Of a stretch of DNA of 64,000 bases, positions 1 through 64,000 are shown piece after piece (position 1 is the stretch's first letter; each line of letters begins with the position of its first letter). The stretch is from Filimonas lacunae (GTDB taxonomy: Bacteria > Bacteroidota > Bacteroidia > Chitinophagales > Chitinophagaceae). The translations under genes were made by a program, and so were the position numbers. The notes beneath the pieces are model-generated. The model made no database searches and was not told where the DNA came from. It worked only from the letters and a program-made list of their open reading frames with translations. Where the stretch lies: the NCBI RefSeq assembly GCF_002355595.1, contig NZ_AP017422.1, positions 1,612,001 to 1,676,000 on the forward strand, written 5' to 3'.

Positions 1-1338
1 TTGCAGGTAATTCAGCTCTTTTTGTTTTGCCAGTTTTTTATTGTTGCGATACAGGAGCATCGCAAAGCTGGCAATAGCCAGTAACAGTAAAGAAGCTATA
101 CCCAGTAACCAGTTCATTAAACGTTGGTTATGGGCAGATAGGGTGGCTTTGGTTTTGGCGGCATCCAGGGCAGCAATCTTCTTTTCGTCTTCGGCCTTAT
201 TGTATTTTATTTCCAGCTCCTGTATGTTCTTTTGCAGTTTGCTTTCGCTAAGGCTGTCGCTTAGTTTGCTGTATTGCTGGCTCCAGTTATAGGCTTCCCG
301 CATATCGCCCAGGCTGGCGTTTACAGCAGCCAGGTGCTGGTATATCATTTTACGGTTATTTACCTCTTTGGTGAGCGTGCCTTCCTGCATCAGTTCCATC
401 AGCAGCGCGCGCGCTGGTCCGTATTGCTTGGATTCCAGCAGTATGTTATACTTTCTAAACACCAGCATCTGTAACAGCTGTTGCTGGTTGAGTTGTTTGG
501 CCATGGCAATGCCTTTGTTTAAGCTGGTCATAGCACTGTCAAACTCATTTACAGTGGTGTAGTATAATGCTTCGTTATAATAGTAGTTGGGAAGGTTTAC
601 AGATTGCGGATAGGGGGCCAGCAGCTTCCATGCCTTATCCAGACATACCCGGGCTTCCGAAGGCTTTTTGTTATAGATGTTATTGCTGGCAGCGGATAAG
701 TAAGCAAACAATAAGCTGGATGAGCTAGGATGTTTGGTTTCCAGCAGCGTAATGGCTTTGTTGTTGTAGGTTTCTGCTTTATCAAAACGTGCATTGTTCA
801 TCAGCAGGGTGGCCAGTTGCGTATAAAAGTGGGCTATCTTTTCATCGTTGCCTGCTTTTTCTGCCAGCGGAATAGCTTTATTTAACCAGGTGTTTACCAC
901 AAAATCATCGCCTTTTTCGTTGCGCAGCATAATGCCATAGTTAAACCACGACATGGACTGATACAAGTATGCTTCCCGTGTGGTAAAGGCAGCCAGTGCC
1001 TGTTGCGCCTGTAAAAAAGCATCGGCAGCCTTAGCGGTGTTAGAAGCAAAGTACAACTGCCCCAGGTAAAAAGGATACAATGCTTTTACATAAGGGGACG
1101 AGCTGCTTAGCGCACGACCTGTTTCCAGAAAAGCAGCGCTTTTAGCTGTGTCTTTACCCCGCCAGTATTCACTGAGTTGAAAGTTAACCCTGGCCCTGGT
1201 GCTGTCGTTTACGGCGTGTTGCAGCACGTGGCCCAGGCTGTCGGAGTATGCGTTTTCATTTAGTGGCACGGATTGCTGTGCCTTGCCTGTGGTAGCTGTT
1301 GTTGCCAGCAACAGCAGTGATCCAAACAATAGCCTCAT
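1..1338 (-). CDS. TPR-containing membrane protein, probable sensor histidine kinase (3' end outside the window)
   Basis: The reading frame starts at ATG 1338-1336 and stays open to the window edge, so the C-terminus is missing. About 446 residues are visible. An N-terminal signal peptide (MRLLFGSLLLLATTATTGKA) is followed by a long helical region with tetratricopeptide-like repeats, a hydrophobic segment near residues 405-425 (NWLLGIASLLLLAIASFAML), then a basic juxtamembrane stretch ending LAKQKELNYLQ. This layout (periplasmic TPRs, one TM helix, coiled coil) matches the TPR histidine kinase at 34620-37163, so a HisKA_2/HATPase module probably follows outside the window. No kinase residue is visible here, so that part is inference. 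A TPR protein feeding another kinase or a LuxR-type regulator is the alternative. Confidence 0.7.
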   Translation of the reverse strand, partial: MRLLFGSLLLLATTATTGKAQQSVPLNENAYSDSLGHVLQHAVNDSTRARVNFQLSEYWRGKDTAKSAAFLETGRALSSSSPYVKALYPFYLGQLYFASNTAKAADAFLQAQQALAAFTTREAYLYQSMSWFNYGIMLRNEKGDDFVVNTWLNKAIPLAEKAGNDEKIAHFYTQLATLLMNNARFDKAETYNNKAITLLETKHPSSSSLLFAYLSAASNNIYNKKPSEARVCLDKAWKLLAPYPQSVNLPNYYYNEALYYTTVNEFDSAMTSLNKGIAMAKQLNQQQLLQMLVFRKYNILLESKQYGPARALLMELMQEGTLTKEVNNRKMIYQHLAAVNASLGDMREAYNWSQQYSKLSDSLSESKLQKNIQELEIKYNKAEDEKKIAALDAAKTKATLSAHNQRLMNWLLGIASLLLLAIASFAMLLYRNNKKLAKQKELNYLQ

Positions 1339-1393
1339 ATGCACTAAAATAAGCATAAAAAAATAAAGTGGAGGATGGGCTGACTACATCATG

Positions 1394-1424
1394 TGTGCAG
1401 GCATGTTAAAATTTAGTAAGTTTG
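1394..1424 (+). promoter_or_regulatory. Probable promoter of the antitoxin gene
   Basis: TAAGTTTG at 1417-1424 matches the Bacteroidota -7 element TAnnTTTG. It is preceded 19 nt upstream by TGTG (1394-1397), one mismatch from the -33 TTTG. The antitoxin ATG at 1429 is so close that the transcript would be leaderless or nearly so. Pattern match only. Confidence 0.4.
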
Positions 1425-1428
1425 AAAT

Positions 1429-1581
1429 ATGCAGCAAGAAGAAGCAGACAAGAGTAAACAGGATACAAAACAGTTGACAGAACTGGAAGAATTTCTATTG
1501 TCAGCACCTACCTTTTCGGAAAAGCAACTTGCTGAAATAGAGAAAACCAGAGTGTACATTAATCAATGGCAAACAAAATAA
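1429..1581 (+). CDS. Small antitoxin of a PIN-domain toxin-antitoxin pair
   Basis: This 50-residue acidic, lysine-rich protein starts at the only ATG in the frame. It ends with the pattern LLSAPTFSEKQLAEIEKTR then INQW, which resembles short Bacteroidota antitoxins encoded immediately before PIN-domain (VapC-like) ribonucleases. The role would be to bind and silence the toxin and repress their shared promoter. The stop codon overlaps the downstream toxin start by 17 nt (second ATG at 1565), the usual translationally coupled arrangement. The toxin is wrecked, so this antitoxin is now an orphan. The family assignment rests on recognised sequence style and gene order; no search was possible. Confidence 0.6.
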   Translation: MQQEEADKSKQDTKQLTELEEFLLSAPTFSEKQLAEIEKTRVYINQWQTK

Positions 1582-1680
1582 TACTGGTTGATGCTTCCAT
1601 TATATTGATCAATCCTTCCCTTTGCCACTCTTAATAAAAAGCACTTCGAGCGTATTGAAAGCTTGGTTGTCATTGAGTAG
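1565..1680 (+). pseudogene. Remnant of a PIN-domain (VapC-like) toxin with internal deletion and frameshift
   Basis: From ATG 1565 the frame reads MANKIILVDASIILIN, the classic PIN N-terminus with the first catalytic Asp in the VDAS motif, then stops after 22 codons (TAA 1631-1633). In another frame, from about 1616 to the TAG at 1678-1680, the DNA reads LPFATLNKKHFERIESLVVI and a final E, which matches the usual PIN C-terminus (LP-x-ATLN-x-x-HFERI). The central roughly 90 residues, with the remaining acidic residues, are absent. This is therefore a VapC-type gene collapsed by an internal deletion that also shifted the frame. It cannot encode an active nuclease. Confidence 0.75.
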
Positions 1681-1797
1681 CATTCATTTTATGCTGCCCT
1701 TGGTGACATGACTTCCATAATGTGGGAGTGAATCACATTATTACATATGTTAAAAAAATGGCAGGCTTTTTGTCTTCACTGGTAGGCTAAAATGAAA

Positions 1798-1821
1798 TTT
1801 CTACCATCAATATGGTAGAAA
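1798..1821. repeat. Perfect inverted repeat, 10-bp arms
   Basis: TTTCTACCAT at 1798-1807 and ATGGTAGAAA at 1812-1821 are exact reverse complements around the 4-nt loop CAAT. A third partial half-site (CGGTAGAATAATGGT) follows from about 1826. The stem is A/T-rich and is not followed by a T-run on the plus strand, so an operator or small RNA hairpin is likelier than a terminator. It lies about 115 bp upstream of the lipoprotein gene at 1934. Confidence 0.45.
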
Positions 1822-1933
1822 AAAACGGTAGAATAATGGTATTGTGTAACGGCAGCCATGCCGGTACTTTTGCTAACATATAAGCAACCTGACACCCTGC
1901 CGCACGTTTTTGATTTTTAGTAAACCAATAAAT

Positions 1934-2350
1934 ATGATGACTATGAAGACTATCAGGGCTTGGGCCGTATTACCTATGCTTGCTATTGCCGTATTATCAG
2001 GCTGTTCCAAAAGTAATGATGACGTTGCTACTACAGATGGGGCATGTTTTGCGGATAAACTGGAACTGAGTAACCCCGTGGTAGAAGACTTACCAAGTTC
2101 GCATTCTGTAATTATCACTTATGATGTGAAGAATACTTCCAGTGAAGATTTTGATATTCAAAAAGGCCATAGGCCTGTTTATGTAAAGGTTTCTGCTACT
2201 ACAACCAGTGATAAAGTGTATACAGAAGAAAATTTGCTTACTGTATCAAGTTTAAGCGCGGGTAGCACTACTTCTACTAAACTGCTGGTTGACTATGGAG
2301 CTGGCAACGCTTATAAAAGCTATAGCATAGATCAAAAAATTTGTAAATAA
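1934..2350 (+). CDS. Small lipoprotein of unknown function
   Basis: The protein has 138 residues from ATG 1934, chosen over the ATG at 1910 because the signal peptide begins there; in-frame ATGs at 1937 and 1943 are also possible. The N-terminus has a hydrophobic segment and the lipobox LSGC, so the mature protein should be lipid-anchored with its first residue Cys. The rest is a Ser/Thr-rich beta-strand-like domain with Cys residues near each end (ACFADK and KICK) that could form a disulfide. No family is recognised. It stands between the toxin remnant and a secreted protein, without clear operon context. Confidence 0.65.
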   Translation: MMTMKTIRAWAVLPMLAIAVLSGCSKSNDDVATTDGACFADKLELSNPVVEDLPSSHSVIITYDVKNTSSEDFDIQKGHRPVYVKVSATTTSDKVYTEENLLTVSSLSAGSTTSTKLLVDYGAGNAYKSYSIDQKICK

Positions 2351-2464
2351 TAAGGAAAGCAGGAGGCATTATTAGCGTACCAGGAACTGTAACAGTAGTT
2401 ACAGTTCCTTTGTAGGTTTAATAACCACCGCTATATAATCATGAAACAATGAAACAATAGCAAT

Positions 2465-3103
2465 ATGAAACCCGGAATGAAACGTATAAAAAGAGTGATG
2501 CTGCCGTTGATGGTAGCATGTTGTATGCTGATGACAGCAGCACAGTTGAAAGCGCAATATGTGCAAAAAGAGAGGGATGATACTATTCGTTTATGGCCTA
2601 AAGGTACTTTTGATACCGTTGCTGCCAGGTACGCGCTGCAGGAGGGTAATGGTACTATTAAAGGAGTGGCGTTTACGCGCCCGAACAAAACTATTTATGG
2701 CAGAACCGGCAAGCGTATTTATGCCAATAAAATAAAAGTAGTGTTGTTTCCTGTAACGCCTTATTTACTGGAATACCTGGATTTAAGAAAAAAGCAGAAT
2801 CCGAAGAAATTAAAGTTTGTGTACTTGTCGCCCGATGCCTATCGTTTCAGGCTGGAAGCTGTTACCAATAGCACCGGTGAGTTTACTTTTCCTAAAATGA
2901 AGCCGGGTAAATATTATATTCAGGGTGTGCTGGGCTGGTATTCCAGCGGATATTACGACCGGTATACAGGTAGCGGTTATAATGGTTATGGAACTACCAA
3001 TTATTATTCCCGTGAATTATATACCACCGATCATTCCGATTTACTGGAGAAGTTTGTAGATGTAGATAATGATGGGCAGGTAGTGGAAGTGAAGCTGAAA
3101 TAA
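2465..3103 (+). CDS. Secreted protein with carboxypeptidase-regulatory-like beta-sandwich
   Basis: A 212-residue product with a signal peptide cleaved after LKA (about residue 29). The region from about residue 60 (GTIKGVAF) to 165 (GEFTFPKMKPGKYYIQGV) has the GxV...TGEFTF...PGxYY layout of carboxypeptidase-regulatory or SpaA-like Greek-key domains. A Tyr/Gly/Ser-rich stretch (YYDRYTGSGYNGYGTTNYY) follows. The final part (FVDVDNDGQVVEVKL) is acidic. It probably acts in the periplasm or at the cell surface, but no activity is recognised. It is monocistronic, followed by a strong hairpin at 3120. Confidence 0.65.
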   Translation: MKPGMKRIKRVMLPLMVACCMLMTAAQLKAQYVQKERDDTIRLWPKGTFDTVAARYALQEGNGTIKGVAFTRPNKTIYGRTGKRIYANKIKVVLFPVTPYLLEYLDLRKKQNPKKLKFVYLSPDAYRFRLEAVTNSTGEFTFPKMKPGKYYIQGVLGWYSSGYYDRYTGSGYNGYGTTNYYSRELYTTDHSDLLEKFVDVDNDGQVVEVKLK

Positions 3104-3119
3104 AATAGTTGCTGTATAA

Positions 3120-3150
3120 ACAAAGCCGCTTCAGTGTGAAGCGGCTTTGT
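3120..3150. terminator. Bidirectional rho-independent terminator
   Basis: Perfect 12-bp stem (ACAAAGCCGCTT / AAGCGGCTTTGT) with a 7-nt loop, between the convergent genes ending at 3103 (+) and 3183 (-). Confidence 0.75.
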
Positions 3151-3182
3151 TGTGTGCTGATGTAAGCAAGTGTGGCTGGTGC

Positions 3183-4226
3183 TTATTGGTTTTTAGGATC
3201 GCTTACAAAATCAATAAGCCGTTGTGGTATTTTTTGCTGCAAACCTCTTTCATTCATCAGCTTCATATAAATAGCGTATTGGTTGGCTGCTTCTTTCTTC
3301 ATCCCCTTTTTTACATACACATCGCCCAGGTTAAAATAGGCTACTTCTCTTTTAGGAAATGTCTTTATCACCTTTGTTAAAAACACTTCGGCCGCAGGCA
3401 GGTTGTTGGCCTGCTCGAAAAAATAGCCGATCTCATTAGCATCTTTAACGGTTTTAGTGGTAATATCTTCTGTGATAAACTCGTCTGCATCTTCCGCAGA
3501 AAACAGGCGGTATAAATAGGGAAAGCTACTTTGAGGAAGTTTGTACAGGCTATCCAGCAGTGCCTTGTATTTATTCGATTTAAAGAAAAGGGATTGTTGA
3601 AAAGCCAGGTGAGCCGTATCAGTGTCGCCTATTGTCTCTGCATCATAATTGCTCATGTTTACACCGGAAGAGGGTTTGTATAAAGTATATGTGTTGGCGT
3701 CAGGCTCTGTGTCATGTGCGTAGCTGCTGGATAGGGTAACATCTAAAAGTGGCCAGCGGATACTGTTTTTAGTGTATAAAAAACGGTAATACTCTATGCG
3801 GTTAAAGGCGTGCGGTCCCCAGGATTGCTGCACTGTAATGGTGTCTTTATGTTCTTTTACTTCACAATAATGCAGGTTGTTACAACCTTCGCAAAACAAG
3901 GCGCGTGCATTAGCAAATTGCAGCCTGTATGTACCGGCTGTTTTTGCATAATAGGCAATGCCTTGTCTGATATGTCCATCGTCATAAGCGTCTCCATTAA
4001 CAAAGTAAGAATGCTTGAAAGAAAGCGTATCGCTTTTTTTGTAAATGATGAAAATTCCGGTTTTATTCTGGGTTTCGGCGGCGCTTACAAAACGGGTAGT
4101 GTCTGTGTCAAATACTTTTGCCATTCTGACCTCATCAGTAAGATTGATAGAGAGTGGCAGTGATTGCTGTTGGGCAAGCACCGGTTGTATGCAAAAGGTC
4201 AATGCTAACAGGAAAAAGGGTTTCAT
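3183..4226 (-). CDS. Secreted protein with C-terminal TPR repeats
   Basis: A 347-residue product beginning with a clear signal peptide (MKPFFLLALTFCIQPVLAQ). Residues about 30-230 form an unrecognised domain that includes a CEGCNN Cys pair. The last roughly 90 residues carry TPR-type helices (NEIGYFFEQANNLPAAEVFL, then VAYFNLGDVYVKKGMKKEAA). This suggests an exported scaffold or binding protein, but no enzyme motif is seen. It is transcribed alone, with terminator hairpins on both sides (3120-3150 and 4279-4312). Confidence 0.6.
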   Translation of the reverse strand: MKPFFLLALTFCIQPVLAQQQSLPLSINLTDEVRMAKVFDTDTTRFVSAAETQNKTGIFIIYKKSDTLSFKHSYFVNGDAYDDGHIRQGIAYYAKTAGTYRLQFANARALFCEGCNNLHYCEVKEHKDTITVQQSWGPHAFNRIEYYRFLYTKNSIRWPLLDVTLSSSYAHDTEPDANTYTLYKPSSGVNMSNYDAETIGDTDTAHLAFQQSLFFKSNKYKALLDSLYKLPQSSFPYLYRLFSAEDADEFITEDITTKTVKDANEIGYFFEQANNLPAAEVFLTKVIKTFPKREVAYFNLGDVYVKKGMKKEAANQYAIYMKLMNERGLQQKIPQRLIDFVSDPKNQ

Positions 4227-4278
4227 GTTTTATAAGTTATCTGACACCTAAATTAAACAAAAGTGCTATATATACATA

Positions 4279-4312
4279 CAAAAGCCAGCCGTTGCTATAC
4301 GGCTGGCTTTTG
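4279..4312. terminator. Rho-independent terminator hairpin
   Basis: Perfect 13-bp stem (CAAAAGCCAGCCG / CGGCTGGCTTTTG) with an 8-nt loop, just downstream of the reverse-strand gene ending at 4335. Confidence 0.75.
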
Positions 4313-4334
4313 TTGCTATGCTATTGGCGGATAT

Positions 4335-5081
4335 TTATTTACCTGCTGCCAGGGCTGCCAGTATTTTTTCAGCTACCAGCTCAGCAGAAGCGGGGTTTTG
4401 ACCGGTGATCAATAAACCGTCCTGTACCGCAAAAGGCTGCCAGTCGTTGCCTTTTTCATATTGTGCGCCATGCTCTTTCAGCATGTCTTCCAGTGAAAAG
4501 GGAGTCATGGCAATAGCGCCACCAGCTTTTTCTTCACTGTTGGTAAAACCGGCCACTTTTTTACCTTTTACCAGGTAGTCGCCATTGGCAGCTTTTACAT
4601 TTTTCAATGCTGCGGGGGCATGACACACCAGGGCTACCGGTTTGTGTTGTGCTGCAAAGGTTTGTATCAGCGCAATGGAAGTCGCATTTTGTGGTAAATC
4701 CCACATAGGGCCGTGGCCACCGGGGTAGAAAATAGCATCATAATCTGCTGCTTTTACGCTTTTCAGTGCAATGGTATGTTTCAGTTGCTCCTGTGCGGCA
4801 GAATCGCCTAAGAATTTTTTAGCCGATGGCGTCAGAAAACTTTCCGAAGTGCTTCTGGGATCGATGGGGGCCTGGCCGCCTTTAGGAGAAGCGATAGTTA
4901 CCTGTATGCCTTGTGCGGTTAATAAGTAATAAGGGGTGGTAAGCTCTTCCAGCCAGATGCCGGTTTTGCCTACGTTTTTTACCTCGCTGAAAGAGGTGAC
5001 TACAAACAGTACTTTTTTAGGGGTGGTTTGACCAAATGCCTGTTGGGTAAGTAATGCCAGTAATACAACTAAATATTTCAT
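4335..5081 (-). CDS. DJ-1/PfpI (Hsp31-like) family protein, exported
   Basis: A 248-residue product from ATG 5081; the GTG at 5096 is less likely. A signal peptide (MKYLVVLLALLTQQAFGQ) suggests periplasmic location. The fold is class I glutamine-amidotransferase-like: the acidic residue of the nucleophile site lies in GIWLEEL, the strand and loop IFYPGGHGPMWDL precede it, and the nucleophile Cys sits in the elbow VCHAPAAL. This is the Hsp31/YajL-like branch, whose members act as chaperones, glyoxalase III or deglycases. It is divergent from a Crp/Fnr regulator that shares the intergenic palindrome at 5148-5163, so it is probably that regulator's target. A second family member is at 42396. Confidence 0.8.
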   Translation of the reverse strand: MKYLVVLLALLTQQAFGQTTPKKVLFVVTSFSEVKNVGKTGIWLEELTTPYYLLTAQGIQVTIASPKGGQAPIDPRSTSESFLTPSAKKFLGDSAAQEQLKHTIALKSVKAADYDAIFYPGGHGPMWDLPQNATSIALIQTFAAQHKPVALVCHAPAALKNVKAANGDYLVKGKKVAGFTNSEEKAGGAIAMTPFSLEDMLKEHGAQYEKGNDWQPFAVQDGLLITGQNPASAELVAEKILAALAAGK

Positions 5082-5095
5082 AACCTGATTTTTCA

Positions 5096-5103
5096 CAAAG
5101 CTA
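5096..5103 (-). promoter_or_regulatory. Candidate -7 promoter element for the DJ-1-like gene
   Basis: The reverse strand reads TAGCTTTG, an exact TAnnTTTG match 15 nt before the ATG at 5081. No good -33 TTTG is found at the right spacing, which fits an activator-dependent promoter. Confidence 0.35.
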
Positions 5104-5147
5104 GATACTGCGTGCCAGCAGGGGAAGGAGGTGTGTCACAGATTTGG

Positions 5148-5163
5148 TGTGATGTACATCACA
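5148..5163. promoter_or_regulatory. CRP-like operator palindrome
   Basis: TGTGATGTACATCACA is a perfect 16-bp palindrome and matches the classical CRP consensus TGTGA-N6-TCACA. It lies between the divergent DJ-1-like gene and the Crp/Fnr gene that starts at 5198. An outward-facing TCACA-N7-TGTGA arrangement (5136-5152) overlaps its left half. It is a likely binding site of the adjacent Crp/Fnr protein. Confidence 0.6.
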
Positions 5164-5197
5164 GATATGGGCTATTTTAGCAGCTAAATAAAGCAGT

Positions 5198-5761
5198 ATG
5201 AGTAGCGGCCTCAGAAAGCAATTTGAGGAATTTATTGAGTTAACAAATGCGGAGTTTGATTATATCTTATCGCATTTTCAGGTGAAAAAGTTCAAAAAGC
5301 ACGCTATCATCATTCAGCCGGGCGATGCGGTATACCTGGAATATTTTGTGGAAAAGGGATTACTCAAAACATTCACTATAGATAATGATGGCAAAGAATA
5401 CATTTTGCAGTTTGCCATGGAAAACTGGTGGGTTTCTGATTACCAGGCTTATCAAACTGGTGAAAGGGCTATTTATACCATTCAATGTTTAGAGGATGTA
5501 GAGTTGTTGTGCCTGAGCCAGCAGGACAGGAATAAACTATATGAAGAGATGCCGAAGTTTGAACGTTTTGCCCGTTTAAAGGTTACTTCGGGCTTTTTGC
5601 ATACACAAAAGCGGGTGATGGCCTTGCTGCAAAATGATACCTTATCACGTTATAAACAATTGCTGGAGCAATATCCTTCGTTGTTTCAACGGGTGCCTAA
5701 ATCAATGATTGCAGCTTACCTGGGTGTGTCCAGGGAAACCTTAAGCAGGTTGCAGATATAA
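5198..5761 (+). CDS. Crp/Fnr family transcriptional regulator
   Basis: A 187-residue product, slightly shorter than classical Crp (about 210). Residues about 20-110 form a cyclic-nucleotide-binding-like beta barrel (IIQPGDAVYLEYFVEKGLLK). The dimerisation helix follows, and the C-terminal winged helix-turn-helix ends with IAAYLGVSRETLSRLQI, the Crp recognition-helix pattern. The Arg and Glu that contact cAMP are not evident, so the effector may differ or be absent, as is common in Bacteroidota. No Cys cluster for an Fe-S centre is seen. It probably regulates itself and the divergent DJ-1-like gene through the palindrome 35 bp upstream. Confidence 0.85.
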   Translation: MSSGLRKQFEEFIELTNAEFDYILSHFQVKKFKKHAIIIQPGDAVYLEYFVEKGLLKTFTIDNDGKEYILQFAMENWWVSDYQAYQTGERAIYTIQCLEDVELLCLSQQDRNKLYEEMPKFERFARLKVTSGFLHTQKRVMALLQNDTLSRYKQLLEQYPSLFQRVPKSMIAAYLGVSRETLSRLQI

Positions 5762-5778
5762 TATCAACAATAACACAT

Positions 5779-5822
5779 AAAAAGAGGGCGTCTTCTACAA
5801 AAATAGAAAACGCCCTCTTTTT
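5779..5822. terminator. Bidirectional rho-independent terminator
   Basis: AAAAAGAGGGCG at 5779-5790 pairs exactly with CGCCCTCTTTTT at 5811-5822. It separates the convergent Crp/Fnr and TonB-receptor genes. Confidence 0.75.
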
Positions 5823-5839
5823 ATGTATTCAATTTGTTA

Positions 5840-8236
5840 CTAAAACTTATACGCAATAGTAGCCAGGAAATTGGTAGTAGCCATTGGGTGTGAATAAAAG
5901 CCATCACTTACCCAGTATTTTTTATTGGCAATGTTGTTGGCTTTGAAACCTAAATGAAACTGTTGCACATTGTAAAATACAGTGGCGTCAATAACGGTGT
6001 AAGCGGGCATGGTAACGGTGTTAGCTGCATCTACATAAGCTTCTGCCGAATACATGGCACCGGCACCAAAGCCCAGACCTTTTAATCCACCATTCAATAA
6101 GGCATAGCTGGCCCAGAAGTTACCAACGTGCTTAGGAGTGCCAATGTTGCTTTTGCCTACATTAGAGGCTGCTTTTGTAATAGAATTCTCGTTAAAGCCA
6201 TAGCCTGCTACAAAGTTAAAACCGGCAAAGGGGTTGCCTATTACTTCTGCTTCTACACCTTTGCTTTTGGCTTCGCCATCGTAAGCGTAAAAGCTTTTGC
6301 TATCCTGGGTAAATAAACGCATTGCGTTTTTAACACCAATATTGTAATAGCTGATAGTGGCGCTTAACTTGTTTTGTAACAGGTCCAGCTTTACACCGCC
6401 TTCCCACTGATTGCCATATTTAGGCTTGGCCGACACCACAGTGCCATCTGAATTAAGAGCAGGAGTTTGGGTATTAAAGCCGCTCATGTAGTTGGCAAAT
6501 AAGGCCACCTTATCTTTTACCGGCTGGTACACAATACCTAATTTAGGAGAAAGTGCCGCCTGGTTATAGTTGGTATTAGGAGTAATCACCTGGGTTAACC
6601 AGTTGTAGGTGCCCTGGCTGTTAATTCTATCAGCGCGCAGGCTGGCCATTACCATTAATTGCTCGCTGATATTAAATACGTCTGAAATATAAGCAGCATA
6701 ATATTTATAACGGGAAGTGGCATTGCTGGCCAAAGCGCTGTTTTGTGATAACCTGTCGTCCAGTTGTTCTTTTCTTATGCTGGGAATAGGCTGGTTGATA
6801 TTTACCACATCCATTAACTCGCGGCGGTATTTATAGCTACGATATTGAGAGAGGTAATCTAATCCAATTACTACACGGTTACGGAATCGGCCAATATGGA
6901 AATCGCCGATAAAGTTTTGCTGAATTTCTGTTCTGTTTGTTTTATCAGGCGCAAACACGTCTACGTTTCTGGCAACGGTGCTGTCAGAAGTCCAGAACTG
7001 ATAAAAATAATTCAGATCGTTATAACCACCAGAGCTGCTGCTAAAATTGGTTTGTGAAGTCCAGTGTTCAGACATTTTATATTCGGCCTGTACAATATAG
7101 CTTTTGGAGTATTGATTGCTTACAAAAGAGTTGTCTATTAAAGAGCGTTTGAAATCCAGTTTCAGTTGGTCCAGGGAAGTGGCTTTTACGCCGCTGGTGG
7201 TGGTCCAGGCAGTGTTGTTGGTGCCTTTAAACGTTTGAATGTCTGCATCAAAGTGAAAAGTCAGCTTATCGTTTACCAGGTAGGTAATAGAGGGAGATAC
7301 CACCAGCGTAGAACCATAACCCTGATCCTGGAAATCGTTTTTGTTCTGCGCTGCCAGGTTAATACGGAATAACACTGTTTTATCGTCATTCAGTGGGGTA
7401 TTAATATCCGCTGCCAGACGATTTAATTCAAAGCTGCCGGCAGTGTAGGATACTTCGCCGCCAAATTTCTGGTAAGGCTTTTTGGTTATATAGTTTACCA
7501 GGCCGCCAAATGCTACCATAGGGCCGCCGAATAAAGTAGAAGAAGGGCCTTTTACTGCTTCTACACGTTCTACCGAAGCCAGGTCAATACCAGTTTTCAG
7601 GTTGGTAGCCATGCCGTTTCTCAGGTTCTCGGTATTATAAAAGCCACGGGAAGCAAAAGCGGGCATTCCGCCACCTGTTTTTGCAGGAACGGCGCCAGGC
7701 ACATTACGGAAAGATTCTTCCAGGGTGATAGCCATTTGTTCGCCAATAAGCTCTTTATCAATTACGCTGTACGATTGTGGATTTTCCAGGTAATTTAAAG
7801 GCAGACGCGAAGCGGTGCTGCTTTTTTTGCGGGCGGCTACGGAGTATTTGCTACCTATAATTACTACTTCATTTAAGTTTTGAGCGCTGATGGTCAGGGC
7901 GAAATCGGCTGTTGCCGTTTCGCCGGTTTTTACCTCCACGGTTTTGGTTTGTGGTTCCTGACCGGCAAAGCTTACGGCAATGTTATAGGTGCCCGCTTCC
8001 AGGTTTTCAATGCGGTAAACCCCATCTTTATTAACATGTATTGTTTTTTTATCATCCAGTATAATGGTGGCGAACTGTGCCGGCTGCCCATCATTGGTAA
8101 CAACTTTACCGGTAATAACACCTCTTGTAGGAGGAGCAGCGTTTAATAACATGGGAACAAAGAAGAGTGCGAGTAAAATAAAGCTTTGCAACGCTCTTGT
8201 ATAAAAGCGTTGGCGCTTAGAGGTAAACAGTTTCAT
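5840..8236 (-). CDS. TonB-dependent siderophore receptor
   Basis: A 798-residue outer-membrane receptor. Residues 1-33 are a long signal peptide. About 38-115 is a carboxypeptidase-regulatory-like domain (GVITGKVVTNDGQPAQFATI). From about 130 comes the plug domain with ENPQSYSVIDKELIGEQMA, FASRGFYNTENLRNG and VEAVKGPSSTLFGGP, and from about 270 the 22-strand barrel ending in aromatic Phe (ATIAYKF). The plug motifs place it in the ferric-siderophore subfamily (FhuA/FoxA-like) rather than SusC. It imports a ferric chelate using TonB energy. It sits divergently beside the AraC regulator and the siderophore operon, so it is the probable uptake receptor for that product. An intact lock region and full length argue for function. 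Confidence 0.88.
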   Translation of the reverse strand: MKLFTSKRQRFYTRALQSFILLALFFVPMLLNAAPPTRGVITGKVVTNDGQPAQFATIILDDKKTIHVNKDGVYRIENLEAGTYNIAVSFAGQEPQTKTVEVKTGETATADFALTISAQNLNEVVIIGSKYSVAARKKSSTASRLPLNYLENPQSYSVIDKELIGEQMAITLEESFRNVPGAVPAKTGGGMPAFASRGFYNTENLRNGMATNLKTGIDLASVERVEAVKGPSSTLFGGPMVAFGGLVNYITKKPYQKFGGEVSYTAGSFELNRLAADINTPLNDDKTVLFRINLAAQNKNDFQDQGYGSTLVVSPSITYLVNDKLTFHFDADIQTFKGTNNTAWTTTSGVKATSLDQLKLDFKRSLIDNSFVSNQYSKSYIVQAEYKMSEHWTSQTNFSSSSGGYNDLNYFYQFWTSDSTVARNVDVFAPDKTNRTEIQQNFIGDFHIGRFRNRVVIGLDYLSQYRSYKYRRELMDVVNINQPIPSIRKEQLDDRLSQNSALASNATSRYKYYAAYISDVFNISEQLMVMASLRADRINSQGTYNWLTQVITPNTNYNQAALSPKLGIVYQPVKDKVALFANYMSGFNTQTPALNSDGTVVSAKPKYGNQWEGGVKLDLLQNKLSATISYYNIGVKNAMRLFTQDSKSFYAYDGEAKSKGVEAEVIGNPFAGFNFVAGYGFNENSITKAASNVGKSNIGTPKHVGNFWASYALLNGGLKGLGFGAGAMYSAEAYVDAANTVTMPAYTVIDATVFYNVQQFHLGFKANNIANKKYWVSDGFYSHPMATTNFLATIAYKF

Positions 8237-8612
8237 AATGTTAATCTTGTATTCGGCGCGAAAGTATTAGAGGGATATTTTATCCATTTACGTAATCGGG
8301 AAAAAAGTTTGGGAAAAGTGGAATAAATAATATTTTCATTTTTGTTTAAACATTGGTTTTTAACTGGTTATAAACCCCTCATACCAATTACGGTAAAATG
8401 TATACCATATCAGGTGAATTCGGGAATACTATTAGAACCTTTTACTAATATCGAATGGCCATTTACTCGTTCTCAGTTGCCTTTATTATAAATAACCTGA
8501 TAAAAAGGTTATATGTGTTTGTATAGCTAACTAACACTATCCCGTAATAAGAATTATAAACACCGTTTAGGGGCTTGAGGACATTCAAAAAACTTATGAT
8601 AAAATAGATGTT
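8237..8612. other. Divergent regulatory region between receptor and AraC gene
   Basis: This 376-bp A/T-rich stretch holds no credible gene. On the reverse strand TACTTTCG, close to TAnnTTTG, occurs just upstream of the receptor. Short imperfect repeats such as GTATACCAT occur near 8399-8408, but no clear Fur box or AraC repeat could be established by eye. Confidence 0.4.
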
Positions 8613-9584
8613 ATGTTTGGTGATTCGGATGTACGTGAATGCGGAAGAAGGGCTGCAGCAACAACAACAACAACGCGCAGGCCGGCAGGTAAAAGCAATG
8701 ACTCTAATACGTTTTATGAACTGGCAACGCCCGATGGCATACATATCCGGTATTATAAAATTGTTGCTGCCGAACCAGGCAAGGTGATTATTGAAAACGC
8801 ATTGCCAGGAATACAACTGAGTTATACCATACACGGTACAAAATGCTACCGTATACGGAATGGTATGCAGGAGCTGATCTGTTTAAAAAAGCAGGAATAT
8901 AATTACCTGTTCCTGGCGCCTGAGCCCATTCATCTTACCTGGCAGGCAGGCGAACAAATAGAAATGTTTGAACTTACCATTAATCCTGATCTGATGTTGT
9001 ATTATTTATCGGAAGATCATCCGTTATATGGCAGATTACAGCAAAGCCTGCAACAGAAAAAGTCAATGGTGATGAACGATACCAGTCAGCTTATTAAGGC
9101 TAAAAGCAATAGTATATTATACGACATATTGTATTGCCCGTTAGAGGGCAGGTACAAGCAGTTGTATATTAAAAGCAAGGTAGGGGAGTTGCTGGCCCTG
9201 GAACTGGGTGCCTATGAAAAGCAAATGAGCATAACAGGTAGCCATACCACCCGGCCATTGCGTTTGAAACAGCGGGATATTGAAAAAATGCACCTGGTAA
9301 AGGATATTATTTTATCCGATTTTACTAAAACCTATTCTTTGCTGGACCTGGCGCAACAGGTAGGTACCAACGATTCTTATTTAAAACGCCACTTTAAAGA
9401 AGTATTTGGCACTACGGTGTATGGGTTTATACAGGATGCTAAAATGGAAAACGCCCGTAAGCTGTTGCTGGAAGGACATAATGTGTCGGGTACTGCTTTT
9501 ATGATGGGGTACAAACATGCAGTGCATTTTACCCGTGCCTTTAAAAAGTATTTCAGTATCAGCCCTAACCAGATTGCTAAATAG
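8613..9584 (+). CDS. AraC family transcriptional regulator of the siderophore locus
   Basis: A 323-residue protein with an N-terminal effector or dimerisation region of about 200 residues and two C-terminal helix-turn-helix motifs. The first is in SLLDLAQQVGTNDSYLKRHF and the second includes VSGTAFMMGYKHAVHFTRAF and the terminal signature YFSISPNQIAK. It resembles PchR, YbtA and AlcR-type regulators, which activate siderophore genes when the cognate ferric chelate is present. The position between receptor and biosynthesis operon supports that role, as inference. The first roughly 30 residues contain five Thr codons from a CAA-type trinucleotide run near 8658-8675 and may not belong to the folded protein; the start codon is uncertain. 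Confidence 0.85.
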   Translation: MFGDSDVRECGRRAAATTTTTRRPAGKSNDSNTFYELATPDGIHIRYYKIVAAEPGKVIIENALPGIQLSYTIHGTKCYRIRNGMQELICLKKQEYNYLFLAPEPIHLTWQAGEQIEMFELTINPDLMLYYLSEDHPLYGRLQQSLQQKKSMVMNDTSQLIKAKSNSILYDILYCPLEGRYKQLYIKSKVGELLALELGAYEKQMSITGSHTTRPLRLKQRDIEKMHLVKDIILSDFTKTYSLLDLAQQVGTNDSYLKRHFKEVFGTTVYGFIQDAKMENARKLLLEGHNVSGTAFMMGYKHAVHFTRAFKKYFSISPNQIAK

Positions 9585-9701
9585 GGCAGGGGTAAAAATA
9601 CCGGGAGTGGTAGGCTTTTCACCGTCAGGGGAGTTGAATAGTAATCAGCTTTGCAGTCGATAATAGCTGGATATATTTCAAACACCTCATCAATTGATCC
9701 C

Positions 9702-10829
9702 ATGGAAAGTCTTCTTCTAACCTCGGTAAACGAACCGCAGTCAGTAAGCGATCTTATTACACAACCACCTTTAGCACCTGCCATCATCCAGATAACTGCT
9801 GATGAAAGGGAGGAAATTACCAGTATTGGTAAATATTTAAAAAGAAAGTATGGCAGTTATGAACGTGCAGACTATATAGCAGCCCTGCACATGAATGCCT
9901 TCCGGTTGTTGCCGGAACGCATTGTACGGTTGCTGAACAGGCTGGGTACCGATTTTTCGGCCCGTCAGTATGGGGCGGTGGTGTTAAAGGGGTTGATAGA
10001 AGTAGACCACGAAGCATTGGGTGCTACTCCCGCCAGCTGGCGCGAGATGGACAAGGAGCGTATAGTGGAATACGGTTTTATTTCATCATTACTGCATGGG
10101 GCAGTGCCTTCCAAGCCGGTGCAGTATTATGCACAACGCAAAGGCGGTGGTTTATTACATGCCATTATACCGGATGCCGGTATGGCCTGGTCGCAAACAG
10201 GATCGGGTTCTAAAACCGAACTGTTTGTACATACCGAAGACGCTTTTTTGTTTAACGCGGCCGACTTTTTAAGCTTTCTGTACCTGCGTAATGAAGAGCA
10301 GGTACCTTCTATGTTATATTCTATTCGCAGTCATCAGCAGGATGCTGCCGTATTACAGCCTTTGTTTGCGCCTATTTATACCTGTCCCAAAGATGCCAAT
10401 TATGCCGGGCAGGAAGCCATAGGGGAAGGAATCACTACTTCTGTGTTGTATGGCAACAGTAAAGCGCCTTTTATACGTTTTGATGCGGCGGAGCAGATTT
10501 ATAATACCGAAGCAGGGCAAAGTGCCGGTGCTATGGAACATTTAAAAGCTTTCTGGAAGGAAGCTCGCGAATTGATTTACTGTGATTTTATCCCGGAATC
10601 GGGCGACCTGATTTTTGTAAACAATCATCTGTGTGCACATGGCAGGAGTGCTTTTACTGCCGGTTTCAGAAATGAAGGCGGTAACATGGTACCCTGCGAA
10701 AGAAGAATGATGCTGCGTATGATGAGTAAAACCAGCCTGTTGCATATTCAGCAGGTGGCCCATCCCTATAATCCTTACCTGGTGATGGAAGAACATTACG
10801 GCAAGGTGTATACTTCTGTTCAAAATTAA
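9702..10829 (+). CDS. Fe(II)/2-oxoglutarate oxygenase, TauD/clavaminate-synthase-like, probable lysine (amino-acid) hydroxylase
   Basis: A 375-residue protein from ATG 9702; the frame is open upstream only to a TTG at 9651. The facial triad is visible: His177-x-Glu179 in FVHTEDAF and distal His313 in NNHLCAHGRSAF, with Arg residues after it (ERRMMLRMM) for 2-oxoglutarate. HxE instead of HxD is typical of the VioC/AsnO/KDO branch, which hydroxylates free amino acids at C3 or C4. Lysine 4-hydroxylases of the KDO group are known from Chitinophaga and Flavobacterium. It is the first gene of the siderophore operon, 13 nt before the GNAT gene, so hydroxylation of lysine before decarboxylation is a reasonable inference. 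Aspartate or arginine as substrate is the alternative. Confidence 0.75.
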   Translation: MESLLLTSVNEPQSVSDLITQPPLAPAIIQITADEREEITSIGKYLKRKYGSYERADYIAALHMNAFRLLPERIVRLLNRLGTDFSARQYGAVVLKGLIEVDHEALGATPASWREMDKERIVEYGFISSLLHGAVPSKPVQYYAQRKGGGLLHAIIPDAGMAWSQTGSGSKTELFVHTEDAFLFNAADFLSFLYLRNEEQVPSMLYSIRSHQQDAAVLQPLFAPIYTCPKDANYAGQEAIGEGITTSVLYGNSKAPFIRFDAAEQIYNTEAGQSAGAMEHLKAFWKEARELIYCDFIPESGDLIFVNNHLCAHGRSAFTAGFRNEGGNMVPCERRMMLRMMSKTSLLHIQQVAHPYNPYLVMEEHYGKVYTSVQN

Positions 10830-10842
10830 TCCTGTTTATCGT

Positions 10843-12030
10843 ATGCAAAAAGTATTGTCTCCTTTAACAGGCTATGATAAAGACGGGATTGTATTTAAAA
10901 AACAACCACCCGGTTATGGCGCTTTTCATTTGCGACCCCTGCGTATAGCAGAAGATATTGCTGTTATCCATAACTGGGTAAACAGAAGTTATGCACAATA
11001 CTGGCAAATGCAGAACACTACCCCGGAAGAAGTGAAAGCCGCCTATGTGGCTATTACAGAAACCCGGCACACGCAGGTTTTTATGGGCTTTTATGAAAAC
11101 AAACCGGCGTTTTTGCTGGAGTGCTACTGGGTAATGAACGACCCCTTGGGCAAGTACTATGATGTTCGGCCTGGTGATTATGGTTTTCATATACTGGTAG
11201 CCCCGGCCGATGCACCTATACGCCATTTTACCTGGCAGGTGTTTACGGTAATCATCGATTTTATGCTATCCAATGCTGCTATCGAGCGTTTGGTGGTAGA
11301 GCCGGATATCAGGAATGAAAAAATTCATGTATTGAATAAACGGGCAGGATTTGCGTATCAGCAGATGATTGATCTGCCGCATAAACAGGCTTACCTGGCC
11401 TTTTGTACCCGCGAGCAATATGCAATTGCCAGAAACAAGCCGGAAGTGCACGATCTGCTGTATAGTCAACAGTGGCAGGGATGGGGCACCTTCTCTTTCA
11501 GGCCCCTACAGATAGAACAGGATATTCCCTTGATTCACGATTGGGTAAACCGCGATTATGCGAAGTACTGGCAAATGCAGCAAACCACGCCGGAGCAGGT
11601 AAAAGCCAGTTACATGGCTATTACACAGGCGCCACATTCTAACGCCTATATGGGATTTTATAATAACCAGCCGGCTTTTTTATGGGAAAGTTATCATGTG
11701 ATGAAAGATCCTATTGCCGGGTATTATGATGCACAGGAAGGCGATTATGGATTGCATTTGCTGGTGGCTCCCGTAGAAACGCCTATTCACGGGTTTACTT
11801 ATCATATACTATGTACCATCATGGATTATATGCTGCAGAACAGCCAAGTGAAGCGGCTGATTGTAGAACCGGATGTGTGCAACGATAAAATGCATGTGCT
11901 TACCCGCCGTGTGGGTTTTGAATATCACCAGGCGGTGCAGCTGCCACAAAAACAGGCCTACCTGGCTTTTTGTACACGCGAGCAATACAGGCAACACCGG
12001 CAGGCTGCGGCATCCACTATTCTTCATTAA
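10843..12030 (+). CDS. Tandem-duplicated GNAT acyltransferase (two IucB-like domains in one chain)
   Basis: A 395-residue protein made of two homologous halves, residues about 22-195 and 212-385. Each begins FRPL/LRPL with an HxWVNRxYAxYWQMQ segment and ends with VEPDxxNxKxHVLxxRxGF. A near-identical block, KQAYLAFCTREQY, closes both halves. The fold matches the IucB/RhbD/MbtK branch of GNAT enzymes, which transfer an acyl group from acyl-CoA to the N-hydroxy amine of the siderophore unit to form the hydroxamate. Known relatives have one domain of this type, so the fusion is unusual. Both halves keep the conserved core residues, so both may be active, or one may be structural. The gene lies 14 nt from the decarboxylase gene. 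Confidence 0.85.
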   Translation: MQKVLSPLTGYDKDGIVFKKQPPGYGAFHLRPLRIAEDIAVIHNWVNRSYAQYWQMQNTTPEEVKAAYVAITETRHTQVFMGFYENKPAFLLECYWVMNDPLGKYYDVRPGDYGFHILVAPADAPIRHFTWQVFTVIIDFMLSNAAIERLVVEPDIRNEKIHVLNKRAGFAYQQMIDLPHKQAYLAFCTREQYAIARNKPEVHDLLYSQQWQGWGTFSFRPLQIEQDIPLIHDWVNRDYAKYWQMQQTTPEQVKASYMAITQAPHSNAYMGFYNNQPAFLWESYHVMKDPIAGYYDAQEGDYGLHLLVAPVETPIHGFTYHILCTIMDYMLQNSQVKRLIVEPDVCNDKMHVLTRRVGFEYHQAVQLPQKQAYLAFCTREQYRQHRQAAASTILH

Positions 12031-12044
12031 ATAATAAAAAAGAT

Positions 12045-13592
12045 ATGAATTTTAATACTATTGATACCACTACTGCTTTGCCGGTATATACTACACAGCA
12101 GGCAAAGGATTATAAAGATATTTTTTACGAAGGCGCCAGTAACGAATATTACCAGGCTATGGAAAGCGCCAGGGGAGTGGTAACTGCTTTCCTGGAAAAC
12201 AATACCCAGCCTTTTAGTGGCGTTACTCCTGCCCAGCTACGGGCTTTGTTTGCAGAGGTAGCGTTTGATACACCGTTAGAAAGTTATGCCCAACTGTTTG
12301 CAGAGGTAAAGCGTTTGTATGTGGATCATGCCACTGCTTTTCACCTGCCGCATTACATTGCGCATTTAAACTGCCCGGTAGTAATACCTGCCTTAGCAGC
12401 AGAAGTGCTGATTGCCGCTATCAACTCCTCGCAGGATACCTGGGATCAAAGTGCGGGCGGTACGTTGATGGAGCAAAAGCTGGTACAATGGACGTGTAAC
12501 GAAATAGGTTTTGGTACAGATGCAGATGGAGTGTTTACCGCAGGCGGCTCGCAGAGTAACCTGATGGGCATGTTGCTGGCAAGGGATTATTATGCTACTA
12601 CTTACCTGCAACATAACATCCGTAAAGAGGGGCTGCCGGCAGAAGCCAGCCGTTTCCGGTTCTTTGTTTCGGAAATGTCGCACTTTAGCTTGCAGAACAC
12701 CATTTCGTTGATGGGGCTGGGTGAAAAGGCGTTGATCCGCGTGGGTACGGATGCGGCATTCCGGATGGATGCCACCTTGCTGGAAAAGGCTATTCAGCAG
12801 GAGTTGAAAAATGGTAATATTCCTGTGGGGGTGGTGGCTACTGCCGGCACTACCGATTTTGGTAATATAGATCCGCTGGATGCTATAGGCAAACTGGCAG
12901 GTAAATACAATATGTGGTTTCATGTAGATGCTGCGTATGGTTGCGGGTTGTTACTTACCCATAAATATCGCCACCTGTTACAAGGTATCGAGCAGGCGAA
13001 TTCTGTTACTACCGATTATCATAAAGCATTCTTTCAGCCTATCAGCAGCAGTGCTTTGCTGGTAAAGCATCATCATTACCTGAACCTGATCACCCATCAT
13101 GCCGATTACCTGAACCCGGAAGAGAATGAGTTTGCGGGGCTGAACCAGATTGATAAAACTATTACACAAAGTACCCGCCGTTTTGATGCACTGAAGCTAT
13201 GGTGTACACTGCGTATGATGGGCAAGCAAAAGCTGGGTGCTTATATTGATACCATTATTGAAACAACGGCTGCTACGGCGGATGTGATTGCTGCCGATAA
13301 TGATTTTGAATTGCTTTGTTATTCGGATATCAGCGCACTGGTGTTTCGTTATCATCCGGCAGCTATCCGGGCTTACCAGGTGGGCGATGCATTAAACCAG
13401 CATATTAAGAAAGAGATGTTCCAGGAAGGCAAGGCCATTGTGGCCGGTACGCGTGTAAATGGCGAGTTTTATCTCAAGTTTACCTTGTTAAACCCGCTTA
13501 CTACCCTGGAGCATATACACGATATTTTATCTATTGTAAAAAGGCATGGCGCGGCTTATTGCCAATCTTATCTCGCTACCCTTAACAGTTAA
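12045..13592 (+). CDS. PLP-dependent amino-acid decarboxylase (group II), probable lysine or hydroxylysine decarboxylase
   Basis: A 515-residue enzyme from ATG 12045. It shows the group II decarboxylase landmarks: FTAGGSQSNLMGML (phosphate loop), the TAGTTDFGNIDPLDAIG segment, HVDAAYGCG with the Asp that pairs with the pyridinium nitrogen, and the Schiff-base lysine in TTDYHKAFFQP. Relatives in siderophore clusters are DesA (lysine to cadaverine) and RhbB (diaminobutyrate to diaminopropane). No diaminobutyrate aminotransferase (RhbA) is present in the operon, which favours lysine as substrate. If the upstream oxygenase acts first, the substrate would be hydroxylysine and the product hydroxycadaverine. 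That chemistry is inference. Confidence 0.85.
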   Translation: MNFNTIDTTTALPVYTTQQAKDYKDIFYEGASNEYYQAMESARGVVTAFLENNTQPFSGVTPAQLRALFAEVAFDTPLESYAQLFAEVKRLYVDHATAFHLPHYIAHLNCPVVIPALAAEVLIAAINSSQDTWDQSAGGTLMEQKLVQWTCNEIGFGTDADGVFTAGGSQSNLMGMLLARDYYATTYLQHNIRKEGLPAEASRFRFFVSEMSHFSLQNTISLMGLGEKALIRVGTDAAFRMDATLLEKAIQQELKNGNIPVGVVATAGTTDFGNIDPLDAIGKLAGKYNMWFHVDAAYGCGLLLTHKYRHLLQGIEQANSVTTDYHKAFFQPISSSALLVKHHHYLNLITHHADYLNPEENEFAGLNQIDKTITQSTRRFDALKLWCTLRMMGKQKLGAYIDTIIETTAATADVIAADNDFELLCYSDISALVFRYHPAAIRAYQVGDALNQHIKKEMFQEGKAIVAGTRVNGEFYLKFTLLNPLTTLEHIHDILSIVKRHGAAYCQSYLATLNS

Positions 13593-13613
13593 TCCTTACA
13601 TAATAGAACAAAC

Positions 13614-15449
13614 ATGAAACCGAACATACAAGTATCTGCCCTGCAGTCTGTGGCACATTTACAGCCGGCTGTATGGAGTAAGGTGAACCGCCTGCATTTA
13701 CGCAAAGTAATCAGTGAGTTTGCACACGAGCTGCTGGTAACACCCCGGCTGGAACATAGCAAGGATGGGTGGGGGTATTATGTATTACCCGCCGATAATG
13801 CTGCTATTGAATATCATTTCAGGGCAAAGAAGCTGGCTTTGGATCAGTGGTATATTGATACGGCTTCTATACAGAAAATGGTGAACGGCCATAGTGAACC
13901 ATTAGATTCACTCAGCTTTATCATTGAGTTTAAAACAACACTGGGCATTACAGAAACGGTGTTGCCTGTTTACCTGGAAGAGGTGAACAGTACGCTTTGT
14001 GGCAGTGCCTATATGCACACCTATAACACCCTTACTGCGGAGGAGCTTACCCGGGCCGACTACCAGCAAACGGAACAGGCTATGATGGCAGGTCATCCCT
14101 GCTTTGTTGCCAATAACGGCCGTATGGGGTTTGATGCGAGTGATTACCGGGTTTATGCGCCGGAAGCCGCTGACCCGTTACGGTTGTTGTGGCTGGCAGC
14201 ACATAACAGCCGCGCACAGTATGCAGGGGTAACAGATCTGCCTTACGAAGCGCTGGTACAGAACGAGCTGGATGGGGCTACACTTACAGCTTTTAAACAG
14301 GTATTACTGGATAAAGGGCTGGATGTACATGCCTATTATTTTATACCGGTACATCCCTGGCAGTGGTTTAATAAACTGGCGCTGTTGTTTGCCGGTGATA
14401 TTGCCGCAGATAAACTGGTATACCTGGGATATGCGCCCGATCAATACCTGCCGCAGCAATCTATCCGCACTTTTTACAATGTCAGCTCGCCAGGTAAGCG
14501 GTATGTAAAAACAGCTTTATCTATTTTAAACATGGGCTTTATGCGGGGCCTGCATGCCAGCTTTGCCTGCACTTCTCCCGCTATCAGTGAGTGGGTGGGC
14601 AATGTAGTAAAGCAGGACGCCTACCTGCGTGAAAAAGGATTTGTAGTGCTGCAAGAAGTGGCGGCAGCAGGATATACCAATCCCGATTATGCCAGTGTGG
14701 TAAGGGATGACAATACCTCTTTTAATGGAATGCTATCTGCTTTGTGGCGCGAAAGTCCGCAATCGGTGCTACAGCCAGGACAACGTATCATTACAATGGC
14801 AGCCTTGCTGCATGTGGATAGCTATGGTGATGCCTTGCTGCCTGCACTTATCCGTTCATCGGGTTTATCTGTTGCCAGCTGGATACGTAAATACCTGCAA
14901 TGTTATGTAAGTCCCTTATTGCATTGTTATTACTACCACGATATGCGTTTTATGCCGCATGGCGAAAACCTGATACTGATATTGGAAAACAATGTCCCCG
15001 TTGGGGCTATTATGAAAGATATAGGAGAAGAGATTGCGGTGCTGAGTAAAGCCGTGGCATTACCGGATAACGTGAAGCAGATTTATATGGAGGTGCCGGA
15101 CGAGTTGCGCATCCTGTCTATCTTCACGCAAATATTCGATTGTTTCTTCCGCTTTTTAAACAATATACTGGTAGAGCATGCTGATTTTCCGGAAGAGGAG
15201 TTCTGGCAGCTGGCCGCGGAATGTATATTGGACTATCAGCGGCAGTACCCACAATTACAGGATAAGTTTGAACGCTTTAACCTGTTTGCTCCTGAAATTA
15301 TTAAAACCTGTTTAAACAGGCTGCAATTGCGCAATAACCGCAAGATGGTAGATCATATGTATAATCCTTTTAAAAGTCAGCAGTTTGCAGGCATGCTCAC
15401 CAATCCAATGGCCGCCTTTGTACAGCAGTCAGAGCCTGCTGTTGTATAG
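13614..15449 (+). CDS. IucA/IucC family NIS siderophore synthetase, first copy
   Basis: A 611-residue ATP-dependent synthetase that joins a carboxylate (citrate, succinate or a hydroxamate-bearing acid) to an amine or hydroxylamine through an acyl adenylate. Family landmarks are present: GHPCFVANNGRMGFDASDY with the ATP-binding GHP motif, HPWQWFNKL, SIRTFYN, and RFMPHGENLILI followed by MKDIGEEI in the C-terminal FhuF-like part. The length is normal for the family. It is followed after 32 nt by a paralogue of the same size. Two synthetases together fit either sequential condensation on citrate, as in aerobactin, rhizobactin or arthrobactin, or a division of labour on mixed substrates. Confidence 0.9.
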   Translation: MKPNIQVSALQSVAHLQPAVWSKVNRLHLRKVISEFAHELLVTPRLEHSKDGWGYYVLPADNAAIEYHFRAKKLALDQWYIDTASIQKMVNGHSEPLDSLSFIIEFKTTLGITETVLPVYLEEVNSTLCGSAYMHTYNTLTAEELTRADYQQTEQAMMAGHPCFVANNGRMGFDASDYRVYAPEAADPLRLLWLAAHNSRAQYAGVTDLPYEALVQNELDGATLTAFKQVLLDKGLDVHAYYFIPVHPWQWFNKLALLFAGDIAADKLVYLGYAPDQYLPQQSIRTFYNVSSPGKRYVKTALSILNMGFMRGLHASFACTSPAISEWVGNVVKQDAYLREKGFVVLQEVAAAGYTNPDYASVVRDDNTSFNGMLSALWRESPQSVLQPGQRIITMAALLHVDSYGDALLPALIRSSGLSVASWIRKYLQCYVSPLLHCYYYHDMRFMPHGENLILILENNVPVGAIMKDIGEEIAVLSKAVALPDNVKQIYMEVPDELRILSIFTQIFDCFFRFLNNILVEHADFPEEEFWQLAAECILDYQRQYPQLQDKFERFNLFAPEIIKTCLNRLQLRNNRKMVDHMYNPFKSQQFAGMLTNPMAAFVQQSEPAVV

Positions 15450-15481
15450 TTGTATGCTTTCACCGAATAAACAAAAATGTA

Positions 15482-17311
15482 ATGGAAATACTTACCAGTG
15501 CTCTTGCGCAGCAAAACGGGCTGGCACATATACAACCGGCTGTGTGGCAGAAAGCCACCCGGTTACTGATTAAAAAAATGATAGCAGAATTTGCGCATGA
15601 ACAAATTCTGCAGCCACAGCTTACCGGTGAAAAAGATGGGTGGAATACCTATGTGCTCAAGGCCAATGGAAAAGCGGTGGAGTATCATTTTCATGCACGG
15701 GTGTTGAGCTTGCATCACTGGCACATTGATATCGATTCTATTGTTAAAATAGCCAACGGCGATACCGCTTTGCCGGATGCTTTGCAGTTTATGATTGAGT
15801 TCAATGATATGATAGGTATTAGTGATGCTATGTTACCCGTATACCTGGAAGAAGTGGCCGGTACTTTATATGGCAGTGCTTATATTCTTACCCATAATAC
15901 GCAATCATCGGCCATGCTGGTGCATGCCGGTTACCAGGAAATAGAACGTACTATGACAGGGCACCCGCGTTTTATTCCCAACAACGGGCGGGTAGGGTTT
16001 GATGCACAGGATTATAGCCGGTATGCACCGGAAGCGGCGGGGCCATTGCCATTATTATGGATAGCAGCACATCATAGCCGTGCTGAGTTTACAGCTATTG
16101 CCGGGCTTACCTATCAGCAGGTGATAGCCCAGGAACTGGGTAGTGATACCATACAGACTTTTGAAGCTATCCTGAAAGAGAAGGGCCTGTCTGCAGAAGA
16201 ATACTTTTTTATGCCGGTGCATCCCTGGCAGTGGTATAATAAGCTCATCACTTTATTTACACAGGATATAGCCAATGGTTATATGGTTTGCCTGGGAGCA
16301 GGTAACGATCTGTACCAGCCGCAACAGTCTATCCGCACCTTCTTTAACCTTAGTGATGCGAACAAATATTATGTAAAAACGGCGCTGGGTATATTGAATA
16401 TGGGGTATGTGCGCATTTTATCACCCTACTTTATGCGCACTACGCCGGCAATTAATGAGTGGGTATATGCCGTGACAGAAAGCGATGGCTATTTGAAGCA
16501 ATGTGGTTTTTGCGTTTTACGGGAAGTGGCTACTATGGGGTATACCAACAAGCATTACGAAGCGGCTTTGCAGGAAGATAGTCCCTATAAAAAAATGCTG
16601 GCTGCCCTGTGGCGCGAAAGTCCTATGAGTAAGCTACAGCCGGGGCAACAGTTAATGACTATGGCAGCATTACTGCATATAGATACAGAGGGCGATGCTT
16701 TATTACCTGAGTTGATAAAGGCATCGGGATGGGAAGCGGATGCGTGGGTAAAACAATACCTGCATTGCTATCTCAAACCCTTGTTACATTGGTTTTATGC
16801 CCACGATACGGTGTTTATGCCGCATGGCGAAAACCTGGTGCTGGTGATGGATAAGCATGTGCCGGTACGGGCCATTATGAAAGACATTGGAGAAGAGGTG
16901 TCTGTGATGAATGAGTCTGTTGTGTTACCGGAGAAAGCGCAACGGATAAGGGTAACAGTGCCGGAAGAATTAAAAACACGTCCTGTGCTTACGCAGGTGT
17001 TCGATTCTATCTTCCGCTTTATTGCAGCCATCCTGCACGAACAGGGCGACTATGCAGAAGACCGGTTTTGGAAAGCGGTGGCAGACTGTATACACGAATA
17101 CCAGCAACAACATCCGCATTTACACGAAAAGTTTACGCAGTACCATTTGTTTGAGCCGCTGATTACACCGGATGGTTTAAACAGGATGCAAATACTGGAT
17201 AACCGTAAACTGCGTAACAGGGATAATCCTTTTGATGTGCCCACCACGGGGGCGATGACAAACCCGGTAGCTGTTTTTAACCAGGAGGCTTTAAACGGAT
17301 TCCGGAAATGA
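15482..17311 (+). CDS. IucA/IucC family NIS siderophore synthetase, second copy
   Basis: A 609-residue paralogue of the preceding gene, similar along its whole length: GHPRFIPNNGRVGFDAQDY, HPWQWYNKL, SIRTFFN, FMPHGENLVLV and MKDIGEEV all recur at matching positions. The pair therefore probably arose by tandem duplication within this lineage or an ancestor. Catalytic residues look intact in both, so neither is a pseudogene. The second synthetase could add the second hydroxamate arm to the product of the first. The stop codon region overlaps the start of the prolyl oligopeptidase gene (ATG 17308 inside the ATGA), so the genes are translationally coupled. Confidence 0.9.
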   Translation: MEILTSALAQQNGLAHIQPAVWQKATRLLIKKMIAEFAHEQILQPQLTGEKDGWNTYVLKANGKAVEYHFHARVLSLHHWHIDIDSIVKIANGDTALPDALQFMIEFNDMIGISDAMLPVYLEEVAGTLYGSAYILTHNTQSSAMLVHAGYQEIERTMTGHPRFIPNNGRVGFDAQDYSRYAPEAAGPLPLLWIAAHHSRAEFTAIAGLTYQQVIAQELGSDTIQTFEAILKEKGLSAEEYFFMPVHPWQWYNKLITLFTQDIANGYMVCLGAGNDLYQPQQSIRTFFNLSDANKYYVKTALGILNMGYVRILSPYFMRTTPAINEWVYAVTESDGYLKQCGFCVLREVATMGYTNKHYEAALQEDSPYKKMLAALWRESPMSKLQPGQQLMTMAALLHIDTEGDALLPELIKASGWEADAWVKQYLHCYLKPLLHWFYAHDTVFMPHGENLVLVMDKHVPVRAIMKDIGEEVSVMNESVVLPEKAQRIRVTVPEELKTRPVLTQVFDSIFRFIAAILHEQGDYAEDRFWKAVADCIHEYQQQHPHLHEKFTQYHLFEPLITPDGLNRMQILDNRKLRNRDNPFDVPTTGAMTNPVAVFNQEALNGFRK

Positions 17312-19443
17312 AAAAGTGCATAGTCTTAGTATGGATAGCTGTTTGCGGGTATGTGCACACGGCAGCACAGCCGCTGTGGAAATACCCGGTTGCGGTAAAG
17401 GATACCGTGGCCGACCGGTATTTTGATACTACCATTTACGATCCTTACCGTTGGCTGGAAAATGATACCATAGCCCTTACCCGGCAATGGATAGCGCAAC
17501 AGAATGCTGCTACGCAGGATTATCTGGCCACTATTCCTTTCCGGGAAAAGATACGGGCTTATTTAACCCGTAAATGGAATTATACCCGTGAGACGCCACC
17601 TGTAAAAATGGGGGAGTATTATTTGTTCAGTCGCAACAACGGTTTACAGAACCAGAATGTATGGTATCTTAAAAAAGGCCTGGTTGGCAAAGAGGAAGTA
17701 CTGCTGGACCCCAACACTTTTTCGGCAGATGGCACGGTGGCTGTAACCATGCTGGGGGCTTCGGCTGATAAAAGGTACATTGCCTATGCAGTAGCAGAAG
17801 GCGGATCGGATTGGAACAGGATGTATGTGCTGGATGTCACCAACCGAACACGGCTGCCTGATATGCTGCAATGGGTAAAGTTTCCGAGGGCGGCATGGAA
17901 AGGCAACGGCTTTTATTATAGCCGTTATCCTGCACCGGAAAAAGGGCACGAACTGTTTGCACGTAATACCGGCAATGCCATTTATTATCACCATTTGGGC
18001 AGCAGCCAGGAAACAGACTCGCTGGTGTTTACAGATGGCTCCGACAGCAAGGTGAGTGTGGGCGCTTCTGTTACAGAAGATGAACGTTTTCTGATCATAT
18101 GCGCAGTAAAAGGTTCTTTCCTGGGGTATAAATTGAACAGCTCAACAGGTAACGCGTTGTTTTGCCAGGATTTATCGGTGCCCCATTCGCCTATAGATAC
18201 GCTGGTGAGCGATTACAATCATCATAATATTATTATTGATAACGCAGGAGGTGACCTGTTGCTGCAAACCGACAGGGATGCACCTGCTAATAAAGTGGTA
18301 TTGATGCATCCACACCAGCCGCAACCTTCTTTGTGGAAGCTGGTGGTGCCGGAGCAAAAAGAATCGCTGGTGAATATTGAAACCGGTGGTGGCTTTATGT
18401 GGTTGCAGTACTTGCAGGATGCCAGTTCGGTTATTCACCAGTATACCTATAGCGGCAGCAAGGTGGGTGCAGTAGCTTTGCCTGCTATTGGCACTGCCAG
18501 TGGTTTTGCTGCGGGAAAAAGGGATACTGCCTTGTTTTATACGTTTACCAATTGTGTAACGCCGCCTGCTATATACCTGTATGTGATGACCAACGGGCAG
18601 TCGGCTGTATACAGCCAGCCCCGGCTGGATATAGATGCCAATGACTATGTAATAAAGCGGGTGTTCTGTACCTCTAAAGATAGCACCCGTGTGCCCATGT
18701 TCATTGTGCATAAAAAAGGGATGCTGCTGGATGCATCTCACCCTGCTTTTGTGTTAGGGCATGGTGGGTTTAAGCGCAATCTTACCCCCTTCTTTCATGT
18801 GGCTATTATGATGTTCCTGGAACAGGGAGGTGTATATGCACAGCCGGCCCTGCGTGGTGGTAATGAGTATGGTGAAGCCTGGCATCAGGGAGGTATGCGG
18901 CAGAACAAGCAACATGTGTTTGACGATTGTATAGCAGCTACGGAATACTTGGTAAAAGAAGGGTATACCCAGCCTGGGCGTATTGCTATTTCGGGGCAAA
19001 GCACGGGGGCGGTAATGGTGGCTGCCTGTAGTAATCAACGGCCCGATTTGTTTAAGGTGGCGCTGCCGGCTGTAGGTATGCAGGATATGCTGCGTTACCA
19101 TAAGTTTACTATCGGAGCCAGTTGGGCCGAGGAATATGGTACCAGTGATAAGGAAGCTCAGTTTCGTTACCTGGTCCGCTATTCACCCCTGCATAATATC
19201 CGGCCAGGTATTCACCCGGCTACTTTTATCACTACGGCCGACCATGACGATACGGTGGTGCCGGGTCACTCTTACAAGTTTGCTGCTGCGTTGCAGGCTA
19301 ACCAACAAGGGGATAATCCTGTATTTATACGCATTGACAGCCGTTCGGGACATGGACCCGGTAAGCCCACGCATAAGCAGATAGAAGAAGCGACGGATGT
19401 GTGGAGTTTTGTTTTCAGGAATTTAGGTATGGACTTTCATTAA
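17308..19443 (+). CDS. Exported prolyl-oligopeptidase-like serine hydrolase inside the siderophore operon
   Basis: A 711-residue protein with a signal peptide (MKKCIVLVWIAVCGYVHTAA), an N-terminal segment (YPVAVKDTVADRYFDTTIYD then PYRWLEND) and a seven-bladed propeller typical of S9A prolyl oligopeptidases. A C-terminal alpha/beta-hydrolase domain follows. The catalytic triad is visible: Ser565 in GQSTGA, Asp near 647 in TADHDDTVVP and His682 in SGHGPGKP, at spacing like that of classical enzymes. The nucleophile elbow is GQSTGA rather than the usual GGSNGG, which may alter specificity. It overlaps the second NIS synthetase by 4 nt, so it belongs to the operon. A role in hydrolysing or processing the siderophore in the periplasm is suggested by context only. 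Confidence 0.85.
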   Translation: MKKCIVLVWIAVCGYVHTAAQPLWKYPVAVKDTVADRYFDTTIYDPYRWLENDTIALTRQWIAQQNAATQDYLATIPFREKIRAYLTRKWNYTRETPPVKMGEYYLFSRNNGLQNQNVWYLKKGLVGKEEVLLDPNTFSADGTVAVTMLGASADKRYIAYAVAEGGSDWNRMYVLDVTNRTRLPDMLQWVKFPRAAWKGNGFYYSRYPAPEKGHELFARNTGNAIYYHHLGSSQETDSLVFTDGSDSKVSVGASVTEDERFLIICAVKGSFLGYKLNSSTGNALFCQDLSVPHSPIDTLVSDYNHHNIIIDNAGGDLLLQTDRDAPANKVVLMHPHQPQPSLWKLVVPEQKESLVNIETGGGFMWLQYLQDASSVIHQYTYSGSKVGAVALPAIGTASGFAAGKRDTALFYTFTNCVTPPAIYLYVMTNGQSAVYSQPRLDIDANDYVIKRVFCTSKDSTRVPMFIVHKKGMLLDASHPAFVLGHGGFKRNLTPFFHVAIMMFLEQGGVYAQPALRGGNEYGEAWHQGGMRQNKQHVFDDCIAATEYLVKEGYTQPGRIAISGQSTGAVMVAACSNQRPDLFKVALPAVGMQDMLRYHKFTIGASWAEEYGTSDKEAQFRYLVRYSPLHNIRPGIHPATFITTADHDDTVVPGHSYKFAAALQANQQGDNPVFIRIDSRSGHGPGKPTHKQIEEATDVWSFVFRNLGMDFH

Positions 19444-19461
19444 TCATTAATTATCGTGTAT

Positions 19462-20781
19462 ATGCAAAAGATCTATTCTATTATAGGTATTGGTATAGGA
19501 CCTTTTAACCTGGGGCTGGCCGCTTTGCTGGAACCGGTTACAGATGTGAGTGCTTTGTTCTTTGACCAGACAGATGAGTTTGACTGGCATGCGGGCTTAA
19601 TGCTGCAAAATACCACTTTGCAGGATCCGTTTATGGGTACCGACCTGGTAACTATGGCCGATCCTACCAGCCGTTATAGTTTTCTGAATTTTTTAAAACA
19701 AACGGGCAGGCTGTACCGGTTTTTAATCCGTCACGATTTTTACATGTTGCGTCGTGAATACAATGTGTATTGCAAATGGGTGGCCAGCCAGTTAAACAGC
19801 TGCCGTTTCAGTCATCGTGTAACGGGTATCAGTTATGAAGAAGGGCTGTATGTAGTTACCGTAAAGCATACACATACTGGTTTGGTACAAACCTATTATG
19901 CACAAAAACTAGTGCTGGGTACGGGAACGCAACCGGTATTACCTGCTTTTGTTAACAGGGAGGTGCTGCCGGGTGTTATTCATTCCTCGGAGTATTTGCC
20001 TAACAAACCCGCGCTTTTGCAAAAAGGGGCATTAACCATTATTGGTTCGGGACAAAGTGCCGCTGAAATATTCTACGATTTGCTACCCGAAACGAAAAAT
20101 GGTTTTCGCCTGCATTGGTTTACCCGGTCAGACCGCTTTTTCCCGATGGAGCATTCCAAGCTTACCCTTGAAATCAGTTCGCCGGATTATATCAGTTATT
20201 TCCATCGTTTATCAGCAGCAAAAAAGGCAGAAATACTCACTACGCAAAGCTCCTTATCCAAAGGCATTAATGGCAGCCTGATAGACCAGATTTATGATGC
20301 CTTGTACGAGATGACGGTAGGAGGTGTGTTGTTGCCGGTGGAGTTGAGAAGCAACTGTGAATTACAGGCTATAGCACAGCAACAGGACGGGCTATACACG
20401 CTTTTACTGAAACAGGTGCAGCAGCAGAAAGAATTCTCACATACGGCCCCTGCGGTGCTGATGGCTACAGGATATAAATATCACACACCAGGTTGCATTG
20501 CGGGTATTGAACACCGTATACGCCGCACATCGGATGGGCTGCTGAACGTGCATCGTAACTACACGGTGGATGTAGATAACAACAGCATATTTGTACAGAA
20601 CGCTGAAACCCATACACATGGTTTTACTACGCCGGATCTGAGCCTGGGCGCGCATCGCAACTCCTGGATCATTAATGCGGTTGCAGGAAGGGAGGTATAT
20701 GTGATAGATGAACGCATTGCTTACCAGGATTTTGGTGTGGCAGGTGTTACGGCATCGTTAGAGCAGCTGGTATTAAGTTAG
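19462..20781 (+). CDS. L-lysine/ornithine (diamine) N-monooxygenase, IucD/SidA family
   Basis: A 439-residue flavoprotein from ATG 19462; a GTG at 19456 is also in frame. It uses FAD, NADPH and O2 to N-hydroxylate a terminal amine, the first step toward a hydroxamate. Motifs seen are the FAD Rossmann loop IGIGIGPFNLGLA at the N-terminus, the NADPH loop GSGQSAAEIFYDLL near residue 197, and the C-terminal ATGY motif (LMATGYKYHTP). With a decarboxylase upstream, the substrate may be cadaverine (DesB-like) rather than lysine. It lies 19 nt after the prolyl oligopeptidase gene and 20 nt before the MATE gene. Confidence 0.9.
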   Translation: MQKIYSIIGIGIGPFNLGLAALLEPVTDVSALFFDQTDEFDWHAGLMLQNTTLQDPFMGTDLVTMADPTSRYSFLNFLKQTGRLYRFLIRHDFYMLRREYNVYCKWVASQLNSCRFSHRVTGISYEEGLYVVTVKHTHTGLVQTYYAQKLVLGTGTQPVLPAFVNREVLPGVIHSSEYLPNKPALLQKGALTIIGSGQSAAEIFYDLLPETKNGFRLHWFTRSDRFFPMEHSKLTLEISSPDYISYFHRLSAAKKAEILTTQSSLSKGINGSLIDQIYDALYEMTVGGVLLPVELRSNCELQAIAQQQDGLYTLLLKQVQQQKEFSHTAPAVLMATGYKYHTPGCIAGIEHRIRRTSDGLLNVHRNYTVDVDNNSIFVQNAETHTHGFTTPDLSLGAHRNSWIINAVAGREVYVIDERIAYQDFGVAGVTASLEQLVLS

Positions 20782-20800
20782 TTCTCTTTTAAAATGATAT

Positions 20801-22207
20801 ATGAACCCGGTGATTGTTAGAACACGCTCGGTAATGCAGTTGTGTAAGGTAGCTGTATTGGGCAAGGAAAGAAATTTTACCACCAGCAGTGTGTCCAGGG
20901 CCGCTTTTTTGCTGGCATTGCCTGCCATGCTGGAGCTGGTAGTGGAATCGTTGTTTGTGATTGTAGACCTGTTATATGTAAGCAGGCTGGGCACTAATGC
21001 TATCGCTATATCCGGCATGATCAGTTCGGTTATTCTTATTATATATTCTGTTCCTGTGGGGTTAAATATAGCGGCCACTTCGCTGGTGGCCCGGCGTACC
21101 GGAGAGAAACAGCCTTTACAGGCAGGGGCAACGGCCATACAGGCTATTTACGTGGGCATGGCTGTAGCTGTTGTATTAAGCACGCTGGCTTTATATGGTA
21201 ATAAAACCCTGCTGCACTGGATAGGTGCATCTGATACGCTTATACAGGAAGGCGGTACCTATGCCCGCATCCGTTTTGGCTGCCTGTTGTTTATGATACT
21301 GCGGGTGTTAATGAACGGAGTGTTCAGAGGATTGGGGGATGCAGCTATGGCCATGCGGGTGTTGCTGCTTACTTTTTCGATAAATGCGGTGTTAGGAGGG
21401 ATATTGATTTTTGGGTTAGGGCCTGTGCCTGCGCTGGGCTTAACGGGGGCGGCTATAGGTAATGTGGTGGGTAATGGCATTGCTGTGGCGTACCAGGGTT
21501 GGTATTTGAGCAGGCAACGCCTGTTGTGGCATACCAATGCTTCCTGGTTCCGTCCCGATTGGGGCATTATGCGCAAAATGGGAAAGCTGGGTATAGCCGG
21601 AACATTACAGTACCTGATTCCTTCCAGTAGCTGGTTACTGATGATGGGGATAGTGGCGCATCTGGGTAATGCTGCGTTAACCGGTTATATTATCGCTGAC
21701 CGCATTATCATCTGTGCCACTTTACCCGCCTGGGGCATCGCTAATGCGGCAGGTGTGCTAACCGGGCAAAACATTGGCGCAGGTTTGCTGCAAAGGGCCG
21801 AGCAAAGTGTATGGAAAACGGGACTGTTTAATGTATGCTTTTTGGGAGTAGTGGCTATAGGGTTGCTGCTGTTTACCTACCCGATTGCAGGCTTTTTTAC
21901 CAGTGATGCAGATGTGCTGCAAAACACGGTACTCTATCTGCGATGTATGGCTATTGCCTTTTTCTTTTTTGGTTATACAATGGTCATTTCCCGTTCGCTG
22001 AATGCAGCCGGGCATGTGCATATGGTGTCGTTATTATACGTGGGCATGTTTTACGTGATACAATTGCCACTGGCTTACTTATGGGGTATTACGTGGGGAG
22101 CGGGTTCGCGGGGTATATTCGGGGCTATCCTGGTTTCTGAAATTGCGCTGGCCATTACCTGTATTTTTTTGTTTAAAAAAGGCAGGTGGAAGACGGGGAA
22201 GCTGTAA
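20801..22207 (+). CDS. MATE family exporter, probable siderophore efflux pump
   Basis: A 468-residue integral membrane protein with about 12 hydrophobic segments arranged as two similar halves. The typical MATE start (AAFLLALPAMLELVVESLFV, then VDLLYVSRLGTNAIAISGM) is present. MATE pumps use proton or sodium gradients to expel small organic molecules. As the last gene of the biosynthesis operon it probably exports the apo-siderophore across the inner membrane. The reading frame is complete, and the end is rich in charged residues. A general drug exporter is the alternative, but the tight operon position argues for the dedicated role. Confidence 0.85.
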   Translation: MNPVIVRTRSVMQLCKVAVLGKERNFTTSSVSRAAFLLALPAMLELVVESLFVIVDLLYVSRLGTNAIAISGMISSVILIIYSVPVGLNIAATSLVARRTGEKQPLQAGATAIQAIYVGMAVAVVLSTLALYGNKTLLHWIGASDTLIQEGGTYARIRFGCLLFMILRVLMNGVFRGLGDAAMAMRVLLLTFSINAVLGGILIFGLGPVPALGLTGAAIGNVVGNGIAVAYQGWYLSRQRLLWHTNASWFRPDWGIMRKMGKLGIAGTLQYLIPSSSWLLMMGIVAHLGNAALTGYIIADRIIICATLPAWGIANAAGVLTGQNIGAGLLQRAEQSVWKTGLFNVCFLGVVAIGLLLFTYPIAGFFTSDADVLQNTVLYLRCMAIAFFFFGYTMVISRSLNAAGHVHMVSLLYVGMFYVIQLPLAYLWGITWGAGSRGIFGAILVSEIALAITCIFLFKKGRWKTGKL

Positions 22208-22241
22208 ACCTGTTTTTTGAGAGATGTTGTGGGCTTCGTTC

Positions 22242-22249
22242 TATATTTG
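22242..22249 (+). promoter_or_regulatory. Candidate -7 promoter element for the SH3-domain gene
   Basis: TATATTTG matches TAnnTTTG exactly and lies 6 nt before the ATG at 22256. A TTTG is present 22 nt upstream (22216-22219), a little farther than usual. If it is used, the transcript would be leaderless. Confidence 0.35.
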
Positions 22250-22255
22250 TAGCCT

Positions 22256-23134
22256 ATGAAAAAGAATAATTTCCCTAAACATTGCTTCGTTTTGCTGCTC
22301 AGCTTCTTTACTACCACTGCTTTATGTGCACAGGAGTTGGAAGAGGTGGTGTGGCCGGCCACTATGTACCAGTTTCCGGAAGGTGATAGTGTAACCGTTT
22401 TTGCAGATACGGCATATGTTCGGTCTTTCCCTTCTACCACAGCTTCTAAAATGGGAGTAGTGCCGGGTGGTACTAAAGTGGTTTTTGTAAAAGAAGAGTC
22501 TGTACAAAAGATCAGCGGATTTGCGGCTCCCTGGGTTAAAGTACGTTATTTGAATAATAGCGTAAGCCAGGAAGGATATATCTGGAAAGGATTGCTGGCG
22601 CTGGGAAGTGCTAAGCGTAGCGGCAAACAGTTTCTCTACGGTGTAGATCATGTGATACCCAATGCAGATAAGGATATGGGGCCTGCCTGTTATATGAAGG
22701 TAAAGGTGCTGGATTCTGTAAATAAGCTATTAGGCGCCACCTCGTGGGAGCTGAAAAGTTCATCAGAAGCCTCTTATACTGAATTCAAGTCTTTAGGCGG
22801 TATGGGGCTGGAAGGCGTTACCGATATAGTAAGAATGATGTTTAGCGGAGAAGCCTGTGGCATTCCTACCGACTATGTTTATTTTGGCTGGACGGGAACT
22901 GGCTTTTTGCCTTTGCCTGGCAAAATGGTGGAAAGTGATGCCGGCGCTTTTTATCATGGAGAAGAATTGTTTTTTCCTTCTGAAAAAGGCGGGCAACCTG
23001 GTAAAATTATTAAGGTGATAGAAGATGAAGAGGTGCTGGAGGAAATAGATAAAAAAACAGGAGAACCTAAAACTAAAAAAACAAAATCGAAAGAAGTATA
23101 TAGCTGGGACGGAAAAACAGCGGTGAAACTATAA
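22256..23134 (+). CDS. Exported bacterial SH3-domain protein
   Basis: A 292-residue protein with a signal peptide ending in ALCAQ. Residues about 45-115 match a bacterial SH3 (SH3b) domain (VFADTAYVRSFPSTTASKMG, then WVKVRYLNN and GYIWKGLLAL), usually a cell-wall-binding module. The middle contains a beta-rich region (SWELKSSSEASYTEFKSLGG) and the C-terminus is strongly charged, with Lys/Glu repeats near residues 262-282. No catalytic domain is seen. It follows the MATE gene by 48 nt on the same strand but has its own candidate promoter, so a role in siderophore transport is not implied. Confidence 0.7.
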   Translation: MKKNNFPKHCFVLLLSFFTTTALCAQELEEVVWPATMYQFPEGDSVTVFADTAYVRSFPSTTASKMGVVPGGTKVVFVKEESVQKISGFAAPWVKVRYLNNSVSQEGYIWKGLLALGSAKRSGKQFLYGVDHVIPNADKDMGPACYMKVKVLDSVNKLLGATSWELKSSSEASYTEFKSLGGMGLEGVTDIVRMMFSGEACGIPTDYVYFGWTGTGFLPLPGKMVESDAGAFYHGEELFFPSEKGGQPGKIIKVIEDEEVLEEIDKKTGEPKTKKTKSKEVYSWDGKTAVKL

Positions 23135-23150
23135 AAAAAGACATTTTAGT

Positions 23151-23186
23151 AAAAAGCCCTTGCAGCACATGTTGCAGGGGCTTTTT
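23151..23186 (+). terminator. Rho-independent terminator
   Basis: A 14-bp stem (AAAAAGCCCTTGCA / TGCAGGGGCTTTTT, one G-U pair) with an 8-nt loop and a T-run, 16 nt after the SH3 gene stop. Confidence 0.75.
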
Positions 23187-23304
23187 ATTGGCTGGTGGTT
23201 ACCAGTTTACCCCTCTTATTTTACGGGCTACACCCCGGTAGCTGTTGAAATGGCATGTTAATTTACTGCTGCCATAATTCTATTCATTGCATATAACCAT
23301 TCGT

Positions 23305-26300
23305 ATGAAAAAACATGTACCGATTGTAATTGCTTTCTGTTTTCTTTTGTGTACCAGTCTGTTAGCGCAGCCGAATTTGGCGGTAAAGGCTTCGTTAAGT
23401 CAAACCTTATCCGGCTCCCGCTCTTTCACCAACGGCACACAAGCCGATACCTTGCTAAAGTTGTTTGCTATTCCCCGCAACTACACGCTGGAGCTGGTAG
23501 CTAAAGTAAATGCCGCTGTTGGGCGGGGGCTGGATATAGAAGCGCGTAACGCTGGTATCCAGGGTTTCCGGCTTTCGCTGGATGCGGCTCATCTGAAAGA
23601 AGCCTCTTCTTTAAATGCGGTTACACCTGTTACGGTGTCAAAAGCAGCACAGCAACATACCATCCGTATTGCTGTGCAGAGCGATACGGCACATATTTAC
23701 CAGAACGGCGCTTATATTCAATCTCAGCCGCTTACCACTATTAAAGATATTGTAGGGGGCGTAGAAGCAGACGTAAGCAATTTGTATTTGCCGGGGTCTA
23801 ACCTCGCGCCGGGATGGGCAGGTGTTACCGGTAATTTTACCGGTGCGCCCGATAGTTATGGATGGGCTTATAACGGCATTGCTAATACGGGTTTGTTTAC
23901 AACCGCTAACAGTACCAGTGGTGTGCGTTACATGGATGTAAGCGCCAGTGTAAACACGCACACGTATAATGGCACCACCTATAACGGAAGATTATTGTTT
24001 CTAAGATGGGATGGCAGCGATATACAAAGCACCTGCTATACCCTGCCGGTAATGCTGGAAGCGAATACTACCTACGATTTTTCTATGTTGTTTGCCTATT
24101 TTTCCAATGCTACCGGTGGCACAGCTATTACAGCAGGCATAGGCAAAACAACAGCGGCGGCCGACAGGCTGGCCACGCATGTGTTTACTGCCAGCGCCAC
24201 CAAAGATCTGGTAAGGGAAAGTTTTGTATTTACCTCACAGGAAGCAGGCCAGTATTACCTGAGCTTCACCGGTAACTGGGGATTGTTTACCATAGGTGAA
24301 TTATCGTTAAACAAAAATGCACCCGGTAACCTGGTGCCCAACTGGGCAGGCATTGCGCCTAACAATGCAGGTACACCGGGCAATTACAGCTGGGCTTATA
24401 ATGGTACTACCACTTCTTTGTTTAATACTGCCAATGGCACCAGTGGTGTACGTTATACGGATGTAAGTTCCAGTGTAAACACACATAACTATAATGGTGC
24501 TACGTACAATGGCCGGCTATTGTTTTTGCGCTGGGATAACAGCGCCTATCAAAGCGCCTGTTATACGTATCCGGTAGTGCTGGAAGCCAATACCACTTAC
24601 GAATTCTCTATGTTGCATGCTTATTACTCCAATGCTACGGGCAGCAGAACCATCACCGCAGGAATTGGTAAAACCACGGCTGCCGCAAACAGGCTGGCAT
24701 TGCACGTGTTTGCTACCAACGGAACGAAGGAGCTTACCAAAGAGAAATTTTTATTTACCTCGCAGGAAACGGGGGTATACTATCTCACTTTTACCGGCGA
24801 CTGGGGTTTGTTTACAGTAGGTGAATTGTCGCTCACCAAATATGCAGCCACGCCACGCTTTGTGTTAGGGAAGAATTACATTACCGGCGCTGTGAACATG
24901 GAAATTACTTCGGCTACCTACGAAGATGGCGCGTATGCCCCGGCCGCACTGGTTACGCAAACGCCGGAGAATATAACGGTTACGGGCAGTATGGTATCGG
25001 TATTGCCTTCTTTCAACACCAACTTTATTGTGCCGGGAAAAACAGATCTGCATGTAACCGGTGCGTATTCTCCATTGGTCAATTCCACTGTTCAGCTGAA
25101 TGCAGATAATGCCTGGCTGTTCTTCGATAATATAAAACCTTCTGTTGTTGTAAGCAACTGGCTCAGTAAAGTAAGTATCAATGGTGTATCTGCTGTGGGT
25201 AATGCGAACGTACGCATTGCGCCTTATAAAAATGGTACCGCTATTATTCCCAATGGGAATGTTGCTTCACAGGCTGCTTTACAAGTATATACGCAACCGG
25301 GTTTATCAGGCAGCACTGCTAGTTATGCTATTAATACGTATTACAATAGTCTGGCTGCATGGGATAATAGTATACGCTCTTTTAAATTACAGAGAGGTTA
25401 TATGGCCACGCTGGCCAATAACCCGGATGGCACGGGATATAGCAGGGTGTTTGTAGCCAATGACAGTGACCTGGTGGTCAATGCTATGCCTGCGGGGTTA
25501 GATACTTCTGTGTCTTTTATCAGGGTGTTTGCCTGGGACTGGGTGAGCAAAAAAGGAAAAGCGGGGGGTGGTACGCCGTTGGTGTTATTGAACGGCACCT
25601 GGTATTACGACTGGAATATTGGCGGCGCTACTACCAGCGATTATAACTATGTGGCTATACGGCAAAACGGGGGATGGCCTGCCTGGTCGGCTATTAACAG
25701 TAAGCCGGGTGTGAATCATTTGCTGGGCTTTAATGAGCCTGACCGTCCCGACCAGGCGAATATGTCGGTAGATGAAGCGGTAAGACAGTGGCCCGATCTG
25801 ATGAAATCGGGATATCGTGTGGGATCGCCTGCGCCATCAGATCCGTTCAATGGCTGGGTTACTTCTTTCCTGGCTAAAACAGATGCGCTGAACTACCGGG
25901 TTGATTATGTAGCTATACATTGTTACTGGGGTGGCCTTACACCGCAAACCTGGTACAGCCGTTTAAAAAGCGTATACGACCAGGTGAAACGGCCGTTATG
26001 GATTACAGAGTGGAATAACGGAGCTAACTGGACAACGGAATCCTGGCCTACCGATACGGCTGCACAGTTTTTAAAACAATACAATGATATGAAGGGCATA
26101 TTGCAGGTGTTGGATACCACCTCGTTTATTGAGCGGTATGCTATATACGACTGGGTGACCGATAAGCGTGCCATGGTGCTGGCTGATACATTAACGCTGG
26201 CTGGCAGGTATTATGCCGCTAATCCATCCAATTTTGCCTATTCGCCGCAGACGGCTTTTGTACATAACTGGAAGCTGGTGGCTCCCAATATAGATACCAT

Positions 26301-26865
26301 CAGCAATACCACTACTTATACTACCATTACACTTCGCTTTCATGATATCAATGGCGAGCTGGGCGGCCAATACATACTGGAACGGAAGATTGACGGGGTG
26401 GACACAGGTTTTGTAGGAGTAAGCACCTATACAGGTTATGTATATGCCAGTGATCTTACGTTTGCCGATACCACTTATACCAAGGCCACCTACCGGGTAA
26501 AAGCCTATAACCGTTCGCTGGATCAGTATATATATTCTGCAACTATAGATGTGACCAGAAGTATAGCTGCGGCTTCACTTTCGGGTGAGGTAAGTATGGC
26601 GCGGGTAGTAACAGATGGCGGATTGCCTTTGCAGATATATCCTAATCCGGCCACGGACAGAATAACCGTTCAGTTGCCGGTGGTGCAAAATAATGCCCTG
26701 GTGCGTGTATACAATGCGTCGGGCCAGCTGGTAAAAAGTGCACGTATTCAAAGCAGCACTACTATAATAGGGTTGGAGCAGTTGCCTGCCGGTATTTATT
26801 ATGTGCAGGTGAGTAATGGTAAACAGGTGAAAACAGAAAAAATTGTTAAACAGAGGGGCTTATAG
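23305..26865 (+). CDS. T9SS-exported GH128-type glycosidase with tandem carbohydrate-binding-like repeats
   Basis: A 1186-residue secreted protein from ATG 23305. After the signal peptide, residues about 30-160 look like a LamG/concanavalin-type domain. Two tandem copies of a roughly 175-residue beta domain follow (about 165-340 and 341-512), sharing WAYNG, GTSGVRY, NGRLLFLRW and TAGIGKTTAAA. After further beta regions, a glycosyl hydrolase catalytic core (PF11790, GH128-like beta-1,3-glucanase) spans about 730-970, with the acid/base Glu in LLGFNEPDRPDQ and the nucleophile Glu in WITEWNNG. A fibronectin-like segment precedes a C-terminal type IX sorting domain (IYPNPATDRITVQLP, ending KTEKIVKQRG). 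It is likely secreted to degrade glucan such as laminarin or fungal wall polymer. Confidence 0.85.
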   Translation: MKKHVPIVIAFCFLLCTSLLAQPNLAVKASLSQTLSGSRSFTNGTQADTLLKLFAIPRNYTLELVAKVNAAVGRGLDIEARNAGIQGFRLSLDAAHLKEASSLNAVTPVTVSKAAQQHTIRIAVQSDTAHIYQNGAYIQSQPLTTIKDIVGGVEADVSNLYLPGSNLAPGWAGVTGNFTGAPDSYGWAYNGIANTGLFTTANSTSGVRYMDVSASVNTHTYNGTTYNGRLLFLRWDGSDIQSTCYTLPVMLEANTTYDFSMLFAYFSNATGGTAITAGIGKTTAAADRLATHVFTASATKDLVRESFVFTSQEAGQYYLSFTGNWGLFTIGELSLNKNAPGNLVPNWAGIAPNNAGTPGNYSWAYNGTTTSLFNTANGTSGVRYTDVSSSVNTHNYNGATYNGRLLFLRWDNSAYQSACYTYPVVLEANTTYEFSMLHAYYSNATGSRTITAGIGKTTAAANRLALHVFATNGTKELTKEKFLFTSQETGVYYLTFTGDWGLFTVGELSLTKYAATPRFVLGKNYITGAVNMEITSATYEDGAYAPAALVTQTPENITVTGSMVSVLPSFNTNFIVPGKTDLHVTGAYSPLVNSTVQLNADNAWLFFDNIKPSVVVSNWLSKVSINGVSAVGNANVRIAPYKNGTAIIPNGNVASQAALQVYTQPGLSGSTASYAINTYYNSLAAWDNSIRSFKLQRGYMATLANNPDGTGYSRVFVANDSDLVVNAMPAGLDTSVSFIRVFAWDWVSKKGKAGGGTPLVLLNGTWYYDWNIGGATTSDYNYVAIRQNGGWPAWSAINSKPGVNHLLGFNEPDRPDQANMSVDEAVRQWPDLMKSGYRVGSPAPSDPFNGWVTSFLAKTDALNYRVDYVAIHCYWGGLTPQTWYSRLKSVYDQVKRPLWITEWNNGANWTTESWPTDTAAQFLKQYNDMKGILQVLDTTSFIERYAIYDWVTDKRAMVLADTLTLAGRYYAANPSNFAYSPQTAFVHNWKLVAPNIDTISNTTTYTTITLRFHDINGELGGQYILERKIDGVDTGFVGVSTYTGYVYASDLTFADTTYTKATYRVKAYNRSLDQYIYSATIDVTRSIAAASLSGEVSMARVVTDGGLPLQIYPNPATDRITVQLPVVQNNALVRVYNASGQLVKSARIQSSTTIIGLEQLPAGIYYVQVSNGKQVKTEKIVKQRGL

Positions 26866-26902
26866 CCCCCCTTGTTTCCTAATTTATCCGTCTTCATGGG
26901 GT

Positions 26903-26952
26903 AAAAAGTGCGCCTTTCTGTGTCTAAGAATAGGTGACATGGCGCACTTTTT
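26903..26952. terminator. Hairpin terminator after the glycosidase gene
   Basis: Perfect 12-bp arms AAAAAGTGCGCC (26903-26914) and GGCGCACTTTTT (26941-26952) flank a 26-nt loop. Confidence 0.6.
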
Positions 26953-26976
26953 ATTTACAAAGTAAAACCCCTGTAG

Positions 26977-28251
26977 ATGTTTATGAGAAAGTTTTTGGTG
27001 ATGTGTCTGGCGGTGGTAAGCGGTGGCAGTTTATATGCCCAGCAACCCCGGGAAAGCCGGATGGCAGACAGCCTGTTTAAGGCATTGCAAACACATGAAT
27101 CAGCGTTATTGCTTCCTTTGCTGGAAGATAGTTGTAATATCAGTGGCTTGCCCAAAGGGATGAACGACCGGTTGATTCCCGCTATATTGGAGAAGTTTCC
27201 TGCCATCAGTTCCTATAAAATAAAGAGCATAGAGCCGGAAGGTGATTTTACCCGCGTGCGGATAGAAATGATGTACCAGACCGGTAAGCCGGGCGCGCCT
27301 GACTTTGTTATTGGTAAAACAGGCCGTATACATGAGTTGAATATCATTAAAAATGCCACTATTGGTGGGCCTGCTAAGCCCAAAGCGCCTGTAAGGGTAT
27401 TGGAAGCGCCAGATACGCTTACTATTCCTTTTGTATACCTCAATGGTCTTATTTATGTAGAGGGGCAACTGGATGGCCGCAATGGCTTTTTTCTGCTGGA
27501 TACCGGATCGCCGGAAATGATATTGAACCAGCAGTATTTTCAGGATTCACTGATGCCAATGCCTGAGAATTCCGGTGGCGTTACGGGCATCAATGGCGCT
27601 ATGCAAGATGTGTTGATGCGCAAGGTGAATGTATTTAGTTTAGGGGCCATGCAGCTGCGCAGTTTTGGTGTGATGGTAATGCCTGATAACATTGTGGATT
27701 TAGGAGATGCATCTATGCCTTACCTGGGTTCCATTGGTTATAGTATTATCAAAGATTTTGAAGTGCAGTTTGATATGAAGGCCGAAAAGCTGTTCCTGGT
27801 AAAAACAGACAGTGCAGGCAATTATGTAAGCACTTCTTATAAGGCGCCCGCTGCAAAGGCTACTGCTGCATTTACTATGCGACGCCATATCCCCATTGTG
27901 CAAATGAATGTAGGTGACCGTACTTACAATATGGGTATTGATTGCGGTGCTGCCAATAACGTGTTCTTTGATAAGAACCAGGCGGCGCTTACGCCTTACA
28001 TGGATCAGTTTAATCAAACCTCTATGGTAGGGCAGGAAGGTGTGTCTACACCGGTTACACAGGCGCATCTGAAAAAGGCTACTATTGGTAAGCTACCTTT
28101 TACCGATATGCTTTCGCTGATCACTCCTAATAATATGAGCTATAGCAACGATGCAGAACGCCTGCCGCTGGATGGGTTATTGGGGACAGAGTTTTTGAAG
28201 TGTTATACTACGGCTGTTAATTTTAAGAAAGGGCAGGTGTATTTCAGATAA
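26977..28251 (+). CDS. Exported retropepsin-like aspartyl protease
   Basis: A 424-residue protein with a signal peptide (residues about 1-22, ending GGSLYAQ). Residues 25-130 are an unrecognised N-domain of the kind found before Bacteroidota pepsin-like domains. The catalytic part has two related lobes: the active-site motif FLLDTGSPEMIL near residue 175, and a degenerate second copy, MGIDCGAANNVFF, near 325 with DCG replacing DTG. The end, DGLLGTEFLKCYTTAVNFKK, is the usual closing strand. The second lobe lacks the classical Thr, so this is a retropepsin-like single-lobe activity or an atypical pair. ATG 26983 is an alternative start. It is transcribed alone between two terminators. Confidence 0.75.
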   Translation: MFMRKFLVMCLAVVSGGSLYAQQPRESRMADSLFKALQTHESALLLPLLEDSCNISGLPKGMNDRLIPAILEKFPAISSYKIKSIEPEGDFTRVRIEMMYQTGKPGAPDFVIGKTGRIHELNIIKNATIGGPAKPKAPVRVLEAPDTLTIPFVYLNGLIYVEGQLDGRNGFFLLDTGSPEMILNQQYFQDSLMPMPENSGGVTGINGAMQDVLMRKVNVFSLGAMQLRSFGVMVMPDNIVDLGDASMPYLGSIGYSIIKDFEVQFDMKAEKLFLVKTDSAGNYVSTSYKAPAAKATAAFTMRRHIPIVQMNVGDRTYNMGIDCGAANNVFFDKNQAALTPYMDQFNQTSMVGQEGVSTPVTQAHLKKATIGKLPFTDMLSLITPNNMSYSNDAERLPLDGLLGTEFLKCYTTAVNFKKGQVYFR

Positions 28252-28261
28252 TATGATTGGA

Positions 28262-28297
28262 TTAAAAAAGGGTTCGCGTTGGCGAACCCTTTTTTAA
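28262..28297 (+). terminator. Strong rho-independent terminator
   Basis: A perfect 15-bp stem (TTAAAAAAGGGTTCG / CGAACCCTTTTTTAA) with a 6-nt loop, 11 nt after the protease stop. A second perfect inverted repeat (TAATAGAAGC at 28295-28304 / GCTTCTATTA at 28321-28330) overlaps its right edge by 3 nt. Confidence 0.8.
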
Positions 28298-28348
28298 TAG
28301 AAGCGCTGACCTTTTGGTTGGCTTCTATTATTAAAATATAGTAGTGAA

Positions 28349-29254
28349 TTACTGTAGTGACTTCTTTACTTCTTCCACGTATTCTTGTGTGGTGTAGGCT
28401 AGATCAGCTATTTGTGCATTGGTGAACTGGCCTACCGCTAATAAATTAGCTACAAAGGCATGCTTCAATTCCTGACGCTCTTGTACACGTCCTTTTTCAA
28501 AGCCAACTTTTTCGGCTCTATCGAGTACAAATTCTCTGATTCCCATTGTCTTTGCGTTGTTGGTTAATACCTCAATTGCCTCATCAAATTTAATATTATA
28601 GTCCGGATTGGCAAAATGGACATAAAACTGCAGGAAAATCAATAGTTTATCAATTTTTTTCCTGGGTATTTGTTTTTGCAACAGGCTTTTGGCCAGGGCG
28701 TATTTCAGGCGGAATAAATTCTCGTCATTGCCTTTTTGTTTTTTTAATGCCAGTAGAACGGTTAAAACTATAGTGGCAAACGGGTTCTCGTCTTCTGATA
28801 ACTGTTGCTCATCCTGCTCTATGATCTTATAGGTATTAAACTCAAAAGTGTTTTTAGTTCCTAGAAATTCATAGCAATAGGCGGATGGTATAAACCTTTT
28901 ATTGCCATCCGTAAAAATAGCAACTGCGGTTACGGGCTTGTCGTATTTGTCCAGTATACGGTAGAAGTAAGTGAACATACGTTTAGCGAAATGCTTGTCA
29001 TCGTATCCCTGCACTTCTACATGCACGAGAATCCATTTGTCTTTACCTTCTTTGGTATATACTTTTACCAGTTTGTCAACAAACCGGGGTGTATTGCTGG
29101 TATCGGCCGGAAACAGTTGTTCCAGCTCTTTATCCAGGTATTGAAATTCTCTTTGCATATCAAACAAGGTGTCTGCTTCTTTAAAAAAGAAACGCAGGAA
29201 ATCGTCAAACACATGTTCCAATATGCTTTTCCATAGGGCGTCATCCTTATTCAT
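28349..29254 (-). CDS. Rpn family recombination-promoting nuclease/putative transposase (PD-(D/E)XK)
   Basis: A 301-residue protein from ATG 29254; an upstream in-frame start at 29314 would add a hydrophobic stretch and is less likely. The N-terminus (WKSILEHVFDDFLRFFF, DMQREFQYLDKELEQLF) and the catalytic core with WILVHVEVQGYDD (the E-x-Q variant of PD-(D/E)XK) and KRMFTYFYRILDKYDKPV are typical of RpnA/PDDEXK_2 proteins. The C-terminus has a helical region (EKVGFEKGRVQERQELKHAF) that resembles a Yae1-like repeat. Such genes move between genomes and promote RecA-independent recombination in enterobacteria. There are no transposon ends nearby. It is a lone gene, apparently intact. Confidence 0.75.
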   Translation of the reverse strand: MNKDDALWKSILEHVFDDFLRFFFKEADTLFDMQREFQYLDKELEQLFPADTSNTPRFVDKLVKVYTKEGKDKWILVHVEVQGYDDKHFAKRMFTYFYRILDKYDKPVTAVAIFTDGNKRFIPSAYCYEFLGTKNTFEFNTYKIIEQDEQQLSEDENPFATIVLTVLLALKKQKGNDENLFRLKYALAKSLLQKQIPRKKIDKLLIFLQFYVHFANPDYNIKFDEAIEVLTNNAKTMGIREFVLDRAEKVGFEKGRVQERQELKHAFVANLLAVGQFTNAQIADLAYTTQEYVEEVKKSLQ

Positions 29255-29390
29255 AGCTACTGAAAATAGAAATAGCCGGTAAAGGAAAAAAACGATACAA
29301 TCTGTTATGCGCAATCGTTTCCGCTAATTGCTGTTTATATAATAAACGGATGCTATATTTTTAAAGCATCATAGATTAATGCATTGTTAT

Positions 29391-30704
29391 ATGAAGAAAT
29401 ATTTGTTGATGGTAGCAGCGGTTTGCTTTGCATGTGCTTTAAAAGCGCAAACGGCCGCGCCTTTAAAAATGGTAGACTTTGTGTTCACGCCCGATCATGC
29501 CAACTGGAATTATACGGTGAATGAAAATGCTTTTATCAATGTAAGTGTGCTACAGTATGGCGTTCCGGTAAGTGGTGTGAAGGTGGACTATCAAACAGGT
29601 ATGGAAATGCTGCCGGCTGAAAAGAAGGAAACAGCTACCTGGGCAAACGGTACGGGAAGGATTGCTTTAGGCACTACAAAGGAGCCGGGCTTCCGGCAGC
29701 TGGTAGTAAAGGCTACTGTGAACGGAAAACAATATTCCGGAGAAATTAAGGTGGCTTATTCGCCGGAAAAGATAGCGCCTACGGTTAATATGCCAGACGA
29801 CTTTGTGCAGTTTTGGGATGCGGCAAAGGCGGCAGCGGCTAAAGTGCCAATGGACGCCCTATTGACCTATCTGCCTGAAAAAAGTACCGGAACGGTAGAT
29901 GTTTACCTGGTGAATATACAGAACTACAAAAAGGGACAGCGCTTATATGGCTTTTTGTGTAAACCCAAAGCAGCTGGTAAATACCCGGTAATACTGGAAC
30001 CGCCAGGGGCAGGTGTAAAGCCTGTGAGTCCGGGTATGGCTTATGCCAACCAGGGCTTTATCTCGCTGAGTATAGAAATACATGGTATTTCACCTTTGCT
30101 GGATAATGAAACCTATGCTAATATCAGCAATGCTTTTGGTAATTATTGGTGGAACCAGCTGGATGACAGGGATAATTACTATTATAAAAGCGTATACCTC
30201 GGTTGTGTGCGGGCAATAGACTTTTTGTGCAGCCTGCCTGAGTTTGATGGTAAAAACGTAGCAGTAGCAGGTGGCAGCCAGGGTGGCGCTTTGGCTATTG
30301 TTACGGCAGCACTGGATAAGCGGGTGAAATGCCTGGTAAGCTTTTATCCTGCTTTGTGTGATATTACGGGATACTTACATAATCGTGCAGGTGGATGGCC
30401 GCATTTACTGTCGCAGGCTAACCAGCAGCAAAACAACAAGCCGGAAAAACTGCGCACCCTGAGTTATTACGATGTGGTGAATTTTGCCAAACAGATAACG
30501 GTACCAGGTTTTTATTCCTGGGGATATAATGATAATACCGTGCCACCTACCTCCGTGTTTGCGGCGGTGAATTCGGTAAAAGCGCCTAAGAATATAGTGC
30601 TAACGCCTATTTCGGGGCATTGGCGGTTTCCGGAAACCAACGAGACTTCTATGGCCTGGGTAAAGCAACAACTGGGCTTAGATAGCGCCCCAAAACAACC
30701 TTAA
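29391..30704 (+). CDS. Acetylxylan-esterase (AXE1/dienelactone hydrolase) family protein, exported
   Basis: A 437-residue protein from ATG 29391 (ATG 29379 is possible). The signal peptide is MKKYLLMVAAVCFACALKAQ. Residues about 25-130 form an immunoglobulin-like N-domain. The alpha/beta-hydrolase domain has the nucleophile in VAGGSQGGAL, the acid in WGYNDNTVPP and the catalytic His in SGHWRFPE, which fits the AXE1 (CE7) family of acetyl esterases acting on short acylated sugars. The motif EPPGAGVKP replaces the usual HGY oxyanion loop. With the GH128 and GH43 genes nearby, it fits polysaccharide degradation, although it is not in an operon with them. Confidence 0.78.
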   Translation: MKKYLLMVAAVCFACALKAQTAAPLKMVDFVFTPDHANWNYTVNENAFINVSVLQYGVPVSGVKVDYQTGMEMLPAEKKETATWANGTGRIALGTTKEPGFRQLVVKATVNGKQYSGEIKVAYSPEKIAPTVNMPDDFVQFWDAAKAAAAKVPMDALLTYLPEKSTGTVDVYLVNIQNYKKGQRLYGFLCKPKAAGKYPVILEPPGAGVKPVSPGMAYANQGFISLSIEIHGISPLLDNETYANISNAFGNYWWNQLDDRDNYYYKSVYLGCVRAIDFLCSLPEFDGKNVAVAGGSQGGALAIVTAALDKRVKCLVSFYPALCDITGYLHNRAGGWPHLLSQANQQQNNKPEKLRTLSYYDVVNFAKQITVPGFYSWGYNDNTVPPTSVFAAVNSVKAPKNIVLTPISGHWRFPETNETSMAWVKQQLGLDSAPKQP

Positions 30705-30723
30705 CCAGGTTCTTGAACTGTTT

Positions 30724-31452
30724 TTAGTTCATTGCCATTGCAGCAGGATCATTGATATAGGGAGAAACCGTTTGCTTTTTCTGCAACAGCTTTACCACTT
30801 TAGGATATAAAAAGTAAGAAGCCTGTGTAGATAAGATGCCGATTCCTGCACCCGTTACTACATCGCTTAACCAGTGTTTATTGTTATACATTCTTAAATA
30901 GCCGGTGGTGGCAGCTACTGCATAGCCGGCTATGCCATACCAGGGCGATACATCTTTATATTCCATGCGCATAAATTCGGCACTGGCAAAAGCCGTGGCT
31001 GTATGGCCGGAAGGGAAGGAGAGCTTGTTGGAATAATCGGGCCTTGTTTCCTGGGTCATTCTTTTTAAGGAATGGATGGTAGCGCCCTGTATCAGGGTGG
31101 CAATACCAAACAGGAAAGTTCTGTTGGTAAAGTTGTTGCGTCCTTTAATACCGGCCAGGTTTAATGCATAAACGGCAGCAGCGGGCGTCCATTGTAAATA
31201 ATTATCTACGTGTATATGTTGTTCTATGTTCATGTTGGCTAAGCGGCCATGTACATCGGTATTCCAATTTTTAAATACAGGAGTGTGTAAAGCAGCAAAG
31301 CCATAGCCTACCATTGCCATGGGTACCAATAGGGTAGGTTTAATGGCAAAATGGGTTTTGCCTGAATCCGGAACTATCGCTGATTGAGCGTTCAAGGTAG
31401 CCGGGAGGGTAGCTGTTAAAAAAGCCAGGCCAGTAATGAATGATCTTATCAT
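30724..31452 (-). CDS. PAP2 superfamily phosphatase, membrane/periplasmic
   Basis: A 242-residue protein from ATG 31452. A cleavable signal or first TM segment (MIRSFITGLAFLTATLPATLNA) is followed by the full PAP2 signature: KRMTQETRP (motif 1), PSGHTATAF (motif 2, catalytic His) and RMYNNKHWLSDVV (motif 3, nucleophilic His and Asp). The family removes phosphate from lipids such as undecaprenyl pyrophosphate, phosphatidylglycerol phosphate or lipid A. Which lipid is used cannot be told from sequence. It is monocistronic, and its coding region ends 20 nt from the convergent AXE1 gene. Confidence 0.85.
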   Translation of the reverse strand: MIRSFITGLAFLTATLPATLNAQSAIVPDSGKTHFAIKPTLLVPMAMVGYGFAALHTPVFKNWNTDVHGRLANMNIEQHIHVDNYLQWTPAAAVYALNLAGIKGRNNFTNRTFLFGIATLIQGATIHSLKRMTQETRPDYSNKLSFPSGHTATAFASAEFMRMEYKDVSPWYGIAGYAVAATTGYLRMYNNKHWLSDVVTGAGIGILSTQASYFLYPKVVKLLQKKQTVSPYINDPAAMAMN

Positions 31453-31533
31453 AACGTAAACATAACCTGTAATTCGGAAGAAAAACACGATCAATGGGCG
31501 GTTAAGGGGCTTTTAAGCCGATTCTAAGGGTAT

Positions 31534-31723
31534 TTACAGCCGGTAGGTGCGCGGCTCCGGCACGCTGATAGTGGTGGCTTTTACGGAGGAATGAGGTGTA
31601 AATACCGGGCAGATGCACTCCGCTTGGTTAACCACGAAAGGTGCTACAGGTTGTTTTTTGCTCCAGAAAGTCTTGATAATTAAGCCTTAAGGCGGTTTGG
31701 GATTTCTTCCCTTTTTCCTCATT
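31534..31723 (-). pseudogene. Possible coding remnant upstream of the second siderophore receptor
   Basis: On the reverse strand a short ATG-started frame (near 31723, reading MRKKGRNPKPP) hits a TAA. The same frame then continues open for about 49 codons (FWSKKQPVAPFVVNQAE onward, ending EPRTYRL) to a stop at 31534-31536. The codons are typical of the window. This may be a small gene broken by a stop, a gene remnant, or chance. The frame is antisense to the receptor leader region. Two arms GGTATTTACA (31529-31538) and TGTAAATACC (31597-31606) also lie here. The 31453-31816 stretch holds no other credible gene. Confidence 0.25.
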
Positions 31724-31816
31724 TAGTAAATGCTTCTCCGCATATCGCAAAGAGCGGCGTTAAGGTTTGCGTTGCTTTGCGTGCCTGTTTTACAACAGGT
31801 ATTTAAAATAATCCAC

Positions 31817-34243
31817 ATGTTACGTTTATTAACCGGCTGCTGTTTGGCAGCCTTACTCAGTACCCCCGTACTATTATCGGCCCAGACCAGAGAAAAATTA
31901 CAAACCGTAGAAAATACAGGAAGCATTACAGGTCGCATTTTATCCGTAGACAGTTTGCCCATGGAACTGATTTCTGTTTCGTTGGTAGAGCTGAAAAGAG
32001 GCACCCTTACCAGTATGACCGGTGAATACAGACTAGATCATGTTTTGCCTGGAAAATATACCCTGCGCATTCAGCTGCTGGGAGCTAAAGAAATTGATAT
32101 TCCGGTAGAGATAACAGTGGGCGAAGTAGTTACCAACAGTTACCAGCTTACCAAAGAAAATATCCAGGCGCTGCAGGAAGTAAGGGTGGTGAACAGCGTA
32201 AACAGATTTGCGAAAAAGGAAAGTGTATACGTGGCGCGTATGCCATTGAAAAACCTGGAAAACCCACAGGTATATAACTCGGTTTCTAAAGAACTGATAC
32301 AGGAGCAAATGGCGGTGGACTTAGGTAGCGTGGCTAAAAGCGTACCGGGTGCCGGCATTCCTATGATTGCTAACCAGGGACGTGTTACTTTCCGCTCCCG
32401 TGGTTTTGAAACTGAACCTAACGCCCGTAATGGTGTGGCGGGTGCTGCTTTTTCTAATATAGATGTGGCCAACCTGGAAAAATTTGAAGCCATTAAAGGC
32501 CCTTCTTCTGCTTTATTCGGAACTAACATTTCCAGCAGTTATGGTGGTTTGTTTAACCGTGTAACCAAAAAGCCTTATAACGGTACCGGTGTGGAAGTAG
32601 GCTATACAGGTGGCAGCTGGAACTACAACAGGCTTGCATTTGATGTAAACACTCCGGTGAATGCAGATAAAACGGCATTGTTGCGCTTTAATGGCGCTAC
32701 CACTTTCGACAGAAGCTTTCAGGATCAGGGTTTTACCAATAACCTGAGCCTGGCACCCAGCTTTTCGTACCAGATCTCTGACCGTTTGTCTATGTTACTG
32801 GATATAGAATATGGACAGGCAAAAGGTACTTCTGTAGTGCGTTTTAATCCGGCTGCAACTGGTAAGGTGCAATCTATTGTTGACATGAAATTCCCTTACA
32901 ACAAAACGTTTATGGGCAATGATATCACTTATAGCACACAGATGCTGAACATATTTGCGCAGTTCAATTATAAGATATCTGAAAGCTGGACTTCACAAAC
33001 TGTTGTTTCCCGTGCACGTTCTTCTATTAATGGTTATATCACTGCATTGAACGGTGTTACTGATTCTACATTGCGTGGTAACGTTATTACAGGATATACC
33101 AACTTTATTGCTACCGATATTCAGCAAAACTTTATCGGCGATTTTAAGCTGGGTAAATTTCGTAACCGTATTGTGGCAGGGTTGGATTACTATAACAACT
33201 TTAATGATTTTGACCGTACTACGGTAAGTACCCCTACTATTAATTTTGTGAATCCTCCGTTAGATTACAGGATATCGCGCTATAAGATAGATTCTATCGC
33301 CAGCAGAGTTACTTCATCTACTGCATTGCGTAAAGAGAATGCTGGTGATAATACCTATGCTGCTTATGTGTCTGATGTGTTTAATATCACAGACCGTTGG
33401 TTGGTAATGGCTAGTTTACGGGTAGATCGTTATCAGTATAAAGGTGTGTATAATGTTACTTCCGGACTTACCAGCGGTGGTTTAGGTACCAGTGGCACAC
33501 AGGCAGGTCCTTATGGACAAACCTCTTTATCTCATAAGTTAGGTATGGTGTATGAGATCTACAAAAATCATGTGTCTTTATTCGGTAACTACCTGAATGG
33601 GTTTTATAACAGGAGTGGCGCTTCTTTTGAAGGCGTTGCCTTTAAACCGGAGCATGGTAACCAGCTTGAGTTTGGTGTAAAGGCAGATGTGTTGGATCAT
33701 AAATTGGTGGCTACTGTAAGTTATTACAATATTCGTGTGAAGGATATCCTGCGTACTGATACGGTAGCTGCCAATGCTAACAACGGTTATCAGATACAGG
33801 ATGGTACCCAGGTAAGCAAAGGTGTAGAAGTGGATATCACTGCTAACCCTGTGAATGGATTGAACATTGTGGCAGGTTATGCTTATAACAACAGTAAGTT
33901 AACGAAGGCTGATTCTACTGTAAATGGATTACGCCCTGCTTTATCAGGTCCTGAGCATACCTACAATTTGTGGATCAGCTATCGCATACCTGGTGGTAAT
34001 CTGAAAGGCTTTGGTGCCGGCTTTGGTGGCAACGCTGGTAGCATGAGCTATCAAACCAATACCTATAAAAGCAAATTAATTATCCCGTCTTATACTTTAC
34101 TGGATGCTACTATCTTCTACGATCAGCCTAAATTCCGTATTGGCTTTAAAGTAGATAATATCACCAGCGAAAAAGCATGGAGCATTCGTTTAACTCCTCA
34201 AAACCCGGCTAAGTTTTTGGGTAGCTTAACATTGAAGTTTTAA
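31817..34243 (+). CDS. Second TonB-dependent siderophore receptor
   Basis: An 808-residue receptor from ATG 31817; upstream in-frame ATG 31730 adds a stretch that is not signal-like. The signal peptide is MLRLLTGCCLAALLSTPVLL. A carboxypeptidase-regulatory-like domain runs from about 35 to 110 (SITGRILSVDSLPMELISVS), then the plug with ENPQVYNSVSKELIQEQMAV, FRSRGFETEPNARNGVAG and FEAIKGPSSALFG, and the barrel ending with a C-terminal Phe (LGSLTLKF). It is the same subfamily as the receptor at 5840-8236 but stands alone, with no transporter or regulator beside it. It may import a different or exogenous siderophore. It has its own terminator at 34265. Confidence 0.87.
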   Translation: MLRLLTGCCLAALLSTPVLLSAQTREKLQTVENTGSITGRILSVDSLPMELISVSLVELKRGTLTSMTGEYRLDHVLPGKYTLRIQLLGAKEIDIPVEITVGEVVTNSYQLTKENIQALQEVRVVNSVNRFAKKESVYVARMPLKNLENPQVYNSVSKELIQEQMAVDLGSVAKSVPGAGIPMIANQGRVTFRSRGFETEPNARNGVAGAAFSNIDVANLEKFEAIKGPSSALFGTNISSSYGGLFNRVTKKPYNGTGVEVGYTGGSWNYNRLAFDVNTPVNADKTALLRFNGATTFDRSFQDQGFTNNLSLAPSFSYQISDRLSMLLDIEYGQAKGTSVVRFNPAATGKVQSIVDMKFPYNKTFMGNDITYSTQMLNIFAQFNYKISESWTSQTVVSRARSSINGYITALNGVTDSTLRGNVITGYTNFIATDIQQNFIGDFKLGKFRNRIVAGLDYYNNFNDFDRTTVSTPTINFVNPPLDYRISRYKIDSIASRVTSSTALRKENAGDNTYAAYVSDVFNITDRWLVMASLRVDRYQYKGVYNVTSGLTSGGLGTSGTQAGPYGQTSLSHKLGMVYEIYKNHVSLFGNYLNGFYNRSGASFEGVAFKPEHGNQLEFGVKADVLDHKLVATVSYYNIRVKDILRTDTVAANANNGYQIQDGTQVSKGVEVDITANPVNGLNIVAGYAYNNSKLTKADSTVNGLRPALSGPEHTYNLWISYRIPGGNLKGFGAGFGGNAGSMSYQTNTYKSKLIIPSYTLLDATIFYDQPKFRIGFKVDNITSEKAWSIRLTPQNPAKFLGSLTLKF

Positions 34244-34264
34244 TATCATTTTACAGGCTATTAG

Positions 34265-34299
34265 AAAAGGTCGCTTCTGCATAGGAAGCGACCTTTTTT
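34265..34299 (+). terminator. Rho-independent terminator
   Basis: A 13-bp stem (AAAAGGTCGCTTC / GAAGCGACCTTTT) and T-run after the receptor gene. Confidence 0.8.
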
Positions 34300-34619
34300 G
34301 TTGTCCGAATTTATTGTGCTGTGCATTCCGGAGTAGCTGCGTGCAGCAAATCAATTGTTATGGGTTTTGTAAATAAGATGTAGGTATTTGTAACACAGCT
34401 GCATTCATAAGAAGCAGCTGACTTAGTTGTACTAATTTTTAAATGTGTAAAGAAAAGTTTATTTTTTGTGCTAATTTAATACGATGGATTTCCCGAAATT
34501 GCCCGTTAACGCTGAAATCGCCGTTCAGTCAGCCTGAAAAAAGAATAGAAAATAGTACAGAAGATATCAGTAAATAATAGAACTATTCATAAACCAGTAA
34601 ATAAGTGATTGTTTACCAG
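34300..34619. other. Non-coding leader region of the kinase gene
   Basis: A 320-bp A/T-rich region without a credible gene. It holds a small inverted repeat with 7-bp arms (CAGCTGC at 34396-34402, GCAGCTG at 34414-34420). No exact TAnnTTTG element was found. Confidence 0.4.
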
Positions 34620-37163
34620 ATGCGATACTGTAAAAAACCGGTCCTTTATACACTTCCCGCTATTTTTATGTGGTTGGTTGTTCCGCTATTGTCATTTTCC
34701 CAGGTAAACAGTAATGAGGATGCACAAATGTTATGGCAGCTTCGAAAGGCGAGTGCCGACAATGATCGTGTGCATCTATTGCTAAGGGCGGGTAAATATT
34801 ACCTGTTGAGGGAATATTACCTGTTTAAAACGGGTAACCCACGAACGCAGTTGGACAGTGCTTCTTATTTCGCAGAAACAGCGCTTCAATTAAGCCGGTC
34901 TTTACAATATGAAAACGGAGTGAATGAAGCACTTTTATTAAAAGGCGACGCCTTTATCAGGAAAAGTGAAATGAAAAATGCACTTAACCTGTTAGAGGCG
35001 TTGCACGATTCCACTCGTTTCCGGTTACTGATTATATTAGCCCGGCATTACCTGTTTCATACAGACAGAACTAAAAAAGACCTGGATAGCTCGGTGCTTT
35101 TTTTAGAGCAGGCCAATAAAATAGCCCTGATTCACTTATCAGAAAAGTGGCAGGGTGAACGTATACATATCAGGGCCATGCATGCCTATATTACCGATGG
35201 TTGGCAGCAAAGCAAAAAGTTATACCTGGAAGCCATCAGCAAAATCAGTACTGCCGGTAATGAAGAAACAGAAGCACTATTGTGGCACGAACTGGCAACG
35301 TTGATTCCGTTGCATGAGAAAACAGGCGTTACCAGGCTTTATTGTTTTGAAAAAATGTATGCGCTGTATAAAACAAGCGGAAACCTTGAAAGGACGGCAT
35401 GGGTGTTAAAAACGATAGCCGATATACACCTGGTGAATGGTAAGCTGGATGCAGCTGAAACAGAATTGCTGGAGGTGCTGGAGCGTTATAAAGCAATCGG
35501 ATACCGGGATCTGCATTATATATACGATCTGCTGGCGGTAACCTGCCGCTATAAGGGTGATTTTAATAAGTGCATATTTTATGGATTAAAGGCGGTGGAA
35601 TACATGGAGGCAACACATGATTCTACTTCGGCGCTTACTTTTTACAGCCGCCTTGCCAATATGTACAGGGAATCGGGCCAGCCAGACAAAAGTGTAGAGT
35701 GGTATGCAAAAACGCTTAGAGAGCGGAGTTTTAAAGATGATAACAACGTGCACATATTCAGGGATGCCGGCTTTTTTGCAAGGGAGCTTATAAAAGTAAA
35801 AAGGGAAAAAGATGCTTTGGTGTATATTCTCGATATCAGGGCAAAAAGCAAGCCCATTGGTGTGTATGCAGTGGCTTGCCTTACAGGTTCTTTAGCGTAT
35901 TGCTATCATGCAGTAAAAGAAGAACGGCAGGCCGACAGATATTATCTTGAATTGATAAAATTGTCTGGCCAGCTACAGGGCAACAATGAAATCACTACCG
36001 ATGTGTATTACGAAATAGGCAGGTACTTTATAGGTAAGTTGCAATACGGAAAAGCGGCCGTTTATTTACAAAGGGCGCTGGATACGGATGCGGCTCATGC
36101 GCTGGCAGTGGCCAAAGATATTCACCTGATGTTGTACAGAGCCGATTCCGGTATGGGTAATTATGCTTCGGCCATGCAACATTTGCTCAGGCACAAACAG
36201 CTGAGTGATTCCATTTTCAATGAAACCAAAAGTTGGCAAATGGAAGAGTTAAGGGTGCAGTACGAAGCCGCTAAAAGAGAAAAAAATATTGAAACGCTTA
36301 ACACGCAAAACCAATTACAGCGTATTGGAGTGCAGCAAGCCAACAGGACAAGGAATATTACGCTTGCCTGTGTGGCTCTATTACTGATCATTGTAGGGTT
36401 ATTATACAACCGTTACCTGATAAAGCATAAAACTAACCGTAAGCTGGAAGCACAGCGAAAAGAATTAGATCGTAAGAATAGTTACCTGGAAGCATTGAAT
36501 ATCCAACAGGATATATTATTGAAAGAAAAAGAATGGCTTATTAAAGAGGTGCATCACCGGGTAAAAAATAATCTTCAAATGGTGACAAGCCTGCTGAACT
36601 CGCAAACTGCCTATCTTAATAATGATGCTGCTGTGTTGGCGATAAAAGATAGTTTGCGGCGCATGCAGGCGATGTCGTTGATTCATCAAAAGCTTTACCA
36701 GGCTGAAAATGTATCGTCCATTGCTATGCAGGGATATATTGATGACCTGGTAACTTACTTACAAGACAGTTTTATTAACAGCGGCCACATAGTGTTTGAA
36801 CAGCAGGTGGAAGAGCTGGAGCTGGATGTATCACAAGCTGTTCCGCTGGGGCTTATCATCAATGAATGTTTTGTAAATGCCATCAAATACGCATTTCCTG
36901 GTGAGCGGAAGGGCATTATTGGTATTCATTTACAACATGACGATGATGAGTACATACAGCTTCATATTTCAGATAATGGCGTAGGCTTGCCGGGTGGATT
37001 TGATCTGATGGCGCATCCATCTCTTGGAATTAACCTGGTGCGTGGACTGGTAAAGCAGTTAAAAGGTAATATTACTATTGTAAGTGATAATGGTTTAAGT
37101 GTAACAATCAGATTTGCCGTAGTGAGTAAGCAGAGTGTAGATGTTACATTCGTTCATTCTTAA
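34620..37163 (+). CDS. TPR sensor histidine kinase (HisKA_2/HATPase)
   Basis: An 847-residue protein from ATG 34620; a GTG at 34605 is also in frame. After a signal peptide (ending PLLSFSQ) come about 500 residues of TPR-like helices, an approximately 18-residue TM segment ([16 protein letters not shown], near 580) and a coiled coil. The kinase then begins with the phosphoacceptor His near residue 643 in [14 protein letters not shown], the HisKA_2 pattern. The HATPase domain shows the N box ([16 protein letters not shown]), the G1 box ([11 protein letters not shown]) and G2 (LGINLVRGL). It phosphorylates a response regulator, most likely the sigma-54 activator that begins 13 nt downstream. 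The TPR region presumably binds a signal partner. Confidence 0.87.
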
Positions 37164-37176
37164 GCAGCAAATTACC

Positions 37177-39138
37177 ATGAATAAAAAATTGCTTATTGTT
37201 GAAGATGAATTTGTAGTAGCCAATGACCTGCAATTAATATTAACGCAGGCGGGCTATGCTATAACAGGTATTGCTGCCTCAGCCGAAGAGGCGGAGGAGT
37301 ATTTGCAAAAGCAAACTCCCGACCTGGTTATCCTGGATATCCGGTTAAATGGAAAGCGCTCGGGAATTGCCCTTGCCAGGAAGTTAAAGCACGAAAATAT
37401 TGCATTCATTTATTTGTCTGCCAACTCCAATCAAAAAGTGCTGGAAGAAGCAAAGGCTACGGAGCCTTATGGTTTTTTAGTGAAACCATTCCGGGAAAAA
37501 GACCTGTTGATTGCATTGGATATTGCCTGGTATCGTCATACGCACAGCCTTGAATCGAAATTGCGTAATGAAGAGCGTTTGCAAATAAAGCTCACAGAAA
37601 TCAATAAGGAAGAGGGGGATGTACAACAAAAAATACGGAAGCTGGCCGGGGTTATTCAATCTTTTATCCCGTTTGATTTTATCGCAGCAGGAGTAAGGCC
37701 ACTGAATACAGAAAAGTTTAGTGATATAGGCTATTTACGTGTTGGGTTTGATGAATACCAGTTGATTGGTGAAAAAGAATTAATCACCATCACTGGTTTG
37801 CATAAAGACGCCTTGTATAGTGTTATCGAAAATAGTCATGCGGATAGAGATGCTGGTATTTATAACAGCGAAAAATCAGTAGATAATTCCGGCAACCATT
37901 CGTTGCAAAGAATGTTGTTAGACGGTTTGCGATTGGATACATACCTGGTATTCCCGGTTGCTGCGGGTTATGGCTTGTCCATTCATTATTTTTTCTATAG
38001 CAGGCAGCCCGGTATATATAACCAAAGCCATATCGCCTTTCTAAACCGGATAAAAACATGGCTGGCAAACCTGTCGGAAAAAATAATCTATTACGAAACA
38101 TCGGTGCCTGAATATAATAAGCTGTCCGTTCCGCCAGGTGAGGAGCAGGCGGATGCTGCATTTTGTCCCGGTTTCAAAAGCATTATTGGTAATCATCATC
38201 TTTTATTAGCTGCATTAGATCTGGCAACGCAGGTGGCTCCTTATAGTACCTCTGTGCTGATACTGGGAGAGAGCGGTACGGGTAAAGAAAAGGTGGCCGA
38301 ATCTATCCATGCGCTTTCCAACAGGAACAAAGGCCCGTTCATTAAAGTGAACTGTGCGGCTATTCCGGTAACATTGGTAGAGTCGGAGTTGTTTGGCCAT
38401 GAAAAAGGTGCTTTTACAGGGGCTATTGAAAAGCGCAAAGGAAAGTTTGAGCTGGCAGATAACGGAACTATTTTTTTAGATGAGATTGGTGAGCTGCCAT
38501 TGGCCATACAAGTGAAATTATTACGGGTTTTACAGGAAAGGGAGATTGAGCATGTTGGTGGCAGTGTGCCTGTGAAAGTCAATGTTCGTATTGTAACGGC
38601 CACTAACCGTGACCTGGAAAAGGAAGTAGCCGAAGGCAGGTTCCGGCTTGATTTGTATTATCGGCTGAATGTGTTTCCCATAACGTTGCCGCCACTGCGT
38701 GAGCGTAAAACAGATATAGAAGCACTATCTGTATTTTTTGGTAATAAATTTTGTAAGGCATTCAATAAGCCTTTTCATGGCATTGCAGACGCTATGCTTC
38801 AAAAGATACACGCATATAGTTGGCCTGGCAATATTCGCGAACTGGAGAATGTGATAGAGCAGTCTGTTGTTTTGAATGATGGCAGAACAAAATTGCAGTT
38901 AATGCGGGAGTTTTCGCCGGCTATTGTTGATAGCAACGAAAAACCGGGCATCCACACCTTTGATGAGGTAAGGCATGTGCAGCAGGAAACAGAAAGAGCC
39001 TATATCGCTTCCGTTCTTCAAAAAACAAAAGGGCGTATACGTGGAGTGAATGGTGCCGCAGAGTTATTAAACATCAAACCTACCACTCTTGAATCTAAAA
39101 TGGCCAAACTGAATATAAAGAAGCAGGATTTTAATTAA
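37177..39138 (+). CDS. NtrC-family sigma-54-dependent response regulator (FhlA-like)
   Basis: A 653-residue protein. Residues about 3-118 are a receiver domain ([13 protein letters not shown]; phosphoacceptor Asp54 in [10 protein letters not shown]; Lys in [10 protein letters not shown]). About 140-320 is a GAF-like linker. About 335-560 is the AAA+ domain: Walker A in [15 protein letters not shown], the sigma-54 contact loop GAFTGA ([20 protein letters not shown]), Walker B in [12 protein letters not shown], and the R-finger region [15 protein letters not shown]. The end has an Fis-type helix-turn-helix ([20 protein letters not shown]). All ATPase motifs are intact. It is the partner of the upstream kinase and lies directly before two TCCGA-N5-TCGGA sites and a six-gene operon that it probably activates. 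Confidence 0.9.
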
Positions 39139-39143
39139 CCCAC

Positions 39144-39188
39144 TCCGAGATTATCGGATATAAATAAAGAAACTCCGATACTTTCGGA
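39144..39188. promoter_or_regulatory. Two TCCGA-N5-TCGGA sites 30 bp apart, probable enhancer
   Basis: TCCGA-GATTA-TCGGA at 39144-39158 and TCCGA-TACTT-TCGGA at 39174-39188 are both perfect inverted repeats with 5-bp spacers. Their centres are 30 bp apart, close to three helical turns. They lie just after the sigma-54 activator stop and 149-193 bp before the first gene of the next operon, where NtrC-type proteins bind. Confidence 0.6.
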
Positions 39189-39298
39189 GGGCACGCTTAG
39201 GCTACTATTCTTCGGTATAGCAAGCTGCGGTTTATATTGCCTTTAATTCCAGCAGGTTACATAATAGCCTACCCCTGAATGCGCCTGTTGTTGCCGGA

Positions 39299-39313
39299 TG
39301 GCATACAAATAGT
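39299..39313 (+). promoter_or_regulatory. Candidate imperfect sigma-54 promoter
   Basis: TGGCAT-N5-TAGT resembles the -24/-12 consensus TGGCAC-N5-TTGC; the -24 part is good, but the invariant GC of -12 is GT. A start near 39324 would place the TCCGA sites at about -143 and -173. Alternative GG-N10-GC matches in the region are weaker. Confidence 0.3.
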
Positions 39314-39336
39314 AAACGTATATCTAAACTAATTGT

Positions 39337-39558
39337 ATGACCTATCAAACGCAATGGAACGAAGCTACCGTCGATTCTAAAAAAGGTTTCAGAATCCATT
39401 TCCTTGTTTTCGTGCTTGCTATACCTGTTATGTGGATAGTATGGTACTTTACCAGCAGAAGCTATCCCTGGCCGTTATGGTCTACCATAGCCTGGGGCAT
39501 CGGTGTGCTTTTTCATTACCTGGGTGTGTTTGTTTTTAAAAAACCAAAGAATAATTAA
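39337..39558 (+). CDS. Small 2TM-domain membrane protein
   Basis: A 73-residue protein of the 2TM type (PF13239-like): a charged N-terminus (VDSKKGFRIHF), two hydrophobic helices (LVFVLAIPVMWIVWYF and STIAWGIGVLFHYLGVFVF) separated by a short YPWPLW turn, and a basic tail. The family is common in Bacteroidota, often fused to histidine kinases or standing beside regulators; its function is unknown. Here it is the first gene of the putative sigma-54-dependent operon and precedes the cupin gene by 10 nt. Confidence 0.65.
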   Translation: MTYQTQWNEATVDSKKGFRIHFLVFVLAIPVMWIVWYFTSRSYPWPLWSTIAWGIGVLFHYLGVFVFKKPKNN

Positions 39559-39568
39559 AAACACACCT

Positions 39569-40150
39569 ATGAATCAGCAACAAAAAACATTCAGACGTAT
39601 TGTAACCGGGCATGATGCAGCAGGTAACGCCATTCTTATTTCTGATGCGCCACCTACACATACGCAACTGGTGGGCGGGCCAGGCGGACCTACCTTTTTT
39701 GAAGTATGGCATACATTGGAAACGCCGGCATTGATTTATGCGCAGCCGGTAGAGCCTGGTGAAAATGGGCTGGTATTGCCCCCTCCTAAAAACGGCACCC
39801 GTATACGGGTGATTGAATTTCCACCGGAAGGAGAAGAGATTCAAAAACTTACCGGCGCAGATGCGGCAGCTAAATTCAAATCAATGGGGGATGAAAAAGC
39901 TTCCACCTCTAACGAGGCGGCGCCACACCCATTGATGCACCGTACTAAAACAGTGGATTATGGCATTGTACTGGAAGGCGAAATAACATTGGTGCTGGAT
40001 AAGGAAGAAGCGATTATCCGGGCGGGGGATATTATTGTGCAAAATGGTACCAATCATGCCTGGGCCAACCGCTCCGGCAACATTTGCCGTATGGTGTTTA
40101 TCCTGATCGACGGAGCGTTTACCGATGAAGTAGTACATCCTAAAAACTAA
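39569..40150 (+). CDS. Cupin-domain protein
   Basis: A 193-residue protein from ATG 39569. Residues about 100-185 have the cupin double-stranded beta-helix: HRTKTVDYGIVLEGEITLVL (motif 1, H-x-x-x-x-Y and E) and GDIIVQNGTNHAWANRSG (motif 2 His), which would bind one metal. The first 100 residues (TGHDAAGNAILISDAPPTHT) match the N-region found in cupins near aromatic-degradation genes such as gentisate or quinone-related enzymes, but no activity can be named. It overlaps nothing and is followed after 3 nt by the carboxymuconolactone decarboxylase-like gene, so the two are coupled. Confidence 0.8.
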   Translation: MNQQQKTFRRIVTGHDAAGNAILISDAPPTHTQLVGGPGGPTFFEVWHTLETPALIYAQPVEPGENGLVLPPPKNGTRIRVIEFPPEGEEIQKLTGADAAAKFKSMGDEKASTSNEAAPHPLMHRTKTVDYGIVLEGEITLVLDKEEAIIRAGDIIVQNGTNHAWANRSGNICRMVFILIDGAFTDEVVHPKN

Positions 40151-40153
40151 AAC

Positions 40154-40741
40154 ATGCGTATTCAACCATTACCTCCGGATACGCTGGATAAAGAAATTCG
40201 TCCGGTGCATGATGAAATTGCCAACCTTATAGGACGAAGCCAAAGCCAGGTTACCATGATAGATGCAACTGGTGCATTGCTGGGGCCTTTCCCGGCCATG
40301 TTGCATTATCCGCAGTTTGGTATACCGGCGTTAAGTTTTCTCCGGGCGCTTGATATGCATGCCACATTAGATAAACGTGTACGGGAAGTGGCCATACTCA
40401 CTGTAGGGGCCGCTTTTAGTGCCCGTTTCGAGCTGTATGCCCACGAAATAATGGCCGAAGCTTTTGGTATAGCTCCCGATATTATAGCATCGCTTGTAGC
40501 AGGCAACCATCCTGATGGTTTAAGCGAACAGGAAGCTATTGCGCATACTATTGCGCGTGTGCTGGTGGCCGGGCGTGTGGTGCCGGATGCTACTTATAAG
40601 CGGGCTGTTCTGTTGCTGGGGCAGGATGCTGTGGCAGAGCTCTTCTTTCTTATTGCAGGGTATTGTCTGATAGCCACCATCCTAAACGGATTTGATATGC
40701 CAGTGCCTGAACATGGCAGCGATATGAGGGCTTTCTCTTAA
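40154..40741 (+). CDS. Carboxymuconolactone decarboxylase/AhpD-like protein
   Basis: A 195-residue all-helical protein of the CMD family: LRALDMHATLDKRVREVAIL, then RFELYAHEIMAEAFGI, is the typical core. The catalytic CxxC of AhpD peroxidases is absent and the position after E is AHE, so it is closer to the decarboxylase or structural branch that acts on cyclic acids or lactones. It starts 3 nt after the cupin gene. The combination of cupin, CMD and ABM proteins in one operon suggests handling of aromatic or quinone compounds, but the substrate is unknown. Confidence 0.78.
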   Translation: MRIQPLPPDTLDKEIRPVHDEIANLIGRSQSQVTMIDATGALLGPFPAMLHYPQFGIPALSFLRALDMHATLDKRVREVAILTVGAAFSARFELYAHEIMAEAFGIAPDIIASLVAGNHPDGLSEQEAIAHTIARVLVAGRVVPDATYKRAVLLLGQDAVAELFFLIAGYCLIATILNGFDMPVPEHGSDMRAFS

Positions 40742-40779
40742 GGGATATCCACTTTAAAAATCAGCTAAAAAAAACAATA

Positions 40780-41592
40780 ATGAAAACGTCAATTGTGCGG
40801 ATGTTGTGTATAGCAGCAATTATTGCAATGCTGGCCGCATGTGCCGGTAATGAAAAGCCACCCGCAGGCACGCCTAAAACTTATGTGCTGGTACATGGCG
40901 CCTGGCAGGCTTCGTATGTATGGGATTCTGTACAGGCCGATCTTGTTAAAAGCGGGAACAAGGTAATAGTAGTAAAGCTGCCGGGGCATGGCACTGATTC
41001 TACAGCAGTGTATCAGCTGAGCCTTGATGTATACAGGGATAAAGTGATAGATGCCATTGCACAGGCCGACAGTAATGTTATCCTGGTAGGGCATAGTATG
41101 GGCGGAATGGTAATTTCCGGTGTGGCAGAAAAAATACCCCATAAAATAGGCAAACTGGTTTACATAGGGGCTTTCCTGCCTGCAACCGGGCAGGCGCTTA
41201 CCGATCTTGCTTATTCAGATTCCGCTTCTCGACTGGGGCCGTTGCTGATACCTTCTGCCAACCAGTTAACGCTGGATGTAAAACACGACAGCCTTACGTA
41301 TCTCTTTATCAATGATGGCACACCTGCCATCAAAAGCCTGTTGCTGGCTAATTACCGCGCAGAGCCGGCAATTCCGTTTACCAGCAAGGTTACGCTTACT
41401 AAAGCGAATTTTGGTTCAGTGAATAAAGTATATATCAAAACATTACAGGATATAGTGATTTCTCCGGCTATGCAGAACCGGATGATAGCAGCTGCCGGCA
41501 TTGATAAGGTATATACTATTAACACCAGTCATTCGCCTTTTCTGGCACAACCACATGCTGTTGCTGACTTGTTAATAAAGGCTGCACAATAG
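40780..41592 (+). CDS. Alpha/beta hydrolase lipoprotein
   Basis: A 270-residue protein with a lipoprotein signal peptide (lipobox LAAC near residue 21). The hydrolase core has YVLVHGAWQASYVWD (oxyanion HG), the nucleophile elbow in VGHSMGGMVIS and a C-terminal His in NTSHSPFLAQP. This pattern is closest to the salicylate/methyl-ester esterase (MES, EstC) type of small hydrolase. It is the only lipid-anchored enzyme of the operon, which suggests a step outside the cytoplasm. There are 38 nt to the preceding gene and 36 nt to the next. Confidence 0.8.
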   Translation: MKTSIVRMLCIAAIIAMLAACAGNEKPPAGTPKTYVLVHGAWQASYVWDSVQADLVKSGNKVIVVKLPGHGTDSTAVYQLSLDVYRDKVIDAIAQADSNVILVGHSMGGMVISGVAEKIPHKIGKLVYIGAFLPATGQALTDLAYSDSASRLGPLLIPSANQLTLDVKHDSLTYLFINDGTPAIKSLLLANYRAEPAIPFTSKVTLTKANFGSVNKVYIKTLQDIVISPAMQNRMIAAAGIDKVYTINTSHSPFLAQPHAVADLLIKAAQ

Positions 41593-41628
41593 CAATAGCC
41601 TGTATCGTAAACAAGCTTATCCCATTAA

Positions 41629-42363
41629 ATGCTATTCACAATGACAGCGCATATAATATTCGCATGGTGCATGCTGCTGGGCAGCATATCTGTAAAAGTG
41701 CAAAAAACAAACAGAATGGAGCAGGTAGTTGTATTAACTCGATTGGAAGTGAAAAAAGATCACGGTGATCAATTTCGTAAATTACTCAGTGCGTATGTGA
41801 ACAGCGCTGTTGACAATGCCCATAACATTATGGCAGAAGCTTATTATGAAGAAGGAAGCCCGGAGGTGTTATGGGTGATAGAAAGATGGAGCAGTGAAAC
41901 AGAACTGGAGAAAATGAAAAACAGCGCAAAGTTTACTCCTGTAAAAAAACTGTTTGAAAAGGAATTGGCGCAACCTGTTAAAACCATGTATGTAAAAGAC
42001 CTGGAACCGCTTTCCAAAGAAGCATGGAGAAGGGAGCCAGGAGAGAAGGATACACCTGTAACTATCATGTTATTTGTGGATAGCCAGGAGGGAACCGAGG
42101 GCCGGTTTAAGGAAGTATACCATACTGCTATGCCGCAATTCAGAAGTGAGCCTGGCGTTATCAATTACCAGCTTTCGCAACTGCAGGACGACAGTACGCA
42201 GTTCGTTACCTACGAAAAGTTCAGGAACGAAGATGCTTTCCAGTATCATCTCCGTTTTCCGCCCATACAACCTGTAATAGACTATCTCAACAGCAGTATT
42301 AAAAAACAACCTTTCCAGGCCGGGCTTCACAGGTTGATACGATTTGCGCCATTCAGTAAATAA
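41629..42363 (+). CDS. Double ABM-domain protein
   Basis: A 244-residue protein. A hydrophobic N-terminus (MTAHIIFAWCMLLGSISV) may be a signal; the ABM domain proper starts at MEQVVVLTRLEVKKDHGDQF (ATG 41716). Two antibiotic-biosynthesis-monooxygenase-type domains follow, about residues 30-125 and 145-235 (VTIMLFVDSQEGTEGRFKEV, PGVINYQLSQLQDDSTQF, FVTYEKFRNEDAFQYHL). ABM proteins act as cofactor-free quinone-forming oxygenases or reactive-compound binders. It is the fifth gene of the operon. Confidence 0.75.
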   Translation: MLFTMTAHIIFAWCMLLGSISVKVQKTNRMEQVVVLTRLEVKKDHGDQFRKLLSAYVNSAVDNAHNIMAEAYYEEGSPEVLWVIERWSSETELEKMKNSAKFTPVKKLFEKELAQPVKTMYVKDLEPLSKEAWRREPGEKDTPVTIMLFVDSQEGTEGRFKEVYHTAMPQFRSEPGVINYQLSQLQDDSTQFVTYEKFRNEDAFQYHLRFPPIQPVIDYLNSSIKKQPFQAGLHRLIRFAPFSK

Positions 42364-42395
42364 CAATAGTGCATCACCATAAAAAAATCAATGAA

Positions 42396-43211
42396 ATGAA
42401 ATGTATTCATCAGACCGTGCTGGCTGGTATTGTAAGTGCTTTTACACTATTGAATGCAACAGCACAGGTTACTATAAAAACAAAGACAATGACTAGTCAT
42501 GAACTTTCGGTATTGAATCAATTGGCATCGCCCGCAGTGGTGGTGAATATGCCTGTATCTCAACTGTTAAATGCTCCCGGCAATGAAGCCTTGCGTGCAT
42601 TCTTTTTTACCCCGGTAGCGGATACCACGGTGTTAAAAGGAAAAAAGATAGCGGTTATTGCCGCAGATGGTTTCGAAGAAATAGAATTACTGGGGCCTGT
42701 ATGGTATTTTAAACAGCTGGGGGCGCAGGTAGATATTGTTGCACCTAAGTATAATCCTGCACCGGAAAGGTATGGTCTGATGTATCCGGAAATGTCAAAA
42801 ACACATATCATGGCTATACAGTATCTGCAGCCGGTAGGCTGGATAAAATTTGACCGTACTGCCGATCAGATAAAAGTAAGCGATTATGATGCGGCTTTTA
42901 TACCCGGCGGCGCCTGGAACCCGGATAATCTCCGGAACGATAAGGATGTGATTCAATTTATCCGTGACTTCAATCAATCAGGAAAGCTGATCGCTGCTAT
43001 TTGTCATGCACCTGTTGTTTTAGCGTCTGCTGATATTCTGAAAGGTAAGAAGCTGACGGGGTACTGGAACATACAGGTTGATTTGAAAAACGCGGGTGGT
43101 ATTGTATCAGATCAACCTGTAGTAACAGATGGCAACCTTATTACCAGCAGGCATCCTATTGATGTTGCCGACTTTTCCAGGGCGGTAGAAAGCTGGTTAA
43201 TTAAAAAGTAA
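42396..43211 (+). CDS. Second DJ-1/PfpI family protein, exported
   Basis: A 271-residue protein from ATG 42396; a GTG at 42369 is in frame. The N-terminus (MKCIHQTVLAGIVSAFTLL) is a signal peptide, so the enzyme is probably periplasmic. The nucleophile Cys lies in AAICHAPVVLAS, the acidic residue in ADGFEEIELLGPVWYF, and the oxyanion region in AAFIPGGAWNPD. This is the PfpI/intracellular-protease-like branch (YhbO/PfpI), distinct from the Hsp31-like protein at 4335. It ends the operon, and its coding region stops 4 nt from the convergent DUF4198 gene, with no clear terminator between them. Confidence 0.8.
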   Translation: MKCIHQTVLAGIVSAFTLLNATAQVTIKTKTMTSHELSVLNQLASPAVVVNMPVSQLLNAPGNEALRAFFFTPVADTTVLKGKKIAVIAADGFEEIELLGPVWYFKQLGAQVDIVAPKYNPAPERYGLMYPEMSKTHIMAIQYLQPVGWIKFDRTADQIKVSDYDAAFIPGGAWNPDNLRNDKDVIQFIRDFNQSGKLIAAICHAPVVLASADILKGKKLTGYWNIQVDLKNAGGIVSDQPVVTDGNLITSRHPIDVADFSRAVESWLIKK

Positions 43212-43215
43212 ACAA

Positions 43216-43941
43216 CTACCACATCCACAAACAGTAATTACAACGGTAACGGGTGGTGGTATACGATACACCCTGGTAGGTGCCTGCTTTGTTATCGTTC
43301 CAATCCTGGCGTATAATGTACAGGCCTTTATCAGTAGCGGCAAAAACAGCTTCACCCTGTTTGTTCAGGGTAAGCTGTTTTTCCCAGTTACCGGGGTTAA
43401 ATACTCTTAGCTTAGTGCCTGCTGCTGCGGGCTGGTTGTTTTGAAAGGCTTTTACCACGGTTAAACCGTTGCGTTGGCTGGTTACAATATCCAGAAACTG
43501 GGCAGGAGTAGTAACAGCTTCTGTGCTGCCTACCTGGAAAGCACTGCACAGGTATTCCATAGGGCGTACATTAATGCCGCCGGTGGCCGACCGGTCTACT
43601 ACGGGCAATGTGCTGTTGGTGCCTATTACCTGGTAAGTGCCCGTTTCTTTAGGTACATAATAAGCTTCCCAGCAGTCTTTACGTGGCTGCAAGGTAAGCG
43701 GTGTGCGTTGTCCCTTGCTGTTGATAATGGTTAGCTGAAAATTGCCGGTATAGGCCAGTTCAGGCCCGGTTTCTCTATGCCGTACATTATAATCATCAAT
43801 TTCGCCAAAACATATTTGTATGTGCAGGGTATCGTTGATTTTGCCGGTGCCGTGCAGGTCCAGCCAATAACCGTGGGCTTTGCTTACTACGGGCAGAATG
43901 CTGAACAATAACAGGGCTATCAGAGAAGATCGGATTTGCAT
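43216..43941 (-). CDS. DUF4198-type periplasmic protein
   Basis: A 241-residue protein with a signal peptide (MQIRSSLIALLLFSILPVVSKA). The mature part begins HGYWLDL, the recognisable start of DUF4198 (COG5266), a beta-sandwich family linked to metal (Ni/Co) uptake and to outer-membrane transport. It ends with an unusual Cys/Trp tail (YRCNYCLWMW) that could bind a metal; this is speculation. It lies 23 nt after the sensor kinase gene and is the last gene of a four-gene reverse operon. Confidence 0.65.
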   Translation of the reverse strand: MQIRSSLIALLLFSILPVVSKAHGYWLDLHGTGKINDTLHIQICFGEIDDYNVRHRETGPELAYTGNFQLTIINSKGQRTPLTLQPRKDCWEAYYVPKETGTYQVIGTNSTLPVVDRSATGGINVRPMEYLCSAFQVGSTEAVTTPAQFLDIVTSQRNGLTVVKAFQNNQPAAAGTKLRVFNPGNWEKQLTLNKQGEAVFAATDKGLYIIRQDWNDNKAGTYQGVSYTTTRYRCNYCLWMW

Positions 43942-43964
43942 GGGATGTATTTAAAAATGTAAAG

Positions 43965-45227
43965 CTAGTTATTTGTGGTTGACGGCAGCAGGGGAAACAG
44001 TATGCGAAACTCATGCTGGCCTTGCAGGTAGTTATAATGAATGCTCCAATGATTCAGCAGGCATATCTGTTGCACAATAGACAATCCCAGCCCATTGGTA
44101 AGCATATGTTGTTCGCCTTTCTTAAACCGGTCGAACAGTTGAACGGCAGGGAAGGAGAGGGGAGCGCCGGTGTTGCATAGCAACAGCGCATGAGGTTGCA
44201 GAATAATGGTTAAGGAACCGCCTTCCGGTGTATAGTGCAGGGCATTGGCCAGCAGGTTGGATAAACATACCTCTGCCAGGTAACGGTGCGAGCGTATGCT
44301 GCATGGAGTAGCCTGTACGGTAATGGTGATGTTTTTACCTGCAAACAGATCTTCCATTTGTTCCAGGTGGTCGTTGATAATGTCATGCAGGGGCAGCAGT
44401 TCTTTGCCGGTATAAGCGTTGTTATCCAGCTTGGCTAACAGCAGCAGGCTTTTATTCATTTTTCTAAGCCTTTCTACACCCGCTTTTGCCTGCACAATGT
44501 ACCGGGCCATTTCTTCGCTTACAGGCAGCTGGCTCATGCGGTCCAGCTTGGATTGTATAATGCCTAAAGGTGTTTGAATTTCGTGCGAAGCGTTTTCGGT
44601 GAACTCCCGTAGCGACAGGTATTCACGCTTACTTCTTTCGGTGAGGTCTTCCAGTGTTTGCTGCATTTCGGTAAATTCGGTAATGCCCGAAGGGTGCAGC
44701 TGTAGTTTGTCGGGATTGCTGAGCGAGTAGTTACGTAGCGCCTGTAGATTTAAGAAGAAAGGTTTCCATATTTTACGGCTGATGACCAGGTTCATAATAA
44801 TACCGGCTATGGTAAATAAGAACACTGACGCCAGCAACAGGTAAAAAATAGTGCTGTAATACTGATTCCATCCAATAAAAGTGGTCATTACCGTTATCCG
44901 GTAGGTATGATTGTTGATGATTTTAACGGTAGACAGGTATTCGTAATCTTCTTTTTCATGCGTTACAATATCGTATATGACAGAATCGCCCTGTATACGC
45001 TGCTGCGAAGCATTGTTGGTGAGTTTTTCTACGCCTACCAGCGGATAAGCAATCGCCTTGCCCTGGCTAATTTCCCGGGCAATCATCTCTGTTTGCAGGT
45101 TCAGCTGTTCGTAGATTTCATTTTTAATCTGTGTGCGCAGCACCAGATAAAGGGCAATGCCCGTAACGGTAAGTATGGCGAGTGTTACCAGCAAAAAGCT
45201 GCGTATAGTGGTGTGCAGCAGTTTCAT
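43965..45227 (-). CDS. Sensor histidine kinase, CusS/OmpR-partner type
   Basis: A 420-residue protein with an N-terminal TM segment (SFLLVTLAILTVTGIALYLV), a periplasmic domain of about 115 residues, a second TM (IFYLLLASVFLFTIAGIIMN), a HAMP-like linker, and a HisKA domain with the phosphoacceptor in ENASHEIQTPLGIIQSKLDR. The HATPase domain has the N box (EVCLSNLLANALHYTPEGG), with the usual D-x-G box partly degenerate (LLLCNTGAPLSF). The first codon overlaps the response-regulator stop by 4 nt. The signal is unknown; the DUF4198 and EamA neighbours hint at metal or small-solute sensing. Confidence 0.85.
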   Translation of the reverse strand: MKLLHTTIRSFLLVTLAILTVTGIALYLVLRTQIKNEIYEQLNLQTEMIAREISQGKAIAYPLVGVEKLTNNASQQRIQGDSVIYDIVTHEKEDYEYLSTVKIINNHTYRITVMTTFIGWNQYYSTIFYLLLASVFLFTIAGIIMNLVISRKIWKPFFLNLQALRNYSLSNPDKLQLHPSGITEFTEMQQTLEDLTERSKREYLSLREFTENASHEIQTPLGIIQSKLDRMSQLPVSEEMARYIVQAKAGVERLRKMNKSLLLLAKLDNNAYTGKELLPLHDIINDHLEQMEDLFAGKNITITVQATPCSIRSHRYLAEVCLSNLLANALHYTPEGGSLTIILQPHALLLCNTGAPLSFPAVQLFDRFKKGEQHMLTNGLGLSIVQQICLLNHWSIHYNYLQGQHEFRILFPLLPSTTNN

Positions 45228-45901
45228 CTGTCAATCCATTTATAGCCCATACCATATACTGTTTCTATATAATCTTCCCCCGTAAACTTGCTTATTTTTT
45301 TACGTAGGTTCATGGTATGGGTGTATATGATATCATAGCTACCAGTCATGTCGTAGTTGTCGCCCCATAAATGCGCGGCAATAGATTCCTTGCTTACTAC
45401 ACGTTTTCTGTTTACCAGGAAGTATAGTAATAGTTCGTATTCTTTTTTGGTAAGGTTTATTTTACGGCCGTTACAGGTAACTTCTTTAGCTTGTGTATCT
45501 ATTTGCAACGCATCGGCTGTGATAATGTTGCTGCCCGAAAAGGAAGTGCGGCGCTGAAACGCATTGATGCGGGCATTCAGCTCTTCCATATAAAATGGCT
45601 TGGTTAGATAGTCATCGGCCCCTAATTCCAGCCCGGCCAGTTTATCGGTTAAAGAATCTTTGGCAGACAGGATAAGCACGCCGGCCTGCAGGTCTTTATC
45701 TTTCAATAGCTTTAATATTGACAAACCGCTGCCGCCGGGCAGGGTAATGTCCAGTATCACCATATCGTAATGGTATAGCAATATCTTGTCTTCCGCCTCG
45801 TGAAATGTTGCCGCCCGCTCGCATAAATGCCCCTGTTCACCCAGATATGTTTCCAGTTCATCCAGCAACGCCGGCTCATCTTCTACCAGTAATAGCTTCA
45901 T
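45224..45901 (-). CDS. OmpR/PhoB family response regulator
   Basis: A 225-residue regulator from ATG 45901. The receiver (MKLLLVEDEPALLDELETYL) has the phosphoacceptor Asp in VILDITLPGGSG and the Lys in DYLTKPFYMEEL. The C-terminal winged helix (LTKKEYELLLYFLVNRKRVV, then YTHTMNLRKKISKF and VYGMGYKW) is typical OmpR. It is 13 nt after the EamA gene and overlaps the kinase gene. A pair of TCTGAAGA direct repeats with 11-bp period at 46373-46391, upstream of the operon, is a candidate binding site for autoregulation. Confidence 0.9.
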   Translation of the reverse strand: MKLLLVEDEPALLDELETYLGEQGHLCERAATFHEAEDKILLYHYDMVILDITLPGGSGLSILKLLKDKDLQAGVLILSAKDSLTDKLAGLELGADDYLTKPFYMEELNARINAFQRRTSFSGSNIITADALQIDTQAKEVTCNGRKINLTKKEYELLLYFLVNRKRVVSKESIAAHLWGDNYDMTGSYDIIYTHTMNLRKKISKFTGEDYIETVYGMGYKWIDR

Positions 45902-45914
45902 ACCTGTTATTAAA

Positions 45915-46328
45915 TTACAGAATAAGTACCAATGTGCCCGCAATAATCAGCAAAGCGCCTGCTGCCATCTTCCAGGTAAGTACTTCGCCTAAAAACAACA
46001 CAGATAGTAATATGGCAATAGCCACGCTCATTTTATCTACCGGCGCCACCTGCGATACCTTGCCCACTTGCAGCGCTCTGAAATAAAATATCCACGATAA
46101 CCCGGTGCCGCCTCCTGATAAAATCAGAAACAGCCAGTTTTGCCGGGTAAGGGTTCCAAGGTGCTGGGTTGCCCCTTTGGCCATTACAATGCCCCAGGCT
46201 ATGATCACTATTATAACAGTTCGGATGGCGGTGGCCAGGTCGCTATCAATATGCTGAACACCTTTTTTCGCAAAAACAGCGGTAAGAGCTGCAAACAGTG
46301 CCGACAACAGTGCATATATCCACCACAT
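45915..46328 (-). CDS. Small EamA-domain membrane transporter
   Basis: A 137-residue membrane protein with about five hydrophobic segments (MWWIYALLSALFAALTAVFA, VIIVIIAWGIVMAKG, WLFLILSGGGTGLSWIFYF, ILLSVLFLGEVL, AAGALLIIAGTLVLIL), one EamA half-domain of the drug/metabolite transporter superfamily. Full-size members carry two such halves, so this may act as a dimer. It is the first gene of the reverse operon with the two-component pair, suggesting that its substrate relates to the signal. Confidence 0.75.
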   Translation of the reverse strand: MWWIYALLSALFAALTAVFAKKGVQHIDSDLATAIRTVIIVIIAWGIVMAKGATQHLGTLTRQNWLFLILSGGGTGLSWIFYFRALQVGKVSQVAPVDKMSVAIAILLSVLFLGEVLTWKMAAGALLIIAGTLVLIL

Positions 46329-46372
46329 ATTCTAATATTTGCAATGTAAAAAGGTCAATATTGACGTGTGAA

Positions 46373-46391
46373 TCTGAAGAAATTCTGAAGA
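46373..46391. promoter_or_regulatory. Direct-repeat candidate OmpR-type operator
   Basis: TCTGAAGA at 46373-46380 and at 46384-46391 are exact copies with an 11-bp period (one helical turn), the arrangement used by OmpR-family regulators. They lie between the divergent EamA/two-component operon and the GH43 gene. Confidence 0.4.
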
Positions 46392-46393
46392 TA

Positions 46394-46401
46394 TATTTTT
46401 G
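46394..46401 (+). promoter_or_regulatory. Candidate -7 promoter element of the GH43 gene
   Basis: TATTTTTG fits TAnnTTTG and lies 15 nt before the ATG at 46417; no good -33 element is seen. Confidence 0.3.
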
Positions 46402-46416
46402 CTTTATATTGCATAA

Positions 46417-47421
46417 ATGAATGATAAGAAGATATTCATGCCGGCAGTGTTGCTGCTGCTGTCAACCCTTGCTTTTACGCCCTGCCTGTTTGCTTTTCAG
46501 GCTATAGATTCCACCGATACCCTGCATGCGCCACCACCGGTATTACCCGGTGCTTATGCCGACCCGCATATTGCCGCATTTGGTAACAGATTTTACCTGT
46601 ATCCTACCACGGATGGTACGGAAGGATGGATGGGTACCAATTTTACCTGCTGGAGCAGTTCTGACTTAGTGAGCTGGCAAAATGAAGGAGTGATACTGGA
46701 CTTACCTAAAGATGTATCGTATGCCAAAGCCAGGGCCTGGGCACCGGCTATTGCCCGTAAAAATGGCAAGTATTACTACTATTTTTCGGCGGACGTAAAC
46801 ATAGGTGTTGCGGTGGCTGATAAGCCTGCCGGGCCGTTTAAAGAAGTGCTGAACAAGCCTTTAGTGGCCAAAGGTTCCCGTCGTGGCCAGATGATAGACC
46901 CCATGGTGTTTGTAGATGATGATGGCGCTGCCTATCTGTATTGGGGGCAGGGCATGTGTAATGTAGTAAAGCTGAATGAGGATATGATTAGCTACGACAC
47001 CAGTGCTATAGTGTCTTTTAAGCCACAGGGCTATAATGAAGGTTCATTTGTGATCAAAAGAAAGGGCGTGTATTACCTGATGTGGTCGGAGTACGATACC
47101 CGAGACCCACGTTATTCTATTGCCTATGCTACTTCTTCTTCCCCTATGGGGCCGTTTGTAAAGGCGGAGAATCCTACTATATTAAAGGGCAAAGGTGTGG
47201 TAAAAGGAGCAGGACATCATTCGGTGTTGAGGGTACCAGGCAGGGATGAATGGTATATTGCTTATCACCGGTTTATTATTCCAGGTGGTAACGGCTATAA
47301 CCGTGAAACCTGTATTTCTCCTATGCGTTTTGATAGTACGGGACATATATTACCGGTAAATGTGTTTGAGAAAGTGAAACCGGTAAAATTCAAGCGGATA
47401 ATAAAAGAACCATTTTTTTAG
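46417..47421 (+). CDS. Glycoside hydrolase family 43
   Basis: A 334-residue protein with a signal peptide (MPAVLLLLSTLAFTPCLFAF region). The five-bladed propeller shows the GH43 acidic residues: the general base Asp in PGAYADPHIAAFG, the pKa-modulating Asp in MIDPMVFVDDDGAAYLYWG, and the acid Glu in GYNEGSFVIKRKG. A His in KGAGHHSVLRVPG corresponds to the calcium or ion-site His. The family cleaves arabinose- or xylose-containing polymers. Length equals the catalytic domain alone. It has a terminator at 47484 and is not in a SusC/SusD locus. Confidence 0.85.
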   Translation: MNDKKIFMPAVLLLLSTLAFTPCLFAFQAIDSTDTLHAPPPVLPGAYADPHIAAFGNRFYLYPTTDGTEGWMGTNFTCWSSSDLVSWQNEGVILDLPKDVSYAKARAWAPAIARKNGKYYYYFSADVNIGVAVADKPAGPFKEVLNKPLVAKGSRRGQMIDPMVFVDDDGAAYLYWGQGMCNVVKLNEDMISYDTSAIVSFKPQGYNEGSFVIKRKGVYYLMWSEYDTRDPRYSIAYATSSSPMGPFVKAENPTILKGKGVVKGAGHHSVLRVPGRDEWYIAYHRFIIPGGNGYNRETCISPMRFDSTGHILPVNVFEKVKPVKFKRIIKEPFF

Positions 47422-47483
47422 CAAGCCGGCTTCCTGACACTAAAACAGCGTTTCAAGTATAAATGGCGGTATATACCTGCAAT

Positions 47484-47518
47484 AAAAATCCTCCTGATTT
47501 ATCTTCAGGGGGATTTTT
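47484..47518. terminator. Bidirectional terminator
   Basis: A 14-bp stem (AAAAATCCTCCTGA / TCAGGGGGATTTTT, one G-U pair) with a 7-nt loop, between convergent GH43 and SDR genes. Confidence 0.75.
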
Positions 47519-47542
47519 ATATGCTGTAAAAATGCTGCTTAT

Positions 47543-48334
47543 TTATACATTTCCGTAGCTGTTGCTCTGGCCGCCATCAATGGCAATGACCTGACCACTT
47601 ACATAGCTGCAATCTTCCGATAACAGAAAGCAAACCACTTTAGCCACCTCTTCCGGCTTACCCAGCCTTTTGGTAGGGTTGGCCTTCGCATATTCTGCTT
47701 CGGCTGCCTTCGGGTCTTGCGGATTCACCTGCTTAAAAGCGCCGGCTACCATCGGGGTAAGAATGGCACCCGGAGCGATGGCGTTGGCGGTAATGCCAAA
47801 CTGCCCGTATTCCAGTGCCACATTCTTGGTAATACCCGTAACAGCGTGTTTAGTGGCCACATAAGGCGTTTGATTCATTACACCCCGGATACCACCTACA
47901 GAAGCTACGTTCACCACGCGGCCATAGCCTTTTTCTTTCATGTGCGGTAGAATATATCGCAAGCCGTAATAAACGCCCATAAGGTTAATATCCACCACTT
48001 TCCTGAAAATATCGAGGTCGTATTCTATTAAGGGAGCCTGTTTGCCTTCAATACCGGCGTTATTATAAAAACCGTCTATCTGCCCAAATTCCTTGATGGC
48101 TACGTTTACGTAGTTCTTTACCTCTTCTTCCTTTGACGTGTCTGCTTTTACAATAACTACGGCTGCGCCTGCCTGTTCTTTGGTAATCTCCGCTTTCGCC
48201 TGTTGCAGGGCTTCCTCATTGTAATCTACCAGCACCAGTTTAGCGCCCCTGGCGGCGGCTTCTTTTGCTGTGGCTAATCCTAAACCCATACCGGCACCGG
48301 TAATGAGTATCACTTTTTGATCTAAGCTTTTCAT
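47543..48334 (-). CDS. Short-chain dehydrogenase/reductase (SDR)
   Basis: A 263-residue classical SDR. The cofactor loop ITGAGMGLGLATA (TGxxxGxG), the NNAG motif (GFYNNAGIEG), the catalytic Ser in VNVASVGGIRG and the YxxxK in YVATKHAVTG are all present; VDYNEEAL after the loop suggests preference for NAD(H). Substrate is unknown: glucose, hydroxy fatty acids and 3-ketoacyl compounds are all possible for this branch. It is monocistronic, ending against the terminator at 47484-47518. Confidence 0.85.
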   Translation of the reverse strand: MKSLDQKVILITGAGMGLGLATAKEAAARGAKLVLVDYNEEALQQAKAEITKEQAGAAVVIVKADTSKEEEVKNYVNVAIKEFGQIDGFYNNAGIEGKQAPLIEYDLDIFRKVVDINLMGVYYGLRYILPHMKEKGYGRVVNVASVGGIRGVMNQTPYVATKHAVTGITKNVALEYGQFGITANAIAPGAILTPMVAGAFKQVNPQDPKAAEAEYAKANPTKRLGKPEEVAKVVCFLLSEDCSYVSGQVIAIDGGQSNSYGNV

Positions 48335-48462
48335 AACTATTCGTTTTAGAAAAAATATCCTGTCGCAAATAGTAACAGCTTAGGGCAAAAGATTGTTGTG
48401 CAAAAGGGGATAACGTTATGTTAAGAAACGGTAACGTAAGGGGCTCTATACCAGCGAATTGC

Positions 48463-48912
48463 TTACGCTTCTTCGCTGGCTTTGCTTACTTTACGGTAAA
48501 TGTACTCGTGGTAAATATGCCTGCGGCAGAACCTGTCGGGAATATCGGTCTGACATAATTTAACATATGTGTTCTTTTGAACGCCAAAATATTCGTAGCT
48601 GCTGCCATCTACAAACTGAATGGTTAATATCTGCTTCTCGTATTTAAAGTCCATTACCTGTGAAGAAGATATGGTAGCGGTATACTCCGGTAAAGCCTGT
48701 TCTATGGTTTCCGGCGCTATGCTTACCAGAAAATGGTAGGCTTTGATCAATTCCTTACTTTTTTCTTCTGCTTCCAGTTTTGCTTCTTCATTATCGTTGA
48801 ATTTATCCGGGTGCCACTCTTTCATCAGGTTCCGGTATACGGATTTGAGCTCTTTCAAATCGGTATCCTGTGTTACGTTTAACAGCTTTCTGTAATTACT
48901 AATTCTTTTCAT
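48463..48912 (-). CDS. J-domain protein with KTSC domain
   Basis: A 149-residue protein from ATG 48912. Residues about 5-65 are a J domain with the diagnostic HPD (NLMKEWHPDKFND), which would stimulate a DnaK partner. Residues about 80-140 match the KTSC domain (SSQVMDFKYEKQILTIQFVD then SYEYFGV), a small module known from phage and bacterial proteins and named after a Lys-Thr-Ser-Cys pattern. The fusion suggests an adaptor that brings a client or nucleic acid to DnaK. No operon partner is visible. Confidence 0.75.
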   Translation of the reverse strand: MKRISNYRKLLNVTQDTDLKELKSVYRNLMKEWHPDKFNDNEEAKLEAEEKSKELIKAYHFLVSIAPETIEQALPEYTATISSSQVMDFKYEKQILTIQFVDGSSYEYFGVQKNTYVKLCQTDIPDRFCRRHIYHEYIYRKVSKASEEA

Positions 48913-49056
48913 GGAGGGTGCAAGGTACAACGGTTACGGGCAACAAGAAAGTTGCTAAGGATAATTTAACCCGGTAAGGAAGGATTTATTGACTGCATGT
49001 AACGGAAAACGACCTGTGGGGAGGGAGATATTTCGTTGTGGAAGAAGAGTTTGTAA

Positions 49057-49095
49057 AATACGGCCGGGCTTTTTGAGGCATTTTCCGGCCGTATT
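49057..49095. terminator. Hairpin downstream of the small gene at 49123
   Basis: Perfect 11-bp arms AATACGGCCGG (49057-49067) and CCGGCCGTATT (49085-49095), with a 17-nt loop. On the reverse strand it is followed by a short T-run, so it may end transcription of the 49123 gene. Confidence 0.5.
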
Positions 49096-49122
49096 AAAAG
49101 TAATGTGGTAACAGGTTACGCT

Positions 49123-49338
49123 TTATTTTTCCCGCATTTGCTTGCCTTCTTCTACTCCCGCTATCCATTGGTCCCGTCTTTTTTTATCTTCTTTGCTCAT
49201 TGGTTCTAAGGTGTTTACATCCGGAAACACCTCTACCGGCTCTTCTGTAAAGCGTACATGCTTATCGCGGTTGGCTTCGGCCGGCACATCCAGGTGCCTG
49301 TCTTTTACCTGCGGCGATTTTGTTTTCTGGTTTTTCAT
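49123..49338 (-). CDS. Small charged hypothetical protein
   Basis: A 71-residue hydrophilic protein with no signal or membrane segment (KSPQVKDRHLDVPAEANRDK, ending AGVEEGKQMREK). It is rich in Lys, Glu, Asp and Arg, like conserved Bacteroidota proteins of unknown role that are often disordered. Only the frame length and a downstream hairpin support it; no family is recognised. Confidence 0.5.
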   Translation of the reverse strand: MKNQKTKSPQVKDRHLDVPAEANRDKHVRFTEEPVEVFPDVNTLEPMSKEDKKRRDQWIAGVEEGKQMREK

Positions 49339-49543
49339 AACACATTATTTAGTTACCAATAATTGTTCTTTTGAATAACGCTTAAATTTTGTTCCAGCTT
49401 AGTATGGTGTGTTAATCAGATGTTAAAGGAGTAGAAATTACTACAGTAGCGCGCAGATTGTTCCACAGTATAGCCATATAACCTGCTGTATCATTGCTGA
49501 AAATTCGTGTAAACACCTACTTTAGAGCAAACATCTTGAGACA

Positions 49544-50416
49544 ATGAAATGGACTACTGCACTGTTATTCACTTGCTTATCACTACCTTCTTTTGCACAA
49601 CCCCAAAATCCGAAGCCCGCTGCAGGTAGCAAACCTTTTGTACTGGGTGTAGTGGATGAAATAGATTCCCGGGTGCTGAACGAAAAAAGGATATTGAATA
49701 TTTACCTCCCCGAAGGCTATAACCCCAGGGACTCTGTTAGTTACCCGGTTACGTATTTGCTGGACGGATCGGCCGATGAAGACTTTATTCATGTAGTGGG
49801 CCTTTACCAGTTCAATAGTTTTGAATGGGTGAACCGGGCACCTAAATCTATTGTCGTAGGCATTGCAACGGTAGACAGACGAAGGGATTTTACTTTCCCT
49901 ACCACCATTGAAGCCGATAAAAAGCGTTTTCCTACCACGGGGCATTCTGATAAGTTTATTGACTTTATAGCCAAAGAGCTGCAGCCTTTTATAGAGAAGA
50001 AGTATAAAACCAACGCTAACCGCACCATCATAGGGCAATCGCTGGGCGGATTACTGGCTACAGAGGTATTATTAAAACAGCCTGGGCTTTTTAATAAATA
50101 CATTATTGTTAGCCCCAGTATCTGGTGGGACAACGGATCGTTATTGTCGCAACCTTCTGCCATGCTACAGGATAGCTTTACGCAAAAAACGGCTGTGTAT
50201 ATCGGAGTAGGTAAAGAGGGTTTAGCGCCTACCGCTACACCACATGTGATGGAGGTAGATGCAAATTTGCTGGCAGAAAAGATAAAGAACTCCCGTAGCA
50301 AAGCGGTTTCGGTGTACTTCGATTATCTGCCGGAAGAAGATCATGCTACCAGCGCCCACCAGGCTATTAACAATGCGCTGAAATGGATGTACGCTGCGCC
50401 ATTACCGCAACACTAG
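49544..50416 (+). CDS. Exported alpha/beta-hydrolase (esterase D/IroE-like)
   Basis: A 290-residue protein with a signal peptide (MKWTTALLFTCLSLPSFAQ). The domain belongs to the putative esterase family (PF00756) that includes IroE, Fes and esterase D: PVTYLLDGSADEDF (oxyanion), TIIGQSLGGLLATEVLL with the nucleophile Ser, and a late His in LPEEDHATSAHQ. In some bacteria such enzymes linearise siderophores, but others cleave acylated sugars. Its only link to iron is that the window has a siderophore locus 27 kb away, so that role is weak. Terminator at 50470. Confidence 0.78.
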   Translation: MKWTTALLFTCLSLPSFAQPQNPKPAAGSKPFVLGVVDEIDSRVLNEKRILNIYLPEGYNPRDSVSYPVTYLLDGSADEDFIHVVGLYQFNSFEWVNRAPKSIVVGIATVDRRRDFTFPTTIEADKKRFPTTGHSDKFIDFIAKELQPFIEKKYKTNANRTIIGQSLGGLLATEVLLKQPGLFNKYIIVSPSIWWDNGSLLSQPSAMLQDSFTQKTAVYIGVGKEGLAPTATPHVMEVDANLLAEKIKNSRSKAVSVYFDYLPEEDHATSAHQAINNALKWMYAAPLPQH

Positions 50417-50469
50417 AAAATAGAGTGGCATCTGGTAAACCAACAGTAGGTTTTGTACAACTTACATGC

Positions 50470-50504
50470 AAAAGCCGCCTCCATGCTGATAGGAGACGGC
50501 TTTT
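50470..50504. terminator. Terminator hairpin between esterase and T6SS operon
   Basis: AAAAGCCGCCTCC (50470-50482) pairs with GGAGACGGCTTTT (50492-50504) with one mismatch. It separates the convergent esterase gene and tssC and can serve both. Confidence 0.7.
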
Positions 50505-50528
50505 ATTATAGCTATAGATGAACTGTGA

Positions 50529-51878
50529 TTACTCTTGCTCGTAGTCGGCATTCCAGGCGTTGCCATCATCACCTTTATGGCCGTCCATCTTAATTACAAA
50601 GCTTTTGGCAGGGAAATAAGGCGTTAAACGAATATCCAGCCATACCTGGTCTTTCTTCACCCTGTCCTGCTCAAAACGGGTAATTTTGAACTTCTCAATC
50701 AGTTTGTCTGGTCCTTTAATGCTGTCGAGGAACTGTACAATCTGCATACGCAGGTTGTCTTCGTTTTTAGAGTTCCAGTTTTCAAACGCACGTCTGTTCA
50801 GGAAGTCGAGCAATACTTTGGTTACATAGTCAAACACACGTACTACAGAATAGGTTTGTAAGCCAATGTTATCACCGTTAAACAGTGTTTTGGCAGAGAA
50901 GGCCATGATTTTGCCATACTCATTTACCATGGGTACCAGGCCTACTTTTTCCAGGTGCGAAATCTCGCTTTTCTTCAGGTCAAAGCGTACAGCGTCTACT
51001 TCGTTCATGCCGCCGAACTTTTTACCGGCAGCAACCTGCGACATTAATGTTTTGTAGATTTTACCAGCCAGTGAAGTAGAAGGAGGAACACATACATCTT
51101 CTTCCTCGCCCAGTTCTTCTGCTTTGCCGCGGCCAATTAACCAGTTACAGGTCATAATAACATTACTGCGGTGTAATTCGCCACCAGCCAGGTTTGCAGC
51201 AGCAAACATGTCAATAACGTCATCTGGTTTATCCAGGTTAGCAAAATCGGTAACCAGCATTACTTTGTTCTCGTTACAGATTTTAGCCCATTTTTCTACC
51301 ACTTTGTTAGAGCCTAAATAGCCGGGCAGTGCAAAAATGGCGTAGTTGTCTCTCAGATCAAGACGGTCGTAGTTTTGTTTAAACTCCGCCCAGATAGCAT
51401 CAATGAAGATAGGGTTATCCAGGTCGGTCATTTGCTCCAGCGATGCGTTTACAATGTTTACGTTAGGCACTTTGTCCAGTTCGGTATTCTTGTAAAACTG
51501 TGCAACGGTTCTGTAAGAAGTTTCCAGTTCGCGGGTGGCGTCCAGTGTGTTTTTCAGGTTCTTTTGTAAAGATGTTTTTGCCTGATCTGCCTGCTTTTTG
51601 CAGTGGTCAATCATCTGGTCGGTGCTTTCCGCGCTTTCCAGCAGTTCCAGCCACAGGTTTATTTTTTGGGCCAGTGCCTTTCTTTCGCCCTGCTTTTCTT
51701 TATCCGTCAGGAAAATCTGTTTCCTGGCTTTACGCTCGGGGTTAAGGTTAGCCAAACCTTCTACTACCGATTCCAGAAAGTCGAAACCTCCCAGTTTAGC
51801 CAGTGGGTGAAGTTCGGCCGTGCCGGCTGCCTGTCCTTTATGTTCTGCAACGGATGTTGCACCTTGTGCTTTTGCCAT
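50529..51878 (-). CDS. tssC: T6SS contractile sheath large subunit TssC (subtype iii)
   Basis: A 449-residue sheath protein. It has the Bacteroidota TssC layout: an N-terminal linker (GGFDFLESVVEGLANLNPER), the helical DKEKQGERKALAQKINLWLE region, a mid-domain (FIDAIWAEFKQNYDRLDLRD, IFALPGYLGSNKVVEKWAKI) and the C-terminal sheath handshake region (RMQIVQFLDSIKGPDKLIEK). With TssB it forms the contractile sheath that drives the Hcp tube. It is last in the reverse operon and starts 38 nt after tssB. Confidence 0.9.
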   Translation of the reverse strand: MAKAQGATSVAEHKGQAAGTAELHPLAKLGGFDFLESVVEGLANLNPERKARKQIFLTDKEKQGERKALAQKINLWLELLESAESTDQMIDHCKKQADQAKTSLQKNLKNTLDATRELETSYRTVAQFYKNTELDKVPNVNIVNASLEQMTDLDNPIFIDAIWAEFKQNYDRLDLRDNYAIFALPGYLGSNKVVEKWAKICNENKVMLVTDFANLDKPDDVIDMFAAANLAGGELHRSNVIMTCNWLIGRGKAEELGEEEDVCVPPSTSLAGKIYKTLMSQVAAGKKFGGMNEVDAVRFDLKKSEISHLEKVGLVPMVNEYGKIMAFSAKTLFNGDNIGLQTYSVVRVFDYVTKVLLDFLNRRAFENWNSKNEDNLRMQIVQFLDSIKGPDKLIEKFKITRFEQDRVKKDQVWLDIRLTPYFPAKSFVIKMDGHKGDDGNAWNADYEQE

Positions 51879-51916
51879 AGAATGCGTTTTTTAATGGTTA
51901 TGTATTGGTGTAAGGA

Positions 51917-52510
51917 TTAAGCGGATTGTAATTCGGTTGCTACTGCTTTTAATGCTTTAATAAATGCTTCTTTGCTTTCTGCATTTTCTAATAAAGCACG
52001 CAGTACTTTGTTGGTTTTAATCTGGCGGATAATGGTGTTGTACTGCTCTTGCTGTAAACTCATTTCTTTCAGATAAGTACTTTGCTGCGTGATGCCCTGT
52101 GGAGTAAAGTCACCCAGGTTTTTGAAGTTGAATTCTTCTTTCCTGGACTGTCCGTCGGCAGTTTCATGCTCTACTTCAATAGAAGGACGGAAATAGCGGA
52201 ACACATCTTCCACGGTGCGTAAACCGGTGATGATTTCAGGCGTAACAGGATCGTCGCCTGTTAATTTGGCCGCTAATAGGGTTTTGTTTTCCTGGATGTC
52301 CTGGATGGCTTCGTTGGCATCTACTTTTACTTCGTTGCCACCTACTCCGTAATTAAACATTGACATGGTATCTGTATTTTGATTATTAATTGAAATGGAT
52401 ATGTTTTGTTTTTCTTCTTCTTTTTCAACTACCTTTTCATCCGGCGCTCTTGGCACAAAGCCCAGCATTCTTCTTACTTTTCTGAATGCAGCATAAAAGG
52501 GGTAACTCAT
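51917..52510 (-). CDS. tssB: T6SS contractile sheath small subunit TssB, with an N-terminal extension
   Basis: A 197-residue protein whose last 147 residues (from the MFNYGVGGNEVKVDANEAIQ motif) match TssB of Bacteroidota; LRTVEDVFRYFRPSIEVEHE is the second landmark. The first 48 residues (MSYPFYAAFRKVRRMLGFVP...) form a basic, partly charged extension absent from typical family members. In-frame ATGs at 52366 and 52360 would give the normal size. The upstream start at 52510 is favoured because it is preceded by AAAAAACACA, the same leader found before tssC, tssE, tssF and tssH. Whether the extension is made is open. Confidence 0.85.
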   Translation of the reverse strand: MSYPFYAAFRKVRRMLGFVPRAPDEKVVEKEEEKQNISISINNQNTDTMSMFNYGVGGNEVKVDANEAIQDIQENKTLLAAKLTGDDPVTPEIITGLRTVEDVFRYFRPSIEVEHETADGQSRKEEFNFKNLGDFTPQGITQQSTYLKEMSLQQEQYNTIIRQIKTNKVLRALLENAESKEAFIKALKAVATELQSA

Positions 52511-52556
52511 TGTGTTTTTTTAGGTGAATGTGTGTAATTACCACTGCCGGCCGCTT

Positions 52557-53693
52557 TTAATCAAAAGGGCTCCAGCCTTTATTGGTTTTAACGGTTTGTG
52601 TAATGGCTTCTTCCTGAACAATGATGTTTTCGCGCTGCTGGCCTATGTATTCCAGGTTGCTGAGCTTTTCCCAAATGGTGTGCAGGTTCAGCAGCATGTC
52701 CTGTATGGTTTTCATGTAATCGCCAATGCGGTAATGGTTGTAGTTGATTTCCACGGTAGATGATAACGATTTCATCAGCACGTGTGGGGCAATGTTGCTC
52801 CACTCAAAACAATAGTTCAGTGTTATTTCCTTTTCCGCATCCTGCATGGTATCGATACAGATATACAGGCTGTGGGCCAGGTTGGCAAAGCTGCTGATGA
52901 AATGCACGGGTGGTAGTTGCGAAGCCATGTTACGCAGCTGAAAATAGTTGCTGCTTATCTGGCTTAACATTACACGGCATATATCGGCCACACAACGGGT
53001 AATAACCGGGTGCTGGCTTTTATGGTTGCTTTTGCGCAGGATAGCGGTAGCATACTGTTGCAGCAGCGCCATGTATTTAATGCAGTCGTGATAATGCTTT
53101 AACAGGGCGGGGTGGCTGTCTATGCTGGTGCAGGGTGGTACAAAAGAGGCGTCGGCACTGATAATACCGTTGCTGAACACCACCTTGCCCGCAACCAGGT
53201 AGTTACCGGCAGTGTGGTCGCTGTTAACGGCGGTAACAGGCACCAGTTGTATATGATAATGCGGTTTTACAAAAAGGTGGCGGGGAGGTATCTCTTCCGG
53301 ATCAAAGTCGCCCGTAGGGATACGCTCAAAGGGGTTAACGGTAATAATTACGTAATAGCTTTGCTGCATTTCGCCCAGCACCATACCCGACAGGGAATTG
53401 ATGTTCACCGGCAGGTTTTCTATATCAATTCTATAGCCGGCAGCAGTAACAGCGTGGCATTTTTTAATGTTCAGCTGTACGTCGTTAGTGGCAGTGGCGT
53501 AAATATCAAAGATGCTGTTTTCCGAATCTATACCTTCTGCGGGTAACAGGCCGTAATTATACCTGTTGATTTTAAAAGAGGTGACATCCCGCAGCGAGTC
53601 AGAAATGTATCTTTCCTGCGCTGTGTAGTGCGTTTCCGAAATTTGCATGCCATCTACCCAGTTAACGGACGGATGTTGTAAGGATCTTATCAT
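52557..53693 (-). CDS. tssK: T6SS baseplate protein TssK (subtype iii)
   Basis: A 378-residue baseplate component. It begins SVNWVDGMQISETHYTAQER, the N-terminal beta region of TssK (the classical VxWxEGMxLxPQHF motif in Bacteroidota form). A central beta region with EEIPPRHLFVKPHYHIQLVP and a helical C-terminal region follow. TssK links the baseplate to the membrane complex; with no TssJ/L/M here, its partner is presumably TssN/TssO-type. It is 39 nt from tssN and 46 nt from tssB. Confidence 0.85.
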   Translation of the reverse strand: MIRSLQHPSVNWVDGMQISETHYTAQERYISDSLRDVTSFKINRYNYGLLPAEGIDSENSIFDIYATATNDVQLNIKKCHAVTAAGYRIDIENLPVNINSLSGMVLGEMQQSYYVIITVNPFERIPTGDFDPEEIPPRHLFVKPHYHIQLVPVTAVNSDHTAGNYLVAGKVVFSNGIISADASFVPPCTSIDSHPALLKHYHDCIKYMALLQQYATAILRKSNHKSQHPVITRCVADICRVMLSQISSNYFQLRNMASQLPPVHFISSFANLAHSLYICIDTMQDAEKEITLNYCFEWSNIAPHVLMKSLSSTVEINYNHYRIGDYMKTIQDMLLNLHTIWEKLSNLEYIGQQRENIIVQEEAITQTVKTNKGWSPFD

Positions 53694-53732
53694 ACAGAAT
53701 GTTTACCGTTTTAAATATTTTTTGATAGGTGT

Positions 53733-54632
53733 TTATACTACTGATATCACTTTTTCTTCTTCGTGCCTGATCACTCTTTTACAGATCACGATGTTCTTCT
53801 CGGATAGCTTGTTGTCGGCTACAGATTTTTCGTAATCCAGGTAGCGGCGCATATGAAAGAAGGAGGGCTTTACATAAAAGATCCATCCATGCTCTTCACC
53901 GGTGTCGCTGGTGGTTTGAATAGGTTCTGTAGGATTTTTGAGGTTGAAATCTTCAATCACCCGGTTCATCCATTCGCCTAATGGCAGATTCTGTGGCGAT
54001 TTGGCTTTGATGGCAAAACGGTGGCCGTCTACCGGGGTTTTAGTCAGTTCCAGGTTTACCAGCATCAGCGTACCCAGGTCCCTGTTTTCAAAGCCTGCTG
54101 TCACACCGGGCGTATACTGCCATACTTTGTAAATGGCAAAAGGAATAGCCAGAAAGCGGGTATAGGTATAGTTGAATATCAATGGCATGATAAAGATGCA
54201 CAGAGAAGTGGATGCAGTTAGTCCATAGCCTTTGTAAGGGCTTAGCCAGTTAAACAGGAGGGTGAACAGGTAACTGCCCAGTAGCAGGCACATGATGGTA
54301 AGCAGAAGCTCGAATAAGATAGCATACACATTGCTTTTTTTATCGGTGCCCGTGCGTTTGAAATAATGCGCCATCAGGCGTATGTGGTAAATGCCCAGGC
54401 ATAGATATAACAGTTGTGCAAACAGGTACCAATAAGGGCTGAAGGTATTCCCTGCCAAACCGCCAATACCGGGTAATGCCAGCACCAGGCTGGCCAGCAG
54501 CAGGTACAGTATCAGCGTTTTGTTTTTTAATATCTTGTTTTTCTTCTTTACATAAGCCATCAGGGCAGCCAATAGCACTGCTACCAATGGAACCAGTAAG
54601 TAGTTAAGAAATATGGCTTTTAATGTTATCAT
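53733..54632 (-). CDS. tssN: T6SS TssN-type inner-membrane protein (subtype iii)
   Basis: A 299-residue protein with about five or six hydrophobic segments in the first 160 residues (LNYLLVPLVAVLLAALMAYV, TLILYLLLASLVLALPGIGG, YWYLFAQLLYLCLGIYHI, LLLTIMCLLLGSYLFTLLF, SLCIFIMPLIFNY), then a soluble domain of about 130 residues. This matches TssN, found only in subtype iii systems, where it is thought to help replace the TssJLM membrane complex. It is 3 nt from tssG, strongly suggesting translational coupling. The assignment relies on architecture and position. Confidence 0.75.
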   Translation of the reverse strand: MITLKAIFLNYLLVPLVAVLLAALMAYVKKKNKILKNKTLILYLLLASLVLALPGIGGLAGNTFSPYWYLFAQLLYLCLGIYHIRLMAHYFKRTGTDKKSNVYAILFELLLTIMCLLLGSYLFTLLFNWLSPYKGYGLTASTSLCIFIMPLIFNYTYTRFLAIPFAIYKVWQYTPGVTAGFENRDLGTLMLVNLELTKTPVDGHRFAIKAKSPQNLPLGEWMNRVIEDFNLKNPTEPIQTTSDTGEEHGWIFYVKPSFFHMRRYLDYEKSVADNKLSEKNIVICKRVIRHEEEKVISVV

Positions 54633-54635
54633 ACT

Positions 54636-55568
54636 TTATAAGAATGTGGTATATCCTAAATAACCGGGTTGAGTATTGTTTTTGCCTGTGAAAAATGCAG
54701 TAGGGCTGATAATCATTTTTTGCACCACCTGTACGCCTTCCGGCACAAAGCTTTCGTAGATGGCCTGCAGTAGTTTGTTTAATCGGCTGTTGGGTAAAAA
54801 ATCGTGCGCAGCGCCGGAATCTACCGGGCCAATGGTTATTTCCCAGTTCCGGTTGCCATCATAATGGCTGCCACATAACACGGTGCTGATGCCCAGTTGC
54901 TTTTTTTGCAGGGATAGCTGGTTTTTGATATGATCTACATTTTCCATGTTGGGCACATCCTGTATGGTAACGGGATAGCCCAGCAAGGACTGTAATGTTT
55001 TTACAAACCATTTTTTATTGCCGGTGGTCATGTAAAAAAAGGGTAGCAGGTAAATGAACACCTTGGCGTTTTCTTTATCCAGCTGTTGCAGCAGGGGCCA
55101 CAGATCGGACAGCACGTTTAACAGATCGTCGTACATGCCTTTGTTATCCATGCGCTGTTCCAGGTGTGCTGCCATCATTTCGGTAAAAGCGGCTTCCTGT
55201 TCAAAAGGGCCAAAGAACATACGGCTTTCTGCTTCCTGCTTGCGCTGTTTGCGAATGGCCGATACAATTTCTTCGGTGGATTTATGTATGCCACCTAAAG
55301 TAGGTTTATGGAATATGCCTTCGGGCATATAATCATATATACTATCGCGGTGGGTTTCAATCACCAGTTCGCCGGGTGTGGAATCGAAATAGCCATCGCG
55401 TACACGGGCAATATCCTTCTTGGCTGCACGCTCGCTGCCACCCAACCGTTTTATATAGATAGCTTCGGCCGAATCAAAATATTGCATCAGCGAAGCAGCC
55501 ACCACCTCTGCTTTAAAATCGGTGTGCAGGTGGTTGATAAACCTCGGTATGTCTAATTCTTCCTGCAT
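54636..55568 (-). CDS. tssG: T6SS baseplate protein TssG (subtype iii)
   Basis: A 310-residue protein positioned right after tssF and before tssN, each separated by only 3 nt. It starts ELDIPRFINHLHTDFKAEVV and carries a mid-region with HKPTLGGIHKSTEEIVSAIR and MFFGPFEQEAAFTEMMAAHL, matching the Bacteroidota version of TssG. In the baseplate wedge, two TssF and one TssG assemble with TssE and TssK. The sequence is divergent from proteobacterial TssG, so position is part of the evidence. Confidence 0.8.
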   Translation of the reverse strand: MQEELDIPRFINHLHTDFKAEVVAASLMQYFDSAEAIYIKRLGGSERAAKKDIARVRDGYFDSTPGELVIETHRDSIYDYMPEGIFHKPTLGGIHKSTEEIVSAIRKQRKQEAESRMFFGPFEQEAAFTEMMAAHLEQRMDNKGMYDDLLNVLSDLWPLLQQLDKENAKVFIYLLPFFYMTTGNKKWFVKTLQSLLGYPVTIQDVPNMENVDHIKNQLSLQKKQLGISTVLCGSHYDGNRNWEITIGPVDSGAAHDFLPNSRLNKLLQAIYESFVPEGVQVVQKMIISPTAFFTGKNNTQPGYLGYTTFL

Positions 55569-55571
55569 AGG

Positions 55572-57455
55572 TTATAAAGAGGTGGGTTGATCGGTAATAA
55601 AAAATACCCGGCGTAAAATGCCATCTACCGCGCGTGCATCAATCTTTTGAATCAGCTCCCGTTCTTTTGCTTTCCAGTAATGTTCAGGATAAGCTTCATA
55701 GTTTTGCAGGGTGATAAAAATGTCCGTGGTTCTCACAAAGCCTTCTTTGGGCTTGGCGCTGTGGGCAATGCCTTTTTTAATAGTGATATCCTTAATATCA
55801 TCCCTGAGTTCATACAGGCAAAAGTTTTTAATGTCCTGTATGGTCACCAGCCTGTCGCGTGAGGTTAATGCATAACGATAAGCATTAATGGTATCGGTTC
55901 CCTGCTGGGGCGTTTCGCCGCCACGGGTGTTGGTAAGCAGCAGCACTTTGCCATTTTGCAAAGGCGTAGCGCTATCGGCCTTTAATTCTTCCGATGCACG
56001 CAAATCGTTGCCCAGGCGGCAATGCGTTACCCAGTAGCTTACGTTTACCTGCGTTACGCCATTGCGTGGCTCGGTGATCACATAACTGGATAACTCACGT
56101 GTGGTGTTGGATACAGAAGCTACCACCTGTTCCAGTTTTTTCATCTGCGCCACCATCTCATTTACCGGCTTTACCACGTTACCGGTTTTCATGCTGCCAA
56201 AAGCAGATACCTCGTCCCGTATCAGTTCCAGCAGGTAGTTGACCATATCCAGTGCATTTCTTTCATCAAACCTTTCCATGCCCCCTTTGCGCACAGAGTA
56301 TAAACCTTTTTGCAGGTTGTTGCTGGCAGAGTAAGGTATTTCGGTATAGCTGGTACCGTTGTTGTCCTGTACGTTATGTACCGACAGGAAATGTTCGCCA
56401 GGCTCCAGCGATAAGGGTATGTTATTGCCGGTAAGATTTAACGAATAGTCCAGCTGCTTCCATTTACGGTTAAATACCGGGAAGGCATTGGTGCACACCG
56501 TAAACTGCTCCAGCACTTCAAAAGTGTACTGTGGCGGAAACTTGAGCTTTAACCAGAAGTACTGACCGGGGAAGAATTTCTTTGTATCGCCCTGGTCAAA
56601 ATGCTCCTGTAAAAAGGCTGGCAGTGTTTGGAGGTATTCTTCGGTTTGTTCGGGAAACCCTTTTATGGTAATGAACTGCTGCCGGTAAATGTTTTTGATA
56701 TTATCGGTTACCCTTTTCTGGATATTGTATTCATTAAAAATACCTTCGTAGCCTTGTTGCTCGGTTTGCGAATGATACCTGATATCAGGCTCCACTGTCA
56801 GTGGGTGATTGCCCAGGTCAATGGTTATATAAGGCAATAAGGTATATAGCCAGTCCAGGTGTTCAAAAGCGGGGTTGGAGAAATACAGGGCTATTTCATG
56901 CGGCATATCCTGCTTCAGCTGGCTCATATCCAGCGCCAGCCACATCTCCCCATTTTTAGCAGGCGCCTGCTTCCATTTTTTCAGCGCCGTTTTATTCATC
57001 TTTTTATCAAACAGGTAACAGCTGTTGCCGGCCAGCATGGCGGTAATATTGGTGTTTAGCAGTTTTACAGCATCCACCGGGGTATATTTTAAATCTATCT
57101 GTATAGCGCTTTGGCCTTTGGCTTTGGCCGCCAGCTGAATAGAGTAGGAGAACTCGTGTTCGTTATTGAGTATGTTGGCGGCTTCCAGTGGTTGCGCATG
57201 CACAATGGCATGTGCGGGTTGTGGAATGGTATAGATAGAAGGGGTGAGCAGGCGGGCTACTTTTTCCAGCAAACGGGCCTGCATATTGCTTACCTCGTTG
57301 CTTACCTTAAACATTTCGGTGCTAAACGCTTCAATCAGCATTTTCACAAAAGGGTCCAGTGCGCGCTCGTTTTTTACGCCCCATAAAGTGGCGGCGTTCT
57401 GCAACATACGTGCCTTGATCGTTTCTTTAGAGTATCTGTTCACTACCTGGCTCAT
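55572..57455 (-). CDS. tssF: T6SS baseplate protein TssF (subtype iii)
   Basis: A 627-residue protein, the largest baseplate subunit. Typical TssF features are the N-terminal LLEKVARLLTPSIYTIPQPA segment, the central beta domain and the C-terminal part with RYALTSRDRLVTIQDIKNFC (the conserved RxVTxxD region of gp6-like proteins) ending RRVFFITDQP. It should form the wedge with TssG and TssE. Length is normal. Confidence 0.87.
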   Translation of the reverse strand: MSQVVNRYSKETIKARMLQNAATLWGVKNERALDPFVKMLIEAFSTEMFKVSNEVSNMQARLLEKVARLLTPSIYTIPQPAHAIVHAQPLEAANILNNEHEFSYSIQLAAKAKGQSAIQIDLKYTPVDAVKLLNTNITAMLAGNSCYLFDKKMNKTALKKWKQAPAKNGEMWLALDMSQLKQDMPHEIALYFSNPAFEHLDWLYTLLPYITIDLGNHPLTVEPDIRYHSQTEQQGYEGIFNEYNIQKRVTDNIKNIYRQQFITIKGFPEQTEEYLQTLPAFLQEHFDQGDTKKFFPGQYFWLKLKFPPQYTFEVLEQFTVCTNAFPVFNRKWKQLDYSLNLTGNNIPLSLEPGEHFLSVHNVQDNNGTSYTEIPYSASNNLQKGLYSVRKGGMERFDERNALDMVNYLLELIRDEVSAFGSMKTGNVVKPVNEMVAQMKKLEQVVASVSNTTRELSSYVITEPRNGVTQVNVSYWVTHCRLGNDLRASEELKADSATPLQNGKVLLLTNTRGGETPQQGTDTINAYRYALTSRDRLVTIQDIKNFCLYELRDDIKDITIKKGIAHSAKPKEGFVRTTDIFITLQNYEAYPEHYWKAKERELIQKIDARAVDGILRRVFFITDQPTSL

Positions 57456-57483
57456 GCGTGTGTTTTTTAAAAGGGGGTTGCTG

Positions 57484-57924
57484 TTAGTCTACGGATAAAG
57501 GGCTTAAAAATATTTCTGTGGCAAACTGGTATATCTCGCGGCTATCACTTAATATGGCTTGTATGTGAATGCTGGCTTTCTTCTTTATCACGGTGGCTTT
57601 TTTAGCATTCGACTGCTCCAGGTAAGAGATGCGCACTTTTACTTCGGCATTGCTTAAACGGGGTTCGTATTTCAGAATGCACTCTTCCATGCTCTGGCGG
57701 AATATCCTTTCCCATTCCCCTTCCGATTTGGCGTTTTCAAAGTCGATATCCCATACGGCATTGCCATAGAAGCGATCGAACCGGTTTTCGCCCTGTTTGG
57801 TGGTGATCAGCAACATCAGGTTTTGTGCAATGCTTTCTTCCTGACTGCATGATTCTATAAACCCCGTAGCCGAAAACAGCGTGCTGGGGTTAAAGGGTAG
57901 TTTATAGTTGCCAGAGGTTGCCAT
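57484..57924 (-). CDS. tssE: T6SS baseplate wedge protein TssE (gp25-like)
   Basis: A 146-residue protein of the GPW/gp25 fold: IAQNLMLLITTKQGENRFDR, then FYGNAVWDIDFENAKSEGE and ECILKYEPRLSNAEVKVRIS. The EPR motif near residue 100 is the sheath-initiating signature of gp25 proteins. It starts sheath polymerisation. It lies 9 nt after the transglycosylase gene and 28 nt before tssF. The ATG is preceded by AAAAAAACACT, part of the shared leader pattern. Confidence 0.85.
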   Translation of the reverse strand: MATSGNYKLPFNPSTLFSATGFIESCSQEESIAQNLMLLITTKQGENRFDRFYGNAVWDIDFENAKSEGEWERIFRQSMEECILKYEPRLSNAEVKVRISYLEQSNAKKATVIKKKASIHIQAILSDSREIYQFATEIFLSPLSVD

Positions 57925-57933
57925 AGTGTTTTT

Positions 57934-58791
57934 TTATTCGGTTTCGAGTGATGTTTTTAATACCTGGTTTTGGGTAATTAAAAAATCAGGCATTTTATCA
58001 ATAGGTAATTGTAATTGGGTTTCGCCACGTTGTAACAGCTCTTTCTCAAATGACGGGTTCAATAACTGCAACACTTCCAGCGGCAATTGCAGGCCGTTGG
58101 CTATTACTTTTAATTTGTAACCGGCGCTAACCGTTACCACCGCTATATCCGGGTTTCTGTCCTGCACATGCGTGGGTGCTGTAGTACCTGCGGATGCTGC
58201 TATTCTTTCCTGTTCACAAAAAAGCCATTCATTGGTAGCGTAGCAGGCCATCATAAACTTATATACATGCAGTATGGTTTCATCCGGCAGATACCTGTAA
58301 AAATCACTATACTTTCTGCTGCCTGCCCTTGCCATGGCTTTGTTCACCCGGCCCTGCCCACAGTTGTAAGCGGCTATTACAATCAGCCAGTTTTTATATA
58401 GCTGGTACAGATCGTTCAGGTTACGGCAAGCCATATAGGTGCTTTTGTATACATCGTACCGCTCGTCGTTCACCTTGCTGGTTTTTAAACCATAGTCTTT
58501 GGCTACATCTGGCGTTATTTGCCAGATGCCTGCTGCGTTGGCGCTGGAAAGGGTACTAACAATAAAATCAGACTCGATCAACGCCAGGTTACGCAGGGCT
58601 TTGGGTATGCCATGCAGTTGCAGGGCATACTCCACAAAGCGAATAGTACCTGCATTGCCTGCTACGGTTGCTTTGTACCAGGCAATTCTACGGTCGGTGG
58701 TGTCTATAGTAGCGGCGCACACTTTTTCCGCAGCTACCAGGAAAAAGGTGGCTGCCAGTAATTGTTTACTATAGGAAAAAAGTGTAGTCAT
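57934..58791 (-). CDS. T6SS-associated lytic transglycosylase with LysM domain
   Basis: A 285-residue protein from ATG 58791, with a signal peptide ending KVCAA. Residues about 45-165 form an SLT-type transglycosylase domain: catalytic Glu in NLALIESDFIVSTLSS, then ANAAGIWQITPDVAKDYGL and IVIAAYNCGQGRVN. A LysM-like domain follows near residues 225-270 (SAGYKLKVIANGLQLPLEVL). It cleaves peptidoglycan to make room for the secretion apparatus, comparable in idea to the MltE/TagX-type helpers of other T6SS. It is inserted between tssH and tssE in the operon. Confidence 0.85.
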   Translation of the reverse strand: MTTLFSYSKQLLAATFFLVAAEKVCAATIDTTDRRIAWYKATVAGNAGTIRFVEYALQLHGIPKALRNLALIESDFIVSTLSSANAAGIWQITPDVAKDYGLKTSKVNDERYDVYKSTYMACRNLNDLYQLYKNWLIVIAAYNCGQGRVNKAMARAGSRKYSDFYRYLPDETILHVYKFMMACYATNEWLFCEQERIAASAGTTAPTHVQDRNPDIAVVTVSAGYKLKVIANGLQLPLEVLQLLNPSFEKELLQRGETQLQLPIDKMPDFLITQNQVLKTSLETE

Positions 58792-58801
58792 GTTATGGTG
58801 C

Positions 58802-61279
58802 TTATTGTACGTTCCATTGTAATTGTCCTTCCGCATCCAGCGATACCACTATGGTATGGCCTTTCTGTACTTCTTCATTCACTATCATCCTGGATATAGG
58901 CCGGCTAAGTTGCGAACGGATAACGCCGCTGATTTGTCTGGCACCGTACTGTGGAGAGAATCCGCTTAATGCCAGTTGTTTGCGGGCATCATCGGTAATG
59001 TTTAACGCAATGCCCAGGCGGTGCAGCGGGTTTAGCAGGGAAGTCAGCTGTATGTTGAATATGTTTACGGCCATGGCTTCATTGACAGGTGCAAATGGAA
59101 GTATTTCTGTAATACGGGCCAGGAACTCCGGGCGGAAGTTGCGGGCCATTATATCCATCAGCTCGCGTGAAGTAGGGATAACCTGCTGTTCAAACTTCTC
59201 TACTATAAACTGGCTGCCTATATTGGAAGTAAACAGTATAAGGGCATTGCTGAAATCACCTTCTTTGCCCAGCTTATCTGTTACCTTGCCTTCATCCATA
59301 ATTTGTAAAAACACATCAAATACAGAAGGATGTGCTTTTTCAATTTCGTCGAACAGCACCACAGAATAAGGCTGACGGCGAATTTTGTTCACCAGCATAC
59401 CACCTTCTTCATAGCCTACATAGCCGGGAGGAGCACCGTATAACAACGCTGCGGAATGCTCTTCTTTAAACTCAGACATATCAAAGCGGATCATGGCTTT
59501 TTCATCATTGAACAGCAACTCGGCAATAGACTTGGCCAGTTCTGTTTTACCGGTACCGGTTGGGCCCAGTAAGAAGAAGGAACCGATAGGCTGGCCGGGT
59601 TTATGAATACCGCTTCTGCTTTGTACAATGGCATCGCTCAGCACTTTTAAAGCATGATCCTGACCCACTACACGGCGTTGCAGCGCGGTTTCCATGTTCA
59701 GTAGTTTTTCCTTTTCTTTCGCCTGTATTTTGCCAATAGGGATATTGGTTTTGGCCGCCATTACTGCTGCCAGCTCCTGCTTGCCCACCGTATCTCTTTT
59801 GATCTCTTTTAAGGTATCCAGTTCGGCAAAGGTTTTTTCGGTAAGTTGTTGCAGCTCGGCAACACTTTCTATGGCGCTGATATCAGGCTGCTCCTGCAGG
59901 CTGCCCCACAAAATAGGACTTACCATATTCTGCAACAGCTGGTAGTGCCATTTGTAATCTCTTAAAGAAGCCTGTTCCCCTTCGTTACTTTCAGCTTTGA
60001 GGGCTTCGTATTTGTCTTTCCATTGCTGCAATTCTTTGGCAGAGGTTTCGTCGAGCATGCGAATGGCCGACATGGTTCTGTCCAGCAGATCCAATGCTGC
60101 ATCGGGCAAGCACTTTTCTTTCAGGTATCTTTTAGAAAGGCGTACACATTCTGCAATAGCGTCTGGTGCAATTTTAATATGATGATGTGCTTCGTAACGG
60201 GGAATCAGGAATTCTATCATTTTATAGCAGGTGTCAGCATCCGGCTCGTAAATGGCCAGTACTTCAAACCTTCTGCTGAATGCCTGGTCAGGCTCTATAA
60301 TTTTTCTATGCTCTTCGCTGGTGGTGGCGCCAATCACCGTAATAGCACCTCTTGCCAGCTCGGGCTTCAACAGGTTGGCGGTGCCGCTGCCTAAGGCCCC
60401 TTTGCTGTCCAGAAGCTGGTGTATTTCGTCAATGAACAGGATGGCTTTGTCCAGCTTTTTCAGTTCGGTGATAATCTTTTTCAGGCGGTCTTCTACTTCG
60501 CCTTTATAAGAAGCGCCGGCCATCAGCGTACCCATGTCCAGTTCCAGCAGCACGGCGTGTTGTATATGCAATGGCACATTGCCGGCAATGATTTCATACG
60601 CCAAACCATCTACCAGGGCAGTTTTACCTACACCCGGTTCGCCGGTGATAATAACGTTGGGTTTGTTACGACGGCCCAATACTTCTATCAGCATGCGGGT
60701 TTCTTTCTCGCGGCCAATGATAGGGTCAATTGTTTTGCTTTGAGCCAGTGCGGTTTTGTTTACACAATATTTATGCAGCGCGCTATCGGATCCATAATGT
60801 TGTTCCGATTTACCGTTAACACCATTCAGTGGAGTGGCGTTGTTTTCGCTGGTGCCTTTCAGGCTGGCTATAATTTCGCCTTCGCGTAAGGGCAGCGATT
60901 TTAACTGTGCAGGTGTAAACACTACGTGGGGTTTAACCAGGGCAGTGAGCACGCACAGGGCGGTAACTTCATCCAGTCCCAGCTTTACACGTATATCATC
61001 TGCTTCTTCCAGTATATCTTCTATTTCAGGAGCTTGCTCTATGGTTTCGGGCAACGACATGGTAGAAGGGAAGTCTTCCATTCTTACTTCCGCCCATTCG
61101 ATAAAGTAGGCAGGATCTTTTTCCAGGGAATGTAAAAAATCGTGCAGCCCGGTTTCTTTGTGCATTAAGGCGCGCAGCAGGTGCGGAGCCCCATAGGTAG
61201 CATGGTAGTTTTCACGGGCAATAGCCTGTGCTATGTGGAGTACTTCTTTTACGGTGTCGTTGGCAAATAGGATATTCAT
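58802..61279 (-). CDS. tssH: T6SS AAA+ ATPase TssH/ClpV (subtype iii)
   Basis: An 825-residue Clp/Hsp100 protein. An N-terminal Clp-N pair (residues about 1-150) precedes two AAA+ modules: first Walker A in ITGEPGVGKTALVDGL with Walker B in ILFIDEIHQLL, and second Walker A in LLGPTGTGKTELAKSI with Walker B in SVVLFDEIEKAHPS; a ClpB-type C-terminal small domain follows. The middle domain is short, typical of ClpV. It disassembles the contracted TssBC sheath for reuse. The ATG is preceded by AAAAACACTTTC. Confidence 0.9.
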   Translation of the reverse strand: MNILFANDTVKEVLHIAQAIARENYHATYGAPHLLRALMHKETGLHDFLHSLEKDPAYFIEWAEVRMEDFPSTMSLPETIEQAPEIEDILEEADDIRVKLGLDEVTALCVLTALVKPHVVFTPAQLKSLPLREGEIIASLKGTSENNATPLNGVNGKSEQHYGSDSALHKYCVNKTALAQSKTIDPIIGREKETRMLIEVLGRRNKPNVIITGEPGVGKTALVDGLAYEIIAGNVPLHIQHAVLLELDMGTLMAGASYKGEVEDRLKKIITELKKLDKAILFIDEIHQLLDSKGALGSGTANLLKPELARGAITVIGATTSEEHRKIIEPDQAFSRRFEVLAIYEPDADTCYKMIEFLIPRYEAHHHIKIAPDAIAECVRLSKRYLKEKCLPDAALDLLDRTMSAIRMLDETSAKELQQWKDKYEALKAESNEGEQASLRDYKWHYQLLQNMVSPILWGSLQEQPDISAIESVAELQQLTEKTFAELDTLKEIKRDTVGKQELAAVMAAKTNIPIGKIQAKEKEKLLNMETALQRRVVGQDHALKVLSDAIVQSRSGIHKPGQPIGSFFLLGPTGTGKTELAKSIAELLFNDEKAMIRFDMSEFKEEHSAALLYGAPPGYVGYEEGGMLVNKIRRQPYSVVLFDEIEKAHPSVFDVFLQIMDEGKVTDKLGKEGDFSNALILFTSNIGSQFIVEKFEQQVIPTSRELMDIMARNFRPEFLARITEILPFAPVNEAMAVNIFNIQLTSLLNPLHRLGIALNITDDARKQLALSGFSPQYGARQISGVIRSQLSRPISRMIVNEEVQKGHTIVVSLDAEGQLQWNVQ

Positions 61280-61306
61280 GAAAGTGTTTTTATAAATTAC
61301 TCGCTT

Positions 61307-63718
61307 TTATTCAGTTTCTTCTTTTTGGTAAACACCTTGCGGCATTTGCTGCTGGTTCAGGTAATAGTAAAAGATATTGTTGTTATTGAATTTTACGTTA
61401 CTGCTGTTTTTGTTGTCCTGCATGGCATCGGCTGCATATTTAAAACTGTTGAACACGCGCAGTACTGTTTCCGGATTTCGTTTTTTCAATTTGCGCAACG
61501 GCGTGGTATTAAATAACGAATCGGCAGAAATAAAACCGGTATACAGGTACAGATTTTGCGCCAGCGTCATTCGCTTAATATTAAAAGGTGGTGTTATCTT
61601 ATTTACTTTCACATACTCCTGCACGTATGTCTTGTATCTGCGGCAGGCCTTTTTGGCATTGAAGTTTTCGCTGGCTGCCGTAATGCTATAGATCGTATAA
61701 AACTGATCCATCAGCTTATCGTATTCCGTTTCTGATAACAACACGCCGTAGTTAAGCAGGAAAGGTGTGTTGCGGTCATTGTTCACAGGCAGGGTATACG
61801 CTGGTATAAAATAATTGTTTTTGGCTCCGGCAAAGGCACGGGTAAACCCGGTGCTTAGTTGCAGGTTGCTGGCGTAGCTGGCAAAGGCAGGTTTTAAACT
61901 GGTGCTTTTAACGCCGATGGTATAAAAATATTCTTTCAGCTTAGTGCCCGTGATGTTGTTGTCACTGGCTACCTGCATCAGCAAGGTGTCAAAGTAATTT
62001 TTCAATACACCGGCAGGCATTATTTCGCCTTTTTTCGGAAACAATACCATCCCCTGTGTCATGCTTTTGCGGGGGTAGTCCATGGTGTAAATGCCGGAAT
62101 CGCCCGTGCGCATACTATAGGAAGGGTTGTAGATCACATCATTGATATCTACCAGCATTTCTTTCTTTAATTCAGCAATATTGGCGGCAGAGCTGGTTAC
62201 CAGTTTTTCGGCATCCAGTACAAAGTCGTTATAGGCATCGTTGCGTTTGCTCAGGCTTTGAAACATCAACAAACGGGCGCGTACCTGTGTGAGCTTGTTA
62301 ATGGTGTTGCCCATGGTAAAGCGATCTTCAATATTGCCGTTGCCGGTAGTGCCTATTACAATGATCATGTTGGTTTCGTTCTTGTACGGCATCAACAGGT
62401 TACAGGCGTCGGACAAGCCGCGGTACAAAGGCTGGTAAATATTTTCATCCGAACAGGTGGCCAGGTTCAGCTTCTGATCGAGATAGTATTCTACATCGGT
62501 AAAATTGTGGGTAAGGCCAAACACATTTTGAAAGGTGTCCAGGCGGCATTTGTTGTATTTATAAGTAACAGCGCCAAAGCGGTAGTTCTTTACCTGTGTG
62601 GCGGTGTCGAAATACATTTGCAGGTCTTGTATAATCGATTTGGCTAACGGAAAATACATGCGGTTGTTTACAGAAGCATCCAGCACAAACACCACATTTA
62701 TTTGCCGGAAGTTTTTCATAATCTGCAAATACTGGTGGTAGGTGATAGGGTTACCCAATACATTGTATACACTGTTTTTGGAATAATCCATGATGTTTTC
62801 GAGGTAACCCGTTTGTATGGTGGAGTCGCCCAGCAGCGGCCTGTTTTGTACCGGGTGAATGTTTTCGAAAAAGGTTCTGCCGGGTATTTCCGAACTGGTA
62901 AACAAGGGCTTGCCTTTTTGTGACAGGGCTACATCCTGGTTGGCATACAGTAGTCCTGTGCTATCGGCTGTAAGCGCTTCGGGGTTAAAGCTGAAAGCGC
63001 TGTTGGTGCCCCAGATGCTGATGGCGTCTTTATTAATCCAGCCCAGCATATTCTGTTTGGCGGTTTCTACAGTAATAGAAGGCTCTTTACCTATCAGGAA
63101 GCTTTTTTTATCTTCTGATTGTTTGTACAGGTATACCAGTGAGCCCGGGGCAATGTGAATGCCGTTGGGAGTTTGTAAAGAGGGCGAGCTGAATAATATC
63201 ATAGAATCGCCCAGTACATACCGGTTGGCATTGGCCAGTATATCACGGCCACTTAAATGTATAATAGCTTTAGCGGTAAAGCGGCTGCTGTTATCCGGCA
63301 GGGCTACCTGCCACAGTAATAATTTATCTTTTTTAATCCACCCGGTTGTTTTAGCGGTTTTACGGGGCAAACGGCCTTTGTTATTGGCAAGGTCTATATC
63401 TGCACTGTATTGCAGCAGCTTTACATATTGTGCGTTCTCTTCTACAATGTAAGCCGCATCCATAAAGCCCATCTTTTTCAGGGGCATGTTATTGGTAGGG
63501 CTTATGCAGGTGGTATTCAGTTCACGGTCCGAAAAGGCAATCCACCAGTCGCGCTGGTAAGGATAGCCGTTCAATAACGTGTAATTGTTTAAGGTGGTAT
63601 AATGGCTATCTGCAGGCGTTTTCTTTACCTTGATCTGTTTGCTTTGCAGCAAGGCACAGCCAGACAACATCCAGGTTGCCAGTAAACTCAGGCAGATAAA
63701 AGGGCGGGCAATGTTCAT
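61307..63718 (-). CDS. tssR: T6SS TssR-type lipoprotein with von Willebrand A-like domain
   Basis: An 803-residue lipoprotein (lipobox in TWMLSGCALLQ, Cys about residue 21). After an N-region with SH3-like repeats (KMGFMDAAYIVEENAQYVKL, RKTAKTTGWIKKDKLLLWQV, TAKQNMLGWINKDAISIW) comes a von Willebrand factor A-like domain about 340-500 (NVVFVLDASVNNRMYFPL, RFGAVTYKYNKCRLDTF, IIVIGTTGNGNIEDRF). The canonical MIDAS DxSxS is DASVN, with the last Ser replaced. The length and order identify TssR, found only in subtype iii systems, where it is thought to belong to the cell-envelope part of the machine. It lies 27 nt before clpV. Confidence 0.82.
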   Translation of the reverse strand: MNIARPFICLSLLATWMLSGCALLQSKQIKVKKTPADSHYTTLNNYTLLNGYPYQRDWWIAFSDRELNTTCISPTNNMPLKKMGFMDAAYIVEENAQYVKLLQYSADIDLANNKGRLPRKTAKTTGWIKKDKLLLWQVALPDNSSRFTAKAIIHLSGRDILANANRYVLGDSMILFSSPSLQTPNGIHIAPGSLVYLYKQSEDKKSFLIGKEPSITVETAKQNMLGWINKDAISIWGTNSAFSFNPEALTADSTGLLYANQDVALSQKGKPLFTSSEIPGRTFFENIHPVQNRPLLGDSTIQTGYLENIMDYSKNSVYNVLGNPITYHQYLQIMKNFRQINVVFVLDASVNNRMYFPLAKSIIQDLQMYFDTATQVKNYRFGAVTYKYNKCRLDTFQNVFGLTHNFTDVEYYLDQKLNLATCSDENIYQPLYRGLSDACNLLMPYKNETNMIIVIGTTGNGNIEDRFTMGNTINKLTQVRARLLMFQSLSKRNDAYNDFVLDAEKLVTSSAANIAELKKEMLVDINDVIYNPSYSMRTGDSGIYTMDYPRKSMTQGMVLFPKKGEIMPAGVLKNYFDTLLMQVASDNNITGTKLKEYFYTIGVKSTSLKPAFASYASNLQLSTGFTRAFAGAKNNYFIPAYTLPVNNDRNTPFLLNYGVLLSETEYDKLMDQFYTIYSITAASENFNAKKACRRYKTYVQEYVKVNKITPPFNIKRMTLAQNLYLYTGFISADSLFNTTPLRKLKKRNPETVLRVFNSFKYAADAMQDNKNSSNVKFNNNNIFYYYLNQQQMPQGVYQKEETE

Positions 63719-63743
63719 GTCTATCGCTTTATCAATACGGCTA

Positions 63744-64000
63744 TTACTTGCCTTGTTGTATCTCTACTTTTTTTACGCATTTCTGGTTATCGTCAAAACC
63801 ACATTTCACATTAAAAATGGTAATGCCTTTGTCAAACTGCAATCCCAGGCAGTAGCTATTAAAATCGTTGACCTTACTTCCGTTGACTTTAATAATGGCC
63901 TTTTCGTTCTGACACAGATAGGTAGCGAGCAGGTAGTTGTAATTAGCATTAAAACTGCTGCCGTTGGCTATTAACTGCAAATGCGTTTTAAAATCGTTGT
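63744..64000 (-). CDS. Partial gene upstream of tssR, possibly TssQ-like (5' end outside the window)
   Basis: The C-terminal 85 residues of a protein whose start is beyond 64000 (NDFKTHLQLIANGSSFNANY onward, ending KVEIQQGK). It has two Cys residues near its end (CGFDDNQKC) and looks soluble. The position, 25 nt before tssR on the same strand, fits TssQ or TssO of subtype iii systems, but the visible part is too short to decide. Confidence 0.5.
   Translation of the reverse strand, partial: NDFKTHLQLIANGSSFNANYNYLLATYLCQNEKAIIKVNGSKVNDFNSYCLGLQFDKGITIFNVKCGFDDNQKCVKKVEIQQGK

Follow-up and report, generated by a model that had tools for sequence, protein, structure and literature searches.

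The desferrioxamine, bisucaberin and alcaligin (HSD) clusters have in common a decarboxylase, a diamine N-monooxygenase and an acyltransferase (enzymes A, B and C). Alcaligin is a macrocycle of a C-hydroxylated diamine, where putrescine carries the hydroxyl and an oxygenase of another type than the one described here introduces it. Another example has been described in the Bacteroidota, where the bisucaberin B cluster (bsb) of Tenacibaculum mesophilum has six ORFs, with a decarboxylase, an N-monooxygenase, two acyltransferase domains, two D-type synthetase domains (D1 and D2, 50% identical) and a putative MFS exporter, and lacks an oxygenase (PMC6164419). In the same source, known HSD siderophores are described as being made with one synthetase alone (PMC6164419). 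Desferrioxamine-like and bisucaberin B-like NIS families have been reported from Bacteroidetes in an account whose available passages do not mention hydroxylysine (PMC9248904), while the "hydroxylated desferrioxamine" wording in PMC7411998 concerns dehydroxylated and non-hydroxylated forms. Thalassosamide from Thalassospira is a cyclic trihydroxamate siderophore in which a C-hydroxylated unit may be present.

A C-hydroxylated cadaverine has been described in Chryseobacterium, where chryseochelin A, published in 2023, consists of citrate carrying two N-hydroxy-N-fumaryl-3-hydroxycadaverine arms (PMC9989332). 3-Hydroxycadaverine is thus known as a building block of a natural siderophore, and clusters with lysine hydroxylases of the KDO type occur in the same genus; no gene cluster is named in the main text of that paper (PMC9989332), nor in the available text of a paper that cites it (PMC11734721). 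The KDO enzymes of Chitinophaga pinensis, Flavobacterium and Niastella koreensis are reported to yield (4R)-4-hydroxy-L-lysine (PMC12930750), in a paper that cites the production of 3-hydroxycadaverine in engineered C. glutamicum (PMC11330790). The lysine 4-hydroxylases KDO2-KDO5 have been investigated as biocatalysts, and the available portions of that literature state no natural role for them.

In Filimonas lacunae (Chitinophagaceae; GCF_002355595.1), a stretch of 64,000 nt (NZ_AP017422.1, positions 1,612,001-1,676,000, forward strand), hereafter the window, holds eight closely packed plus-strand genes at 9702-22207 in the ORF listing, and because the gaps between neighbours are so short (13, 14, 21, 32, -4, 12 and 19 bp from the oxygenase onward), these likely form a single operon. 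The first encodes a predicted Fe(II)/2-oxoglutarate L-lysine 4-hydroxylase of the KDO type (9702-10829), whose ORF first opens at TTG 9651 and whose start was set at the ATG at 9702. It is followed by a putative double GNAT hydroxylamine acyltransferase (10843-12030; Pfam Acetyltransf_8 in two stretches), a PLP group II decarboxylase predicted to act on lysine or hydroxylysine (12045-13592; Pyridoxal_deC), whose ATG sits within an ORF opening at 11970, the NIS synthetase NIS1 (13614-15449) and its paralogue NIS2 (15482-17311), both with IucA_IucC and FhuF domains (Pfam), an S9 prolyl-oligopeptidase-type hydrolase (17308-19443; Peptidase_S9_N 338 bits, Peptidase_S9 192 bits), whose gene overlaps the end of NIS2 by 4 bp, a flavin N-monooxygenase (19456-20781; Pfam Lys_Orn_oxgnase), and a MATE efflux transporter (20801-22207; Pfam MatE; TIGR00797 208 bits, cut-off 147), which is probably the siderophore exporter. 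A TonB-dependent siderophore receptor gene lies divergent from the operon (5840-8236, minus strand; TIGR01783 265 bits, cut-off 223.5). The preliminary description had recognised the oxygenase, decarboxylase, N-monooxygenase, acyltransferase domains and two NIS synthetases, and the ORFs and Pfam profiles agree with it; its statement that a diaminobutyrate aminotransferase is lacking also stands, as no aminotransferase of any kind was found among the operon proteins in the Pfam search.

The oxygenase matched the L-lysine 4-hydroxylase 6euo at 513 bits (E=3.1e-153, residues 25-387), as opposed to 70.5 bits for the runner-up among the 15 PDB chains matched and 53.7 bits for L-lysine 3-hydroxylase; Pfam TauD scored 24.8 bits, under its 27-bit cut-off. 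H194, E196 and H330 (numbered from TTG 9651) fall in columns conserved across 81 rows with at most one exception, and we take them to be the iron ligands of an HxE...H motif. Over 362 aligned residues the 6euo chain is identical, letter for letter, to the oxygenase of locus L046 (Flavobacterium sp. CF136), which adjoins decarboxylase, N-monooxygenase and NIS genes and so belongs to a siderophore cluster; the window oxygenase is 62% identical to it. On these matches the window oxygenase is placed in the lysine 4-hydroxylase family of KDO2-KDO5. An arginine-type oxygenase was rejected, the GntD and VioC models reaching 130 and 110 bits against cut-offs of 345 and 418.6, and L-arginine beta-hydroxylase chains at most 63 bits. 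Since the enzyme lies close to 6euo, itself from a siderophore cluster, a route from lysine through 4-hydroxylysine to 3-hydroxycadaverine is well supported as the predicted use of this operon, which would link the KDO enzymes, in use as biocatalysts, to a likely natural job in siderophore precursor supply.

The remaining precursor enzymes resemble those of the desferrioxamine pathway (DfoC with its partners, and DesD), which supplies the best PDB matches of the decarboxylase, N-monooxygenase, acyltransferase and synthetases. The decarboxylase is closest to 5o5c (E=1e-143), with NF052646 at 380.6 bits, short of its cut-off of 900. The N-monooxygenase appears to be of the diamine type, its closest solved relatives being 5o8p from desferrioxamine biosynthesis (435 bits, E=2.8e-129), 6xbb (419 bits, E=1.6e-124) and the putrescine N-hydroxylase 7us3 (402 bits, E=2.7e-119); the L-lysine 6-monooxygenase 5cqf reached just 107 bits, and lysine was rejected as the substrate. 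Its best NCBIfam model, TIGR04439 (putative histamine N-monooxygenase), scored 399.7 bits, below the cut-off of 700. The two acyltransferase domains are 57% identical, with domain 1 finding its closest relative in the acyltransferase portion of DfoC (189 bits, E=1.4e-54) and domain 2 matching 2qml at 84 bits. Judged by sequence, the operon thus holds HSD enzymes A, B and C, and the lysine hydroxylation, decarboxylation to hydroxycadaverine, N-hydroxylation of the diamine and acylation that had been put forward earlier are each supported. The sole decarboxylase assay found used (2S,3S)-3-hydroxylysine, on which the C. pinensis enzyme had 50.6% and the F. johnsoniae enzyme 1.1% of the activity of CadA (PMC9288024), as opposed to the 4-hydroxylysine proposed here, which weighs against the route.

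Conserved synteny, earlier suggested as a check, was found on comparison with 80 loci, the best of 113 relatives found with the oxygenase, which all carry KDO by construction. With up to 10 kb of DNA taken on each side of the oxygenase, relatives of the decarboxylase and N-monooxygenase were present in 79 of the 80, and the other (L062) starts at a contig end near its oxygenase; this association is far beyond chance. A MATE relative was found in 64 of the loci. KDO was absent from two of eight sampled genomes carrying a close decarboxylase and is not obligatory beside such an enzyme.

Both synthetases appear to be of the DfoC/AlcC/DesD class and not of type A. NIS1 scored 691 bits with DfoC, 655 with AlcC, 632 with DesD, 260 with IucC and 38 with IucA, and NIS2 scored 703, 633, 611, 245 and 41 bits, respectively; AlcC of alcaligin was second best for each, and AcsD was not among the 12 matches listed for either. 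They are 51% identical to each other, close to the 50% of the published bsb pair. In the tree, NIS1 and NIS2 relatives form one clade (support 0.998), with NIS2 in a clade of its own (0.999), inside a group containing DfoC and DesD (0.982), while NISC and NISA of citrate-type clusters fall outside. The pair would stem from one duplication within the 0.998 clade, which excludes the pairs of the bsb-like proxies L109 and L110, although the forks below it have support of 0.0-0.49. All 26 superfamily-wide residues are present in each protein, which argues against NIS2 as a dead paralogue; the NIS2 clade has eight columns with a differing consensus. Such a pair, apparently intact, is unusual, being present in 14 of the 80 other KDO loci. 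Two observations weigh against the HSD-type product predicted below: one synthetase suffices for the known HSD siderophores, which does not account for the conserved pair, and of the 140 columns that HSD synthetases conserve, NIS1 deviates at 3 and NIS2 at 4.

It is quite probable that the product is an oligomer of N-hydroxy-N-succinyl-3-hydroxycadaverine, that is, a C-hydroxylated bisucaberin or desferrioxamine. In the proposed pathway, KDO would hydroxylate L-lysine at C4, the PLP decarboxylase would turn 4-hydroxylysine into 3-hydroxycadaverine, and the flavoenzyme would N-hydroxylate one of its amines, three steps that rest on family membership near characterised enzymes. The double GNAT would then acylate the hydroxylamine, most likely from succinyl-CoA, and the two DfoC/DesD-like synthetases would amide-link two or three units into a linear or cyclic product, where one synthetase perhaps elongates and the other closes the ring or takes a second acceptor; the acyl group, ring size and this division of labour are inferred. 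The MATE pump would export the siderophore and the divergent TonB receptor re-import its iron complex. Calculated [M+H]+ values are 433.2293 for the cyclic dimer (C18H32N4O8), 451.2399 for the linear dimer and 649.3403 for the cyclic trimer. Compared with the desferrioxamine pathway, the operon adds a lysine 4-hydroxylase and a second synthetase, and compared with bsb it has the oxygenase, and a MATE in place of an MFS exporter.

A different, unlikely use of the pair is that the two are not redundant: NIS1 would form amides between N-hydroxy-N-succinyl-3-hydroxycadaverine units, while NIS2 would let the oxygen of the 3-hydroxyl attack as nucleophile, so that an ester-linked (depsi) hydroxamate results, to be opened by the S9 hydrolase. 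An ester has been proposed for chryseochelin B (PMC9989332), to which this product would be the HSD counterpart; if true, the siderophore class would be new and would have a receptor group of its own.

The preliminary description had named, as an example of assembly, condensation on citrate in the manner of arthrobactin. Two acylated N-hydroxy-3-hydroxycadaverine arms on citrate, of the chryseochelin or hydroxy-arthrobactin type, would fit the Chryseobacterium KDO loci, which share relatives of the window's KDO, decarboxylase, N-monooxygenase and MATE genes, and locus L041, a citrate-type cluster, is among those whose oxygenases are nearest the window's. "Citrate type" here denotes synthetase similarity, for which a single Chryseobacterium locus (L075) was matched to PDB chains, together with bit-score thresholds; L071-L073 show a type A synthetase alone in the flanking DNA examined. 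In L075, an IucA-like synthetase fused to a GNAT (IucA 167 bits), which has no counterpart in the window, accompanies a second synthetase nearest DesD and DfoC (408 and 406 bits; IucC 249), so DesD-likeness alone cannot exclude work on citrate. The case against it hence leans on the higher window scores (598-703 bits for DfoC, AlcC and DesD chains, as opposed to 245-260 for IucC and 38-41 for IucA) and on the lack of a type A synthetase: the genome has two IucA/IucC matches, both inside the operon, and neither is IucA/AcsD-like. The receptor also argues against citrate, as nine of ten receptors of two-synthetase clusters, the window's included, form one group (support 96/98, with a long-branch warning from the tree tool), outside which lie the exception, L020, and the receptors of citrate-type clusters; such a receptor was missing from the flanking DNA examined in 5 of the 14 two-synthetase loci. 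With both synthetases, the genome and the receptor grouping in agreement, arthrobactin-like assembly was rejected, and a citrate core is very doubtful here. The receptor appears to track assembly type across three families.

It is proposed, from relatives in the genus of the chryseochelin strains CHR2, CHR5 and CHR6, that the Chryseobacterium locus type is the chryseochelin cluster, which offers a candidate gene cluster for that siderophore. The C-hydroxylated bisucaberin or desferrioxamine predicted here is probably a sister of citrate-based chryseochelin, sharing its 3-hydroxycadaverine hydroxamate and differing in the citrate core and fumaryl group; in such a sister series the precursor module would be kept while the assembly enzymes are exchanged and the receptor switches too. 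The earlier view, which knew of no described pathway with this gene set and held that the product may be new, is right in part: a 3-hydroxycadaverine siderophore was already published, but it is of the citrate type, and no report of a C-hydroxylated bisucaberin or desferrioxamine was found in the open-access library searched.

Two further readings have little chance. Fumaryl may replace succinyl in the oligomer, because chryseochelin, from a genus with KDO clusters, carries fumaryl; weakly against this, the acyltransferase is closer to the DfoC part (189 bits) than to the GNAT part of L075 (83 bits), and no acyl dehydrogenase family was found among the operon proteins by Pfam search. A plain bisucaberin or desferrioxamine, with the oxygenase acting elsewhere or occasionally, would suit A-D enzymes that are the same as in known HSD clusters and the genomes with a close decarboxylase and no KDO, but is hardly to be expected given the 62% identity to a solved lysine 4-hydroxylase, the decarboxylase relatives that accompany KDO in 79 of the 80 loci and the hydroxycadaverine of a KDO-bearing genus.

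Within the window, no tRNA was found, and a promoter pattern of the Bacteroidota type, taken from general background, matched at four places where 3.43 were expected, and none of these precedes the first genes of the operon. An AraC-family regulator upstream (8613-9584, plus strand; HTH_18 72.8 bits, start uncertain) is a possible local activator; together with the S9 hydrolase and the divergent receptor, it was absent from the preliminary description. The S9 hydrolase has a relative in one of the 80 related loci (L013), and its N-terminus, judged by eye, resembles a signal peptide.

The operon drawn for this stretch in the preliminary description was recovered from ORFs and domains, with the genes from the oxygenase through the MATE pump lying where they had been placed. 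On the + strand, an oxygenase (9702-10829) is followed by a double acyltransferase (10843-12030), a PLP decarboxylase (12045-13592), two IucA/IucC-family synthetases, NIS1 (13614-15449) and NIS2 (15482-17311), an S9 hydrolase that had gone unmentioned (17308-19443), a flavin N-monooxygenase (19456-20781) and a MATE pump (20801-22207), with -4 to 32 bp between adjacent genes from the oxygenase onward. Upstream, an AraC regulator (8613-9584) ends 117 bp ahead of the ATG of the oxygenase; divergent from the operon is a TonB siderophore receptor (5840-8236). Its gene content places the operon among the clusters for desferrioxamine/bisucaberin/alcaligin-type siderophores (enzymes A to D: decarboxylase, N-monooxygenase, acyltransferase and synthetase), to which a lysine 4-hydroxylase has been added, and it would work in the same way.

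The oxygenase is of the KDO type, a family of Fe(II)/2-oxoglutarate L-lysine 4-hydroxylases, and its best match among solved chains is the L-lysine 4-hydroxylase 6euo (513 bits, E=3.1e-153), with the runner-up at 70.5 bits. Residues H194, E196 and H330, which we take from the HxE...H motif to be the iron ligands, belong to the 119 columns conserved in all or all but one row of an 81-row KDO alignment. KDO enzymes and paired decarboxylases were reportedly described by Baud et al. in 2014 and 2017. KDO2 to KDO5, which stem from Chitinophaga pinensis, Flavobacterium johnsoniae, Niastella koreensis and a further Flavobacterium, are reported to make (4R)-4-hydroxy-L-lysine (PMC12930750). Decarboxylation of 4-hydroxylysine yields 3-hydroxycadaverine, a compound reported from engineered C. 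glutamicum (PMC11330790). All 362 residues of 6euo in the alignment recur letter for letter in Flavobacterium sp. CF136 (L046), where the KDO gene adjoins decarboxylase, N-monooxygenase, NIS and MATE genes, so the gene of the solved lysine 4-hydroxylase itself belongs to a siderophore cluster.

Genome contigs were scanned with the KDO alignment, giving 113 relatives, and the best 80, with Bacteroidota names throughout, were retained. Conserved synteny, which it had been proposed to look for, was found: among these best 80 of 113, a decarboxylase relative and an N-monooxygenase relative each occur in the stretch around KDO in 79 loci, the single locus with neither (L062) beginning at a contig end. 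A GNAT domain lies near KDO in 76 of the 80, not being reached at the threshold used in L027, L036 and L037, besides L062, and a MATE gene in 64. The KDO of Chitinophaga tropicalis (L013) is 72% identical over residues 18-390 in the contig scan; the KDO match of L003 is interrupted by one stop codon, through sequencing error or decay. An S9 relative was found in L013 alone of the 80 loci, a creatininase-like gene holds the position of the S9 hydrolase in L014, and a PF00756 esterase adjoins KDO in L075 of Chryseobacterium; neighbours of these kinds were typed in few loci only, and no general rule is drawn from them. A nitroreductase-family gene lies near KDO and decarboxylase in three loci (L046:9108-9767, L017:9166-9783 and L026:8414-9019), and none was found in the window operon or between KDO and decarboxylase of L075. 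KDO is rare, occurring in 6 of 395 phylum genomes, 7 of 294 family genomes and 1 of 3 genus genomes sampled, the source genome included each time. The decarboxylase scores above 600 bits in eight genomes of the phylum sample of 395, six with KDO and two (G245 and G277) without; in both of the latter it is adjoined by a type A-GNAT fusion in the stretch read (L107, L108).

While the precursor module is shared, the assembly enzymes near KDO are of two types. Within the best 80 of 113, 50 loci have a type A-like (IucA-like) synthetase domain, usually fused to GNAT, together with a second synthetase; 14 have two window-like synthetases instead and 12 have one, and in the stretch around KDO three have type A only and one (L062) no synthetase. 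The first type is that expected of citrate-based products such as chryseochelin A, described as citrate with two N-hydroxy-N-fumaryl-3-hydroxycadaverine arms, of which chryseochelin B is an ester isomer and chryseochelin C comprises fatty-acyl forms; for the pathway, the authors call for further studies as proof, and the terms 'gene cluster' and 'antiSMASH' are absent from the main text (PMC9989332). For chryseochelin, m/z 117.10 and 100.08 are given as fragments of 3-hydroxycadaverine (PMC9989332). A candidate chryseochelin cluster is L075:1326-11074, with genes for KDO, decarboxylase, an IucA-like synthetase-GNAT fusion, N-monooxygenase, second synthetase and MATE, in an order repeated in L076-L092 (Chryseobacterium; L078 is Elizabethkingia). 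In the open-access literature, as far as its text is available, on hydroxycadaverine, hydroxylated bisucaberin/desferrioxamine and 4-hydroxylysine, no second report of a C-hydroxylated siderophore was found, though thalassosamide, described as a cyclic trihydroxamate, may contain such a unit. The chemistry is half known already, and the assembly type was not met in the open-access literature searched, as available.

Condensation on citrate, which the preliminary description had offered as an example, is not supported, since the defining type A synthetase is missing from operon and genome. NIS1 scores 691 bits with DfoC, 655 with AlcC and 632 with DesD, 260 with IucC and 38 with IucA, and NIS2 703, 633, 611, 245 and 41, respectively. 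Synthetase class by itself leaves the product unsettled, because the second synthetase of L075 also leans to DesD/DfoC (408/406 bits; IucC 249), its first being nearest IucA (167 bits). The missing type A enzyme does more to decide the product: in the source genome (7.8 Mb, single contig, 99.97% complete) the only IucA/IucC proteins are NIS1 and NIS2, and none was found in the two congener genomes searched. A non-citrate product would probably be an oligomer of N-hydroxy-N-succinyl-3-hydroxycadaverine; the two acyltransferase domains share 57% identity, and the first is nearest the acyltransferase part of DfoC, which favours succinyl as the acyl group.

In a FastTree tree of 153 synthetase domains, 15 NIS1 and 15 NIS2 sequences, the window counted, form a single clade (0.998), within which NIS1 (0.967) and NIS2 (0.999) are each a clade. 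This suggests a single ancient duplication whose two copies were retained jointly in Chitinophagaceae, Sphingobacteriaceae and a Flavobacterium. Citrate-type loci contribute 50 second synthetases, which fall in a set of their own (0.83). The window pair is grouped with DfoC, DesD, the bisucaberin-like L109 and L110 and the single-synthetase group at a support of 0.982, the forks joining these sets being poorly supported (0.0 to 0.49). Of 26 residues shared by at least 95% of 149 synthetases, NIS1 and NIS2 each retain all; they depart in three and four, respectively, of 140 columns conserved in the desferrioxamine-type group; the NIS2 clade has a different consensus at eight columns, six invariant across its 15 rows, including C163R (GHPCF stretch) and S502P in NIS1 numbering. 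The bisucaberin B cluster (bsb) resembles the window in its two acyltransferase and two synthetase domains, but is described with six ORFs and no oxygenase (PMC6164419). In the tree it is represented by two proxies, L109 and L110, which lie outside the clade of the window pair. No KDO lies in the stretch read of either proxy, and each carries a GNAT-synthetase fusion, a second GNAT and a second synthetase, as published for bisucaberin B (PMC6164419). In E. coli, D2 alone of the bsb synthetases is reported active, giving a linear dimer (PMC6164419), so the duplication need not imply two reactions. The GNAT protein of L014 (17145-18488) and its counterparts in L015, L016 and L018-L020, as well as L038, L039 (Pedobacter hartonius), L043, L057 and L061 (Sphingobacterium detergens), have a weak type A synthetase match (31-52 bits) ahead of the GNAT domain, which could be the remnant of a citrate-type fusion that decayed on the arrival of two DesD-like synthetases. 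The second synthetase of L069 is split over two ORFs, through sequencing error or decay.

Receptors were compared in 21 rows, comprising the whole window-like receptors and two further L071 receptors added manually. Nine of 10 receptors from two-synthetase clusters, from Chitinophagaceae, Sphingobacteriaceae and a Flavobacterium, fall in one group (96/98), the exception being that of L020, on a long branch outside it, and all seven from citrate-type clusters, of Chitinophagaceae and Sphingobacteriaceae, in another (100/100). Where seen, the receptor thus tracks assembly type and not host family, a pattern that would follow from different products of the two assembly lines; this is support and not proof, because a window-like receptor was not found in the stretch around KDO in 5 of 14 two-synthetase and 43 of 50 citrate-type loci, and the tree tool warned of long branches meeting. 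Synthetase, genome content and receptor evidence are mutually consistent. Assembly type requires four changes on the KDO tree (type A-only loci scored as citrate type, L062 omitted), i.e. the module would have been exchanged. The smallest well-supported KDO set with the window (99) holds both L013 (two-synthetase) and L041 (citrate type), and KDO alone is therefore uninformative on the product.

Elsewhere in the window, a large protein (23287-26865, +) combines a glycosyl hydrolase core with a Por secretion tail. Directly after a second TonB-dependent receptor (31730-34243, +), the stretch 34605-39138 encodes a histidine kinase together with a sigma-54-type response regulator. Type VI secretion-like genes for TssF, a Clp-like AAA ATPase and TssR lie at 55572-63718 (-).
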